IMG/VR virus record: IMGVR_UViG_3300019828_000298
Location: 1-49,905 of that record
DNA from: a virus
Length of the DNA stretch: 49,905 nucleotides
Direction: 5' to 3' (one strand)
Part shown: one piece after another, positions 1-49,905 of the stretch
How positions within the stretch are numbered: position 1 is the stretch's first letter
Layout: every line of letters begins with the position of its first letter
Translations under genes and position numbers: made by a program
Notes under the pieces: model-generated
Seen by the model: only the letters and a program-made list of their open reading frames with translations
What the model was told of the DNA's origin: nothing
Database searches by the model: none

Positions 1-284
1 CAAAATACCAATGTGGTCAAGATAGAAGTGGTAGGAACGTCGATTTATATAGAACGTGTAGAATTTATACATCTGGAAGTGATCTTAAATTAGATACTAT
101 TGACATTGATTTTTCTAAACCAAATGGTGAACACACGTTAAGAGTTCGTCATAGAGGAGTTGTAACATTTTCATCAACAACCGATGCCTCTGTGTGGCCG
201 CTATTTATGGCAAACAATAAAGATTTGGGAATTTGGCACAAAGACACTGGAAAGTTTCATTACATTGAAAACGCATATTATTAA
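1..284 (+). CDS. 3' end of an unidentified protein (truncated at the window edge)
   Basis: An open frame runs from base 3 to a TAA at 282-284 without a start codon, so only about 93 C-terminal residues are present. The piece is rich in Gly, Asp and aromatic residues and ends in IENAYY; it contains WPLFMANNKDLGIWHKDTG. It lies just upstream of a small gene and the baseplate gene gp8, so a baseplate or tail-fibre protein is likely from position alone. I do not recognise the family. Confidence 0.6.
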   Translation, partial: KYQCGQDRSGRNVDLYRTCRIYTSGSDLKLDTIDIDFSKPNGEHTLRVRHRGVVTFSSTTDASVWPLFMANNKDLGIWHKDTGKFHYIENAYY

Positions 285-295
285 GGATTAAATAA

Positions 296-523
296 ATGGC
301 TCAACCTTACGATTACATATTAGCAAAATATATTGAAATTGGTAAAAGAGAAAGTAAATATATTGGTCATTCATATTATCTTTCATTAAGTTCAGCTCTT
401 GAAATGGCTAAAGAAGAGTTTGGTAATACTTATACTGGGGAAGAATATAATATTGCAATGATAAATTCTGAGGTATATGTATTGGAAAACTACGCTAATA
501 ATTTTACAAGAATACCAGATTAA
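296..523 (+). CDS. small hypothetical protein (75 aa)
   Basis: A 75-residue reading frame starts 12 nt after the previous stop, preceded by the purine-rich stretch AAGGATTAAATAA, which can act as a ribosome site. The protein is hydrophilic with many Tyr, Glu and Lys (for example YDYILAKYIEIGKRESKYIGHSYY) and shows no membrane segment, signal peptide or cysteine motif. It sits between an unidentified structural-type gene and gp8 on the same strand. I do not recognise the family, and no function is assigned. Confidence 0.6.
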   Translation: MAQPYDYILAKYIEIGKRESKYIGHSYYLSLSSALEMAKEEFGNTYTGEEYNIAMINSEVYVLENYANNFTRIPD

Positions 524-562
524 ACTAGTTTGAGAATAACCAAGGCATAGTTGGTGATGTCG

Positions 563-570
563 TATAAATA
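563..570 (+). promoter_or_regulatory. T4-type late promoter word TATAAATA before gp8
   Basis: Exact TATAAATA, the consensus recognised by the gp55/gp33-directed RNA polymerase of T4. It lies in an intergenic stretch 26 nt before the gp8 start, and a ribosome site (TTAGAGGAAT) follows. Confidence 0.75.
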
Positions 571-596
571 CTAATACAGATTAGAGGAATCAAAAA

Positions 597-2102
597 ATGA
601 CAGCAATCATAACACAGAAATTTAGGGCGCATAATGCAGAACAGTTTTTTGAGTCCTTCTCAGAAGCCTCGTCAAATGCATATTATATGATGATCGGTAA
701 GGCCACACCATTTACATCATCAACTAGTGGGGGAACAGATGCATCTCCACCCACACCCGCAGATGATGTGTCTAGTGAATATTATCTTTGGGATCAAACG
801 ATTGCTGCTAAAAATATTGCGGCGAGTGATGTTACCTTTGCAATCCCCCGTAGAGATTGGGAGAATAGTTTCGTTTACGACAAATATCAGGATAATGTTA
901 GTGCAAGTAACCTATCCCAATCTGGTGCAACTAATCTCTGGGATTCCACATTCTTCTTTCGTACATCTGATAACCGTGTATACAAAGTTATGAACAATAA
1001 TGGAAACGTAGGGTATAGTGGTTCTGAACCTACATCTGAATCCACATCACTTTTTGCACAGGGCGGTTATATCCTAAAATATATGTACACAATTTCAGCA
1101 TCAGAACAGACCAAGTTTCTGACAACAGATTTTATGCCTGTCAGTACTGACTCTGTTGTATCAGCTGCAGCAACTGATGGTGCGATTGTATCACTGTCAG
1201 TGACAGGTGGTGCTAGTTATACAGATGGCACTTACTATGTTGCGGTCAATGGTGATGGTACATCAGCGGGAACATCTTCTGGTGCAGTTATTTCCTTTAT
1301 TGTTTCTAGTGGTAGTATTCAAGATTTTGGACTGACCTCTGGAACGGACACTATCGTTTATGCCGCTGGTGCGGGGTACACATACGGAACAGTTACCCTT
1401 ACTGACGCAACAGTATTTGCAAATGCAGCACTGACAACTGCTGTTGATACTGGTGATATTAATAATGGTAGTGGTGGCGCAATTGGTGTTTTCATTAGTC
1501 CAAAGGGTGGTCATGGTTTTGATGCAGTTCAAGAGTTCGGTGGTCACTATGTTATGTTGAACACACTCTTTATTGGTGCAGAACGTGATGACCTTCTCAC
1601 AGGTAATGATTTCCGTAACATTGCAATTGTCACAGACCCAACAACCTTTGGGACATCAACAGTTGCATCTGACCAGACAGCTCGTCAAACCTATGCACTA
1701 AAACTTACTGGTCTTAGTGGAACATTTGTTGATGACGAGAAAATTACTCAAGCCTCAACGGGTGCCATTGGTAGGGTTGTAGAGTGGGATAGTGGAAACT
1801 CTATTCTTTATTATCAACAGGAAAGATATACAAATTACGGTACAAATTCCCTTGGTGCTTATGTTGCATTTTCGGGTGCAAATGCTGTAACAGGTGCAGA
1901 CTCTAGTGCAGTTGGAACACCAGACTCAACCGCAGATGCAGCGGTCACTCTTGCAAACGGATTTACTGTCACATTTTCTGATGGGTATGTTAATCCAGAA
2001 CTGCAACCAGACAGCGGTAACATTATCTATACAGAAAACAGATCACCTATCTCCCGTGCTACTGACCAAACGGAAGACATCAAAATTGTAGTGGAATTCT
2101 AA
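597..2102 (+). CDS. 8: baseplate wedge protein gp8-like
   Basis: The 501-residue product begins MTAIITQKFRAHNAEQFFESF and continues with YYMMIGKATPF, LWDQTI and IPRRDWENS. This is the N-terminal pattern I associate with the gp8 baseplate wedge subunit of marine T4-like phages. In T4, gp8 joins gp10, gp7, gp6 and gp53 in the wedge arms of the baseplate. The C-terminal part is rich in Gly, Thr and Ala and beta-type. The protein is longer than T4 gp8 (about 334 aa), with the extra length in the Gly/Thr-rich middle. The next gene starts one base after the stop, so the two are probably cotranslated. Confidence 0.75.
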   Translation: MTAIITQKFRAHNAEQFFESFSEASSNAYYMMIGKATPFTSSTSGGTDASPPTPADDVSSEYYLWDQTIAAKNIAASDVTFAIPRRDWENSFVYDKYQDNVSASNLSQSGATNLWDSTFFFRTSDNRVYKVMNNNGNVGYSGSEPTSESTSLFAQGGYILKYMYTISASEQTKFLTTDFMPVSTDSVVSAAATDGAIVSLSVTGGASYTDGTYYVAVNGDGTSAGTSSGAVISFIVSSGSIQDFGLTSGTDTIVYAAGAGYTYGTVTLTDATVFANAALTTAVDTGDINNGSGGAIGVFISPKGGHGFDAVQEFGGHYVMLNTLFIGAERDDLLTGNDFRNIAIVTDPTTFGTSTVASDQTARQTYALKLTGLSGTFVDDEKITQASTGAIGRVVEWDSGNSILYYQQERYTNYGTNSLGAYVAFSGANAVTGADSSAVGTPDSTADAAVTLANGFTVTFSDGYVNPELQPDSGNIIYTENRSPISRATDQTEDIKIVVEF

Positions 2103-2103
2103 T

Positions 2104-5100
2104 ATGGCACAAAAAACTAATCTTAATGCAGCACCGTACTTTGATGATTTTAATGCAGAGAATAATTATCACAGAATTCTCTTTAGGCCGGGTTTTGCAG
2201 TTCAAGCGAGAGAACTAACGCAACTACAAAGTGCTTTGCAACATCAGATTGAATCTCACGGTAGTCACATTTTCCGTGAAGGGGCAATGGTTGTGCCCGG
2301 ACAAGGAAAAACTCAACGATATCACTCCCTGAAACTTGCAAGCACATTTAATGGTGAACAGGTTGACCCATCACAGTATTATAATGTAGATAGTCCTACA
2401 ACTATTACTGGTGCAACAACAGGCGTTACTGCAAAGGTTATTGGTTTCAAGGCCGCAACGACGACAGACCAACCACTCCTTTATGTTTCTTATGAACGTG
2501 CTGGTAGTGACTTCACGACCACTATTTTTGCAGATGGTGAGAACATTACTGCAAACACGGCGATCACACATTCAACTCAGTCATACGGGACGGGTGTTGC
2601 AGCTGTTACAACATACACTTCTGTATATAGTGCTGCTGCGGGGTCAAGTGCAACACAACTTGCAAGTGCAACAGGTCCAGCATCAAGAACAGGTCTTGCA
2701 TTTGCTATCGAGTCTGGTATATACTACATTCGTGGTTTCTTTGTTAATAATGTATCAGAAACACTTATTATCAATAACTATGATGAAGATTATACAGGTA
2801 CAGTTGGATTTACAGTAAACGAAACTATTATTACACCAGAGAGTGCATCAGCTCTATTGGATAATTCTACAGGGTCTAGTAACTATGCTGCGAAGGGCGC
2901 ACATAGACTGAGTATTTATGTTGCATTATCTTCTATTACAACTTCAACGAATACAACTAATTTTATCGCTCTTGTTGATGTTAAAAATGGTAAGTCAAGT
3001 TCAATCGGGCGGACAACACCTTATGCTCAACTTGCAGATGAAATGGCAAGGCGGACTAATGATGAATCTGGAAATTATACTGTTCGTCCATTTGAATTTC
3101 TTGCAAGTGAATCAGTAGATGTTAGTGTGGGTCGAGATAACTTACTTGGTAAATATATTGCGGGGGCCCCGACTGATGATGGTAACATTGCTAGTAGTGA
3201 TTTTATAGCTATCTCTGTATCGCCGGGAAAGGCATACGTCAGAGGGTTTGAAATTGAGAAGACTCAATCTACAATTAAAGATGTTTCTAAAGCAAGAGAT
3301 TTTAATACTGTTAATGCGGGTATCTCAACCTTTGATATGGGCAACTATGCGCTTGTCTCAAATGTATATGGCACCCCAGACATTACAGCGGTAACTGGTG
3401 AATCTACTGCATTCAAGACTGTTCAATTTTATGATGCAAAAAATACGGTTAGAGGTTCTACAAACGGTAATTTAATCGGTGTTGGACGATCTAGAGGAAT
3501 TGAATTCCACTCTGGTGTTGCTGGATCAAGTGCTGCGGCGAACCTTTCTGTTTACAAATTATTTCTATTTGATATCCGACCATTTACAAAACTGACTTTG
3601 AGCGGCACTCCATCTCCAACACTTCTTGCTTCACATTCAAACGGTGGTGTATTGGTAACCGGCGTAACTTCGGGTGCCACGGGTTTGGTTTATGCATCTG
3701 GAACTTCTGCAACCACAGTAAATCTAACTTCTGTGGTTGGTGTATTTAGAGCAGGAGAAGAACTTCAAGCATCAGATTCATCTGAGGGTGATGGTGGTAC
3801 TATTGAAAATAGTAGTAATGCAGACATTACACTTGTATCAGTCAAAAGTTATAATGTTGCTGATTTTAGACAGGTCTTTATGGATGATGCAGATAGTGGC
3901 CAAGACTTTACTGCTGATTTTGAGATTGAAACTCTAACAAACATCTTTGCTGATATTTCTCTTGAAGATGATGCAACATCATCTATCCAACAGGAGGATG
4001 GTACGGGTTCTGGTAATGTTATTCAAGAGGGGTTTAATAGTACATCAGCAAAACTAAAAGATACAGAGAAAAATCGATCTATATTTAAACTACCAAAACG
4101 AATAGTTAAAACACTCCTAACCGCAACAAATGCTGGTGCCAGTGATACGCAATATACAATTCGTAGACAGTTTGTTGGAACTACAGACTCTTCAGGTATT
4201 GTTACCTTTACTGCTGGTACGAATGAAACATTTTCCTCACACAGTGAAGCAGACTATACACTATCTATTCTAACCGCTGGTGGTGGAACGGGAGCCCAAG
4301 GCGACCTTGTTAGTCTTTCTGATAAAATTGGCGGTGCAGGATCATCATCTATTACTATTACAGATACAACCATATTAGGAAGTGCAGCGAAAGTAAAAAT
4401 TGTTGCAACAATTCTTAAAACTTCTGTTATTCAAAAAAGTAAAACTGTTAATTTGATGAAGCAATTGAAAGTAGTTGCTGGAACAACAGATGCTTATGGA
4501 ACCCGCCCTACTGATAATAATATTTCTCTTGGTCGTGCTGATGCATTTAATCTTGTTGCAGTGTTTGACTCTGGGGGTGCAAGTATAGATGCAGTTGCTC
4601 CAGATTTTGTTCTAACTAATCAGGCAGGAACATTTACCAGAGGTGAAAAAATTACTGGTGGAACAAGCCGTGCAACTGCAAGAATTGTTGATATTACATC
4701 TCCCATGAGTTATGTTTTGTCTACTTCACTTACCTTTGTATCAGCCGAAGTAATCACTGGTGAAAGTTCTGGTGCATCTGCTACTATTGGAACTCTTACG
4801 GATGGGAGTGTAAACATCACAACCAAATATTTGTTTGATGATGGACAACGTGATAACTTCTATGACATTTCACGAATTGTTAAAAAACCATCTTCTCCTG
4901 CACCCACAGGAAGGTTACTTGTCATATATGATTATCTGGAACATGGTACAGGAGATATGTTCACAGTTGACTCTTATGTTGATATTGCTAATCAAATGGA
5001 TTATGAAGACATTCCAACATATACCGCAACTAAGGTTGATCCTGACAGCCCATCACCAGCAGGACAATTTCCATTAAGAGATAGTTATGATTTTAGATCA

Positions 5101-6084
5101 AGGGTTGGAGATATTGCTGGTGCCTCAACTACACTAACAACTATTGACGAAATTACGGGAAACTCTTTTGACTTCTACTCTAGACAGTATGATGGTACTG
5201 GTGCATCAGTCTCCGATTTTTGCAAACCCGGCTCTACTATTCAAGCAGACCTTGAGTATTATCTTGGTAAAAGAGCATCGATTGTGATTGATGATAGGGG
5301 AATTATTAGTGTTATTGATGGAGCATCAGCGGATTTCCCCGTTAAACCTGATATCCCACTGGATTCTATGAAACTTGCTGACCTTAGAATACCACCATTT
5401 ACCTTTAGACCAGAAGATGTTACAATTATCAGAACAAGAAATCAAAGATTTACCATGAAAGATATTGGTAAGCTCAATAACCGTCTTGCTAATGTTGAAA
5501 AAATGACAACTCTAAATCTATTGGAAAGAAATGCTTTGGACTTTGAGGTGTTGGATGCCAATGGATTGAATAGATTTAAGTCAGGAATTGTTGTTGATAA
5601 TTTTCAAGGACATAGAGTTGGTGATGCATACCATAAAGATTATAGAAACTCTATGGACTTTTCGAGTGGAATTTTGCGACCAATTCATGTCACTAAATCC
5701 ATTGATTTGGAAGAAAATGCAACTACTGATGCGGCAAGAACTTCTGCTGGTTATCAGAAGACAGGTGATCTTATCACTCTTCCATACACAGAGGTTGTTC
5801 TAACAGAACAACCATTTGCTAGTACAGTTGAACGTGTTGCACCATTTTTGACTGCAACATGGAAAGGTGTATTGACCATAGACCCAACTCAGGATAACTG
5901 GATGGAAACAGAAATTGCTCCCCAGTTAATTATTAATCGTGAGGGCAACTATGATGCAGTTGTTGCTGCTATTGGTAATAATATGGGTACTGTTTGGAAC
6001 TCTTGGCAAACAACTTGGGCTGGTGTTGTGGTGAGAGATGATGGTGTTGAAGCGGATTTGGGTTTTGATTTCGGCACACAATAA
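2104..6084 (+). CDS. large baseplate/tail structural protein, DUF4815-type
   Basis: This 1326-residue protein starts MAQKTNLNAAPYFDDFNAEN, then FHRILFRPGFAVQARELTQLQ-type sequence (here NYHRILFRPGFAVQARELT), the mark of the DUF4815 family seen downstream of gp8 in marine T4-like phages. The middle is a long series of Gly/Thr/Ser-rich beta segments. Near residues 1090-1120 it has DFPVKPDIPLDSMKLADLRI and FTFRPEDVTIIRTRN, and the end is globular and Trp-containing (WKGVLTIDPTQDNW). By position it stands where T4 has gp9/gp10, so a baseplate-edge or fibre-anchoring role is likely. That role is inferred. Confidence 0.7.
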   Translation: MAQKTNLNAAPYFDDFNAENNYHRILFRPGFAVQARELTQLQSALQHQIESHGSHIFREGAMVVPGQGKTQRYHSLKLASTFNGEQVDPSQYYNVDSPTTITGATTGVTAKVIGFKAATTTDQPLLYVSYERAGSDFTTTIFADGENITANTAITHSTQSYGTGVAAVTTYTSVYSAAAGSSATQLASATGPASRTGLAFAIESGIYYIRGFFVNNVSETLIINNYDEDYTGTVGFTVNETIITPESASALLDNSTGSSNYAAKGAHRLSIYVALSSITTSTNTTNFIALVDVKNGKSSSIGRTTPYAQLADEMARRTNDESGNYTVRPFEFLASESVDVSVGRDNLLGKYIAGAPTDDGNIASSDFIAISVSPGKAYVRGFEIEKTQSTIKDVSKARDFNTVNAGISTFDMGNYALVSNVYGTPDITAVTGESTAFKTVQFYDAKNTVRGSTNGNLIGVGRSRGIEFHSGVAGSSAAANLSVYKLFLFDIRPFTKLTLSGTPSPTLLASHSNGGVLVTGVTSGATGLVYASGTSATTVNLTSVVGVFRAGEELQASDSSEGDGGTIENSSNADITLVSVKSYNVADFRQVFMDDADSGQDFTADFEIETLTNIFADISLEDDATSSIQQEDGTGSGNVIQEGFNSTSAKLKDTEKNRSIFKLPKRIVKTLLTATNAGASDTQYTIRRQFVGTTDSSGIVTFTAGTNETFSSHSEADYTLSILTAGGGTGAQGDLVSLSDKIGGAGSSSITITDTTILGSAAKVKIVATILKTSVIQKSKTVNLMKQLKVVAGTTDAYGTRPTDNNISLGRADAFNLVAVFDSGGASIDAVAPDFVLTNQAGTFTRGEKITGGTSRATARIVDITSPMSYVLSTSLTFVSAEVITGESSGASATIGTLTDGSVNITTKYLFDDGQRDNFYDISRIVKKPSSPAPTGRLLVIYDYLEHGTGDMFTVDSYVDIANQMDYEDIPTYTATKVDPDSPSPAGQFPLRDSYDFRSRVGDIAGASTTLTTIDEITGNSFDFYSRQYDGTGASVSDFCKPGSTIQADLEYYLGKRASIVIDDRGIISVIDGASADFPVKPDIPLDSMKLADLRIPPFTFRPEDVTIIRTRNQRFTMKDIGKLNNRLANVEKMTTLNLLERNALDFEVLDANGLNRFKSGIVVDNFQGHRVGDAYHKDYRNSMDFSSGILRPIHVTKSIDLEENATTDAARTSAGYQKTGDLITLPYTEVVLTEQPFASTVERVAPFLTATWKGVLTIDPTQDNWMETEIAPQLIINREGNYDAVVAAIGNNMGTVWNSWQTTWAGVVVRDDGVEADLGFDFGTQ

Positions 6085-6091
6085 TTATCGT

Positions 6092-6099
6092 AATAAATA
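6092..6099 (+). promoter_or_regulatory. late-promoter-like AATAAATA (7/8)
   Basis: AATAAATA differs from TATAAATA at the first base only. It lies in the 45-nt gap between two structural genes, and an ACGGAGAT ribosome site follows before the ATG at 6130. Confidence 0.4.
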
Positions 6100-6129
6100 T
6101 GAATAGAAATACAAACGGAGATATGCCAG

Positions 6130-8637
6130 ATGACACTTAGAAATTTTAATGCAACTCAACAGTCTAGAACTGGTGTGTTAACAGAGGTATTTGAAGATAT
6201 TGAGCTTACAAGTAATGGGTTTAGGTCTATTGCTAAAACTCTCATCCCATATGCTCGTTCAAAAACAATTACTTTTACTGCAAAAAGCTTGAAACCTTTC
6301 ACAAAATTGCATGTGTATTTTGATAAGAAAGTGGTTAATGCATATGTCACGCCAGCTGCATCTGGTGGAGTTGGCACTGCATTTTCAAACTTCTCTGATG
6401 TTGTATCTCCTGTCGCCGGTAGTACCTTGATTAGTGATGGTGTTGGTAACTGTGAAGGAACCTTTACCATTCCCAACCCAAGAATTTCTGGCAACCCCCA
6501 GTTTGCAACTGGCGATATTGAGTTTGTATTAACATCAGACCCAAATAATGCCCAAGTGGGTGACGGCGCAAGTGAAATTGTTGCAAGGGAGACTTTTGCA
6601 GAGGCAGTTTATTCTGCAAAAGGTATATTGGACACGCAACAGGAAACCATTATATCTACTAGAAATGCGATTGTAAGAACAACAAGTTTAACAGAAAATA
6701 GTGGACTTATTTTAGGTGCTGTTATACCAGCGTCCGGCGGAGATGATGGCGGCGACGGCGACGGCGGCGACGGCGACGGCGGTGATCCATTAGCGCAGAC
6801 CTTTATTGTTTTGGATACAGATAGCGCTGATGGAATTACTGGCGCATTTCTAACTTCTTGCGATATATTTTTCTTTGAAAAAGATGATAATTATCCTGTA
6901 ACAATGGAAGTTCGTAATGTAGTTAATGGTGCCCCCGGACCTAAGATTTTACCGTTTGGTAGAAAAACATTACAGTCTTCAGAAATTACAACATCTACAG
7001 ATGGAAATACTGTTACAACATTTACCTTTGATTCTCCCGTATATGTGCAGGGTGGAACAGAATATTCAATCTGTCTATTAACTAATACTCCAGATTATAA
7101 AGTATGGATTTCTGATCTTGGAACACAGGATACTGCTGGTAATGAAATTACAGACCAACCTCATGTTGGTGTTCTTTTTAAGAGTTCAAATAATAATTCA
7201 TGGGTTCCTTCCCCCACACAGGATATGAAGTTCTCCCTGAAACGAGCTAAGTTTGACACAACTGCTGCTGGTTTGGTTACATTACAAAATCAAACACTTC
7301 CTGCAAAAACTCTTAAAGTTAATCCTTTAGAGATGCTTGATAATAGTACAGTTCTAAAAATTAACCATGATGGACATGGTATGTATTCTACTGCTAATAA
7401 CGTCACCATTGCTGGGGTTAAGTCTGGTGCAACAACGACACTTGCTGGTGCTATTTCTGGCACCGCAACATCTATTACTCTTACGAGTGGAACAAACTTT
7501 GATGACACTAGTGGTAAGTATTCTAGAGACGCATCTAATATATACTATATTAAAATCGATGATGAGATTATTAGTTATACCACTATTTCTGGAACGGGTA
7601 TCACTAGTGCGACACGGGGTGCGAATAGTACAACGGCAGTATCTCATGCGAATGGTGCGACTGTGGAACTATATCAAATACATAAAGTTCCACTCTCCGA
7701 CATTAATAAAACACACACTACAATTGCTAATATTCAACAGGATAGTTATACTATTGTAACTGCAACTACACCAGTTGTTGATGGTGCTGGTAGTACTTCA
7801 ACAATGGGCGGTAGTGTTGTTACTGCAACAGAAAATGCTCAGTATGATGTTTCTACAACTAACATGGGTCTTTTGATTCTTGCAAGAACTAAAATTGATG
7901 CTGGGTTCTTAGCAACAACAGGAACAAGCCCAAGCGGTTCTGAAACTTCATTTACAAAATCAACAACCAGTAGGGCTCTTCCTCTTCAAGACAACTATTA
8001 TTGGACAGAAACTAATTTGGTTGCGTCCGGTATTAACGAAACAAATGAAATGTCTGGTGATAAATCTCTTACTATTCCGTTGACTTTGAGTTCAGATTTA
8101 GATGCGCTATCTCCTGTAATTGATACGCAAAGGTTATCTATGATTGCCGTATCAAATCAAATCAATAAGATTGATTCTTCATCTGATGTGTATCCAACAT
8201 CCATATACAGAGCAATGACGGAACCAGAGGGGGATAATCATTCTGCAATCTATCTTACTAAGAAAATTAATTTAGAAACTCCCGCAACTTCTTTGCGAGT
8301 TCTTTTGGATGCTGTGCGACAATCTGATTCAAGTATTAAATTATTGTATAAAACTTTACGAGTTGATGATGCATTTGATTTTGATGAGATGAGTTTCAAA
8401 TTCTTTAATGATGATGGAACTGTTACTGGGTCTGGCGGACCAGATGTTACAACCCGTCCTTCTGAAAGAAGGGGTGAATATCTTGAACATGAATACACTG
8501 CTGGTGTAACAGATGATGGCATTGGTTCTCCATTGGAAGAATTTATTGCATTTCAAATTAAAATTGTTATGAGAACAACAAATCAATCAACACCACCACT
8601 GCTTAAAAATCTTCGTGTTTTGGCTCTTGCAACATAA
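6130..8637 (+). CDS. tail/baseplate structural protein with Gly-Asp linker
   Basis: An 835-residue protein beginning MTLRNFNATQQSRTGVLTEV. The N-terminal ~195 residues look globular. They are followed at about residues 203-219 by an almost pure Gly-Asp linker encoded by a 15-bp tandem repeat, then by beta-rich sequence with many Thr, Ser and Gly. The C-terminal ~200 residues include YRAMTEPEGDNHSAIYLTKKINLE and FRIK-type strands (EEFIAFQIKIVMRTTNQS). It follows the DUF4815-type gene and precedes the fibre genes, so it is probably part of the baseplate rim or a fibre attachment protein. No enzyme motif was seen. Confidence 0.6.
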   Translation: MTLRNFNATQQSRTGVLTEVFEDIELTSNGFRSIAKTLIPYARSKTITFTAKSLKPFTKLHVYFDKKVVNAYVTPAASGGVGTAFSNFSDVVSPVAGSTLISDGVGNCEGTFTIPNPRISGNPQFATGDIEFVLTSDPNNAQVGDGASEIVARETFAEAVYSAKGILDTQQETIISTRNAIVRTTSLTENSGLILGAVIPASGGDDGGDGDGGDGDGGDPLAQTFIVLDTDSADGITGAFLTSCDIFFFEKDDNYPVTMEVRNVVNGAPGPKILPFGRKTLQSSEITTSTDGNTVTTFTFDSPVYVQGGTEYSICLLTNTPDYKVWISDLGTQDTAGNEITDQPHVGVLFKSSNNNSWVPSPTQDMKFSLKRAKFDTTAAGLVTLQNQTLPAKTLKVNPLEMLDNSTVLKINHDGHGMYSTANNVTIAGVKSGATTTLAGAISGTATSITLTSGTNFDDTSGKYSRDASNIYYIKIDDEIISYTTISGTGITSATRGANSTTAVSHANGATVELYQIHKVPLSDINKTHTTIANIQQDSYTIVTATTPVVDGAGSTSTMGGSVVTATENAQYDVSTTNMGLLILARTKIDAGFLATTGTSPSGSETSFTKSTTSRALPLQDNYYWTETNLVASGINETNEMSGDKSLTIPLTLSSDLDALSPVIDTQRLSMIAVSNQINKIDSSSDVYPTSIYRAMTEPEGDNHSAIYLTKKINLETPATSLRVLLDAVRQSDSSIKLLYKTLRVDDAFDFDEMSFKFFNDDGTVTGSGGPDVTTRPSERRGEYLEHEYTAGVTDDGIGSPLEEFIAFQIKIVMRTTNQSTPPLLKNLRVLALAT
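6748..6786 (+). repeat. 15-bp tandem repeat coding a Gly-Asp linker
   Basis: GGCGGCGACGGCGAC occurs twice in a row (6748-6762 and 6763-6777), followed by the partial copy GGCGGTGAT. It is much richer in GC than its surroundings, stays in frame, and encodes alternating Gly and Asp, a flexible acidic linker between two domains. Confidence 0.85.
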
Positions 8638-8638
8638 G

Positions 8639-8869
8639 ATGTCAGAATATTTTAAAATAGAGAATGAAGATAATTATGTTAAGTCTTCTAATGGTAGTCA
8701 TGGTATTATAAATAACAATGTGAACGCATATGAGGTTGCAAAAAAACGTGCGGGGGAAGCACAAATACAGAGGGATGAGGTGCGTGAAACAACCAGAGAA
8801 ATTAATATTTTAAAATCTGAGATGCACGAAATTAAATCCCTGTTACAACAATTAGTGAAAGAGAACTAA
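8639..8869 (+). CDS. small coiled-coil protein (76 aa)
   Basis: The start is the ATG at 8639, one base after the preceding stop; an upstream in-frame ATG lies inside the previous gene and is less likely. The product begins MSEYFKIENEDNYVKSS. Its second half has a heptad-like pattern (REINILKSEMHEIKSLLQQLV) that should form a coiled coil. It is sandwiched without gaps between a structural gene and the fibre gene, so a small structural or assembly-factor role is plausible. I do not recognise the family. Confidence 0.65.
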   Translation: MSEYFKIENEDNYVKSSNGSHGIINNNVNAYEVAKKRAGEAQIQRDEVRETTREINILKSEMHEIKSLLQQLVKEN

Positions 8870-8870
8870 A

Positions 8871-11336
8871 ATGGCACTAGTATCAGCAAATCAATTATCA
8901 CTAGAAAAAACTCTAGAAGAACTGATTAAAGAATTCAATGCTCTTAGGAGCGATGTTACATCTGTAACATTGGAATCTCTCGTCGCAGCTGCGTCTGCTC
9001 AAATTGTTTTTGAGGGTGCAACTGATGATGCAAATGAAACCACACTTACAGCTGTTGATCCTACTGCTGATAGAACAATCACACTCCCAGATGCAACGGG
9101 CACAGTTGTTACAACAGGTAATGCTGATGCTGGTGCAACCACAACAACATTTGCTGACCTAGACCATTTCCTAATCAATGACGGGGGCACTCTCAAGAAG
9201 ATGAGTATTGACACAGCGTTGTCGAGTCTCCCCGCACTGATCCCCTCTTCTGCTAACGCAAATGCGATTGGTTCTGCATCACTAGAATGGTCAGACCTTT
9301 TCCTTGGTGATGGTTCGGTAATAAACTTTGGTAATGACCAAGATACAACATTAACACACACAGACGGTGCAGGTCTGACACTTAACTCAACCAATAAACT
9401 TATGTTCAATGATGCATCACAATTCATTCAAGGAGCAAGTGCAACAATCCTTGACATTGCTGCCACAGATGAGATAGAACTTACTGCAACACTGATTGAT
9501 GTAGTGGGTAACTTTACTATTTCTGGTACAGTTGTTGGTGCGAGCACAATCCAAGGTACTACCATAACAGCAACAACTGCTTTTGTTCCAGACGCACAAG
9601 ATGGTGCTGCACTGGGTACAACCTCATTACAGTTTTCAGATTTGTTCTTGGCAGATAGTGCTGTAATTGGTTTTGGTGATGATAACGATACAACATTAAC
9701 ACACACAGACGGTGCAGGTCTTACGTTAAACAGTACCAATAAACTCATGTTCAATGATGCATCACAATTCATTCAAGGAGCAAGTTCTACCGTTCTGGAT
9801 ATTGCCGCAACAGATGAGATTGAACTTACTGCAACATTGATTGATGTGGTTGGTAACCTTGATGTTTCCGGTACAGTTGTTGGTGCAAGCACAATCCAAG
9901 GTACTACCATAACAGCAACAACTGCTTTTGTTCCAGACGCACAAGATGGTGCTGCATTAGGAACAACCTCATTACAGTTTAGTGATTTGTTCTTGGCTGA
10001 CGGGGCTGTACTTGGTTTTGGTGATAACAATGAGGTTACCCTAACACACGTTCATGATACTGGTATCCTGTTGAATAGTACGATGGCAATCCAGTTCAAC
10101 GATGCAAGTCAGTTTATCAATGCACCCAGTAATGCTATTCTGGATATTAATGCTACCGATGAAATAGAACTGAATGCAACTCTGTTAGATGTTAATGCGA
10201 ACATAAACGCAAGTGGGACATACACTGGTGCTGGAACAATGACCACGGGTGGTAATATTGTTCTTCCTGATGCTGGTACAATTGGTTCAGCTACAGATGT
10301 AGATGCCATTGCTATTGGCTCTGATGGTGACATTACATTAACTCAAGACCTAGAACTTCAACATGACGGTGCGATACTTTCCTTTGGTGCCAACGATGAG
10401 GTAACACTGACTCATGTTCATGATACAGGTATCTTACTGAATAGTACAAACGTAATTCAATTCAATGATGCATCACAAAACATTGGCGCACCCAGTAATG
10501 CTATTCTGGATATTAATGCGACAGACGAAATAGAACTCAACGCAACATTAGTTGATATAAATGCGAATGTTGAAATCAGTGGCAACCTAACAGTAAGTGG
10601 TACAACTATACAGGTTGATACTATTACAATGAATGCTACAAACGCCATTGTCTTTGAGGGTGCAACTGCTGACGATTCCGAAACTACACTGACAATTACA
10701 GACCCAACTGCTGACCGGACTATCACGTTGCCGGATGAAACGGGGACAGTTCATACTTCTGGTGGTAGCATCGTTATTCCAAATGCAGCAAACATTGGTT
10801 CTGCTGGCGATGCAGATGCAATTGCAATTGCTGCTAATGGTGTTGTAACCTTTAGTCAGATACCAGTTATGCCAGCAAACTCCATAGACAGTGATCAATA
10901 TATAGACGGTAGTATTGATACAGCACATTATGCTGCGGGTTCTGTTGATGCTGCTGCTTTAGGTGCTGACTCTGTTACCGCTGCAAAGATTGGTGATAAT
11001 GTAATTAACTCTGAACATTATGCTGCTGGTAGTATTGATGCAGAACATATGTCTGCAAACTCCATTGATAGTGACTCTTATGTGGATGGTTCTATCGATA
11101 GAGCGCATCTTGCTGGTGGTATTATTGATGGCACCAAACTTGCTGACAACGCCGTGGATAGTGAACACTATACCGATGGAAGTATTGATACAGAACATTA
11201 TGCAGACGATTCAATAACAGAAGCAAAAATAGCAAATGATGCGATTGGCGCAGCAGAACTGAAATCAGTTTCCACCCTATTGATTAAAAATGCCGCCGGG
11301 GGCACCTTGAAAACATTGTATGGTGCTGGTGCATAA
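8871..11336 (+). CDS. repeat-built tail fibre protein
   Basis: An 821-residue protein. The N-terminus is helical (SANQLSLEKTLEELIKEFNAL). The phrases TTLTAVDPTADRTITLPDATGT and later TTLTITDPTADRTITLPDETGT are typical of marine phage fibres. The centre holds two near-identical 115-residue units and two diverged ones (LTHTDGAGLTLNSTNKLMFNDASQFI, TDEIELTATLIDVVGN). The C-terminal third is a ladder of short SID-x-x-HY-x-x-GSID repeats. It ends IKNAAGGTLKTLYGAGA, probably the host-contact or trimer tip. Low complexity, lack of Cys and position after baseplate genes all fit a fibrous adhesin. The receptor cannot be read from the sequence. Confidence 0.8.
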   Translation: MALVSANQLSLEKTLEELIKEFNALRSDVTSVTLESLVAAASAQIVFEGATDDANETTLTAVDPTADRTITLPDATGTVVTTGNADAGATTTTFADLDHFLINDGGTLKKMSIDTALSSLPALIPSSANANAIGSASLEWSDLFLGDGSVINFGNDQDTTLTHTDGAGLTLNSTNKLMFNDASQFIQGASATILDIAATDEIELTATLIDVVGNFTISGTVVGASTIQGTTITATTAFVPDAQDGAALGTTSLQFSDLFLADSAVIGFGDDNDTTLTHTDGAGLTLNSTNKLMFNDASQFIQGASSTVLDIAATDEIELTATLIDVVGNLDVSGTVVGASTIQGTTITATTAFVPDAQDGAALGTTSLQFSDLFLADGAVLGFGDNNEVTLTHVHDTGILLNSTMAIQFNDASQFINAPSNAILDINATDEIELNATLLDVNANINASGTYTGAGTMTTGGNIVLPDAGTIGSATDVDAIAIGSDGDITLTQDLELQHDGAILSFGANDEVTLTHVHDTGILLNSTNVIQFNDASQNIGAPSNAILDINATDEIELNATLVDINANVEISGNLTVSGTTIQVDTITMNATNAIVFEGATADDSETTLTITDPTADRTITLPDETGTVHTSGGSIVIPNAANIGSAGDADAIAIAANGVVTFSQIPVMPANSIDSDQYIDGSIDTAHYAAGSVDAAALGADSVTAAKIGDNVINSEHYAAGSIDAEHMSANSIDSDSYVDGSIDRAHLAGGIIDGTKLADNAVDSEHYTDGSIDTEHYADDSITEAKIANDAIGAAELKSVSTLLIKNAAGGTLKTLYGAGA
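9342..10031 (+). repeat. 345-bp tandem repeat in the fibre gene (two near-identical units)
   Basis: GATACAACATTAACACACAC begins at 9342 and again at 9687, exactly 345 bp apart. The blocks starting TTCAATGATGCATCACAATT (9404 and 9749) and ACTACCATAACAGCAACAAC recur at the same spacing. Two more diverged units continue to about 10570. The period is 115 codons, so gain or loss of a unit keeps the frame. Confidence 0.85.
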
Positions 11337-11339
11337 ATA
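11332..11339 (+). promoter_or_regulatory. late-promoter-like CATAAATA (7/8)
   Basis: CATAAATA overlaps the stop codon of the fibre gene. It is followed by the ribosome site TATGGGAGTAATTAA before the ATG at 11359. Confidence 0.4.
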
Positions 11340-11358
11340 TTGTTATGGGAGTAATTAA

Positions 11359-12321
11359 ATGACTGTTCGTGTTCCCGTAAAATATGATGGTAGTGATATT
11401 GTAGAGATGTCAGCCGGTGATATGACTGAATACTATACCTACATTGCATATCTGTATGCCCAAGCACCAACTGTAACTCTTACTGTTGTGTCTGCTAGTG
11501 GTACATTGACTCCCGGTTTGACTGATACAAGATTGCAGGCTGGTGCTGTAAGTAACTCTGCAACTGCTTTTGTTGCTGAAGGTTCAACAGCAGAACCCAC
11601 AACAGTCACAGGAACCACATACGATAAAATTACAGGACCAACTTATAATACAGATGGTTCTGCTGCTGGTGATCTGGGCGCTATTGGTTACCCACTATAT
11701 ATTAATGTCGATAATGATTTACAAGTCATGACGCAAGCAGACTATGTTGATACCTTTATCTATGCAACGCTGGACGCAATGATTACTGCATCAGAGGATG
11801 CTACGACTAACGGAACATATACCATTACAACTGCCGCAACTGTTGCGAACTATACAGAGGTTTCTGGTGCAAACACCCCAGTATTCGTAGATACCCGTGC
11901 AAATACGGCATTATATTCTGCTGCCGGTATTCCAGAGACACTTGATCAACCAACAACTATTACAAGTTATTATCTACAGAGGCGTAATGAAGCAAGGGCA
12001 TTCCCAAGCAATGCCCTCCTATTTGCAGAAAGTGATGGAAATATTATACAGGGTCCGCTGGCAGCAGATGATTCCACATTCCACGCTGTACTTGCAGTCG
12101 ATATTAAGTTTCGTGCAGCAGAGGATGATGCTGGACATAAACTAAGTTATAACATTAATGGCTCTGGTAATACTAGAGGAACTGCGATTGTTGATACAAG
12201 ACTTAATGGTGCTGGTAACTACCAAACTCTACAGGTTGGTGATGACTATCGTTCACAGGAATTTCCAAATGGATCATCTGTAGTAATTGGCACAAACACA
12301 CTTAACATAGTACATGTCTAA
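11359..12321 (+). CDS. phage structural protein, fibre-associated (320 aa)
   Basis: The protein begins MTVRVPVKYDGSDIVEMSAGDM and is rich in Thr, Ala, Gly and Asn with a beta-type pattern. It contains YYLQRRNEARAFPSNALLFAES in the middle and ends in a Gly/Asn-rich stretch (NINGSGNTRGTAIVDTRLNG). There are no cysteines and no transmembrane segment. It directly follows the repeat-built fibre gene and is followed by an exact late promoter. I associate such proteins with virion structural genes of marine T4-like phages, possibly a fibre or neck-appendage subunit. The exact role is not known. Confidence 0.55.
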   Translation: MTVRVPVKYDGSDIVEMSAGDMTEYYTYIAYLYAQAPTVTLTVVSASGTLTPGLTDTRLQAGAVSNSATAFVAEGSTAEPTTVTGTTYDKITGPTYNTDGSAAGDLGAIGYPLYINVDNDLQVMTQADYVDTFIYATLDAMITASEDATTNGTYTITTAATVANYTEVSGANTPVFVDTRANTALYSAAGIPETLDQPTTITSYYLQRRNEARAFPSNALLFAESDGNIIQGPLAADDSTFHAVLAVDIKFRAAEDDAGHKLSYNINGSGNTRGTAIVDTRLNGAGNYQTLQVGDDYRSQEFPNGSSVVIGTNTLNIVHV

Positions 12322-12324
12322 TCG

Positions 12325-12332
12325 TATAAATA
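12325..12332 (+). promoter_or_regulatory. T4-type late promoter word TATAAATA
   Basis: Exact TATAAATA four bases after the preceding stop. It is followed by the ribosome site CACAGGAGAAATTAA and the ATG at 12353. This is the only exact late-promoter word I found before the 12928-18848 accessory operon. Confidence 0.75.
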
Positions 12333-12352
12333 AAGAACACAGGAGAAATTAA

Positions 12353-12925
12353 ATGTCATATTTATGGACAGATAAAATTACAGATTACTATTACAGCAAT
12401 CCAGAGTTGGATACTGTTGCAGTTATGTGGACAGACCCAGAAGATAAACTTACACGGGAACACTACATTAAGGTAGATGAATCTGATGAACAATGGAGAG
12501 ATTTTGTTGCAGAAGTTTCTTATGAAAAAATCGACGAACGCACTGTGGTTCGACACGAACAGTTTCGTGAACAGTTTCGTGATGCATTTCGTGAGTGGGC
12601 TGGAAGAAATGAAGATGACATACAAAATAGAACTCAGTCAAATAAGTTTGAAGATGTAATTATTAATTTTTTCTCAGAATTTGATAATACAGATGCTGAT
12701 CAAAAAGAACAGTTGTTTAAACTCAAACTCAAAATATTTGAACAAGAATGTGTTAAAAATTCAAAGTCAGCTGACAAGTTTAAAAATGCAAAAACTTTCA
12801 TTCGTAAAGCAGAAAGTCCTATGGATGTTTTGTTGGGGTATATGGTATTTGCAAATGGTGCTGAACTCAAGATGGCCGATAAAGAAAAGTTTCAAGTGGA
12901 GGGGGTATACGTCCCAATAAAATAA
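12353..12925 (+). CDS. hypothetical acidic protein (190 aa)
   Basis: A 190-residue hydrophilic protein beginning MSYLWTDKITDYYYSNPELD, with many Asp, Glu, Lys and aromatic residues and a predicted helical second half (ADQKEQLFKLKLKIFEQECVK). It has a good ribosome site and follows an exact late promoter. It lies two bases before the first glycosyltransferase-like gene, so it may be cotranscribed with the accessory operon. I see no catalytic motif. It could equally be a small tail assembly protein. Confidence 0.6.
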   Translation: MSYLWTDKITDYYYSNPELDTVAVMWTDPEDKLTREHYIKVDESDEQWRDFVAEVSYEKIDERTVVRHEQFREQFRDAFREWAGRNEDDIQNRTQSNKFEDVIINFFSEFDNTDADQKEQLFKLKLKIFEQECVKNSKSADKFKNAKTFIRKAESPMDVLLGYMVFANGAELKMADKEKFQVEGVYVPIK

Positions 12926-12927
12926 TT

Positions 12928-13668
12928 ATGAATAATATATTATGTATGAAGTGGGGAGATAAGTATGATGACTCCTATGTTGAGAAGTTGAAAGAACAGT
13001 GTGAGGCAAACTGCACTGTTCCTTTTAAATTTTGGTGTTTTACCGACAAGCCAGAAAAAGACTGGCACATTCCAATTCCAACTACACTAGATAAGTTCTA
13101 TAATGAGGAACGTGGTTTCTTCTGGGCATATCGTAAGTGTTATATGTTTAGACCTGATCTTATTAGTGGTGATGGGAAAATCTTTCCAGATAATTCTAAA
13201 TTTATGTTCCTTGATCTTGATGTTATCATTCATCAAGATTTAAAGTATTTCTTTGAATTGCCTAACGATAAGCCATGGATTGTTCGTGGGTGGTGGAATG
13301 ATATTAGTATGGTTAAACAAAATTATGCAAAGCATAAATCAACACCCCTCAACTCATCAGTTATTGTATGGAAGAAAGGTCAGCTGATGCCAGTGTGGAA
13401 CCACGTTGTGGATAATGCAGAAGTTGTTTTCTTTACATCACCAAGTCTAGATAACTACTTTGCTCACCACTGGTATGATCCTTGGAAAGAAGATGACGGA
13501 TTTCTACGAGGATTTCCACAAGGAGATATCTATTCATGGTATAAGGGGAATGTTTTTCCTGATGATATGGAGAAAAAGAAAATAAGAGAAGACCACAAAA
13601 TTTGTTTATTTAACAATAGCACACAGACTGAGGGTGTTAATACTGATGAGATAAAAGAATTATGGTAG
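12928..13668 (+). CDS. glycosyltransferase-like protein (GT-A type)
   Basis: 246 residues starting MNNILCMKWGDKYDDSYVEKL. Residues 92-98 read KFMFLDLD, a D-x-D motif (D96, D98) after a hydrophobic strand, as in GT-A glycosyltransferases that bind a nucleotide sugar through a metal ion. Later it has WIVRGWWND and LNSSVIVWKKG. It is clearly related to the protein encoded at 17397: both have an N-terminal xxGDKY, the D-x-D strand and a GWW motif. It is the first gene of an overlapping operon (the next gene overlaps by 7 nt). The acceptor is unknown: a virion protein, host surface glycan or small molecule are all possible. Confidence 0.65.
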   Translation: MNNILCMKWGDKYDDSYVEKLKEQCEANCTVPFKFWCFTDKPEKDWHIPIPTTLDKFYNEERGFFWAYRKCYMFRPDLISGDGKIFPDNSKFMFLDLDVIIHQDLKYFFELPNDKPWIVRGWWNDISMVKQNYAKHKSTPLNSSVIVWKKGQLMPVWNHVVDNAEVVFFTSPSLDNYFAHHWYDPWKEDDGFLRGFPQGDIYSWYKGNVFPDDMEKKKIREDHKICLFNNSTQTEGVNTDEIKELW

Positions 13669-14309
13669 ATCATATAAAATTTACAACTGAAATTGCTGAA
13701 GATTGGAAGTCTGTTCTTTCTCTAGTACATCACGATGAATATAATCACTGTATCAAAAGAATTCGAGATGCATCAACAGCGTCCCAGTTGCAAAGTAAGT
13801 TATGGTTAGTTTCAGAAATCGTAAATCTTGGTATCAGGGCTGAGAGGGTAGCTCTTCTTGCTGGTTGGTATGCAAACTTCATCACACCACTTTTGATTGA
13901 TGAACTTGGAGTAAAATATATACTTAACCTAGAAATTGATCCTGATGTTAAAACTCTTACCTATAAATTTAATAAGAGATATAAAGATCAAGACTCTGAG
14001 ACAAAAGCATTATACAAGTGTTATTTGCATGACGTTATGTTTGAACCTCTAAAATATGGTCATTTTGATTTAGTTATTAACGCATCATGCGAACATATGT
14101 TCCCCATGTCAAGGTTTCGTAAACTAAACAAGTCTAATAATCATATATATGTGTTACAGTCAACCGATGATGAACAATGGGATGATCATATAAATTGTGT
14201 TAGTGGCCCAGAGGAATTAGCGGATCAGGCAGAGATTGTTGATATTATGTATTCTGGCACACTAAAATTGGACAATGGTATGAACAGGTTTATGGTGATA
14301 GGACGATGA
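13662..14309 (+). CDS. Rossmann-fold, methyltransferase-like protein
   Basis: 215 residues. Residues 62-75 (VALLAGWYANFITP) followed by YILNLEIDPDV look like motifs I and II of a class I SAM-binding fold, with an acidic residue after the second strand. FDLVINASCEHM resembles the motif IV strand. The substrate is unknown. It overlaps the previous gene by 7 nt and shares ATGA with the next, so the three are translationally coupled. A non-methylating Rossmann protein cannot be excluded, because the glycine-rich loop is short. Confidence 0.5.
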   Translation: MVDHIKFTTEIAEDWKSVLSLVHHDEYNHCIKRIRDASTASQLQSKLWLVSEIVNLGIRAERVALLAGWYANFITPLLIDELGVKYILNLEIDPDVKTLTYKFNKRYKDQDSETKALYKCYLHDVMFEPLKYGHFDLVINASCEHMFPMSRFRKLNKSNNHIYVLQSTDDEQWDDHINCVSGPEELADQAEIVDIMYSGTLKLDNGMNRFMVIGR

Positions 14310-15004
14310 ACATCGTAGAGTGGTGCCGGGATCATGATGTCTGGTATTTAAAGATTGATATAGAGATTCCAGAAGTTTGCATGAAGGAAGCACAGGCAGT
14401 ATATGACGAAGGTTTCTTTGTTGATCACAGATATGGTGACGGCGACGGTTGGAGGTCAGCATCTATTCACAGTTTTGTGGAGAAAGGTTCTGACCCATCA
14501 TTAGGATGGTTTCATACAAAAAATCCAAGCGGGCATGGTCTGTCTGAGGATAATGTTGATTGGGGGTGGACAGAGATTGCAGAAGTTGCCCCAGAGACTA
14601 AGAGGTGGTTAGAGGATTTCCCCCACAAGTCCTATAGACGTTTGCGGTTTATGTTATTGGAACCGGGCGGCGCTATTGTAGATCATAATGACTCCAATGA
14701 AAAAAGAGACAGAGAAGGTAGAACAAGAAACATTTCTGGTGCAATCAATCTTGCGTTCTATCAACCTGAAAATTGTTATCTGAGACGAACAGACACAAAG
14801 GAAGAGTTGCCTTTTGAGAACTGCACGGGTTTCTGGTTTGATAATGGTGTGCAGCACGAAGCATTAAACAGCTCAAATGAGAATAGGTTTCACTTTATTA
14901 TGCATGGGGGTTTCAATAAGGAACGTGAAGAACTTATGAAGAGGTCGTTGGTCAAACAATTTGGTAAAGATGTGTTGCGAGAGATTGATGACCAAAAAAC
15001 TTGA
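14306..15004 (+). CDS. aspartyl/asparaginyl beta-hydroxylase-like 2OG-Fe(II) oxygenase
   Basis: 232 residues. FMLLEPGGAIVDHNDSNEKR (residues 115-134) supplies the H-x-D of the iron site (H127, D129). GVQHEALNSSNENRFHFIMHG (181-201) supplies the distal His (H184) and the Arg (R194) that binds 2-oxoglutarate. This layout and the surrounding residues fit the aspartyl/asparaginyl beta-hydroxylase family, which hydroxylates side chains of peptides or free amino acids. It is coupled by an ATGA overlap to the preceding gene and overlaps the radical SAM gene. The substrate cannot be read. Confidence 0.7.
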   Translation: MNIVEWCRDHDVWYLKIDIEIPEVCMKEAQAVYDEGFFVDHRYGDGDGWRSASIHSFVEKGSDPSLGWFHTKNPSGHGLSEDNVDWGWTEIAEVAPETKRWLEDFPHKSYRRLRFMLLEPGGAIVDHNDSNEKRDREGRTRNISGAINLAFYQPENCYLRRTDTKEELPFENCTGFWFDNGVQHEALNSSNENRFHFIMHGGFNKEREELMKRSLVKQFGKDVLREIDDQKT

Positions 15005-16127
15005 AGATTATAAATGGTTTTGTCCAGAACCCTTTACAAATACTATGAACTCTATAACTGGTTCAGGTGAAATGAATATACCTTGTTGTCACATTAACAG
15101 CAATAAATGGAATAGGAAAGTTGAAGGTCAAGATATAAAATCCTTTCGAAAAGAATTTATAAATGGTGGTGGACCTTTAATTGATAATGTTTGCACTAGG
15201 TGTATTAAACAAGAGGAATCTGGAAACAAAAGTTTTAGACAAAATCACTTAGATAATTTCAATGGTAAGTTTGCACATAAGAAAAAAGAACTAGAAGAGA
15301 ATTTAGACAACCCGCCATTACTTACTATGGAATTTAGAGCGCAAGATAATTTTTGCAATTTGAGATGTAACATGTGTAAATCGATACTGTCTTCTGGACT
15401 TGCCAAAGAAAACTTGGCATTGGGAAAACCCATTCATCATAGATTGAATAATAATCCTCGTTTTAAAAAAGAATCTAATATTCCTAACTTAGAAAACTTA
15501 CTAGAGCTGAAACTTGTTGGTGGAGAGACATTAGCAATTGATGATAACTATAAGGTCATGGAAAAATGTCCAGCTGATGTGGTAGTCCATATCACAACCA
15601 ATGCAACTGTAACTCCTAAATTTAACGATAAGGATATATTTGACTATATTTCAAAATTTAAAGAGATACATATGAATGTGTCTATAGAATTTTGGGGAGA
15701 TAAAAATAACTATCTACGTTTTCCATCAAAGTGGGATCGTATTATGGACAATGTTAAAAAGTTTAAATCTTTTGATAATTGTATAGTAAATTATCACGCT
15801 ACAATAAATGCTTTAAACGTAGGTTATATGTTAGAAATAATTGATAATGCTGATTGTCCAATTGCAATAGACAATTTAGTATATGGTGAGAATGAAATTT
15901 ATTCAATCGTTTCGGTTCCTCCAGAGATAAGAGAACAATACTTAGAGAAGTATTATCGTGATTATAGGAAAGAAACAGATACTATAATCACATACCTTGA
16001 AAATATTGAATATGATAAATCTCAAATGATTCGTATGTTACAAGACATAAAGGATAGAGATAAATATCGTGGAACGTGTTTAACTGATTTGTTTCCAGAA
16101 TGGAGAAACTATTATGAAAAGCTTTGA
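14988..16127 (+). CDS. radical SAM protein with extra N-terminal cysteines (twitch-type)
   Basis: The chosen start ATG at 14988 (MTKKLEDYKWFCPEPF) overlaps the previous gene by 17 nt; an in-frame ATG at 14961 is possible but lies deeper in that gene. Residues 123-130 read CNLRCNMC, the C-x3-C-x2-C radical SAM cluster motif (C123, C127, C130). Before it are C12, the pair C33-C34, and C69-x2-C72, a pattern of auxiliary iron-sulfur ligands like that of twitch/SPASM enzymes. KLVGGETL resembles the SAM-binding GGE motif. Such enzymes often modify peptides or small molecules. The substrate here is unknown. Confidence 0.75.
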   Translation: MTKKLEDYKWFCPEPFTNTMNSITGSGEMNIPCCHINSNKWNRKVEGQDIKSFRKEFINGGGPLIDNVCTRCIKQEESGNKSFRQNHLDNFNGKFAHKKKELEENLDNPPLLTMEFRAQDNFCNLRCNMCKSILSSGLAKENLALGKPIHHRLNNNPRFKKESNIPNLENLLELKLVGGETLAIDDNYKVMEKCPADVVVHITTNATVTPKFNDKDIFDYISKFKEIHMNVSIEFWGDKNNYLRFPSKWDRIMDNVKKFKSFDNCIVNYHATINALNVGYMLEIIDNADCPIAIDNLVYGENEIYSIVSVPPEIREQYLEKYYRDYRKETDTIITYLENIEYDKSQMIRMLQDIKDRDKYRGTCLTDLFPEWRNYYEKL

Positions 16128-17409
16128 TGAATTTGTTGCATTGTGGGAGAAGGAAACAGATAAGGTAAAAATTAAAAAAGAATTTAAACATATGTTGTTT
16201 CTGGTGGTTTATCCTGACAAACTAAAATGGGATTTTGGAATAGAGAAACAAACTCAAACTACAACATTTATGGTTACAGGGGGTGCTACTGGAGCATCAA
16301 CAGGCCACGATGTTCGTTTTTGTTATAGGAGCGAAGTTCACGATCTTCTTTTAAAGTGTGATCATACCCATGCTATGATTGTATCAGTTGGTATGGTATT
16401 CGATATGGTGTCCGGTGGGCCTGAAAAACGAGTTACACCAATAACGGACTTCTATGATTTTGTAGAGAGCGATCAGTTTTGCAAAGCTCATATTATGGCA
16501 AGGCCAAAACATAAAGCATATTTTCACCATCAACATATCAATTTAAATCTTACGGTATGGAAGGATATCGGTTCTCCTGATATGTCTAAGAGATATGCTG
16601 TTGTTAAACGATCCCCCGATAATTACCATGATGACTATACCCCGCCATGGATAGAACTAGAGGGGATGCCTACTGTCACAAATTTTACGAATGCTGAAAG
16701 ATCGAGAAAATCCTTTTCATATTATAGAGATGATCAAACTGCATTTTGGAAAGACCTTGACAATGTAGATATGAACGATTATTATTTTAGTAGATTTATG
16801 ACGAGAATACGAAAACAATTTTATATAGAGAATACAGAAAGAGTTGGAGAACTACCTACAGAAAAATTTGATATTATATTTTCAACTACAGCTGGTTATC
16901 GTGCTGCACTACTTGCAGACCAATTAGAGTTTGACGGTGAAGTTGTGTTGTTTGATTACTGTCAAGAAAATTTAGATATAAAACAAATGATAATAGAAAT
17001 GAATATGTCTTTGCCAGAAATTAACTCTTATGGTAAAATGATCGACCATGATATGGTACTTCCTGATTCTATCGCAAAACAATCTGTAAAAAGTATGGGT
17101 TCTTTTGAAAATTTAAGGCAATTAGAAGAAAAAATGGAAAGGGACTATGACATTGAGTATTGGTTGATGGATTTAATATCACCAAACTATGATAGAATTT
17201 TGGAAAAAATTCAAGGTAAGACAGTATTTTTCGACGCAACTAATATCTTTTGTTATCACATGTCACACGCATATTATACTCTAGATGAATTGGTCAATTC
17301 GTATAAAAAATTACGAGATGTTTTGACATCATCTAATGGAACCTTTTATAGAGGCACTTCACCAACCAAACAAAAAATAGATGCATGGGTATCCAAATGG
17401 ATATCGTAG
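16114..17409 (+). CDS. unknown protein of the accessory operon (431 aa)
   Basis: Starts MKSFDEFVALWEKETDKVK, overlapping the radical SAM gene by 14 nt. The N-terminal half includes VTGGATGASTGHDVRFCYRSEVH and a His-rich stretch (AYFHHQHINLNLTVW). The C-terminal half has alternating strand-helix segments (EKFDIIFSTTAGYRAALLADQLEFDGEVVLFDY and KTVFFDATNIFCYH) that resemble a Rossmann-type fold with an acidic residue ending the second strand. I do not recognise the family. By context it should act with the flanking radical SAM, glycosyltransferase and oxygenase genes. Confidence 0.6.
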   Translation: MKSFDEFVALWEKETDKVKIKKEFKHMLFLVVYPDKLKWDFGIEKQTQTTTFMVTGGATGASTGHDVRFCYRSEVHDLLLKCDHTHAMIVSVGMVFDMVSGGPEKRVTPITDFYDFVESDQFCKAHIMARPKHKAYFHHQHINLNLTVWKDIGSPDMSKRYAVVKRSPDNYHDDYTPPWIELEGMPTVTNFTNAERSRKSFSYYRDDQTAFWKDLDNVDMNDYYFSRFMTRIRKQFYIENTERVGELPTEKFDIIFSTTAGYRAALLADQLEFDGEVVLFDYCQENLDIKQMIIEMNMSLPEINSYGKMIDHDMVLPDSIAKQSVKSMGSFENLRQLEEKMERDYDIEYWLMDLISPNYDRILEKIQGKTVFFDATNIFCYHMSHAYYTLDELVNSYKKLRDVLTSSNGTFYRGTSPTKQKIDAWVSKWIS

Positions 17410-18101
17410 CAGTTCGTATTGGTGATAAGTATGGTCCAGAGTATGAGACATACTTAGAGAACAAGTTACCAGAACACAACTTTATCTGGGTTCATGAACC
17501 ATATCATCCATCTGTCACTTTGCAATGGAACAAGATGTGGGGTATGCAGATGGACACCGATGAACCTATCTGTGTGATGGACATTGACATTTTGCTTATG
17601 GGTGATTATAAGAAGGTTTTTGACTATCCAATAAAGCCGGGACAGTTTCTTGCAATGCCGGGATGGTGGAGAAATGATTCCGACACTTATGAGATTAATG
17701 GTGGGTTCTTTAAATACTACCCAAAGGAATGCAAATATATCTATGACAAGTTCATGAAGGATATTCATCATTGGCAACAGTTTTATATTAAGAATGGCCA
17801 AACCACTGGGCCTGTTAATGGTGAACAATATTTTGTAGAGGATAGTGTGAATGAAAGATTAGAACTTATCACACTTCCTAACGAGTGGTTTACCAGATGG
17901 GTTGCTGATGATAAGGTTATTGATTTTAAAAACAACAAAACTTGGCAGTACAGGATGACTGAGCGATATGAGAAGGCAACTGGTAACGATTGGATATATA
18001 TGGGGGGAGAGTTTCATCCCGATATAAAAATTGTGCATTTTACAAACCATAGAAACAAACCTCATGAATGGAGAGACTATGAAAATTTTTGCAGCAACTA
18101 G
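17397..18101 (+). CDS. second glycosyltransferase-like protein
   Basis: The ATG at 17397 gives MDIVAVRIGDKYGPEYETYL, the same N-terminal pattern as the protein at 12928; an ATG four codons upstream is also possible. CVMDIDILLMGD (residues 59-70) contains the D-x-D motif (D62, D64), followed by AMPGWWRND, again like its paralogue. This fits a GT-A fold nucleotide-sugar transferase. It overlaps the previous gene by 13 nt and the next by 23 nt. Two related transferases in one operon suggest either two successive sugar additions or two acceptors. Confidence 0.6.
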   Translation: MDIVAVRIGDKYGPEYETYLENKLPEHNFIWVHEPYHPSVTLQWNKMWGMQMDTDEPICVMDIDILLMGDYKKVFDYPIKPGQFLAMPGWWRNDSDTYEINGGFFKYYPKECKYIYDKFMKDIHHWQQFYIKNGQTTGPVNGEQYFVEDSVNERLELITLPNEWFTRWVADDKVIDFKNNKTWQYRMTERYEKATGNDWIYMGGEFHPDIKIVHFTNHRNKPHEWRDYENFCSN

Positions 18102-18684
18102 TTCTTCTTCAGATAGTACATATCTGTTATATAAACTCCTTACTGAAACTACAGATGATATTATATCAAGGATACTTCGTCTAGATGCATCTGATCAAGA
18201 CGTAACACAGTATCCTATTGTGTGTAATTGGTTGAAAGAAAATGTTCGTGATTTTGATTTTGATTTTTCAGAGTTTGAAGATCGTGCTAGTGATACCATG
18301 TTAGAAACTATAAGATCAAAATGGTATACTGTTGCATTGTTATCAGAAATGCACGATGTAAACTTAATATGTATAGGTTATAATACATATAATTGGAGTC
18401 CTTCTAATTGGTATTTTAAAAGTTCAGAGTCAACTGAAAATTTTTATAGAAGAGGAAATTTATATTCTAGAGTAGATCATTCCATTCTTAGAGATTACAC
18501 AGATATTCCCATTGAATGGCCGTTAATGAATCGCAAAGATGAACCTATGGGAAGATGGGAAACGTGGGAGTTAATACCGAAAGAGCTTCAAAAGTTAGTT
18601 TCTCACTGTTCATGTGAAAAGTGTGCTAAATGTAAATGTCGGGAATGGTATAATAAAAAGAAAAAGAAGGATTTAGTGCTGTAG
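18079..18684 (+). CDS. PP-loop ATPase-like protein, zero-frame part
   Basis: The start is the ATG at 18079 with GGAGAG just upstream; an earlier in-frame ATG lies deep in the previous gene. The product begins MKIFAATSSSSDSTYLLYKLL, which aligns with the PP-loop protein at 23356 (MKILIPFSGGINSTYSLYRWL). The two glycines of the usual SGGxDS nucleotide-binding loop are serines here (S8-T14). GRWETWELIPKEL near residue 168 also matches the paralogue (GRFEQYEFLPKEL). A Cys cluster (CSCEKCAKCKC) follows. The frame then ends in a Lys run, 201 aa, shorter than the 266-aa paralogue, while the likely rest of the protein lies in the -1 frame. Confidence 0.6.
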   Translation: MKIFAATSSSSDSTYLLYKLLTETTDDIISRILRLDASDQDVTQYPIVCNWLKENVRDFDFDFSEFEDRASDTMLETIRSKWYTVALLSEMHDVNLICIGYNTYNWSPSNWYFKSSESTENFYRRGNLYSRVDHSILRDYTDIPIEWPLMNRKDEPMGRWETWELIPKELQKLVSHCSCEKCAKCKCREWYNKKKKKDLVL

Positions 18685-18848
18685 AACTTGATGATATTAT
18701 TATGAAGGAGGGAAAATATGGGAAATATTATACAAAAGAAAGTATTCCAGACACTAGGCATGATGCTTATGCAGACCAGAAATTTCCAGTATGGAAACCG
18801 AAGTTGTCCAGTTATCAAGCATTACCAACAAAACCTCACAATAGATGA
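18657..18848 (+). pseudogene. -1 frame continuation of the PP-loop gene
   Basis: The frame one base back from the PP-loop gene is open from 18657, just after a TAA at 18654-18656, to a TGA at 18846-18848. After the Lys-coding run it reads GFSAVELDDIIMKEGKYGKY and then YTKESIPDTRHDAYAD. This is protein-like and would bring the gene to about 260 aa, close to its paralogue. The switch must occur in the A-rich run 18655-18670 (AAAAAGAAAAAGAAGG). It may be programmed -1 slippage, an inactivating indel or a sequence error. An independent small gene from the ATG at 18702 is the alternative. Confidence 0.5.
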
Positions 18849-18869
18849 TGAACTACATAAACCAAATCT

Positions 18870-18877
18870 TATAAATA
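18870..18877 (+). promoter_or_regulatory. T4-type late promoter word TATAAATA before gp13
   Basis: Exact TATAAATA 19 nt before the gp13 start, in the short gap after the accessory operon. The purine-rich GGAAAAAGGAT follows as a ribosome site. Confidence 0.75.
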
Positions 18878-18896
18878 TAGGAAAAAGGATACTTCT

Positions 18897-19718
18897 ATGG
18901 CCATACCTATAAGTAAATCAACATTCAAAGATTATTGCCTGCGAGCATTGGGTTCTGGGGTCATTGATATTAACATATCAGACGCTCAGGCAGATGATCG
19001 TATTGATGAAGCTCTTCAGTATTTTGCACAATATCATTATGATGGTATTGAGAAGATGTATCTCAAACATCTAATTACCGCAGCAGATGTTGCAAGGGGA
19101 ACAGCAAATATAACCTCAACGGGAACAGATACGGCAGACATCACTATTACTGATACATTCCTAGAGGGTAGTAATTTTATTCCAATGCCTTCTGCTGTTG
19201 TGTCAGTGATACAGGTCTGGCCGTTCACTGGTACAGGTGGTGGTTCGAACATGTTTGATGTTCGTTATCAGTTGCGCCTTAATGATTTATATGACCTATC
19301 TTCTACTTCTGTCATTCAGTATCAGATGGCAATGGATAACCTTGACCTTCTAGAACATATCCTTGTTGGTGAAACGCCAATTCGATTTAACCAACATCAA
19401 AATCGTCTTTATATTGATGGCGATTGGACAAATGACTTTGTTGCTGGGGAAGATTATATCATTGCAGAATGTTATCGCAAAATAGACCCAGACACATATA
19501 TAGATATCTATGATGACATCTTCCTAAAGAGATATGCAACTGCCCTGATTAAACAGCAATGGGGTGCAAACCTATCCAAGTTCAGTGGTGTTGCGATGCT
19601 TGGTGGTGTTACTATGAATGGTGAGACTATCTATTCACAGGCACAGGAAGAGATTAATAAGTTGGAAGAACAAATTCAGCTTACGTTTGAGTTACCTGTG
19701 AATTATATGATAGGTTAA
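18897..19718 (+). CDS. 13: neck protein gp13-like
   Basis: 273 residues beginning MAIPISKSTFKDYCLRALGS, then DAQADDRIDEALQYFAQYHYDG and, near the end, DDIFLKRYATALIKQQWGANLSKF. These are patterns I associate with gp13 of T4-like phages. In T4, gp13 and gp14 form the neck that closes the filled head and joins it to the tail. Position supports this: gp14 and gp15 follow, in T4 order. The gene has its own late promoter. An inserted GIY-YIG gene now separates it from gp14. Confidence 0.8.
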   Translation: MAIPISKSTFKDYCLRALGSGVIDINISDAQADDRIDEALQYFAQYHYDGIEKMYLKHLITAADVARGTANITSTGTDTADITITDTFLEGSNFIPMPSAVVSVIQVWPFTGTGGGSNMFDVRYQLRLNDLYDLSSTSVIQYQMAMDNLDLLEHILVGETPIRFNQHQNRLYIDGDWTNDFVAGEDYIIAECYRKIDPDTYIDIYDDIFLKRYATALIKQQWGANLSKFSGVAMLGGVTMNGETIYSQAQEEINKLEEQIQLTFELPVNYMIG

Positions 19719-19730
19719 AGGAACTACTTT

Positions 19731-19738
19731 TATAAATA
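19731..19738 (+). promoter_or_regulatory. T4-type late promoter word before a homing endonuclease gene
   Basis: Exact TATAAATA 12 nt after the gp13 stop and 33 nt before the GIY-YIG gene. It gives the inserted gene its own late transcription; the ribosome site TATAGGAGTGAAT follows. Confidence 0.75.
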
Positions 19739-19771
19739 ACTATATGAATTAACTTTCTATAGGAGTGAATA

Positions 19772-20413
19772 ATGGAAAAATATGGTTTTGTTTATATTTG
19801 GAGAGATCGAAAGCATAATAAATATTATATAGGATGTCATTGGGGAACTGAAGATGATGGTTATATTTCATCATGTAAATGGATGAATAGAGCTTATAAA
19901 AGAAGACCGGAAGATTTCAAAAGAAGAATATTGAAAAAAATATATACTTCTAGGGAAGATTTATTAAACGAAGAATATTATTGGTTGCGGTTTATAGATG
20001 ATGGTGAACTTAAAGTAAAATATTATAACACTATAAATAAAAAATTTAATCATTGGTCTGTTTCTGAAAGAGACAGTGTTCGAAAGACTATTAGTGAAAA
20101 AACTAAAGAAGCAATGTGGAGAGATGATGTAAGAACTAACTATATCAAAGGTATGAAAACCAGAGATAATAAAAGCGCAGACCCAGAAGTTAGAAGGAAA
20201 AGGTCTATATCTATGATGGGTAAGAATGTGGGCAAGAAACGCACAGAAGAATCCAAGAGAAAGATGAGTAAAGCAAAGATGGGCACGAAACACACAGAAG
20301 AACACATAAGGAAAAAAATGGTAGGTATTAGCAAACTCTATGGGTGCCCTAGTTGTGATAAAAAAATGAATGTTGGGAACCTCACAAAACATATTAAGAT
20401 TTGCAGAGGATAA
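19772..20413 (+). CDS. GIY-YIG homing endonuclease (Seg-like)
   Basis: 213 residues. The N-terminus GFVYIWRDRKHNKYYIGCHWG carries the G-(I/V)-Y and Y-I-G elements of the GIY-YIG nuclease, with a downstream Arg/Glu-rich helix. The middle holds repeated K-R-T-E-E-S-K-R-K-M-S-K-A-K-M-G units (NUMOD3-like DNA-binding motifs, about residues 130-180). The C-terminus has C-P-x-C-D and H-x-x-x-C (CPSCDKK, HIKICRG), a small zinc-binding module. It is free-standing between gp13 and gp14, with its own late promoter. Such genes spread by cutting related phages that lack them. Confidence 0.85.
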   Translation: MEKYGFVYIWRDRKHNKYYIGCHWGTEDDGYISSCKWMNRAYKRRPEDFKRRILKKIYTSREDLLNEEYYWLRFIDDGELKVKYYNTINKKFNHWSVSERDSVRKTISEKTKEAMWRDDVRTNYIKGMKTRDNKSADPEVRRKRSISMMGKNVGKKRTEESKRKMSKAKMGTKHTEEHIRKKMVGISKLYGCPSCDKKMNVGNLTKHIKICRG

Positions 20414-20416
20414 TTC

Positions 20417-21406
20417 ATGGCTGTAAATAAACATTTTCATACAAGTGGTGTATCTGCGATTGCAACTGAGCAATCTCTATACGCTGACTTAGTTGCAGAA
20501 GCAATTCAGATTCATGGTCATGATGTATATTATCTTGACCGCACACTAGTTGCAGAAGACACCGTACTTGGTGAAGATGCGATATCCAAGTTTAATACAC
20601 AATCCCTTATCGAAATGTATATGGAAGATGCTGGCGGGGGTTATGCTGGAGAACGAGAACTGATGTCTCAGTTCGGTTTGCAGAACCTTAGTGAAGCAAC
20701 CTTTGTTGTAAGTAAGACAAGGTTTCAGGAGAAAACTAAACAGTTACAAATTGAAACAGGAACAGATTCAACATCATCTGGTTCTATTCAATTGGAATCT
20801 GGCACACTCTCAACATCTAAACTAGAGGGTGAGATATTTTATATTATAAACGAAACTGATGCAACTGATGCTGATAGGCCACTGGAGGGTGATGCGATTT
20901 ATCACCCAACACTCAAGAAATTATTTGAAATTAACTTTGTGGATCACGATGATCCTTTCCACCAGCTGGACAATAACCCAGTTTACAAGATGCGCTGTCG
21001 CCTGTTCGATTATGGTTCAGAGTCACTTGATACAGGTATTACAGACATTGACGCAATCGAAGATTCTCTATCTATTGCAAGTTCTGATTATCAGTTGACT
21101 CTTGAACAGGCAACAGGAACTACCATCAATCAAGAGATCAGGATTGATCATGAAACTAGTGAAAGTGGTCTACTGTTGGATGAGACAGATGGTGACAACA
21201 TTATTAATGAAGATGACATAACCCTTGGTGGTGAGAGCATTCTACTTGAAACAGGTAGTGATGAGTATCTTATACAGGAAGACTATATAATAGGTGACGG
21301 AGTTACAGACAAGACAGCTCAAAATGAGTTGTTTGAAACATTGGATGATACTGTACTAGACTTCAGTGAGTCAAATCCATTTGGTGATGCAGGGAGTGCA
21401 GATTAA
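20417..21406 (+). CDS. 14: neck protein gp14-like
   Basis: 329 residues starting MAVNKHFHTSGVSAIATEQS, followed by LVAEAIQIHGHDVYYLDR and EATFVVSKTRFQE. These match my memory of gp14 in marine T4-like phages. The C-terminal ~110 residues are very acidic and repetitive (LLLDETDGDNIINEDDI, YLIQEDYIIGDG), an extension relative to T4 gp14 (256 aa). It is a head-tail connector partner of gp13. It begins four bases after the endonuclease gene, so it now depends on that gene's transcript. Confidence 0.8.
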   Translation: MAVNKHFHTSGVSAIATEQSLYADLVAEAIQIHGHDVYYLDRTLVAEDTVLGEDAISKFNTQSLIEMYMEDAGGGYAGERELMSQFGLQNLSEATFVVSKTRFQEKTKQLQIETGTDSTSSGSIQLESGTLSTSKLEGEIFYIINETDATDADRPLEGDAIYHPTLKKLFEINFVDHDDPFHQLDNNPVYKMRCRLFDYGSESLDTGITDIDAIEDSLSIASSDYQLTLEQATGTTINQEIRIDHETSESGLLLDETDGDNIINEDDITLGGESILLETGSDEYLIQEDYIIGDGVTDKTAQNELFETLDDTVLDFSESNPFGDAGSAD

Positions 21407-21711
21407 TGTTTGACTTGAGTGATATATCAAACCCAACTAAAGAACAACTTGCTAAAGAGATGGAAGGTATTCCACAACATTTTGTTAATTATGTTCATGG
21501 TAAATGTGAGGGTGATTACCACAATAATCCAGAACAACGTAATGCATATATGCGTGAGTATCACAAAGAGTATCGTGAGAACAACGAGACACCAGAACAA
21601 AGAGAAAATCGTAGACAAAACAAAAGTTATCAGACGCTAAAAGACATAAAGAAACATACCATCTACGGAAAGATGAATATAATGCCAGAAGGCGTGAAAG
21701 ATATACTATGA
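21406..21711 (+). CDS. hypothetical protein between gp14 and gp15 (101 aa)
   Basis: The start codon overlaps the gp14 stop by one base (TAATG), so translation is coupled. The product is strongly charged, with a helical Arg/Glu/Tyr-rich centre (NAYMREYHKEYRENNETPEQ) and no cysteines. Similar YxREYxKEYR stretches occur in the N-terminal parts of some phage HNH proteins, but no HNH motif is present. It may be a DNA-binding remnant or a small assembly protein. Confidence 0.55.
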   Translation: MFDLSDISNPTKEQLAKEMEGIPQHFVNYVHGKCEGDYHNNPEQRNAYMREYHKEYRENNETPEQRENRRQNKSYQTLKDIKKHTIYGKMNIMPEGVKDIL

Positions 21712-21730
21712 AGAAAAAGGAGACGGTATA

Positions 21731-22537
21731 ATGTTGGGAACCCAGTTCTACCACGAAACAGTACGCAACGTAGTTGTGGGTTTCGGAACAATTTTTAATA
21801 ATATTCAATTAGTTCGTAAGGACAATGCTGGAAAGGTTCAACAGACTATGAAGGTTCCCTTGGCATATGGTCCAAGGCAGAAGTTTCTTGTTCGTCTTGC
21901 TGATGATGCAGACCTTAGTAAAGCTGCTGCGGTTACTTTACCTCGTATTGGTTTTGAAATCACAGGTCTTACCTACGATCCCGGTAGGAAACTAAACCGT
22001 GTTCAGAAGTTCAAAAAGGTTAAGGGTGACACAACCAAAACACAACAGTTGGACACGCAATATATGCCTGTTCCCTATAATGTTAATTTTCAACTTTATA
22101 TTCTTGCAAAACAGTCAGATGATGCTCTACAAATTGTTGAACAGATTCTACCATACTTTCAACCAGACTACACAATCACGATGAATGATAACGCTGATAT
22201 GGGTGTTAAAAAAGATATCCCTGTTATTCTAAACAGTATTTCTTATGAGGATGATTATCAGGGAGACTTCACTACAAGACGAGCAATCATCTATACTATG
22301 GATTTCACTTGTAAATTTTATCTATATGGCCCGGTTACTTCTAGTAAGGTTATCAAGACGGTACAGGTTGATGCATATACTGATCTGCCCGACAAATCAC
22401 CCACACGACAGCAGAGACTTACAGTTACACCAAACCCAACCAGTGCTGATGCTGATGATGATTTTGGTTTCAATGAGGTGACATCATTCTTTGAAGATGC
22501 AAAAAATTATAACGCAGTGACGGGTGAAGATGAGTGA
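21731..22537 (+). CDS. 15: tail completion/sheath stabiliser gp15-like
   Basis: 268 residues starting MLGTQFYHETVRNVVVGFGT, with FNNIQLVRKD, KVPLAYGPRQKFLVRL and LPRIGFEITGLTYDPGRKLN, the typical gp15 pattern. In T4, gp15 caps the end of the sheath and tube and binds gp13/gp14 at the neck. It ends in an acidic tail (VTGEDE). It has the ribosome site AAGGAGACGG and lies directly before a 2OG-oxygenase-like gene that overlaps its last codons. Confidence 0.85.
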   Translation: MLGTQFYHETVRNVVVGFGTIFNNIQLVRKDNAGKVQQTMKVPLAYGPRQKFLVRLADDADLSKAAAVTLPRIGFEITGLTYDPGRKLNRVQKFKKVKGDTTKTQQLDTQYMPVPYNVNFQLYILAKQSDDALQIVEQILPYFQPDYTITMNDNADMGVKKDIPVILNSISYEDDYQGDFTTRRAIIYTMDFTCKFYLYGPVTSSKVIKTVQVDAYTDLPDKSPTRQQRLTVTPNPTSADADDDFGFNEVTSFFEDAKNYNAVTGEDE

Positions 22538-23354
22538 TAACATGTTTCATTATGCAGATGTTCCTTTATCAGTAATTGATAATCTAATAAATTTAGAAGA
22601 AGAACTACAAGTTTTAGAACGAGCTCGAAAATTTAGACTAGAAATCGATCCAAATTATTTGGGATATAGAAAAATATCTGATAGTGGGTTGCCAATAGAT
22701 GAGATGAGTGATTCTCTACAGGGTCACACTAATTTAGAAATTTTCACTGAAGATGAAAAGGCTAATTCGGTCAAACTTTTTAATGAAATTCTAAAACCAA
22801 TTGTTGGGTATGAACCAAATACTCAAGGTAGGTATGGATATTACAAAGAAGCAATTCATATACATAATGATGGTGAAAATTATTTAGGTGATGATTGGAA
22901 ATCGCACAACAGAACAGGACAAAAACCTCGGCCTGCAAACACAACAGTATTCTTTCCACTAAGATGTTACAAAGAAGATGGGAGTGTGGGAACAACTGAG
23001 ACTGTATACTTTGACCAAAAAACTCCTTGGTCTGCAAAATCTGGAATTGATATTGAGAGTGACGATCAAAAGTTCTATAGAGATCATGGTCCAAAGGGAT
23101 GGCAATTGGATCATGATTATAGTGATTTAGTAGGATACACTAACAAACCCTTTGATTCAGATGTTTGGGTAGAACACCTGCAACAGCACCCAATTGAGAT
23201 GTTACATGGATTTAGTTTTGCAGCATCCATTCCTTGGAATATTGGTCAAGTTGTTATGTTTGAGACTTCAAGAATTCATTGTAGTTCTTATATGGAAGAT
23301 TGTTTTGGTAAAGACTGTTTTCTTGTAAAGGTCAACACAAATTTATGGGATTAG
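22524..23354 (+). CDS. 2OG-Fe(II) oxygenase-like protein
   Basis: The start is the GTG at 22524, or the ATG two codons later; both overlap the end of gp15. In the 276-aa product, HIHNDGEN (near residue 113) offers an H-x-D pair, and VVMFETSRIHCSSY (near 250) offers the distal His, the arrangement of cupin-fold 2-oxoglutarate/iron oxygenases. A clear 2OG-binding Arg was not fixed, so the family call is moderate. It heads the second accessory set, inserted between gp15 and gp16, and is followed two bases later by a PP-loop gene. Confidence 0.5.
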   Translation: MKMSDNMFHYADVPLSVIDNLINLEEELQVLERARKFRLEIDPNYLGYRKISDSGLPIDEMSDSLQGHTNLEIFTEDEKANSVKLFNEILKPIVGYEPNTQGRYGYYKEAIHIHNDGENYLGDDWKSHNRTGQKPRPANTTVFFPLRCYKEDGSVGTTETVYFDQKTPWSAKSGIDIESDDQKFYRDHGPKGWQLDHDYSDLVGYTNKPFDSDVWVEHLQQHPIEMLHGFSFAASIPWNIGQVVMFETSRIHCSSYMEDCFGKDCFLVKVNTNLWD

Positions 23355-23355
23355 T

Positions 23356-24156
23356 GTGAAAATACTTATACCATTCTCTGGCGGTATAAATTCAACATAT
23401 TCACTTTATCGTTGGTTGACTGAGACTAATGCTGATATTTTTGTTCGATATGGATTTGATCATTTTGAAAATGATGACTACCGTTCAGAAGAACTTGAAA
23501 GAGTTCAAAATTTATCACACTTCCTTAAAAAAGAATATCGTGATTTTGATTTAGAACTGGGTGAGTTTCCTAAACAATATGTAAAGGAACAGATTCCGAT
23601 CTGGCCGGGATTTAAAAAAGGAAAATATGATATCGGTGCTCTTAGACCACGTTATGCTGGATATATCAATTGGTGTTTTGAAACAGGAGCAGATGGAATA
23701 TCCATAGGAATATGTTTAGAAAATACAGCAACTCAGGGTTATGAAGTAAGTCGCCGTGAATCTGGTATTGAAAATATTGGTGTTGATATATATTTGGGTG
23801 GTGTGAGAGAGTTGGTTCCAGTGGCCACTGGAGATGATTTTAACTATAATGAGGTCGCAAAACATATGATGGGTAGGTTTGAACAGTATGAGTTCTTACC
23901 AAAAGAGTTGCGAGATTTGTGTATTAGATATAATTCAGAGAGTCGTAATGGACGTGAAGTTGCATACTGGCGAACATATCAAAAATTTATCAGTGAGGGT
24001 AAAACAGGAAGAGACTTTGATTTGTATTGTGCTAAACACGGTAGTTATGGTCCTTGGAGACATGAAGCTGACCCAGAAACGTACATGTATAGGGGTCGAA
24101 ATGAGGATGGAAAATTGCCTTACTTAATTTATATGGGAGATAATTATGGTAGATGA
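23356..24156 (+). CDS. PP-loop ATPase-like protein
   Basis: A GTG start directly follows the previous stop. The product begins MKILIPFSGGINSTYSLYRWL. SGGINST (residues 8-14) is the pyrophosphatase loop of N-type ATPases such as QueC, asparagine synthase and tRNA thiolases, with Asn in place of the usual Asp. TGADGISIGICLENTA follows as a second nucleotide-contact region. These enzymes adenylate a carbonyl or carboxyl group and then add a nucleophile. It is the paralogue of the gene at 18079 but lacks that protein's Cys cluster. The substrate is unknown. Confidence 0.65.
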   Translation: MKILIPFSGGINSTYSLYRWLTETNADIFVRYGFDHFENDDYRSEELERVQNLSHFLKKEYRDFDLELGEFPKQYVKEQIPIWPGFKKGKYDIGALRPRYAGYINWCFETGADGISIGICLENTATQGYEVSRRESGIENIGVDIYLGGVRELVPVATGDDFNYNEVAKHMMGRFEQYEFLPKELRDLCIRYNSESRNGREVAYWRTYQKFISEGKTGRDFDLYCAKHGSYGPWRHEADPETYMYRGRNEDGKLPYLIYMGDNYGR

Positions 24157-24577
24157 AATTGACAAAGCGCTTGGAGTGGTTGGGGATATTATTCCTCCAG
24201 AAGCATCTTTGAACCCAAACGCCAAAATGTCTGATGTTTCTCGTTATCCAACAGAGATAGAGGGTGGCGAAGATATTGATGAGGACTATAAGTATCAAAG
24301 GGAGAACTTCTATCGCTTGGTTGAACAAGGTTCAGCTGCAATTGAGGGCATCCTTGAACTTGCGAAAGAGGGTGAGCATCCAAGGGCATATGAGGTTGCT
24401 GGTCAATTAATCAAGAATGTCGCAGAGGTAACTGAGAAACTAGGTGACCTGCAAGAGAAAATGAAAAAACTCAAAGAGGTTCCCAATAACGCACCGAAGA
24501 GTGTTACGAATGCATTGTTCGTCGGTAGTACTGCTGAGTTACAAAAAATGTTGAAAGGTAAAAGTGAAAATGAATGA
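24146..24577 (+). CDS. 16: small terminase subunit gp16-like
   Basis: 143 residues, overlapping the previous gene by 11 nt. After an acidic N-terminus come NFYRLVEQGSAAIEGILELAKEGEHPRAYEV and GQLIKNVAEVTEKLGDLQEKMKKLKE, a long helical hairpin, then NAPKSVTNALFVGSTAELQKML. This is the gp16 pattern of T4-like phages. gp16 forms a ring that regulates the gp17 packaging motor. In T4 the gp17 gene follows directly; here two accessory genes and an HNH gene intervene. Its last codons are copied at the end of the following ligase gene. Confidence 0.85.
   Translation: MVDEIDKALGVVGDIIPPEASLNPNAKMSDVSRYPTEIEGGEDIDEDYKYQRENFYRLVEQGSAAIEGILELAKEGEHPRAYEVAGQLIKNVAEVTEKLGDLQEKMKKLKEVPNNAPKSVTNALFVGSTAELQKMLKGKSENE
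24541..24567 (+). repeat. 27-bp direct repeat, copy 1 (3' end of gp16)
   Basis: ATGTTGAAAGGTAAAAGTGA (24548-24567) recurs exactly at 25818-25837. The seven bases before it match at six positions. The repeat encodes MLKGKSE in the same frame in both genes and contains an AAAGG ribosome site followed by a GTG start for the next gene. Confidence 0.9.
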
Positions 24578-25841
24578 TGTTTCATCAATACAGAATGCTT
24601 TAAAAAATGTTGTTAAAAATAATCCAAATCATATTGCAGTAAAAGAACTAAACACAGGAAGAGAAATCACATATCTTTCTCTGTATGAAAAGTCGGAGAT
24701 GAGGTCTGAGAACATTGATGATACACCATATGGTATAATATGTTTACCTGATGGTATTGATTGTGCTATTGAATTTTTAGCTCACGCCTTTATTAAAAAA
24801 CCTTTTCTAGCTCGCCATCCTTCCGCATCAAAATATGAATCATCGTTACAAGATAAATTTTTAAAAGAAAATTTCCATCCCATTCCTGATGGTTTTCAAA
24901 TAAAAGTAAGTAGTGGAACAACGAATAAAGCTAAGTTCTTTTTTGTCAAACAATCTCATAGAGTTTTCTATGCACGTCAACTTGCTGAGCGTCTTAAAAT
25001 AATTCCAAATGATACTGTTTTTTGTCCAGTGCATACGACATATGCCATTGGTGACATAACCATGATAATGACACTTATCTCTGGTGCTACTTTTTATTGT
25101 AACAATGATTTGCAACGGGTGAACAAAAAAATAGAGGAATATATTTTAGACATCAGTCAATACCAACCAAGTGTTGTTGTATCTTCACCCCTTACAATAT
25201 CTGAGATAGCTAAAGTTAATAATATAAAACTGAGTCCTAGAGTATGGAGTACTGCTGGAGCACCACTAAATTACGAAGATGCCTTAAAAATAGAGAATCA
25301 AATATCTGGTGTGGTATTGAACAGGTATGGAATAGCTGAGGGATTTATGGCTCATATGTGTAGTATTGATGATACGCAAGACAAAAGATTTTTAACTATT
25401 GGTAAAATAGAAACGGATAAGATAAGGCTTGGTGAAAATGGAGAGGTATTGATATCCAGAGATTTTTTGCACGATTTCATGCCAACTAAATTTAATGGTG
25501 ATTGGTATAATATAGGTGACTTTGGTAGAATCGATGAAGACGGGTATTTAGTTTTAACAGGCAGAAAAAAACTTCTTATATCTCTTGGTGGTCGAGATAT
25601 AAATCCTTTAGAAGTTGAGTCTCTTTGTTCTGGCAAATCATGTCTTATAGGAATTGATGGGGTTCTATATTTATGTGTTGAGGATGATATCGATCCCAGA
25701 AATTATATAGAGGAAACTTTGAAGATACGCATAAACCATTTATGGCAAGGAAAAATACCAGAGATGTCATTGGGTAAGATTGATAGAATTAAGATGACAG
25801 AAATAATAAAACAAGAAATGTTGAAAGGTAAAAGTGAGTAA
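24564..25841 (+). CDS. ANL-superfamily adenylating ligase (acyl-CoA/amino-acid ligase-like)
   Basis: A GTG start at 24564 lies inside the repeat, in an AAAGG context. In the 425-aa product, SSGTTNKAK (116-124) is the ATP-binding P-loop. YGIAEG (255-260) is the A5 motif. WYNIGDFGRIDEDGYLVLTGR (314-334) is the A7-A8 core. GKIDR (404-408) carries the catalytic Lys (K405). All motifs needed to make an acyl- or aminoacyl-adenylate are present, although the protein is shorter than the usual ~500-550 aa. No carrier-protein domain is fused. It sits between gp16 and an asparagine-synthase-like gene. The acid it activates is unknown. Confidence 0.8.
   Translation: MKMNDVSSIQNALKNVVKNNPNHIAVKELNTGREITYLSLYEKSEMRSENIDDTPYGIICLPDGIDCAIEFLAHAFIKKPFLARHPSASKYESSLQDKFLKENFHPIPDGFQIKVSSGTTNKAKFFFVKQSHRVFYARQLAERLKIIPNDTVFCPVHTTYAIGDITMIMTLISGATFYCNNDLQRVNKKIEEYILDISQYQPSVVVSSPLTISEIAKVNNIKLSPRVWSTAGAPLNYEDALKIENQISGVVLNRYGIAEGFMAHMCSIDDTQDKRFLTIGKIETDKIRLGENGEVLISRDFLHDFMPTKFNGDWYNIGDFGRIDEDGYLVLTGRKKLLISLGGRDINPLEVESLCSGKSCLIGIDGVLYLCVEDDIDPRNYIEETLKIRINHLWQGKIPEMSLGKIDRIKMTEIIKQEMLKGKSE
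25811..25837 (+). repeat. 27-bp direct repeat, copy 2 (3' end of the ligase gene)
   Basis: This copy differs from 24541-24567 at one position and lies 1270 bp downstream. It forms the last codons of the ligase gene and the start region (GTG at 25834) of the next gene, so the ligase gene is bracketed by the two copies. Confidence 0.9.
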
Positions 25842-26826
25842 GGTTCTTTATTATCATCTCAATTCCTTTCCAGAAATAAGTGCAAGAGATGAGTATAAAT
25901 TAGCAACTAGTTTTGGATTACACTCTCCTCGTTTTAGATTTGGTTTTGACAACCAGTTTGATTTGATAGAGAACCCCCTTACAAATTTTCCTACAAATTT
26001 TACATCAACATTCGAAGAGTTAACTAATCGTAGGGCTGTAGAGTTATGGGATATTGGCAAACCAATAAGATTGTGGTGGTCAGGTGGTATAGACAGCACA
26101 TGTGCATTGGTAAGTCTGCTGAAAACTAAAAGGTTGGATACAAGTCTTACTGTGTATCTATCAAAAGCTAGTGTACAAGAAAATCCACGTTTCTATGATT
26201 TATTAGTCAATAAGAAAGTTAATTTGCAGTGGCATTCTCACGAAGACTATATCTATGATAATGATCAGTTGTGGAATGACCAAACAATTAATGTGAATGG
26301 TGGCGGGGGAGATGAATTATTTCTCGCAATATCATCATATACATCTATAGAGGAATTTTTCAAAATTAAAGACCACGATTGGATTAATGTTATGAAAGAT
26401 TCTGATATGTTAAACACTACTGAGAAATATATTGATATGTCTCCATACAAACCAAAAACATGTTGGGAGTTACTTTGGTGGTTTGCTAGGAGTATAGATG
26501 ATTTGTTATCAAGATACCTCTCACCAAGATTTCTCAAAGACCCATCTGTGTATCATCTAGAATATCCATTTTTCTATACAGATTATTTTGAGAAGTGGGC
26601 TTTGTCTAATCCATATGCTGGACATAATGGTGACTATGGAACATACAAATGGCCAATGAAAAAATACATATATGATTATGATAAAAATGAAGATTACTTA
26701 TATACAAAACAAAAAGAAAGTTCATTTCGTTCAGTAAATAAACAACCACGATATGAAGGTGTATCTTCTAATCATTATGTTCTTAATAAGATTGTGTATG
26801 AAGATGGTACATACGTTAGATACTAA
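25834..26826 (+). CDS. asparagine-synthase-like PP-loop protein without glutaminase domain
   Basis: 330 residues from a GTG start. RLWWSGGIDSTCALVSLL holds the PP-loop SGGIDST (83-89), and NGGGGDELF (155-163) corresponds to the GEGxDELF motif of the AsnB synthetase domain. The N-terminal ~75 residues lack the Cys2 glutamine-amidotransferase domain, so an amine other than glutamine-derived ammonia, or free ammonia, would be used. Asparagine-synthase-like enzymes of this kind form amides or lactams. It overlaps the ligase gene by 8 nt. Joint action with the ligase in making an amide bond is inferred. Confidence 0.7.
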   Translation: MSKVLYYHLNSFPEISARDEYKLATSFGLHSPRFRFGFDNQFDLIENPLTNFPTNFTSTFEELTNRRAVELWDIGKPIRLWWSGGIDSTCALVSLLKTKRLDTSLTVYLSKASVQENPRFYDLLVNKKVNLQWHSHEDYIYDNDQLWNDQTINVNGGGGDELFLAISSYTSIEEFFKIKDHDWINVMKDSDMLNTTEKYIDMSPYKPKTCWELLWWFARSIDDLLSRYLSPRFLKDPSVYHLEYPFFYTDYFEKWALSNPYAGHNGDYGTYKWPMKKYIYDYDKNEDYLYTKQKESSFRSVNKQPRYEGVSSNHYVLNKIVYEDGTYVRY

Positions 26827-26891
26827 ATAGAACAGGAGATAATAATGGCTGATGGAGTTTATTTAATGCATTAGGAAACCCAAACTTATAA
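26822..26891 (+). pseudogene. orphan leader and start-like remnant of gp17
   Basis: ACTAAATAG, the ribosome site CAGGAGATAATA and ATGGC (26845) form a good gene start, but the frame stops after nine codons. One frame over, the sequence 26853-26888 reads WSLFNALGNPNL and then stops. GNPNL also occurs at residues 13-17 of the intact gp17. The leader resembles that of the portal gene (33259-33280). I read this as the old 5' end of gp17, cut off when the HNH gene entered. The identity is inferred from this short match. Confidence 0.5.
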
Positions 26892-26894
26892 ATA
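26887..26894 (+). promoter_or_regulatory. T4-type late promoter word before the HNH gene
   Basis: Exact TATAAATA, 6 nt before the ATG at 26900. The transcript would have almost no leader for that gene but would carry gp17, which overlaps its end. Confidence 0.65.
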
Positions 26895-26899
26895 ATAGT

Positions 26900-27424
26900 A
26901 TGATTACACATAAACACCACATCATACCAAGACATGCTGGTGGTACTGATGACCCATCAAACATTATAGTATTGACTATACCAGAACACGCTGCAGCTCA
27001 TTGTAAGTTATATGAAGAATATGGTAGGTGGGAAGATAGGGTTGCGTGGAAAGCTTTAAGTGGTTCTATAAGTTTTGCAGAAGCAACTAAACAGGCACAA
27101 AGTATGGCTAATAAAGGAAAAAAAACTGGAAGAAAATTAGAGGCAGCTTTGGAAAATGGTATAAAGGGAAATGAGGTGTGGAGAGGTAGTAAACACACGG
27201 AAGAAAATAAAAAAAGAATGTCTAAGTCTAACAAAGAATATTGGTCTAAAATAAAAGACAGACCTTGGCAAAAGAAGACATATATTATAGAAGGAAAAGA
27301 ATACTTGGGATTAGATAGTGTAATGGAAACATTTGGATGCTCGATGCCAACTGTCTATAATAGAATAAAAAGTTCCAAGTGGGATTGGAAAATGGGGAGG
27401 TTTAGGAACGATGGCAAAACCTGA
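26900..27424 (+). CDS. HNH homing endonuclease with NUMOD-type DNA-binding tail
   Basis: 174 residues beginning MITHKHHIIPRHAGGTDDPS. HHIIPRHAGG, then NIIVLTIPEHAAAHCKLYE, gives the H-N-H nuclease core (H6-H7, N21, H34). The middle has NUMOD3-like KGKKTGRK and GSKHTEENKKRMSKSNK. The C-terminus (YLGLDSVMETFGCSMPTVYNRIKSSKWDW) is a NUMOD1/helix-turn-helix type DNA-binding module. It is free-standing, inserted right before gp17 with its own late promoter, and overlaps the gp17 start by 14 nt. Confidence 0.85.
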   Translation: MITHKHHIIPRHAGGTDDPSNIIVLTIPEHAAAHCKLYEEYGRWEDRVAWKALSGSISFAEATKQAQSMANKGKKTGRKLEAALENGIKGNEVWRGSKHTEENKKRMSKSNKEYWSKIKDRPWQKKTYIIEGKEYLGLDSVMETFGCSMPTVYNRIKSSKWDWKMGRFRNDGKT

Positions 27425-28322
27425 TACTGGTCCGCAAACCTATGCTGGTAACCCGAATCTGAAAAAGGCTAATGTCGCACAGAACTGGACTAAAAAACAC
27501 CTTGTTGAGTATCAGGAATGCATGGAGAGTCCACAATATTTCATAGAAAACTATGTCAAGATTATTAATCTTGATGAGGGCCTTGTTCCATTTAAGATGT
27601 ATGACTTTCAGAAGGAAATGGTTGGTACATTCCACAGCAATCGTTTCACTATTTGCAAACTACCCAGACAGTCCGGTAAGTCTACAGTTATGGTTTCATA
27701 TCTGTTACATTATGCACTATTCAACCCCAATGTTAATATCGCAATCCTTGCAAATAAGGCAGCAACTGCTCGTGATCTACTGTCACGTTTACAACTTGCG
27801 TATGAACACCTACCCAAATGGTTACAACAGGGGGTAATGAGTTGGAACAAAGGTTCCTTGGAGTTAGAAAATGGTTCTAAAATACTGGCAAGTTCCACTT
27901 CAGCTAGTGCTGTTCGTGGTGGTTCATATAACATTATTTTCCTTGATGAGTTTGCTTATGTTCCTGCAAACGTAGCTGAACAGTTCTTTAGTTCAGTGTA
28001 TCCCACAATTTCATCTGGTAAAACAACTAAAGTTATGATTGTTTCTACTCCCCACGGTATGAATATGTTCTATAAACTATGGGTGGATGCAGAGGAAGGT
28101 CGTAACAATTATATACCAATTGAGGTTCATTGGAGTGAAGTTCCCGGCCGGGATGAGAAGTGGAAAGAAGAAACAATCAGAAACACTTCCCAATCTCAGT
28201 TTAACACGGAGTTTGAGTGTGTTTCTGGTGATACAAAGGTTACTCTCAAAGACAATGATACAGGAAAGATTATTAATGTAAATATTGAAGAAATGGTGAG
28301 TGTGAGTTCTTTGGATGTATAA
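27411..28322 (+). CDS. 17: large terminase gp17, N-terminal part fused to split-intein N half
   Basis: Residues 1-269 are the ATPase part of the packaging motor: Walker A PRQSGKST (85-92), Walker B IIFLDEF (175-181; D179, E180) and a STPHG coupling motif (212-216). Cys270 (codon 28218-28220) starts an intein: CVSGDTKV is a typical block A. Only 34 intein residues follow before a TAA at 28320, the short N half of an atypically split intein. The rest of the terminase lies at 28896-30047 after a GIY-YIG gene. Protein trans-splicing must join FNTEFE to CEFLG. The late promoter for the endonuclease overlaps the stop codon. Confidence 0.9.
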   Translation: MAKPDTGPQTYAGNPNLKKANVAQNWTKKHLVEYQECMESPQYFIENYVKIINLDEGLVPFKMYDFQKEMVGTFHSNRFTICKLPRQSGKSTVMVSYLLHYALFNPNVNIAILANKAATARDLLSRLQLAYEHLPKWLQQGVMSWNKGSLELENGSKILASSTSASAVRGGSYNIIFLDEFAYVPANVAEQFFSSVYPTISSGKTTKVMIVSTPHGMNMFYKLWVDAEEGRNNYIPIEVHWSEVPGRDEKWKEETIRNTSQSQFNTEFECVSGDTKVTLKDNDTGKIINVNIEEMVSVSSLDV

Positions 28323-28325
28323 ATA
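28318..28325 (+). promoter_or_regulatory. T4-type late promoter word between the intein halves
   Basis: Exact TATAAATA overlapping the TAA of the N-terminal terminase gene and 5 nt before the endonuclease ATG at 28331. It could transcribe the endonuclease and the C-terminal terminase gene on their own. Confidence 0.65.
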
Positions 28326-28330
28326 GGTGT

Positions 28331-28903
28331 ATGGTTTATCATATCTACGCATTAAAAGACGATACAAACAAAATCAAATATGTTGGGCAGACAATCAATC
28401 CTGATGTAAGAAAAACATGTCACAAAAATAAAAAACCTAAACATACATTCCATATCATAGACAATACTAATGACCGCATAGAAGCAAGGGATATGGAGAT
28501 ACGATTGATTAGGGAAAATGATTGTTATCTTTTTGGATGGAATAAAACCCCCGGCGGTGAGGGATTTTCGGGGTATTCTAGGAAAGGTATTGGTGGTGTG
28601 AAAAAAGGAACTAAAGCTTGGAACCGTGGGATGAAGGGATGTTTTAGTGAAGAAACTATTGCTCGTTGGTCTGCTAAAAGAAAGGGTGTAAGACACTCTT
28701 CCAAAGTAGATATTGATACTGTTAGAGAAATAAGAAAGTTGTATGATGAACAACCTCATATTGATGGTGTTGGTGAAATCCAAGGAAACGGCCGGGCGAT
28801 GTCTTATGTGCAAGGTTTTTGTAAGACATATCATAATGATTATGGATTAACTTTACAGGGATTAAAAAAAATAGTCTTAAATGGAAGTTGGAAAGATGTC
28901 TAA
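28331..28903 (+). CDS. GIY-YIG endonuclease lying between the two intein halves
   Basis: 190 residues. The start MVYHIYALKDDTNKIKYVGQT carries a variant GIY-YIG core (HIYAL, KYVGQT), followed by RKTCHKNKK and an Arg/Glu helix (EARDMEIRLI). GWNKTPGGEGFSG closes the catalytic domain, as in many phage GIY-YIG enzymes. FSEETIARWSAKRKGVRHSS is a NUMOD3-like segment. The C-terminal part is probably DNA-binding. It overlaps the start of the C-terminal terminase gene by 8 nt. By analogy with other fractured genes, it should cut intein-less terminase genes and carry the split arrangement with it. Confidence 0.85.
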   Translation: MVYHIYALKDDTNKIKYVGQTINPDVRKTCHKNKKPKHTFHIIDNTNDRIEARDMEIRLIRENDCYLFGWNKTPGGEGFSGYSRKGIGGVKKGTKAWNRGMKGCFSEETIARWSAKRKGVRHSSKVDIDTVREIRKLYDEQPHIDGVGEIQGNGRAMSYVQGFCKTYHNDYGLTLQGLKKIVLNGSWKDV

Positions 28904-30047
28904 AAGTTATAAAGTGTTATCACCATCAGGGTTTGTGGATTTTGCTGGTATTCAAAAAATAACACGCAGCAAATATCGACATTTTATTTTTGATGATGGC
29001 ACAGAAATCAAATGTTCGTTAAATCATAGATTTGGTGAAGAGGAAATAGTAGCCTCAACACTCCATCACGGCACAGAGCTTCAGGGTAAAAAAATACTGT
29101 ATGCAGAAGATGTTGAGGATGATATTGATTTATATGATTTGTTAAATGTTGCCAATGGAAATCTTTACTACACCAACGGATTAGTATCACACAATTGTGA
29201 GTTCCTTGGCTCTATTGATACACTGATTGCACCCCATAAACTTAAACAGTTAACATATCGAGCACCTAAGCAGTCTAGTGGGGGGCTTGATGTTCATGTT
29301 CTACCACAAGAAGGTCACACATATCTTCTCACTGCTGATGTTTCACGGGGAACATCAAACGATTACTCAGCATTTGTGGTTGTGGATGTGAGTGAAATAC
29401 CATATAGGGTCGTTGCAAAATTTCGTGACAATGAAATCAAACCTCTCATATTCCCATCTAAAATCTATGACACTGCACGAGCATACAATCAAGCCTTTGT
29501 ATTGATTGAGGTTAATGACATTGGAGAACAGGTTGCTAACGCTATGCAGTTTGACTTGGAGTATGACAACCTTATTATGGCAAGTATGCGTGGCCGTGCG
29601 GGACAAGTCCTTGGAGGGGGCTTCAGTGGTGGTAGAGCGCAGTTGGGGGTAAGAACCACAAAGGCAACAAAGAAGATTGGTTGTTCAAACCTCAAGCAGT
29701 TGGTTGAAGATAATAAACTGATTATTGAGGATTACGAATGTATCAATGAGTTATCAACCTTTATTGTTAAGGGTTCATCCTTTGAGGCTGATGATGGGTG
29801 TAACGATGACCTTGTTGCATGTCTCTTTATCTTTGCATGGGTTACAGACCAACAGTATTTCAAAGAATTAACTAATAATGATATCCGTAAAACGATGATG
29901 TCTGAACAACAAGATGCATTAGAACAGGATATGGCACCCTTTGGTTTCATAGTAAATGGGCTTGAGGATGAAAATATTGGAGAAATGGTAGACGAATATG
30001 GAACTCGTTGGGCACCTATTGTGAGAGACAGTTCTGGAAGTTGGTAA
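28896..30047 (+). CDS. 17: split-intein C half fused to large terminase gp17, C-terminal part
   Basis: The ATG at 28896 has GGAAGTTGGAAAG upstream; an in-frame ATG at 28881 lies inside the endonuclease gene. Residues 1-100 are the intein C half: GTEIKCSLNHRFG (35-47) is block B with its His, and NLYYTNGLVSHN (89-100) is block F ending in the His-Asn pair. Cys101 (29196-29198) is the +1 residue. The extein CEFLGSIDTLIAPHK leads into the nuclease domain, with LTADVSRGTSNDYSAF supplying a catalytic Asp. Joined, the exteins give about 552 aa. The sequence closely recalls the AceL-TerL intein as I remember it. Confidence 0.9.
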   Translation: MSKSYKVLSPSGFVDFAGIQKITRSKYRHFIFDDGTEIKCSLNHRFGEEEIVASTLHHGTELQGKKILYAEDVEDDIDLYDLLNVANGNLYYTNGLVSHNCEFLGSIDTLIAPHKLKQLTYRAPKQSSGGLDVHVLPQEGHTYLLTADVSRGTSNDYSAFVVVDVSEIPYRVVAKFRDNEIKPLIFPSKIYDTARAYNQAFVLIEVNDIGEQVANAMQFDLEYDNLIMASMRGRAGQVLGGGFSGGRAQLGVRTTKATKKIGCSNLKQLVEDNKLIIEDYECINELSTFIVKGSSFEADDGCNDDLVACLFIFAWVTDQQYFKELTNNDIRKTMMSEQQDALEQDMAPFGFIVNGLEDENIGEMVDEYGTRWAPIVRDSSGSW

Positions 30048-30051
30048 TATC

Positions 30052-30351
30052 CTAAATAAATTCGATTAGATCGTTATGTTTTTTGATATAACAATTGGAA
30101 CATAAGATAACAGATTTATCAATTAGGTGAAATACCTCTTTGCGGCTATCATCGCTTGTTCCAACTCTCTTGGATACCTTGCGTATCTCTGCATCATGGG
30201 GCCAGAATTTGAGACAGACATGCTCTGCCTCACCACAGTGAATACATGATTTTTCTGTGAGGAATTCATTTAGAAGGTATACCCGCTTCTGATAATTTCT
30301 TCGTGAAACCTTCTTGATGGTATCTTTATATTTTTCATAATGGTCATTCAT
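30052..30351 (-). CDS. degenerate HNH-type zinc protein (only minus-strand gene)
   Basis: 99 residues read from the ATG at 30351 down to 30052. CIHCG (36-40) and CSNC (85-88) form a C-x2-C...C-x2-C zinc site like that of HNH nucleases. The order of motifs (FWPHD in the middle, VILCSNCYIKKHN at the end) fits that fold. The usual CxNCH is CSNCY here and the central LxFDH is KFWPHD, so catalysis may be lost. It lies between gp17 and gp18, convergent to gp17 and divergent from gp18. It could be a free-standing endonuclease remnant or a DNA-binding regulator. Confidence 0.65.
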   Translation of the reverse strand: MNDHYEKYKDTIKKVSRRNYQKRVYLLNEFLTEKSCIHCGEAEHVCLKFWPHDAEIRKVSKRVGTSDDSRKEVFHLIDKSVILCSNCYIKKHNDLIEFI

Positions 30352-30414
30352 ATTACTATATATACATTAGATGATATAACACTTATAAAATCGAGTTATG
30401 TAAAAGAGATTTTT

Positions 30415-30422
30415 TATAAATA
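30415..30422 (+). promoter_or_regulatory. T4-type late promoter word TATAAATA before gp18
   Basis: Exact TATAAATA 41 nt before the sheath gene, in the divergent intergenic region. The ribosome site TTAGGAGTAAAG follows. Confidence 0.8.
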
Positions 30423-30463
30423 TCTGTATAACAAATAACTCTCTTTAAGTTAGGAGTAAAGAT

Positions 30464-32710
30464 ATGGGATTTCTAGTTTCACCCGGCGTTCACGTTAGGG
30501 AAATCGATCTTACAAATGTTGTTCCTGCTGTATCTACCTCTATTGGCGCAATTGCCGGACCCTTCGCAAAAGGTCCAGTAAGTGCAGTTACCGCCATTAG
30601 TTCGGAAGAACAGCTTCTACAGACATTCGGTAAGCCAAATAGTTCAAATTTTGAGTGGTGGTTCACTGCTGCAAACTTCTTGCAGTATGGTGACGCTCTT
30701 CGTGTGGTTCGTGCAGAATCAGGCATTCTAAACGCTGGTTCAAGCAGTGCTATCCTCATTCGTGACGATGACCACTATGAAGCTAGTTTTTCAACAGGAC
30801 AAGGTTCTCACGGCGATTGGACCGCTCGTACAGCTGGTACTTTAGGTAACTCAATCGGTGTTGATATCTGTGGAAGCCCGGCAGCATTTTCACAACAACT
30901 TGGTTCTCTTAACCTAGTTAATGGTGCTGGTGCAATTGGTGATCTATCTATTACAGTAGATGACCAAAATGCAACTGCCGCATCAATCGTAATTGGGGAC
31001 ATCATTCAGTTCTACACAGCAAGTGCTATTGTTGGAGTAGTTAACGGTGCAATCACAGTTGCAAGTAAAACTCTTACTACTGATGGTGGAACTGGTGCAG
31101 TTGCAGCAGGACAAAGAGTGCTTGGTGCTGGTATTTCAGATGGTGACGAAGTTGTTAAGATTGAATCAGTTACTTCGCAGAGTGGTGGTGCTGGTTCGGT
31201 TATATCAGTTGTTGTTCTAGATAAAGCAATCACAGTTGCCAACGATGTAGCTCTAGTGTTTTCAGCTGCAGCTGGTCATACTAAGGTTGAATCAGGTAAC
31301 GTAGAATACGAAGTCACTGCAATTTTATCAGACACTCTAACCATTCGGGTTCTTGATGATCCTGCTGGTGCCGGACTTCAGACAGTTATTCCTGATAACT
31401 CTCTAATTCGTCGGCGCTGGCGTTTCAGCGATCTATTTGATGCTGCTCCCGGCACATCAGATTGGGCAATTGCGAATGCTCGTGGTGAACTAGATGAAAT
31501 ACATGTTGCAGTTTATGACAAAACAGGTGACATCACAGGTTATGATGTTGATGTTAAGGGACAACGTACATCTTCAGTTATTGAAGTTTGGTCGAATATG
31601 TCTAAGAACTCATCTGCAAAGACAACTCAGGGCGGTAATAATTACTACCCGGATGTTATCTTCCGTGGTTCTAACTACATCTACTGGACAGATCATAATT
31701 CTGCTGGTACTAACTGGGGTACAGATGTTGCAACAGGTACGGACTATACAAAAGTGCCCGGTGTTGTTATTGCCACTCTAACAGGTGGAACAGATGATTA
31801 CTCTGTTACTGCTGGTGAACTTGAACTTGCATATGATAAGTTTAATGACACAGAAAATCTTGATATCAACCTAGTTATGGGTGGACCAAGTTCTGGTGTT
31901 GCAGACACAGAAGCAGGTCAAGATACCTTGGTAACAATGATCACAGACCTTGTTGAATTGCGTAGGGATTGCGTTGGTTTCGTATCTCCTTATCGTGCGG
32001 CAACAGTTGGTGTTACATCATCCATCACCCAGACAGCTAATGTTAAAGCAGCATTTGACAAATGCCCATCGTCTTCGTATATGGTATTCGACAGTGGATA
32101 CAAGTATATGTATGACAAATATAATGATGTGTATCGATTTGTTCCTTTGAACGGTGATACTGCTGGCCTTTGTGCATTTACAGATATGGTTGCTGACCCT
32201 TGGTTCTCACCAGCGGGTTACAATCGTGGCGCTGTTCGTGGTGCAATTAAACTTTCTTACAACCCACAGAAAGCAGATCGTGACATTCTCTATAAGGCCC
32301 GGATCAACCCAGTGGTTGATTTCCCCGGCCAGGGTGTTACACTCTTTGGTGACAAGACTGCTCTTTCGAAACCAAGTGCATTTGACCGCATTAACGTGCG
32401 GCGGCTGTTCCTTGTTCTTGAGAAGGCAATTGCCACTGCTGCTAAGTTCCAACTCTTTGAGTTCAATGATGAATTCACAAGGGCACAGTTCCGTAATCTG
32501 GTAGAACCCTTCTTGCGGGATGTGCAGGGTCGTAGAGGTATTTTCGACTTTAAGGTAGTTTGTGATACAACTAACAACACTGGTGAGGTCATTGACCGTA
32601 ACGAGTTTATTGGTGACATCTACATCAAACCAGCAAGGTCAATCAACTTTATTACACTAAACTTCATCGCCGTTCGAACTGGTGTTGCGTTTAGTGAGGT
32701 AGGAGGTTAA
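30464..32710 (+). CDS. 18: tail sheath protein gp18
   Basis: 748 residues starting MGFLVSPGVHVREIDLTNVV, then STSIGAIAGPFAKGPVSAV, the strongly conserved sheath N-terminus. The C-terminal domain has RINVRRLFLVLEKAIATAAKFQLFEFND-type sequence and FIGDIYIKPARSINFITLNFIAVRTG, typical of sheath proteins. The contractile sheath drives DNA delivery. T4 gp18 is 659 aa; the extra length includes a Gly/Ala/Val-rich stretch near residues 175-290 that looks like an inserted outer domain. gp19 starts two bases after its stop. Confidence 0.95.
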   Translation: MGFLVSPGVHVREIDLTNVVPAVSTSIGAIAGPFAKGPVSAVTAISSEEQLLQTFGKPNSSNFEWWFTAANFLQYGDALRVVRAESGILNAGSSSAILIRDDDHYEASFSTGQGSHGDWTARTAGTLGNSIGVDICGSPAAFSQQLGSLNLVNGAGAIGDLSITVDDQNATAASIVIGDIIQFYTASAIVGVVNGAITVASKTLTTDGGTGAVAAGQRVLGAGISDGDEVVKIESVTSQSGGAGSVISVVVLDKAITVANDVALVFSAAAGHTKVESGNVEYEVTAILSDTLTIRVLDDPAGAGLQTVIPDNSLIRRRWRFSDLFDAAPGTSDWAIANARGELDEIHVAVYDKTGDITGYDVDVKGQRTSSVIEVWSNMSKNSSAKTTQGGNNYYPDVIFRGSNYIYWTDHNSAGTNWGTDVATGTDYTKVPGVVIATLTGGTDDYSVTAGELELAYDKFNDTENLDINLVMGGPSSGVADTEAGQDTLVTMITDLVELRRDCVGFVSPYRAATVGVTSSITQTANVKAAFDKCPSSSYMVFDSGYKYMYDKYNDVYRFVPLNGDTAGLCAFTDMVADPWFSPAGYNRGAVRGAIKLSYNPQKADRDILYKARINPVVDFPGQGVTLFGDKTALSKPSAFDRINVRRLFLVLEKAIATAAKFQLFEFNDEFTRAQFRNLVEPFLRDVQGRRGIFDFKVVCDTTNNTGEVIDRNEFIGDIYIKPARSINFITLNFIAVRTGVAFSEVGG

Positions 32711-32712
32711 TC

Positions 32713-33249
32713 ATGGCTAATATAGATGACTTTAAAGCAAATCTAATCGGTGGTGGTGCAAGAGCTAACCAATTTAGGGTAACTATTACTCCACCATCAG
32801 GGATCGCAATCGGTCTTGATACTCGTAGAACTTCGTTTCTAGTAAAAGCATCGTCTTTACCTAGTAGGGGTATCACTGAAATTCCTTTGAAATTCCGTGG
32901 TCGTACAATTTACATGGCGGGTGATGCAACTGAACCAGAAGAGTGGACAACCACATTTATAAATGATACTGACTTTATGATTAAAAACGCAATTGAACGC
33001 TGGTCAAACGGTATCAATGATTTTGCTCTTAATACTGGTGTTGTTTCTCCTGCTGATTATCAGACAGACTTGACTATTGAACAATTGGATCGTGACGAAA
33101 CGGTTTTGAAAACTTATATTCTTCGAAATGCATGGCCAAAGACAAGTGGTTCTGCAATTGAAATGAGTATGGATACTGAGAATGAAGCTGAGAATTTTGA
33201 CGTTACTTGGAGATATCAGCACTTCGAAGCTTCCGGCGTAAACTTCTAA
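32713..33249 (+). CDS. 19: tail tube protein gp19
   Basis: 178 residues starting MANIDDFKANLIGGGARANQ, with FRVTITPP, FLVKASSLPSRGITEIPLKFRGR and a C-terminal FDVTWRYQHFEAS. These are standard for the T4-like tail tube subunit, which stacks as hexamers inside the sheath. The length is near T4 gp19 (163 aa). It follows gp18 immediately, as in T4, and is followed by the portal gene. Confidence 0.9.
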   Translation: MANIDDFKANLIGGGARANQFRVTITPPSGIAIGLDTRRTSFLVKASSLPSRGITEIPLKFRGRTIYMAGDATEPEEWTTTFINDTDFMIKNAIERWSNGINDFALNTGVVSPADYQTDLTIEQLDRDETVLKTYILRNAWPKTSGSAIEMSMDTENEAENFDVTWRYQHFEASGVNF

Positions 33250-33259
33250 TTTGAACCTA

Positions 33260-33266
33260 CTAAATA
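33260..33266 (+). promoter_or_regulatory. late-promoter-like CTAAATA before the portal gene
   Basis: CTAAATA in ACTAAATAGACAG, followed by the ribosome site AGGAGATAA. The same short form recurs before gp17's orphan start (26823) and before the tube-like gene (39950), so it may be a variant late promoter. It matches the consensus less well than the TATAAATA sites. Confidence 0.35.
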
Positions 33267-33288
33267 GACAGTAGGAGATAAAAACATT

Positions 33289-34929
33289 ATGGCAGAACTA
33301 TTCGGCTTTACAATACAAAAAGCACAAAAGGATGCGGGGGCCCGTGAGAAAACTTTCACGGACCCCACTTCTGATGACGGCGCAATTGAGATTGCAGGCG
33401 GTGGTTTCTTTTCATCTGTACTAGATACAGATGGGCGGGAACGCAATGAGCTTGACCTTATTCGTCGTTATAGAGATATTTCTATGCAATCGGAGTGTGA
33501 TGCTGCGATTGAAGATATCGTGAATGAAGGTATCATTTCAAATCTAAATGATATTCCAGTTAACATAGACTTAACCAACTTACCTTACAGTGATAAAATT
33601 AAAAAGCGTATTAGGACAGAGTTCAGTGAAGTCTTGCGTCTTCTCAATTTTAATGAGAAGGGTCATGACATTTTTCGTCGGTGGTATATTGATGGAAGAA
33701 TATTCTATCACAAAGTTATCGATAACAAAGACCCCCAGAAGGGTCTAACACAGTTGAGGTTTATTGACCCAACCAAAATTCGTAAGGTTCGAGAAACAAA
33801 AAAAGACCCTGATCCAAGTGTCAATGGTATTGAGATGGTTATTAAAGTAGATGAATATTATATCTACAATGATAAATCATTTTCATCATCTGGTTCACAG
33901 GGCAGTAATCAAGGAATTAAGATTGCGGCTGATTCGATAGTGTTTGTCCCATCAGGGTTGCTTGACAATAACTCAGGTAGAGTTATCTCATATCTACACA
34001 AAGCAATCAAACCAGTTAACCAGTTGCGTATGATTGAGGATGCGATTGTTATCTATCGTATTTCTAGAGCACCTGAGCGTAGAATTTTCTACATTGATGT
34101 TGGCAATCTACCAAAGGTCAAAGCAGAACAATATCTAAAAGATGTGATGAACCGTTATCGTAACAAGTTAGTTTACGATGCAACCACAGGTGAAATTCGG
34201 GATGACCGAAATCATATGTCGATGCTTGAAGATTTTTGGCTCCCTCGCCGTGAAGGTGGTCGTGGAACCGAAATTAGCACACTTCCCGGTGGTTCTAACC
34301 TTGGGGAAATAGATGATATCGTATACTTCCAACGAAAACTATACCGTTCACTTAACGTGCCGATTTCAAGACTTGAAGCCGAAAACGGATTCAGTATGGG
34401 ACGAGCATCAGAAATTACCAGAGATGAACTCAAATTTACTAAGTTCGTACAACGTATTCGTAAGAAATTCACCCCCCTATTCACTGACTTGCTCAAAACT
34501 AACCTACTCCTTAAAGGAATAATTGCGCCAGAAGATTGGCCTCGTATGCAAGAGCATATTCAGTATGACTTCATGGAAGATGGTCACTTTGCAGAGTTGA
34601 AGGATGCAGAACTTCTTAATGATCGCATCCAGACACTTGATAGCATTCAGTCTTACATTGGCACATTCTTCAGTAAAGAATATGTATTGAAGAAGGTACT
34701 AAATATGACTGATGCTGAGGTTGAAGAAATGCGAGCTCAGATGAAGAAAGAACTTGATACTGATCCATTGGATGGTGGAATTGATATGCCAGATGGTGGT
34801 GATGGTATCACAAGGTATCCACAGGATGGCGATGGTAGTGTTATTCCACCAGATCAGATGCCAGACTATGAAGAACCTGAGCAAGATGGTAAACCAAATG
34901 ATGATCAAAAGTTTAATGGAGGAAAATAA
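33289..34929 (+). CDS. 20: portal protein gp20
   Basis: 546 residues. ERNELDLIRRYRDISMQSECDAAIEDIVNE (45-74), FRRWYIDGRIFYHKVID and YRISRAPERRIFYIDVGNLPK are hallmark phrases of T4-like portals. The portal is the dodecameric ring at the head vertex through which DNA is packaged and ejected. The length is close to T4 gp20 (524 aa). The C-terminal ~50 residues form an acidic, Pro/Asp/Gly-rich tail. It is followed two bases later by the small prohead core gene. Confidence 0.95.
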   Translation: MAELFGFTIQKAQKDAGAREKTFTDPTSDDGAIEIAGGGFFSSVLDTDGRERNELDLIRRYRDISMQSECDAAIEDIVNEGIISNLNDIPVNIDLTNLPYSDKIKKRIRTEFSEVLRLLNFNEKGHDIFRRWYIDGRIFYHKVIDNKDPQKGLTQLRFIDPTKIRKVRETKKDPDPSVNGIEMVIKVDEYYIYNDKSFSSSGSQGSNQGIKIAADSIVFVPSGLLDNNSGRVISYLHKAIKPVNQLRMIEDAIVIYRISRAPERRIFYIDVGNLPKVKAEQYLKDVMNRYRNKLVYDATTGEIRDDRNHMSMLEDFWLPRREGGRGTEISTLPGGSNLGEIDDIVYFQRKLYRSLNVPISRLEAENGFSMGRASEITRDELKFTKFVQRIRKKFTPLFTDLLKTNLLLKGIIAPEDWPRMQEHIQYDFMEDGHFAELKDAELLNDRIQTLDSIQSYIGTFFSKEYVLKKVLNMTDAEVEEMRAQMKKELDTDPLDGGIDMPDGGDGITRYPQDGDGSVIPPDQMPDYEEPEQDGKPNDDQKFNGGK

Positions 34930-34931
34930 TT

Positions 34932-35108
34932 ATGAGTAAAGAATTTGTAGACGCTCTTGTATCTGGTAACAATATCGAAGCTGAGAAAGCATTCAGTATC
35001 ACAATGGCCAGTAGGGTTGGTGATGCTTTGGAAGTTAAACGGCGGGAATTGGCCAATACTTTTGTCAAATATCAGGACAAGGAAGCGGACGTTAATGAAA
35101 CGGATTGA
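34932..35108 (+). CDS. 67: small prohead core protein, gp67-like (58 aa)
   Basis: A short frame starts at the ATG two bases after the portal stop and ends at a TGA at 35106-35108. The product begins MSKEFVDALVSGNNIEAEKA and continues FSITMASRVGDALEVKRREL, then a helix (VKYQDKEADVNE). Size, helical character and position between gp20 and gp21 fit the gp67 prohead core protein. The next gene starts inside it in another frame (13-14 nt overlap). Confidence 0.75.
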   Translation: MSKEFVDALVSGNNIEAEKAFSITMASRVGDALEVKRRELANTFVKYQDKEADVNETD

Positions 35109-35343
35109 TGAAATCTATGAAACTACAGTCGTAGAGAGGGATGAGCATAAGAAATCGCAGCAATATAAGCGCCTTTCACCCAAAATGAAGGATGCTGTAG
35201 ACGATTTGTTTAAACAGATGGATGCGAAACCTTCAGATTTCCTAAATAGTTTCGAAAGAACCATTACCGATGTATCTAAGAAATATAAAGTCCCTGAGAG
35301 GGAACTTATGGGATACTTCGAAAAAGAAATGTTAGCGATCTAG
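35095..35343 (+). CDS. 68: prohead core protein, gp68-like (82 aa)
   Basis: The ATG at 35095 overlaps the end of the gp67-like gene; a longer upstream frame would run inside that gene and is rejected. The 82-aa product is strongly charged and helical (MKRIDEIYETTVVERDEHKK, KDAVDDLFKQMDAKPSDFLN, VPERELMGYFEKEML). Position after gp67 and before gp21 matches T4 gene 68, another prohead core component. The name rests mainly on position and size. Confidence 0.6.
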   Translation: MKRIDEIYETTVVERDEHKKSQQYKRLSPKMKDAVDDLFKQMDAKPSDFLNSFERTITDVSKKYKVPERELMGYFEKEMLAI

Positions 35344-35352
35344 GAGAGATAG

Positions 35353-35772
35353 ATGTCATTTGTAACGACAACATTAAGAGATACGGTTGTGAATGCCCCA
35401 GCTGCTGGTGGTATCGTAACGGTAAAAACAATTTTTGATAATGATACTGCTGACAATCTCATTCTTAATGCAGACGGACTTTCTGGATTTGCAAACGGTT
35501 GTAAGTTAGACCTGTCCCGTGTTTGGTGGGCTCTTACTCAGGGTACTGCCGCAGCAAACACTGGTGATTTGATCATTAAGTTTGTTGGTTCTTCAGCAAA
35601 TGTAGTTGCATTACAACTTGCTGGTACAGGACATTATGATGGTTCTGCTGGACTAGTCAAAGGAACTGCAACAAATACAACAGCAACATCATCCGATATT
35701 AACGGAGAAACAAGGGGTACTTCTGGTTTTGTTATCTTAGAATTTAAAAAAGACAAAGCTTGGACGGCATAG
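35353..35772 (+). CDS. beta-rich protein in the capsid cluster (139 aa)
   Basis: The product begins MSFVTTTLRDTVVNAPAAGG and is rich in Ala, Thr, Gly and Val with alternating strand patterns (VKTIFDNDTADNLILNADG, TSGFVILEFKKDKAWTA). It has no Cys or charged clusters. T4 has no gene here, between gp68 and gp21. Its composition and site suggest a capsid decoration or head-fibre base protein. I do not recognise the family. It has the ribosome site TAGGAGAGATAG. Confidence 0.55.
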   Translation: MSFVTTTLRDTVVNAPAAGGIVTVKTIFDNDTADNLILNADGLSGFANGCKLDLSRVWWALTQGTAAANTGDLIIKFVGSSANVVALQLAGTGHYDGSAGLVKGTATNTTATSSDINGETRGTSGFVILEFKKDKAWTA

Positions 35773-35781
35773 GATAAAACA

Positions 35782-36429
35782 ATGAAACTATTTTCAGAGG
35801 CAGTCGAAGACGTAGAGTATATCTGTGAAGCAAAGGAAGACGGTAGTAAGTCCTACAAGATTCGTGGTATCTTTATGCAGGCTGACATCAAGAACCGCAA
35901 TGGTCGGGTGTATCCTATGGAAATACTCAATAATGAAGTTATTAAATATAACAAGAACTTTATTAAAGAGAAACGTGCATTTGGTGAACTGGGCCATCCA
36001 GACGGGCCAACCGTCAATCTGGAACGTGTATCACATATGATCACATCCCTTGTACCAGAAGGAAAGAATTTTATTGGAGAGGCGAAGATTATGTCTACGC
36101 CTATGGGTGAGATTGTGAAGAGTCTTATGGATGAAGGTGCAAAACTGGGCGTTTCCTCACGGGGAATGGGCAGTCTAGATCAAAAAGGTGGTGCAAACTA
36201 TGTGCGGGATGACTTCTATCTCGCAACAGCAGCAGATATTGTTGCTGACCCCTCTGCACCAAATGCTTTCGTAGAAGGTATTATGGAAGGTAAAGAGTGG
36301 GTTTGGAACAACGGTGCGTTGTTGGAATCAGAAATGATGGAGATGAAGAGAGAGTTTGATGTTAAGAAACGTCAGAGAAACGCAACTAAAGAAGCATTAG
36401 CCTTTGCTAAGTTTCTTAAAAGACTTTAA
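35782..36429 (+). CDS. 21: prohead maturation protease gp21
   Basis: 215 residues. KRAFGELGHPDGPTVNLERVSH (64-85) contains the catalytic His (H72), and GAKLGVSSRGMGSL (119-132) contains the catalytic Ser (S125 or S126), as in the T4 gp21 / herpesvirus assemblin-type protease family. It cleaves scaffold and capsid proteins after L/I-x-E sites during head maturation. The length matches T4 gp21 (212 aa). The Lys/Arg-rich C-terminus (KKRQRNATKEALAFAKFLKR) fits a self-cleaved tail. Confidence 0.95.
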   Translation: MKLFSEAVEDVEYICEAKEDGSKSYKIRGIFMQADIKNRNGRVYPMEILNNEVIKYNKNFIKEKRAFGELGHPDGPTVNLERVSHMITSLVPEGKNFIGEAKIMSTPMGEIVKSLMDEGAKLGVSSRGMGSLDQKGGANYVRDDFYLATAADIVADPSAPNAFVEGIMEGKEWVWNNGALLESEMMEMKREFDVKKRQRNATKEALAFAKFLKRL

Positions 36430-36431
36430 TT

Positions 36432-36439
36432 TATAAATA
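36432..36439 (+). promoter_or_regulatory. T4-type late promoter word TATAAATA before gp22
   Basis: Exact TATAAATA two bases after the gp21 stop, 29 nt before gp22. The ribosome site TAAGGAGACACC follows. Confidence 0.8.
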
Positions 36440-36468
36440 ATCAACAGAACTAGGTAAGGAGACACCCT

Positions 36469-37689
36469 ATGTCAGAACTAGAACAGACAATTGAAGAGTT
36501 GGAAGCAGAAGTGCTTGCAGAACTCGAAGAAGCAAGTGATGCCCAGACGAAGGGTGCTACTCCTGCTGAACCAAAGAAGAAAATCGATGCAGTAACCCCC
36601 GGTGGCGAAACCGAAGATGGTGGGCCTGCCGTAGTAGAACCTGATGCAAAGAAATCACCAACAGATGTTGCTGGAAAGAAAGCAAAAAAAATCAGTGGTG
36701 ATGATCAGCAAAAGGGTGAGGGTAAAGCAGATGGTCCTCAGAAGCTTGCAGCTGGATTTGAACCAGACGGTGAGGTTGTTGCTGAGTCAAAGAAGATGAC
36801 TAAGGCACAGGCTCTAGAGCAAATCGGAAAGATGAAGAAGGGCGACATCGAAGAGATGCTTGCTCAACACGCTTCCTCTCTTGCTGAAGCAGAAAATGCT
36901 GAGACAGAAGAAGAGTTGAAGAAACTCGAAGATGCCAAGGCAGAAATCGAAGAGAAGATCAAGTCCATTAATGTTGCGGAAGACGTTGCCGCTCTTGTTG
37001 ATGGTGAAGACCTCTCTGAAGAGTTTAAGAACAAGGCAGCAACAATCTTTGAAGCTGCTGTTAAATCAAAGACCCGTGAGGAAATTGCTCGTATTTACGA
37101 ATCAATGACTTCCGATTTTGAAGTAAAACTAGAAGAGTCAGTTGATACTCTTACAGAAAAAGTAGATACTTATCTCAACTACGTTGTAGAGGAATGGACT
37201 AAAGAGAACGAGTTGTCAATCGAGCGTGGACTAAAGGGCGAGATTGCAGAAGACTTTATCTCTGGACTGAAACAGTTGTTTGAAGATCATTATATTGACG
37301 TGCCTGATGAGAAATATGACATTCTCGAAGCACAGTCTGAAAAGATTGCTGAACTAGAGGAAAAGGTTAATAGTGTTATGGAGCAGAATATTGCTCTTTC
37401 CACAGTTAAGTCTGGTCTAGTTCGGGAACAGGTTATCTCTGAAGCTTGCGAAGAGTTGACCGATACCGAAATTGAAAAGTTCAAGTCTCTTACCGAAGAT
37501 GTTGATTTTGTTAACGAAGAGTCCTTCAAAGCAAAACTTAACACCTTGAAGGAAAGTTATTTCCCAAAGACGATTGTTGAACAAACTTTTGATGATGAAG
37601 ATGGTGGCACCGCACAGGACATTGATACGACTAAAGCTATGGGCGCTTACATGTCGGCAATTAGTCGTAACAAAGAGCGTGCCCAATAA
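36469..37689 (+). CDS. 22: prohead scaffold protein gp22
   Basis: 406 residues, very acidic and helical, with many Glu/Lys heptads (EELEAEVLAELEEASDA, KKLEDAKAEIEEKIKSIN). A Pro/Gly/Lys-rich N-terminal segment (ATPAEPKKKIDAVTPGGETE) is common in marine homologues. Near residue 345 it has ELTDTEIEKFKSLTEDVDFV, typical of the gp22 C-terminal region. Several L-x-E sites are available for gp21. It forms the inner core on which gp23 assembles. T4 gp22 is 269 aa; the extra length is in the N-terminal half. Confidence 0.85.
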   Translation: MSELEQTIEELEAEVLAELEEASDAQTKGATPAEPKKKIDAVTPGGETEDGGPAVVEPDAKKSPTDVAGKKAKKISGDDQQKGEGKADGPQKLAAGFEPDGEVVAESKKMTKAQALEQIGKMKKGDIEEMLAQHASSLAEAENAETEEELKKLEDAKAEIEEKIKSINVAEDVAALVDGEDLSEEFKNKAATIFEAAVKSKTREEIARIYESMTSDFEVKLEESVDTLTEKVDTYLNYVVEEWTKENELSIERGLKGEIAEDFISGLKQLFEDHYIDVPDEKYDILEAQSEKIAELEEKVNSVMEQNIALSTVKSGLVREQVISEACEELTDTEIEKFKSLTEDVDFVNEESFKAKLNTLKESYFPKTIVEQTFDDEDGGTAQDIDTTKAMGAYMSAISRNKERAQ

Positions 37690-37728
37690 TATTATAAAAA
37701 AACAGATGTAATTAAAAAGGAGAAAAAA

Positions 37729-39078
37729 ATGTTTCAGACAGAACATCTACAAGAAAAGTGGCAGCCAGTCCTAGAACACCCCGATCTACCACGGATCACG
37801 GATTCTTACAAGCGGGCAGTTACTACTCTGATTCTAGAAAACCAAGAAAAAGCAATGAGAGAAGACCACGGTTTTAGCCGTGGATATCTTTCAGAAGCCG
37901 CACCAACTAATAGCATGGGTGGCGGACAGATGGACACATGGGACCCAATTCTAATTTCCCTAGTTCGTCGTGCAATGCCTAACCTCATTGCTTATGACAT
38001 TTGTGGTGTGCAGCCAATGACAGGTCCAACCGGACTTATCTTTGCCATGCGTTCTACACTCGCCTCACAGGATGGTGCAGAAGCCCTCGTTGATGAGTCA
38101 ATGCCTGATATCTCCAACCAGAACGCTGCCGGTACAATCGGCGGTGGTGATGTTGGTGCTACAGAGACTAACCCTGCTGTTCTTAATGATGCCTCGCCGG
38201 GAACATATACTTCCGCAACAGGTATGACACGAAGTCAGGCTGAAGCACTTGGTGATGGCGGTACGAACGCTTTCGCTGAAATGTCATTCAGCATTGAAAA
38301 GTCTACGGTTACTGCCGTTTCCCGTGCGCTCAAAGCTGAGTACACGATGGAACTTGCACAGGACTTGAAGGCAATTCATGGTCTTGACGCCGAGACAGAA
38401 CTCAGCAACATTCTTTCTACAGAACTCCTTGCTGAAATTAACCGTGAAGTTGTTCGTTCACTATATGTCACTGCCGTGGCTGGTGCTCAGGTTAATACAA
38501 CTACTTCTGGTACTTTTGATCTTGACACTGACTCAAATGGTCGTTGGTCAGTTGAGAAGTTCAAGGGTCTAATGTTCCAGATTGAACGTGACGCCAATGC
38601 GATTGGTCAACAGACTCGTCGGGGCAAGGGTAACATGCTGATCGTTTCAGCTGACGTTGCTTCTGCTCTTCAGATGGCTGGTGTTCTTGATTACACACCT
38701 GCTCTTAACAACAACCTCGCAGTTGATGACACATCTTCCACATTCGCTGGTACGATGAATGGTCGTTTCAAGGTATATGTTGATCCATATTCTGCAAATG
38801 TTGCTGCTAGTCAGTATTATGTTTGTGGTTATAAGGGCACATCACCTTATGACGCCGGGTTCTTCTACTGCCCATACGTTCCACTACAGATGGTCCGTGC
38901 GGTTGGTGAGAACTCCTTCCAGCCTAAGATTGGTTTCAAGACTCGTTATGGTCTTGCTGCTAACCCATTCGCTGGTGCGGGAGCGGTTGCTGCTGATGAC
39001 ACGGTTAATACCGATGCTTCATTGGAGGCAAATACCAATGCTTGGTACAGGCGTGTAAAAGTCACGAATCTCATGTGA
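37729..39078 (+). CDS. 23: major capsid protein gp23
   Basis: 449 residues. The N-terminus (LQEKWQPVLEHPDLPRI, then TLILENQEKAMREDHGF) and GQMDTWDPILISLVRRAMPN, CGVQPMTGPTGLIFAMRS are diagnostic of gp23. GYLSEAAPTN gives an L-x-E site for gp21, predicting cleavage after E56 (T4 cleaves after residue 65). The rest is the HK97-type shell protein. T4 gp23 is 521 aa, while marine relatives are usually about 450-470. It has the strong ribosome site AAAAAGGAGAAAAAA and a terminator after its stop. Confidence 0.97.
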   Translation: MFQTEHLQEKWQPVLEHPDLPRITDSYKRAVTTLILENQEKAMREDHGFSRGYLSEAAPTNSMGGGQMDTWDPILISLVRRAMPNLIAYDICGVQPMTGPTGLIFAMRSTLASQDGAEALVDESMPDISNQNAAGTIGGGDVGATETNPAVLNDASPGTYTSATGMTRSQAEALGDGGTNAFAEMSFSIEKSTVTAVSRALKAEYTMELAQDLKAIHGLDAETELSNILSTELLAEINREVVRSLYVTAVAGAQVNTTTSGTFDLDTDSNGRWSVEKFKGLMFQIERDANAIGQQTRRGKGNMLIVSADVASALQMAGVLDYTPALNNNLAVDDTSSTFAGTMNGRFKVYVDPYSANVAASQYYVCGYKGTSPYDAGFFYCPYVPLQMVRAVGENSFQPKIGFKTRYGLAANPFAGAGAVAADDTVNTDASLEANTNAWYRRVKVTNLM

Positions 39079-39129
39079 TCAACCTTATGTAGTTTAATAA
39101 CTACAATAAGAAACTTGACTAAAAACTTA

Positions 39130-39159
39130 GAGGGTGCTGGAAACAGCATCCTCTTTTTT
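39130..39159 (+). terminator. rho-independent terminator after gp23
   Basis: GAGGGTGCTG (39130-39139), loop GAAA, CAGCATCCTC (39144-39153), then TTTTTT. The ten-pair stem has one G-U pair, a GNRA loop and a T run. It ends transcription of the abundant capsid gene. Confidence 0.92.
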
Positions 39160-39194
39160 GTCTATTAACTACATAGAGTTTAAATTTTTTTTGT

Positions 39195-39202
39195 TATAAA
39201 TA
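39195..39202 (+). promoter_or_regulatory. T4-type late promoter word before a GIY-YIG gene
   Basis: Exact TATAAATA 35 nt after the gp23 terminator and 67 nt before the endonuclease ATG. ATAAGGAGCATC is the ribosome site. Confidence 0.75.
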
Positions 39203-39269
39203 GAAGTGAAATGTAGGTCACGATGTTAGACGCATCCACCTACTCTAACGCTTATAAGGAGCATCAGCA

Positions 39270-39953
39270 ATGTCTATTTATACCCCCTACACATACCGTA
39301 TTACATCCCAGACCACCGGCCAACACTACTATGGTGTCCGATATAAAAGAGGTTGTCATCCTGACGATTTCTGGGTTTCCTATTTTACCTCATCAAAATA
39401 TGTTAAAGAACTCATAGAAAAATATGGCAGGGACGATTTTACCATAGAGATTCGTAAAACTTTCACTGATTCCGATAGTGCTAAAACTTGGGAATCTGGT
39501 GTTCTAAAAAGATTACATGTGGTGACCAGAAACGACTGGCTAAATAAAACTGACATCAAGAATTATACTCCCGTAAGGTGTTCTACAGAAACTAAAAGAA
39601 AAATGAGTGAATCAAAAAAAGGTAAAAATAATCCTTTGTGGGGTAAAAAACGATCTGAAGAAACCAAAAAGAAAATGAGTGAATCAAAAAAAGGCAAGAA
39701 ACCTACAGAAGAAACTAAAGAAAAAATGAGACAATCAAGGATTGGAAAAAAACAACCACAATGTCAAAAGGATAAGGTTGCGTCTGCATTATGTAAAGAA
39801 TATATTATCATCGATCCTGATGGTAAGGAGTTTAAGATAATAAATCTGACGAAGTGGTGTAGAGAAAATAACTTAGACCAAGGTAATATGGCAAGGGTAG
39901 CAAATGGTAAAGCAAAACAACATAAAGGTTATTTGGTTAATTCTGTGACCTAA
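39270..39953 (+). CDS. GIY-YIG-type homing endonuclease with NUMOD3 repeats
   Basis: 227 residues. YTYRITSQTTGQHYYGVRYKRG is a variant GIY-YIG core (YRI, YYGVRY), followed by the helix SSKYVKELIEKYGRDDF and EIRKTF. Three NUMOD3-type repeats (ETKRKMSESKKGK, EETKKKMSESKKGK, EETKEKMRQSRIGK; about 110-168) include the NNPLWGKKR spacer. The C-terminal TKWCRENNLDQGNMARVANG is a small helix-turn-helix-like DNA-binding module. It is free-standing between gp23 and a tail-tube-like gene, with its own late promoter. Confidence 0.8.
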   Translation: MSIYTPYTYRITSQTTGQHYYGVRYKRGCHPDDFWVSYFTSSKYVKELIEKYGRDDFTIEIRKTFTDSDSAKTWESGVLKRLHVVTRNDWLNKTDIKNYTPVRCSTETKRKMSESKKGKNNPLWGKKRSEETKKKMSESKKGKKPTEETKEKMRQSRIGKKQPQCQKDKVASALCKEYIIIDPDGKEFKIINLTKWCRENNLDQGNMARVANGKAKQHKGYLVNSVT

Positions 39954-39956
39954 ATA
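39950..39956 (+). promoter_or_regulatory. late-promoter-like CTAAATA
   Basis: CTAAATA overlaps the endonuclease stop (TAA at 39951-39953) and lies 8 nt before the ATG of the tube-like gene. It is the same short variant as at 26823 and 33260. No strong ribosome site follows. Confidence 0.3.
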
Positions 39957-39964
39957 GTATTATA

Positions 39965-40549
39965 ATGGCAACATCACAATCACCACTCGCAAGACAACCA
40001 GAACAGTTAGACTATGCAAGTCCAACCCAGTTCCGCTTTGGTATTCAACAATTACCAAAGGTAGAGTTTTTCACAACCAATGCAAACCTGCCCGGTATTG
40101 AGGGCGCATCTGTAGATTTCGCAAACCCATTTAAGAATATTCCAATTATGGGTGATAAACTTACATATAGTGACCTTACTATCACATTTATTGTAGATGA
40201 GTATCTAGAAAATTATCAGACCCTACACAATTGGATTACGGGGTATGGTTTCCCATCAGATAGGTCAGAATTTAGAAAACATAGGGATGTTACGTCAAAC
40301 ACTCCGGCCGGGGGTGTAAAACAACCTGTTGATCTTGTTGGTAATGCTGTATCTGATAAAGCAATGTATTCGGATGCATTTCTTATGATCCTGTCAAACA
40401 AAAATAATCCAATTCTAAACGTAAATTTCCAAAACGTATTTCCAATATCACTCAGTGGATTAAATTATACACAGGGTGCAACAGATGTTGAGTATATGAC
40501 TGCTGATGTAACATTCAAATATCAAATTTATAAATTTGAGAGTGTATAA
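39965..40549 (+). CDS. tail-tube-fold protein (gp19/gp54-like)
   Basis: 194 residues. FRFGIQQLPKVEFFTTNANLPGIEG near the start, LTYSDLTITFIVDEYLENYQTLHNWITGY in the middle and YMTADVTFKYQIYKFES at the end follow the tail-tube fold. The middle and end resemble T4 gp54, the tube initiator on the baseplate (which has LVISFRMDPEACNYRAMQDW and TFDVTFAYRV). gp19 is a separate gene at 32713, so this is more likely the tube initiator or another tube-fold baseplate protein. The exact T4 equivalent is uncertain. Confidence 0.6.
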   Translation: MATSQSPLARQPEQLDYASPTQFRFGIQQLPKVEFFTTNANLPGIEGASVDFANPFKNIPIMGDKLTYSDLTITFIVDEYLENYQTLHNWITGYGFPSDRSEFRKHRDVTSNTPAGGVKQPVDLVGNAVSDKAMYSDAFLMILSNKNNPILNVNFQNVFPISLSGLNYTQGATDVEYMTADVTFKYQIYKFESV

Positions 40550-40552
40550 ATA
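40545..40552 (+). promoter_or_regulatory. T4-type late promoter word before the structured leader
   Basis: Exact TATAAATA overlapping the stop codon of the tube-like gene. A transcript from it would begin at about the base of the hairpin structure at 40558-40667. Confidence 0.65.
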
Positions 40553-40557
40553 TAGAT

Positions 40558-40677
40558 GAGCAGATTTGGTAAGCTTTAACATTTATCAAATCTTAGACTT
40601 AATTTCTGATGACAACTCGTTCGAACTCATCAGGGTCAACATATCAAAGAGAGAAACCAAACTGCTCACTTTTTTTA
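40558..40677 (+). ncRNA. structured intergenic RNA with terminator-like end
   Basis: GAGCAG-A-TTTGGT (40558-40570) can pair with ACCAAACTGCTC (40656-40667), and ACTTTTTTT follows, as in a terminator. GATTTGGTAA (40563-40572) can instead pair with TTATCAAATC (40583-40592), and the two pairings exclude each other. Between them lie GATGA/TCATC and the palindrome GTTCGAAC. It could be a large terminator, an attenuator for uvsY or a small RNA. Which one cannot be told from one sequence. Confidence 0.55.
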
Positions 40678-40690
40678 TTATGAGGCAATT

Positions 40691-41122
40691 ATGGATTTAG
40701 AAGTACTAAAGAAAACTGCAAGAGAAGACCTTCCTATAACTGATCTAGAACATATCGATCAGGAATCTTTTAAAAATCAAATGATCAAACGGAAATGGTT
40801 GGACTTCAAGGCAGACTTTGAATTGCTACTGGTCAAAGCTAAAACTGACCATCAACTCCTATATCGTCAGAAATGGGAGTACTATGGTGGTAAGGCAGAT
40901 GCAAAAGTCTACGCTGCAAAACCGTTTGACATTAGGGTTATGAAGACAGACCTTACAATGTACATTCAGTCCGACGAGGACATTCTTAGAATTTCAAATA
41001 AAATTGGGTACTACGATTCATGCGTAGACTACTGCAAGGGTGTGATTAAATCTATCGACAATCGTGGGTGGGATATTCGTAATGCCACTGATTGGAAAAA
41101 GTTTGAAGCGGGTATGATATAA
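40691..41122 (+). CDS. uvsY: recombination mediator UvsY
   Basis: 143 residues. MIKRKWLDFKADFELLLVKAKTDHQLLYRQKWEYYGGKADAKVY and VMKTDLTMYIQSDEDILRI, ending WKKFEAGMI, match T4 UvsY in order and length (137 aa; T4 has the related YYSGRGDGDEF and ends RAFEAGK). UvsY loads the UvsX recombinase on gp32-coated single-stranded DNA. It follows the structured leader, and its last base is shared with the start codon of the SpeD-like gene. Confidence 0.9.
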   Translation: MDLEVLKKTAREDLPITDLEHIDQESFKNQMIKRKWLDFKADFELLLVKAKTDHQLLYRQKWEYYGGKADAKVYAAKPFDIRVMKTDLTMYIQSDEDILRISNKIGYYDSCVDYCKGVIKSIDNRGWDIRNATDWKKFEAGMI

Positions 41123-41451
41123 TGGCTTGGGGTTATCATACACTATTTGATTGCGAATCCTGTTCAAAGGAAACTTTAACAGAAGAGAATATTCGATCAT
41201 TCATTTCTAATGTTGTTCCAACAATTGGTATGGTATCATATGGTGACCCAATGATTGCACACTTTGCAACACACGACCCTGATGCGGCCGGTTACAGTTT
41301 TTGTCAGATGATAGAAACCAGTAACATCACAGGACACTTTGTAGATAAAACAGGTGACTGTTATATTGATATTTTTAGTTGTAAGAAATATGATACGGGT
41401 CTTGCAACTGGAGTTATTGTGGATTTCTTCAGTCCAAAAGAATTAAAATGA
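41122..41451 (+). CDS. speD: S-adenosylmethionine decarboxylase-like protein (SpeD)
   Basis: 109 residues. MIETSNITGHFVDKTGDCYIDIFSCKK (63-89) aligns by eye with the SpeD region around the self-cleavage Ser, the catalytic His and the catalytic Cys: S67, H72 and C87 are in matching places. AdoMet decarboxylase makes the aminopropyl donor for spermidine, a polyamine that can help condense DNA. SpeD-like genes are known near uvsY/uvsW in marine T4-like phages. The residue after S67 is Asn where bacterial enzymes have His, so activity is not certain. Confidence 0.7.
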   Translation: MAWGYHTLFDCESCSKETLTEENIRSFISNVVPTIGMVSYGDPMIAHFATHDPDAAGYSFCQMIETSNITGHFVDKTGDCYIDIFSCKKYDTGLATGVIVDFFSPKELK

Positions 41452-41527
41452 AATATGTTGAGAGGGGTTAGTTGTGCATATATCAAAGAAGAACGAAGAA
41501 TTTCTATAGTGCGTAAATGTGGGATAA

Positions 41528-41535
41528 TATAAATA
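41528..41535 (+). promoter_or_regulatory. T4-type late promoter word before a GIY-YIG gene
   Basis: Exact TATAAATA 5 nt before the ATG at 41541, so the transcript would be almost leaderless for this gene. The same tight spacing is seen before the endonucleases at 26900 and 28331. Confidence 0.65.
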
Positions 41536-41540
41536 GTAGT

Positions 41541-42113
41541 ATGATCTATTTGTATCTCAAAACCCACAATGTTACTGGTAAAAAGTATCTGGGTAAAACT
41601 GCTCAAGACCCCCATACTTATAAGGGATCAGGTGTCTATTGGAAGAATCATATTCGTAAACACGGGAATGACGTAACAACAGAAGTGTTGAGAATATGTA
41701 AAAGCAATGATGAAGTAAAGGAATGGGGATTATATTACAGCGAACTGTTCAGCGTCGTTGAATCAAATGACTTTGCTAATTTGATGGAAGAAAATGGTAT
41801 AGGTGGAGTACCAACTAACGCCTTTCCAAAAGGACATATTCCATGGTGTAAGGGCAAAAAAGTGCCCAGCATTTCCATCGCAAGGAAAGAATATTGGATA
41901 AAGTGGAGAGAGGAAAATCCGGGATACAAAGACAAATGGAAACGGAGAGGACGAGTTTCTACAGAAAGACTAGCAGTGGTTAGTAATATATACGCTAACA
42001 AAATGACGGATCAAAACAGGGTTGAGTTGGTTTGTCCTCATTGCGGTAAAGTTGGTAAGGGACATGCCAATATGAAGAGGTGGCACTTTAGCCGGTGTAA
42101 AAATAAAGGATGA
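41541..42113 (+). CDS. GIY-YIG homing endonuclease with zinc-finger tail
   Basis: The ATG at 41541 (MIYLYLKTHNVTGKKYLGKT) is preferred over an in-frame ATG eight codons upstream, which lies before the late promoter word. Y-L-Y and KKYLGKT are a GIY-YIG core variant. The next part, YKGSGVYWKNHIRKHGNDV, is typical of phage enzymes that cut next to structural or recombination genes. The C-terminus VCPHCGKVGKGHANMKRWHFSRC is a C-x2-C...H-x3-C zinc module. 190 aa, inserted between the SpeD-like gene and uvsW. Confidence 0.85.
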   Translation: MIYLYLKTHNVTGKKYLGKTAQDPHTYKGSGVYWKNHIRKHGNDVTTEVLRICKSNDEVKEWGLYYSELFSVVESNDFANLMEENGIGGVPTNAFPKGHIPWCKGKKVPSISIARKEYWIKWREENPGYKDKWKRRGRVSTERLAVVSNIYANKMTDQNRVELVCPHCGKVGKGHANMKRWHFSRCKNKG

Positions 42114-42120
42114 TATCATC

Positions 42121-43596
42121 ATGAAAATCTCCAAGAAAAATGAAGTCTATTTGATACTTGATGATATGGAAGATTCTACTCGACAGGAGTTATGTTCATT
42201 TTTTGAGTTTGAGGTTCCTAACGCTAAGTTCACACCTATGTATCGCAATAGAATGTGGGATGGAAAGATACGATTGTTCTCCCCAGCAACAGGTGAGATA
42301 TATGTTGGATTGCTCCAGTATATCAGAGGATTTTGTCAGAAAAACGGAATTGACTATATATTAGAAGAAGGAGTTGAAAATGAGCGGGTTATTGTTCGCC
42401 AAGTTGTTAGAGATTTCATCAGGTCACTTAAACCTAAATCCGGGGGAAAGTCTCTCAAAGTTCGTGACTATCAAATTGATGCTGTACATCACGCTATTTC
42501 CAGAGGTCGGGCTCTTCTTGTTAGTCCTACTGCTTCGGGCAAATCACTCATAATCTATTCGTTAGTTCGTTATTATCATATGATGGGGTTAAAGACCCTG
42601 ATACTAGTTCCCACCACTTCACTTGTGGAACAGATGTATTCAGACTTTGAGGACTATGGTTGGAGCTCTGGTACATACTGCCAGAAGGTATATCAGGGAC
42701 ATTCAAGTAAGGTTGAAAAAGACGTTGTTGTATCAACATGGCAATCCATTTATAAATTACCAAAGAAATATTTTGAACAATTTGGTTGTGTGATTGGTGA
42801 TGAAGCGCATATGTTTAAGGCAAAATCCTTAACAGGCATAATGACCAAGTTACACCAATGTAGGTACAGATATGGTCTTACAGGGACGCTGGACGGTACA
42901 CAGACGCATCAGCTTGTGTTAGAGGGACTGTTTGGTCCAGTTGAAAAAGTAACTACCACAAAGCAACTAATTGACAATAAATCTCTTGCTGACCTTAAAA
43001 TCAAATGCATTGTTTTAAAACATTATAATATACGAGAGAGGATGACTTATGCAGAGGAACTACAATTCCTAGGCGAACATGAAGGTAGAAATGCATTTCT
43101 TGCTGGGTTGTTGATGCATCTTCCGGGCAATACATTATGTTTATATCAACTCGTGGAGAAACATGGTAAGCCACTGCACGAAGCAGTTTTAAAGACTCAG
43201 GCTGAAGGATACTTTGATGATAAATTGCGAAAGATATTTTTCATCTATGGTAAAACGAGTACCACAGAAAGAGAAGAAATACGAGCTATTGTTGAGGGTG
43301 AGAAAAACTCTATCACTATCGCTTCGTATGGCACCTTTAGTACTGGTATTAATATTCGTAACATTCATAACATCGTGCTCGCAAGTCCAAGTAAATCCAG
43401 AATTAGGGTGTTACAGAGTATCGGTAGAGGTTTGCGGGTCAGTGAGAATAAGGATTCCGTTTTGATCTTTGATATTGCAGATGACTTGACATTTAGAAAT
43501 CAGAACAACTTTACGCTTAATCACTTTCAAGAACGCATCCAGATTTATAACACAGAACAATTCAACTATGAAATTAGTAAAGTAAAACTACAGTAG
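42121..43596 (+). CDS. uvsW: DNA/RNA helicase UvsW
   Basis: 491 residues. The N-terminal domain has MYRNRMWDGKIRLFS; then come SPTASGKS (Walker A, 135-142), GDEAHMF (Walker B with DEAH at 227-230), YGLTGTLDG (motif III), and SYGTFSTGINIRNIHNIVLASPSKS with QSIGRGLR (motifs V and VI). This is superfamily 2 helicase UvsW, which remodels branched DNA and R-loops and helps switch T4 replication from origin- to recombination-dependent. It is shorter than T4 UvsW (587 aa in some annotations). Its last 13 codons are repeated just downstream. Confidence 0.95.
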   Translation: MKISKKNEVYLILDDMEDSTRQELCSFFEFEVPNAKFTPMYRNRMWDGKIRLFSPATGEIYVGLLQYIRGFCQKNGIDYILEEGVENERVIVRQVVRDFIRSLKPKSGGKSLKVRDYQIDAVHHAISRGRALLVSPTASGKSLIIYSLVRYYHMMGLKTLILVPTTSLVEQMYSDFEDYGWSSGTYCQKVYQGHSSKVEKDVVVSTWQSIYKLPKKYFEQFGCVIGDEAHMFKAKSLTGIMTKLHQCRYRYGLTGTLDGTQTHQLVLEGLFGPVEKVTTTKQLIDNKSLADLKIKCIVLKHYNIRERMTYAEELQFLGEHEGRNAFLAGLLMHLPGNTLCLYQLVEKHGKPLHEAVLKTQAEGYFDDKLRKIFFIYGKTSTTEREEIRAIVEGEKNSITIASYGTFSTGINIRNIHNIVLASPSKSRIRVLQSIGRGLRVSENKDSVLIFDIADDLTFRNQNNFTLNHFQERIQIYNTEQFNYEISKVKLQ

Positions 43597-43653
43597 TCAT
43601 AAATAGAATTAGAACAATTCAACTATGAAATTGCAAAGGTAAAACTACAATGA
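43555..43653 (+). repeat. duplicated 3' end of uvsW
   Basis: The last codons of uvsW (43555-43596, EQFNYEISKVKLQ and stop) recur 57 nt downstream at 43612-43653 as EQFNYEIAKVKLQ and stop. Base changes are few (Ser to Ala and some silent ones). The second copy is not translated as part of uvsW; its last bases give the ATG of the next gene. Confidence 0.9.
43598..43605 (+). promoter_or_regulatory. late-promoter-like CATAAATA (7/8)
   Basis: CATAAATA two bases after the uvsW stop, between the two copies of the uvsW 3' end, 44 nt before the next gene. Confidence 0.4.
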
Positions 43654-44033
43654 ATAAGGATACATATAAAATCTTAAAGCTCATTAGTGGGGAAAATATC
43701 ATTTGTGAGTTAACTGAGGGCGATGGTAAGTATGAAATTTCAAAGCCACTACTAATGAATGTTCACCCAAGTATGACACGAAGAGGTATGACAGAATCTC
43801 TAATGCTCTCACGATGGGTACAACCCTTTACAGAACAAAAATATTTTGAGATTGATCCTAAACATGTTATTATTATGTTACCCGCATCTCCCGGATTGAG
43901 TATCTATTATGAAGGAATAATTAATAAATTAGATGGCGCTGATCTGATTGATACTGTGGATGATTACGATGATGAGGATATATATGAAGAACTATTAGAT
44001 GAACTGGAAATATCTAATAAATCAATACATTAA
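43650..44033 (+). CDS. hypothetical small protein, Sm-like beta pattern (127 aa)
   Basis: Begins MNKDTYKILKLISGENIICEL, followed by GKYEISKPLLMNVHPS, then MLSRWVQPFTEQKYFEIDPKHVIIML, a run of short strands like a small beta-barrel (Sm-type). It ends in a very acidic tail (DTVDDYDDEDIYEELLDELE). Similar small proteins occur near uvsW in marine T4-like phages in my memory, without known function. Its ATG lies in the duplicated uvsW end, where AAAGGTAAAACTACA acts as a leader. Confidence 0.6.
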   Translation: MNKDTYKILKLISGENIICELTEGDGKYEISKPLLMNVHPSMTRRGMTESLMLSRWVQPFTEQKYFEIDPKHVIIMLPASPGLSIYYEGIINKLDGADLIDTVDDYDDEDIYEELLDELEISNKSIH

Positions 44034-44083
44034 TGTAGTTCTATGAACCAAGGACAAGCATAATATAACACCATTTTTAGGCG

Positions 44084-44121
44084 AAGTCAAGGTACTTTTA
44101 AATTATAATGGTCCTTGACTT
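44084..44121. promoter_or_regulatory. inverted repeat overlapping the gp55 promoter
   Basis: AAGTCAAGG (44084-44092) and CCTTGACTT (44113-44121) are perfect inverted copies with a 20-base spacer. The right arm contains the -35 box TTGACT. It may be an operator, or a hairpin at the end of the upstream transcript. Confidence 0.6.
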
Positions 44122-44143
44122 TATATTACAAATATAGTATAGT
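44115..44143 (+). promoter_or_regulatory. sigma70-like promoter before gp55
   Basis: TTGACT (44115-44120), 17-base spacer, TATAGT (44138-44143). Transcription would start near 44150, about 20 nt before gp55, with GATTGAGGAAAATACC as the ribosome region. A host-type promoter suits a sigma factor needed before late genes. Confidence 0.75.
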
Positions 44144-44168
44144 GTATAAAGATTGAGGAAAATACCTA

Positions 44169-44735
44169 ATGGCGAAAGCAAAAGGCGAACACTACGTTGA
44201 TAATAAAGCATTTCTTGTTGAAATGGTCGCATGGAAAGAGAAGTGCAAAGAAGCAGTGGATGCTGAAAAACGTATTCCACCTGTTACAAATTATATGGGT
44301 GAGTGTTTTCTCAAGATTGCACAACATTTATCCTATCGGCCTAACTTTATAAATTATACATACAAGGATGACATGGTATCTGATGGGATCGAAAACTGTC
44401 TTCAATATGCTTCAAACTTCAATCCAGAGAAGTCATCAAATCCCTTTGCATACTTTACGCAAATTATCTACTACGCCTTCATCCGAAGAATTCAAAAAGA
44501 AAAGAAGCAAACCCACGTTAAAAATAGAATCGTAGCGGGTAGTAACTACCAATCCTTTGATACTATGCCCGGTGATTCAACCAGTTACAGTATTGATAAT
44601 TCCTTTGCACTAGAAAATCTTCCAATGGAAGATGTCTATAAACCTAAGACGGTAGAAAAAAAAAGTAAAAAAGGACTAGAGAAATTTATGGAAGATGATG
44701 TTGTTGGTGTTGCGGAACTTGGTGACGAGCGTTGA
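44169..44735 (+). CDS. 55: late-transcription sigma factor gp55
   Basis: 188 residues. HYVDNKAFLVEMVAWKEK, PVTNYMGECFLKIAQHLSYRPNFINYTYKDDMVSDGIENCLQYASNF and NPFAYFTQIIYYAFIRRIQKEKK follow T4 gp55 segment by segment (T4: [37 protein letters not shown]). The conserved sigma region 2 (about residues 65-115) recognises TATAAATA, the word found throughout this window. T4 gp55 is 185 aa. It is transcribed from a sigma70-like promoter and coupled to gp47 by overlap. Confidence 0.93.
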   Translation: MAKAKGEHYVDNKAFLVEMVAWKEKCKEAVDAEKRIPPVTNYMGECFLKIAQHLSYRPNFINYTYKDDMVSDGIENCLQYASNFNPEKSSNPFAYFTQIIYYAFIRRIQKEKKQTHVKNRIVAGSNYQSFDTMPGDSTSYSIDNSFALENLPMEDVYKPKTVEKKSKKGLEKFMEDDVVGVAELGDER

Positions 44736-45787
44736 AGATTGCAATTATTACCGATACCCACTTCGGAGCTAGAGCTGAGAACCAAAATTTCAGTGATTAT
44801 TTCTACAAGTTCTATGATGATGTATTTTTTCCCACTTTAGTTAAGAGAGGAATTACTACCTGTGTTCATATGGGTGATGTTACAGACCGTAGAAAATTCA
44901 TCAGCTTTAAAACTGCCAGTGATTTTAGAAAGAGGTTCATCAACCGATTTTCTGAGTTGGGGATTGACCTTCATCTTATCATTGGTAACCATGATACATT
45001 TTATAAAAATACCAGTGAAGTCAATTCAATGGAAGAACTTGTAGGTTCTGATAAGTGTAATATATACACGGGTCCAACGGTTGTTGAATTTGATGGTATA
45101 CCAATTCAATTCATGCCGTGGATTAATGCTGGTAACTATGACATTGCAATGAATGCATTGAAGACTTCTCCCGCACAGATTTTGATGGGACACTTGGAAG
45201 TAAATGGATTTGAAATGCATAAGGGTCATATGGCAGAAGGTTCCTATGATAAGGAATTGTTCCGTAGGTTTGACCTATGCTTTAGTGGACACTTTCATCA
45301 TAAATCTGATGATGGCCAGATATATTATCTGGGAACCCCGTATGAGATTACATGGAGTGACCACGATGACCCGAAAGGTTTTCATATCTTTGATACAGAT
45401 AATAGAGAACTGGAACGTATTATTAATCCATACACTATCCATGAAAAGATTTTCTATGATGATACTGTTAAAGATTATACCAAAGAAGATGTATCTGGTT
45501 ATAAAGAGAAGTATGTAAAACTGATTGTGGTAAACAAGAAAGACCTTTATCAGTTTGACAAGTTCACAGACAGATTGCTACAGGCTGATGCATATGAAGT
45601 TAAGATTATTGAAGACTTCTCTGAGTTGGATGCTGAGAATGTATCTGATGATATTGTGGAGAATACTGAAGACACGATGACGCTTCTAGAAAAATACATT
45701 GATCAACTGGACGTTACACTGAGTAAGGACAGACTGAAGAGTACGATGCGGTCACTTTACACTGAAGCGCAAGATTTGGAGTTATAG
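44732..45787 (+). CDS. 47: recombination nuclease subunit gp47 (Mre11/SbcD-like)
   Basis: 351 residues from a TTG start overlapping the gp55 stop (TTGA). DTHFG (8-12), HMGDVTDRR (46-54) and GNHDTF (85-90), then SGHFHHK further on, are the metal-binding motifs of the Mre11-type phosphoesterase. With gp46 it resects double-strand ends for recombination-dependent replication. The length is close to T4 gp47 (339 aa). TTG is a weak start, and no better in-frame start precedes the DTHFG motif. Confidence 0.95.
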   Translation: MKIAIITDTHFGARAENQNFSDYFYKFYDDVFFPTLVKRGITTCVHMGDVTDRRKFISFKTASDFRKRFINRFSELGIDLHLIIGNHDTFYKNTSEVNSMEELVGSDKCNIYTGPTVVEFDGIPIQFMPWINAGNYDIAMNALKTSPAQILMGHLEVNGFEMHKGHMAEGSYDKELFRRFDLCFSGHFHHKSDDGQIYYLGTPYEITWSDHDDPKGFHIFDTDNRELERIINPYTIHEKIFYDDTVKDYTKEDVSGYKEKYVKLIVVNKKDLYQFDKFTDRLLQADAYEVKIIEDFSELDAENVSDDIVENTEDTMTLLEKYIDQLDVTLSKDRLKSTMRSLYTEAQDLEL

Positions 45788-45789
45788 CT

Positions 45790-47499
45790 ATTATTTACTT
45801 TGAAAAAGTTAGATGGGCCAATTTCCTTTCAACTGGTAACAACTTTACAGAAATACAGTTAGACAGAAATTCAACCACGTTAATTGTTGGAGAAAATGGT
45901 GCAGGCAAATCTACTATTCTTGACGCTTTATGTTTCGGTTTATTTGGTAAGCCTTTTCGTAATATCAACAAACCTCAACTTCTAAACTCTGTCAATGGTA
46001 GCGGTGCATTAGTAGAGGTGGAGTTTCGTATTGGAACCAAGAAGGTTAGGGTTGTTCGTGGTATCAAACCAAATGTGTTTGAAATTCATGTCAACGGTAA
46101 GTTGTATAACCAAGACGCAAACTCCCGTGACTACCAGAAATATCTTGAGCAACAAATCCTAAAGTTAAACTATCGTAGTTTCACACAGGTTGTTATTTTA
46201 GGTTCATCTACCTTTATTCCCTTCATGCAATTGAAGTCTAAACACCGCCGTGAGGTTGTTGAGGAAATTCTTGATATCCAGATTTTCTCCCTAATGAATA
46301 TGCTCCTCAAGACGCAGCTGAAGACTATTGTTGATGATATGCGTGAGGTTGATTATCGATATACCCTGACAAGTGAAAAGATTACCCTTCAGAAAAAATA
46401 TATTGATGAGATGTTCATGCATAAGGAAAAACTCATTCGAGAGAAGACTTCTTTGATTGATGGAAATGAAGAAGAAGTTTTTAAAAAGAATTTGGATATA
46501 AAATTCCACAACACAAATAACATTGAACTTCTTAATCAAATTACAGATAACGATAATGTAAATACAAAACATAGCAAACTGAAAGATATTCAATCACAAC
46601 TAAAAGAGAAACATAGGGCCCATACTAAACTGGTCGGTTTCTTTGAGAGCAATGAGGACTGCCCAACCTGCCAACAACATATTGATGAAATCTTCAAGGC
46701 TGACATGATTGATAAAAAACAAGGTGAAGCAGATAGGGTTAATGGTGGACTAGAAGAACTTAAAGATGAATTGAACAAGGTGACATCACGACAGAACGAC
46801 ATAAAAGATATTGCTAATAAAATTCGGGAAAATGAAGTTCATGTTGCAAAGGAGAATAGTTCTCTTATTCAACTTGAGAAATTCAATGCTACTTTGCAGT
46901 CAGAGATTGACCAATTAGTTGCTGGTGAAATCAATAAAGATGACCATAATAAATTGGATGAGTTAAAGGAAACTCTTTCTGGATTTGATATGCAGAAGTC
47001 CAAGTTGCGAGAAGACAAGACCTATGCAGAGGCTGCAAGGAATATGCTACAGGACACGGGTATCAAGACCAAGGTTATCAAGCAATACCTTCCTGTCATG
47101 AACAAGTTGATTAATACCTATCTAACGTCTATGGAATTCTATGTGAATTTCACCTTGAATGAAAACTTTGAGGAAACGATTAAGTCCCGGTATCGTGATG
47201 AGTTTACCTATGCGTCATTCAGTGAGGGTGAGAAGATGCGTATTGACCTTGCACTGCTCTTTACTTGGAGAGCGATTGCAAAGATGAAGAACAGCACCAA
47301 TACCAACCTGCTTATTCTGGATGAGATATTTGATAGCTCGCTGGATGGTACAGGCACAGATGAGTTCCTAAAAATCCTCAATACCCTTGGTGATGAGAAT
47401 GTATTTGTGATTAGCCATAAACAGGATACTCTTGCAGATAAGTTCAAAGATACAATCAAATTTGAGAAAGTGAAAAACTTTAGTCATGTGGTGGAATAA
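45790..47499 (+). CDS. 46: recombination nuclease subunit gp46 (Rad50/SbcC-like), probable AUU start
   Basis: The frame is open from after a TGA at 45763. No ATG, GTG or TTG precedes the Walker A motif GENGAGKST; the first GTG is at 46018, inside the ATPase domain. Related phages begin MIYF(K/E)K(V/I)RWxNFLSTGN as I recall it; here the matching codons are ATT ATT TAC TTT. I therefore place the start at the ATT at 45790, with GGAG 8 nt upstream. The 569-aa product has Walker A (34-42), a CPTC zinc hook (291-294), SFSEGEKMRIDLAL signature and LLILDEIFD Walker B. T4 gp46 is 560 aa. Confidence 0.85.
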   Translation: MIYFEKVRWANFLSTGNNFTEIQLDRNSTTLIVGENGAGKSTILDALCFGLFGKPFRNINKPQLLNSVNGSGALVEVEFRIGTKKVRVVRGIKPNVFEIHVNGKLYNQDANSRDYQKYLEQQILKLNYRSFTQVVILGSSTFIPFMQLKSKHRREVVEEILDIQIFSLMNMLLKTQLKTIVDDMREVDYRYTLTSEKITLQKKYIDEMFMHKEKLIREKTSLIDGNEEEVFKKNLDIKFHNTNNIELLNQITDNDNVNTKHSKLKDIQSQLKEKHRAHTKLVGFFESNEDCPTCQQHIDEIFKADMIDKKQGEADRVNGGLEELKDELNKVTSRQNDIKDIANKIRENEVHVAKENSSLIQLEKFNATLQSEIDQLVAGEINKDDHNKLDELKETLSGFDMQKSKLREDKTYAEAARNMLQDTGIKTKVIKQYLPVMNKLINTYLTSMEFYVNFTLNENFEETIKSRYRDEFTYASFSEGEKMRIDLALLFTWRAIAKMKNSTNTNLLILDEIFDSSLDGTGTDEFLKILNTLGDENVFVISHKQDTLADKFKDTIKFEKVKNFSHVVE

Positions 47500-48020
47500 T
47501 GGGAAAGCGTAGTGACTTTGAAAGAAAACCAAGAGACTATTATATAACACCATTTGAGGCGGTAGAACCTCTTATTGAACATCTACCGAAACATTTTACC
47601 TTTGCAGAACCTTGTGCTGGTAATGGTGCATTGATAAAACATCTTGAAACGGGGGGTGTATGTATGTGGGCAAGTGATATTGAACCGCAGGATGAAGGTA
47701 TACCGACTCAAGATTATAAAGATGTAAAAGAAAATGAATTATTGGAATCAAATTATATAATCACAAATCCGCCATGGAACAGAAAAATACTGCATCCAAT
47801 GATAGATCACTTCGCTCTACTAAAACCTACATGGCTCCTATTTGATGCCGATTGGATGCATACTAAACAGAGTCAACCTTACATGCCGTTTTTACATAAG
47901 ATTGTAAGTGTGGGTAGAATTAAGTGGTTTGGTAATATGACAGGCAAAGACAATTGTGCATGGTATTTGTTTGATAAACAAACTCCACCCGTTTTGGGCA
48001 CAACTTTTTATGGAAGGTAA
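47499..48020 (+). CDS. small SAM-dependent DNA methylase-like protein
   Basis: 173 residues. FAEPCAGNGALIKHLE (35-50) is the SAM-binding motif I, ASDIEPQD is motif II, and IITNPPW (87-93) is the NPPW catalytic motif of N6-adenine or N4-cytosine amino-methylases. It lacks a large target-recognition domain, so specificity is unclear. It shares one base with the gp46 stop (TAATG). DNA adenine methylation to protect against host restriction is the likely role; the base it modifies is inferred only from the motif. Confidence 0.75.
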   Translation: MGKRSDFERKPRDYYITPFEAVEPLIEHLPKHFTFAEPCAGNGALIKHLETGGVCMWASDIEPQDEGIPTQDYKDVKENELLESNYIITNPPWNRKILHPMIDHFALLKPTWLLFDADWMHTKQSQPYMPFLHKIVSVGRIKWFGNMTGKDNCAWYLFDKQTPPVLGTTFYGR

Positions 48021-48024
48021 TATA

Positions 48025-48615
48025 ATGACAGGCGAAAATATAATGCACCAAGAGCAAGTTAATCAAGGTCATATTGATCATATCAAAAGAATGATAATGG
48101 TCGAACCTTTGGTTCCTATAAATGATCCAATTCTAAAAGAACCCCTTGCACCATGCTCGGCAGACCTAGATCGTAAGGCACTACAGGCAAAACTAAATAG
48201 TGCAATGGTGCATTATCAGGGAATTGGCCTGTCTGCGAATCAGATTGGTGTCAAGGAACGTGTTTTCATAATGTATTCAGATATCAAGAAGAAAGAAGCA
48301 ATCACATGCTTTGACCCCATGATTACTGAGTATCACCTTGAAAGGATCATTATGGATGAGGGTTGTTTGACATGGCCCGGTATGTGGTTGAAGGTGGAAC
48401 GCCCAGAGGGTATTCGGTGCATCTACTACGATGTGGATGGTGAATTGGTACAGGTAGAGATGCATGGACTCGAATCACGAATCTTCCAGCATGAGTATGA
48501 CCATATGGAAGGGACGAACTTTACCAAACGGGTCAGCAAGTTAAAGTTCAACATGGCCCAACGCAGAGCTACAAAGATGAGGAAAAAATCAATGTTTCCA
48601 CTGGAATCGCCGTGA
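48025..48615 (+). CDS. def: peptide deformylase
   Basis: The ATG at 48025 has GGAAGGTAATATA upstream; a longer frame would overlap the methylase gene. In 196 residues it has GIGLSANQ (66-73), EGCLTWPG (112-119, Cys metal ligand) and QHEYDH (155-160, HExxH metal ligands and catalytic Glu), the three peptide deformylase motifs. The enzyme removes formyl groups from new proteins. Phage versions are known in marine myoviruses, where they are thought to keep up with rapid protein turnover. It is the last gene before a repeat-rich gap. Confidence 0.93.
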   Translation: MTGENIMHQEQVNQGHIDHIKRMIMVEPLVPINDPILKEPLAPCSADLDRKALQAKLNSAMVHYQGIGLSANQIGVKERVFIMYSDIKKKEAITCFDPMITEYHLERIIMDEGCLTWPGMWLKVERPEGIRCIYYDVDGELVQVEMHGLESRIFQHEYDHMEGTNFTKRVSKLKFNMAQRRATKMRKKSMFPLESP

Positions 48616-48627
48616 TCCGTGATAGTA

Positions 48628-48721
48628 AATTTCCCTTTGTTATCAATGACTTATGATTAAGTCATATGACGGTCATATGACTTATGATTAATTTCAAGTT
48701 TCCTTTATAATCAATGACTTA
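48628..48721. repeat. palindrome and direct-repeat region (operator-like)
   Basis: AAGTCATATGAC (48659-48670), one G, then GTCATATGACTT (48672-48683) form a perfect inverted repeat, and each arm holds the palindrome GTCATATGAC. ATGACTTATGATTAA occurs at 48646 and 48677. A longer unit ending ATCAATGACTTA occurs at 48628-48653 and again at 48696-48721. A sigma70-like promoter follows at 48738. It could be a repressor site or an origin-like element. Confidence 0.8.
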
Positions 48722-48737
48722 GCGGCTACGATTTTTG

Positions 48738-48766
48738 TTGACAAAGCCTGATTTTTAGTCTATACT
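48738..48766 (+). promoter_or_regulatory. sigma70-like promoter, near consensus
   Basis: TTGACA (48738-48743), 17 bases, TATACT (48761-48766), then AAGGTATAA. It stands 33 nt before the ATG at 48800, with AAAGGAAATGG as ribosome site. The bases after the -10 box are shared with the promoters at 49196 and 49423. Confidence 0.85.
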
Positions 48767-48799
48767 AAGGTATAAACTGAGAAAACAAAGGAAATGGTT

Positions 48800-49124
48800 A
48801 TGAAAACACACAAAGAAAATTGCATATCTCATGTAATCGCAATGTTTGAAGAGCGCTTCAAAAAAAGAAGATTTTATCTACATATCTAAGAAAATGGGTG
48901 TAGTAGATTTTAAAAATGAAGTGGCAAATGCTATCGTAAATGCTTCTAAATCAGGAAAATTTGTTCCGGGCGGTAAGGGAGATTGTGATATTTTTAAGAT
49001 AAAAATCATGGACACAAAATCAGTTTTCGTGGTGTGGAATAAAGTTATAGGTTGTGCTGTAACGGTTCTCACTGGTGAAATGTTTACCAACATTGCATTG
49101 TGGGATAAGAAAAAGCTCATATAG
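48800..49124 (+). pseudogene. small early gene broken by a frame change in an A7 run
   Basis: The ATG at 48800 has a good ribosome site and reads MKTHKENCISHVIAMFEERF, but the frame stops at 48887. After the seven A's at 48860-48866 another frame continues KKEDFIYISKKMGVVDFKNE to a TAG at 49122-49124, about 107 aa in total. With six A's the gene would be continuous. It ends VWNKVIGCAVTVLTGEMFTN and more. An intact gene may start at the ATG at 48846, but that start has no clear ribosome site. Slippage, a mutation or a base-count error are all possible. The function is unknown. Confidence 0.6.
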
Positions 49125-49195
49125 GTGGTATTGTGACAAATATATCACACTTCCCCTAAATATCAGATAAAACGACATTAGGGATCATTATTCCT

Positions 49196-49224
49196 TTGAC
49201 TTATCCTACTCAGTATGTTACTGT
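49196..49224 (+). promoter_or_regulatory. sigma70-like promoter with shared downstream motif
   Basis: TTGACT (49196-49201), 17 bases, TACTGT (49219-49224), then AAGGTATGA. The -10 box alone is weak, but spacing and the following bases match the promoters at 48738 and 49423. The gene starts at 49254. Confidence 0.6.
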
Positions 49225-49253
49225 AAGGTATGATAAGAAATAAGGAAATAGAG

Positions 49254-49409
49254 ATGACTAAGAAAACACGAGGATATACCGTCAAATACAAGTTGTATGG
49301 TAAGATCAATTTCGAGAAGAAATTTGAGACTGCCAAGGAAGCAAAAGGTTTCTTCTTTGGATACGTTGTGAAGACTCCGAATGTCACTGGCGAATTAATT
49401 TGGAACTAG
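49254..49409 (+). CDS. small hypothetical protein (51 aa)
   Basis: The ATG at 49254 follows the ribosome site ATAAGGAAATAGAG and a sigma70-like promoter. The 51-residue product begins MTKKTRGYTVKYKLYGKINF and ends TGELIWN. It is basic and strand-like (YTVKYKLYGKINFEKKFET), with a Phe-rich centre (GFFFGY). Basic composition and early-type promoter suggest a small host-directed phage protein. That is inference only. Confidence 0.6.
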   Translation: MTKKTRGYTVKYKLYGKINFEKKFETAKEAKGFFFGYVVKTPNVTGELIWN

Positions 49410-49422
49410 GCTAAGATTCTTG

Positions 49423-49451
49423 TTGACAAAACCTCTTTCGTATGGTAATGT
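49423..49451 (+). promoter_or_regulatory. sigma70-like promoter before the HEIAH protein
   Basis: TTGACA (49423-49428), 17 bases, TAATGT (49446-49451), then AAGGTATGA. The expected start of transcription (about 49458) almost coincides with the ATGATG at 49457-49462, so the mRNA may be leaderless. Confidence 0.7.
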
Positions 49452-49459
49452 AAGGTATG

Positions 49460-49905
49460 ATGAAAAATAAATCGACACTCGCAAAACTCCTCGCTGAAGA
49501 GGATATCTTCGTTGTCCACAAGAAGATGGACACGGCATATTTCAATCCCAAGTCACGGGAACTGGGTCTGCCCATCTGGAAGGATGAGGAGATGACCAAA
49601 GATATCTATGACCTGATGGTTTGCCATGAGATTGCTCACGCACTCTGGACGCCTCTCGACATGCTAGAGAGTGCTGCGGTTCGTAAGATTAATCACTCTT
49701 TTGTGAATATCGTTGAAGATGCCCGTATTGAACGGATGGTGCAGGACCGTTATCCCGGCTCTGTTGCGGTTTTCAATCGGGGATATAATGATTTGACCGC
49801 CAAGGATTTCTTTGGTATTGCCGACAAGGAAGTTTCTGAGTTGAACCTGATTGATCGGATCAACCTGTTCTTCAAGAAGCAGAAGGTTGATTTTTCTGAG
49901 GAAGA
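49460..49905 (+). CDS. HEXXH protein, possibly CobT/VWA-like (5' part, cut by the window end)
   Basis: ATGATG at 49457-49462 gives two possible starts. About 148 residues are visible, beginning MKNKSTLAKLLAEEDIFVVH. VCHEIAHALWTPLDM is an HEXXH zinc-peptidase-type motif, and VNIVEDARIERMVQDRYPGS follows with a conserved-looking E-D-x-R-I-E. I associate this pattern with proteins of marine phages annotated as CobT-like or VWA proteins that partner a CobS-like AAA+ ATPase; the VWA domain itself would lie beyond the window. Third codon positions carry more C and G than in the upstream genes. Confidence 0.6.
   Translation, partial: MKNKSTLAKLLAEEDIFVVHKKMDTAYFNPKSRELGLPIWKDEEMTKDIYDLMVCHEIAHALWTPLDMLESAAVRKINHSFVNIVEDARIERMVQDRYPGSVAVFNRGYNDLTAKDFFGIADKEVSELNLIDRINLFFKKQKVDFSEE

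Follow-up and report, generated by a model that had tools for sequence, protein, structure and literature searches.

Putative late fibre-decoration cassette with a fixed five-gene core in T4-like phages

The window, meaning the whole stretch of 49,905 nucleotides analysed from one viral record (IMG/VR IMGVR_UViG_3300019828_000298), carries a cassette of seven overlapping open reading frames on the + strand (12928-18684), flanked by fibre genes and the neck gene gp13. We read this cassette as a decoration pathway that is expressed late and linked to the fibre; it would give the fibre a variable decoration, hydroxylated and glycosylated. We give this reading a probability of about 0.5. The purpose of the pathway is probably to build and vary a sugar coat on the phage's own fibres or on a surface met by the virus. 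The initial annotation placed seven end-to-end genes at 12928-18848, and all seven were confirmed; 18848 is where the last (PP-loop) gene ends in relatives, and here it ends at 18684. Neighbouring frames share 4-25 nt. The features are as follows.

8871..11336, + strand: fibre-like protein, 821 aa, with PHROG tail fibre and baseplate-wedge matches
11359..12321, + strand: fib11359, fibre-associated protein, 320 aa, with a relative in phage Mosig (43%)
12325..12332, + strand: T4-type late promoter motif TATAAATA, opening the operon segment that contains the cassette
12353..12925, + strand: g12353, fibre-module protein, 190 aa, first gene of the segment
12928..13668, + strand: GT1, GT8-like (GT-A type) glycosyltransferase, 246 aa (PF01501 in relatives, GT2 homology)
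13662..14309, + strand: MT, class I methyltransferase-like protein, 215 aa (PF01564 or Methyltransf_11 in few members)
14306..15004, + strand: AspH, Asp/Asn beta-hydroxylase-type Fe(II)/2-oxoglutarate oxygenase, 232 aa (PF05118)
14988..16127, + strand: twitch-domain radical SAM enzyme, 379 aa from ATG (NF033640)
16114..17409, + strand: U431, predicted two-domain protein, 431 aa (AlphaFold, Foldseek)
17385..18101, + strand: GT2, second glycosyltransferase-like protein, 238 aa (GT1 homology, DID motif)
18079..18684, + strand: PP1, QueC-like PP-loop protein, truncated, 201 aa from ATG
18870..18877, + strand: late promoter motif 5' of gp13, opening the next unit

The gene gp8 was located at 597-2102 by PF09215, and gp13 and gp14 at 18897 and 20417. 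The 821-aa fibre-like gene lies 5' of the cassette in most relatives that reach far enough. An in-frame TTG at 14961 precedes the ATG of the radical SAM frame, and the ATG conserved among relatives would put the GT2 start at 17397.

Among 58 distinct loci from uncultured phages, 57 kept the order GT1-MT-AspH-U431-GT2, and these genes were under purifying selection (dN/dS 0.03-0.28 where synonymous sites were unsaturated), so that recurrence by chance is disfavoured. The proposal that the genes belong together therefore holds for five of the seven, and the random combination in relatives that would speak against it was not seen for this core; the other two, for the radical SAM and PP-loop proteins, are optional cargo. 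No relative of AspH, U431, GT2 or PP1 was found by tblastn among isolate phages (a 50,697-record collection). Relatives of GT2 among bacterial genomes were limited to three MAG contigs, one of which (L182) is a phage contig with gp13-gp15 and another (L184) carries relatives of fib11359 and g12353. The same kind of search with U431 gave 41 pattern matches and no true relative. The cassette had also been likened to a peptide tailoring pathway; as a RiPP pathway this was rejected, since no precursor gene lies beside the enzymes and the overlapping core genes leave no room for one. A fibre protein may be the substrate of such a pathway.

AspH matched PF05118 (5e-8, 33.4 bits, curated cut-off 22.6), and the HxD...H iron ligands and the 2-oxoglutarate arginine (H127, D129, H184, R194) were invariant in 15 diverged members. 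The glycosyltransferase and methyltransferase assignments are tentative, as they come from weak library matches and remote folds. PF01501 (GT8) gave weak matches to GT1 in seven of 23 relatives (best 3e-4) and none to the window's own copy; the DLD motif, of the DxD metal/nucleotide-sugar type, was invariant at D96 and D98. None of the 17 GT2 members matched PF01501 and the GT2 profile found nothing among PDB sequences, so the putative GT8 link of GT2 goes through its homology with GT1 (hhalign probability 97.9, E 6e-13); its DID motif was invariant at D66 and D68. Profile matches of MT were weak as well, with spermine synthase PF01564 in 3/31 relatives (best 1e-4) and Methyltransf_11 in one (0.039).

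An AlphaFold model of U431 reached pLDDT 92.3 and pTM 0.90 with a deeper alignment, which was needed because 19 close relatives alone gave pLDDT 47. The C-terminal half is predicted to be methyltransferase-like: Foldseek probability against methyltransferases was up to 1.00, with a TM-score to the target of just 0.33-0.39, and the typical GxGxG loop was absent on inspection by eye. The N-terminal half of the model is perhaps glycosyltransferase-like, and weakly so. Sequence profiles gave no link of U431 to GT2 or MT and no match among PDB sequences.

The cassette directly abuts the fib11359-g12353 pair, and fib11359 is the protein most tightly linked to it. When fib11359 was used as an independent bait, 40 of 73 distinct loci had at least four of the five core genes downstream on the same strand, and six had an opposite-strand glycosyltransferase/methyltransferase cluster instead. 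The gene g12353 also follows fib11359 in the cassette-free phages L119, L123, L126 and L128, and in L119, L126, L128 and their relatives the site is closed despite the presence of the pair. Decoration would therefore be dispensable for the function of that fibre. A mirror-distance test against fib11359 gave Spearman values of 0.21 (MT) and 0.28 (GT1), which are weak and not specific, so there is no sign of matching to the fib11359 sequence.

The T4-type late promoter motif occurred 14 times in the window (4.6 expected), 13 times on the + strand. One match, at 12325, lies just 5' of g12353, and the next one is at 18870 before gp13. The same motif was present about 26 nt upstream of g12353 in 23 of 63 relatives and about 27 nt upstream of gp13 in 51 of 53, and none was found before GT1, MT, AspH or U431 in 60-63 loci each. 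Scans for sigma-70 promoters and terminators gave nothing above chance. With no late promoter to itself, the cassette seems to form the 3' half of a late operon shared with the fibre genes, and this promoter layout, read from motifs, agrees with the late expression with the fibre genes that had been proposed. Cassette proteins have no membrane segment (maximum 19-residue hydropathy 1.25), which fits a cytoplasmic substrate such as the unassembled fibre.

In otherwise near-identical phages, diverged alleles replace GT1+MT or U431, and never AspH or GT2, which stay constant in these pairs. U431 was 52% identical between L082 and L091, with the remaining genes at about 98-100%; between L088 and L081, L084 and L100, GT1 was 69% and MT 51% identical, and the rest 91-98%. 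The break points are sharp and lie inside the flanking genes. MT is the gene most often swapped, being the low outlier in 6/17 close pairs. This replacement of GT1+MT or U431 is a serotype-like pattern.

We infer all of the chemistry, and the fibre as its substrate, in the following way. AspH would hydroxylate either a freshly synthesised fibre-module protein, on one of its side chains, or a glycan. At that site both GT8-like transferases, together with the glycosyltransferase-like half of U431, would assemble a short glycan, with sugar nucleotides taken from the host; no sugar supply genes were found within this fragment. MT and the methyltransferase-like half of U431 would methylate the glycan, and optional enzymes (radical SAM, PP-loop, carbamoyl-, acetyl- and sulfotransferase-like proteins, and further oxygenases) might cap it. 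The AspH and GT2 steps would be fixed, and recombination in the conserved genes on either side would pass GT1+MT and U431 between lineages, giving close relatives different decorations. As a tentative extension, with somewhat less than an even chance, lytic T4-like phages may thus possess a serotype-switching system, in which a fixed pathway of hydroxylation, glycosylation and methylation, co-expressed with the fibre genes, adds the decoration to their own fibres, and lineages exchange single alleles (GT1+MT, U431 with a partner oxygenase), which would alter the decoration and, through it, recognition or evasion of the host.

The optional genes are likely unrelated cargo. The radical SAM enzyme matched NF033640 (3.5e-60, 204 bits, cut-off 170) with its CX3CX2C motif present (C123, C127, C130), and its gene is optional, with a place in the cassette that differs among relatives. 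PP1 is likewise optional. It is cut to 201 aa here because one A is missing from an A-rich run near 18561; three near-identical contigs, which do not have this deletion, encode about 256 aa. Its loop is SSSSDS, invariant in 13 members, and not the QueC-type SGGxDS. A carbamoyltransferase was found in relatives. Besides these, a second cassette spans 22524-26826, which the initial annotation did not list:

22524..23354, + strand: OG2, 2-oxoglutarate oxygenase by eye, 276 aa, no library match
23356..24156, + strand: PP2, PP-loop protein (SGGxNS), homologue of PP1
24564..25841, + strand: AMP-binding adenylate-forming enzyme (PF00501, 3.8e-10)
25834..26826, + strand: asparagine-synthase-like protein (SGGIDST, by motif reading; no Pfam match), in which no glutaminase domain was seen

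PP2 was present in seven of 10 PP1-bearing loci and in none of 15 others, so both sites may be linked, though the association may reflect a single subclade.

It is possible, although we find it doubtful, that the enzymes alter the surface polysaccharide (O-chain) of the host, blocking adsorption of other phages or the sticking of progeny to debris. The tentative GT8 assignment of GT1 is in line with this, as lipopolysaccharide is also a target of GT8 enzymes; PF05118 also includes the lipid A hydroxylase LpxO, and O-antigen loci typically show allele swapping too. It is also the hypothesis published for this genome region (PMC7029224). But the cassette is without flippase, polymerase, membrane-anchored enzyme or membrane segments, it is contiguous with the fibre genes, and it belongs to a late-promoter fibre operon, at which stage superinfection exclusion would be of little gain to a lytic phage.

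The adenylate-forming, asparagine-synthase-like, PP-loop and radical SAM enzymes in the window, together with the carbamoyltransferase of relatives and the co-occurrence of PP1 and PP2, could instead mean that the product of both cassettes is a small molecule or a modified peptide that serves some other end, such as acting against competitors or the host. This we judge unlikely, for no precursor peptide gene or carrier protein was found, these enzymes are optional whereas the glycosyltransferase core is constant, and the PP1-PP2 link is possibly one subclade's trait. An insertion hotspot that gathered unrelated auxiliary genes with no common product would agree with the known hypervariable nature of the region (PMC7029224), with a gp15-gp18 island in cyanophages (PMC2984593) and with the pigment-biosynthesis genes of Mosig at the same place before gp13. 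For the core it is largely refuted by the fixed gene order under purifying selection, and we consider it very improbable overall. The glycosyltransferases of marine T4-like phages have so far been ascribed to host O-antigen modification by guesswork. A fixed core linked to a single fibre pair, with alleles that can be exchanged, offers a concrete and testable alternative: phages abundant in the sea may hydroxylate and glycosylate their own fibres and vary them. Where near-identical pairs differ solely in U431 or GT1+MT, they serve as natural experiments by which enzyme and product could be linked.

The nearest relatives of the portal protein are those of Melnitz (65%) and Mosig (61%). No psbA (Photo_RC) was found in 12 relatives, several of them fragments, which gives no support for a cyanobacterial host. 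The protein at 2104-6084 is related to the large protein of Melnitz beside a gp8-like gene, and from its position we infer that it is VrlC itself. The cassette thus sits where the hypervariable host recognition cluster of pelagimyophages is found, with the gp7-like VrlC gene on one side and the neck genes on the other; that cluster holds tail fibres, radical-SAM cassettes and glycosyltransferases of the GT8 family (Zaragoza-Solas et al. 2020, PMC7029224). The available text terms the island nonsyntenic and proposes modification of the host O-chain; a fixed core, a late operon shared with the fibre pair, and swapping do not figure in it, and by description these set the cassette apart. The suggestion of an undescribed phage system was therefore half right, because the site is already published and Mosig has a related cluster, and the five-gene core was not found described in the literature searched, which lay largely outside subscription journals. 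The fixed core, its membership of the fibre operon and the allele swapping appear undescribed.

In the isolate Pelagibacter phage Mosig EXVC030M (MT647606), the related cluster (60990-73446) stands beside the same fibre family. It shares the fib11359 relative, an MT-like (67 bits) and a GT2-like (49 bits) protein, a GT8-like gene and a carbamoyltransferase; it differs in lying on the opposite strand and in having an extra DegT aminotransferase and epimerase, and relatives of AspH and U431 were not found there. Cyanophage P-SSM2, likened here by description, is likewise marine, T4-like and rich in sugar genes, with 24 genes in two LPS clusters of one genome (as cited in PMC2984593). Mimivirus L230 is a single fused enzyme of a eukaryotic virus, a lysyl hydroxylase acting on a collagen-like protein, and we claim no membership of that system; but there a viral protein is hydroxylated and then glucosylated (PMC9614988), and as in the proposed model a 2-oxoglutarate hydroxylase makes the acceptor for a glycosyltransferase.

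The window, a whole 49.9-kb IMG/VR virus record, carries a T4-like phage late region in the order gp8 (PF09215), a large gp7-like gene, fibre genes, the seven-gene cassette, gp13, gp14, gp15, gp16, gp17 and gp18-gp20. Its portal protein is closest to that of Methylophilales phage Melnitz (65%), followed by Pelagibacter phage Mosig (61%). The features discussed most are as follows.

11359-12321, + strand: fib11359, first gene of the fibre pair
12353-12925, + strand: g12353, second gene of the fibre pair
12928-18684, + strand: cassette, in the order GT1, MT, AspH, radical SAM, U431 (431 aa), GT2, PP1 (PP-loop)
12928-13668, + strand: GT1, homologous to GT2 (hhalign 97.9, E 6e-13)
17385-18101, + strand: GT2
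22524-26826: second cassette, between gp15 and gp17 and interleaved with gp16

Relatives were gathered with three baits, U431 (29 loci), AspH (78 loci) and fib11359 (80 kept of 405 found). Four or more core genes were present in 58 distinct loci; 57 of these kept the order GT1-MT-AspH-U431-GT2, and one was rearranged. Among the 73 distinct loci of the fib11359 bait, 40 had at least four of the five core genes, six had an opposite-strand GT/MT cluster, three had a closed site without core, seven had another fibre layout and 17 were too short (six of them with at least three core genes). Purifying selection acts on the core genes, with dN/dS of 0.03-0.28 in six pairs with unsaturated synonymous sites. 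No tblastn relatives of AspH, U431, GT2 or PP1 were found in the isolate phages of the collection. The radical SAM gene, which varies in position, and PP1 are optional. Other optional neighbours with clear Pfam matches were a NodU-type carbamoyltransferase, a GNAT acetyltransferase, a second PF05118 oxygenase, a radical SAM protein with SPASM, an APH-like kinase and asparagine-synthase-like proteins; GDSL-like and sulfotransferase-like proteins matched below the cut-off. One variable part also held a gene for a DctP-type TRAP transporter solute-binding protein (L020:11244-12188, PF03480, 3e-45).

The DxD motif is kept in both GT1 and GT2, and 7 of 23 GT1 relatives showed a weak GT8 match. MT is methyltransferase-like by weak matches only. 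AspH exceeds the PF05118 cut-off and preserves the iron and 2-oxoglutarate ligands across 15 diverged members, and the radical SAM protein is a member of NF033640. U431 matched no family. Its AlphaFold model with a deep alignment (pLDDT 92.3) was aligned full-length by Foldseek with uncharacterised phage proteins (TM ~0.7); in the PDB it found methyltransferases, with probability up to 1.00 but low TM-scores, and weakly GT-A glycosyltransferases, so that a "glycosyltransferase-methyltransferase fusion" is a lead from the model and not a result. PP1 has the loop SSSSDS in every relative. In the window, loss of one base in an A-rich run near 18561 cuts it short. This deletion may be an assembly error or a microvariant; three near-identical contigs without it have PP1 intact.

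In the window, 14 copies of the T4 late motif TATAAATA were counted where 4.6 were expected, and 13 of the 14 are on the coding strand; in relatives the coding strand has 344 copies and the other 39. Among the relatives' gp13 genes, 51 of 53 have it at about 27 nt upstream, as do 23 of 63 g12353 genes at 26 nt, and no copy of GT1, MT, AspH or U431, about 60 of each, is preceded by it. Because the window has the motif at 12325, upstream of g12353, and next at 18870, upstream of gp13, with none before the core genes, its position suggests that the cassette would most simply sit at the downstream end of a late unit starting in the fibre module.

Alleles are exchanged within the cassette. We surveyed 17 pairs of close relatives, with a median identity of 0.85 or more across eight genes, and low outliers were MT in six, GT1 and U431 in three each, fib11359 in two, g12353 in one, and AspH, GT2 and gp13 in none; some phages are common to several pairs, therefore these are not 17 independent events. 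Between L082 and L091, two related loci, DNA is 98.9-99.5% identical on both flanks, while alleles differ between a point 150 nt into U431 and the GT2 start, with U431 52% identical and the partner oxygenase also different. L088 departs from L084 and L100 only across GT1-MT, and the break points fall within these two genes.

The second cassette (OG2, an oxygenase by eye; PP2, a PP-loop protein related to PP1; an adenylate-forming, AMP-binding enzyme; an asparagine-synthase-like protein) is another set of optional tailoring genes. PP2 was present in 7 of 10 loci with PP1 and in 0 of 15 without it, which may be explained by shared ancestry of one subclade. In cyanophages the gp15-gp18 interval is already known to be hyperplastic (PMC2984593). 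Nearby, gp17 (large terminase, 27411-30047) is in two ORFs whose joint ends resemble intein halves by eye (CVSGDTKV... / ...GLVSHNC), with a GIY-YIG endonuclease gene (28331-28903) between them in a "fractured gene" layout. Free-standing homing endonuclease-like genes (GIY-YIG/NUMOD3, HNH) lie at 19772-20413 between gp13 and gp14 and at 26900-27424 before gp17, each directly downstream of a late motif. Several relatives, including L010, L012, L013, L020 and L082, have two tandem gp14-like (neck) genes.

What fits best is that the cassette adds a variable decoration to fibre proteins before they are assembled, and we infer both its chemistry and its substrate. This reading draws on predicted late co-expression with the fibre genes, adjacency to one fibre pair, enzymes that are soluble, exchangeable alleles, and the combination of a hydroxylase, two glycosyltransferases and methyltransferases. 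Two observations speak against an obligatory role: some phages have this fibre pair but a closed site, and enzyme distances track fib11359 distances only loosely. Alternatively the cassette may modify the host O-chain, as PMC7029224 proposes for this region.

The same paper already gives the genome place and the GT8 and radical-SAM genes in it. In the literature searched we found no description of the fixed core, the fibre-operon membership or the allele exchange, and these are what appears new beside the published site. The isolate Mosig has a related yet different cluster adjoining its fib11359 relative; diverged opposite-strand GT/MT clusters adjoin fib11359-g12353 in a Mosig-like arrangement in L166, L171, L174, L175 and L177. 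By analogy, the allele exchange in the cassette resembles serotype exchange at polysaccharide loci.
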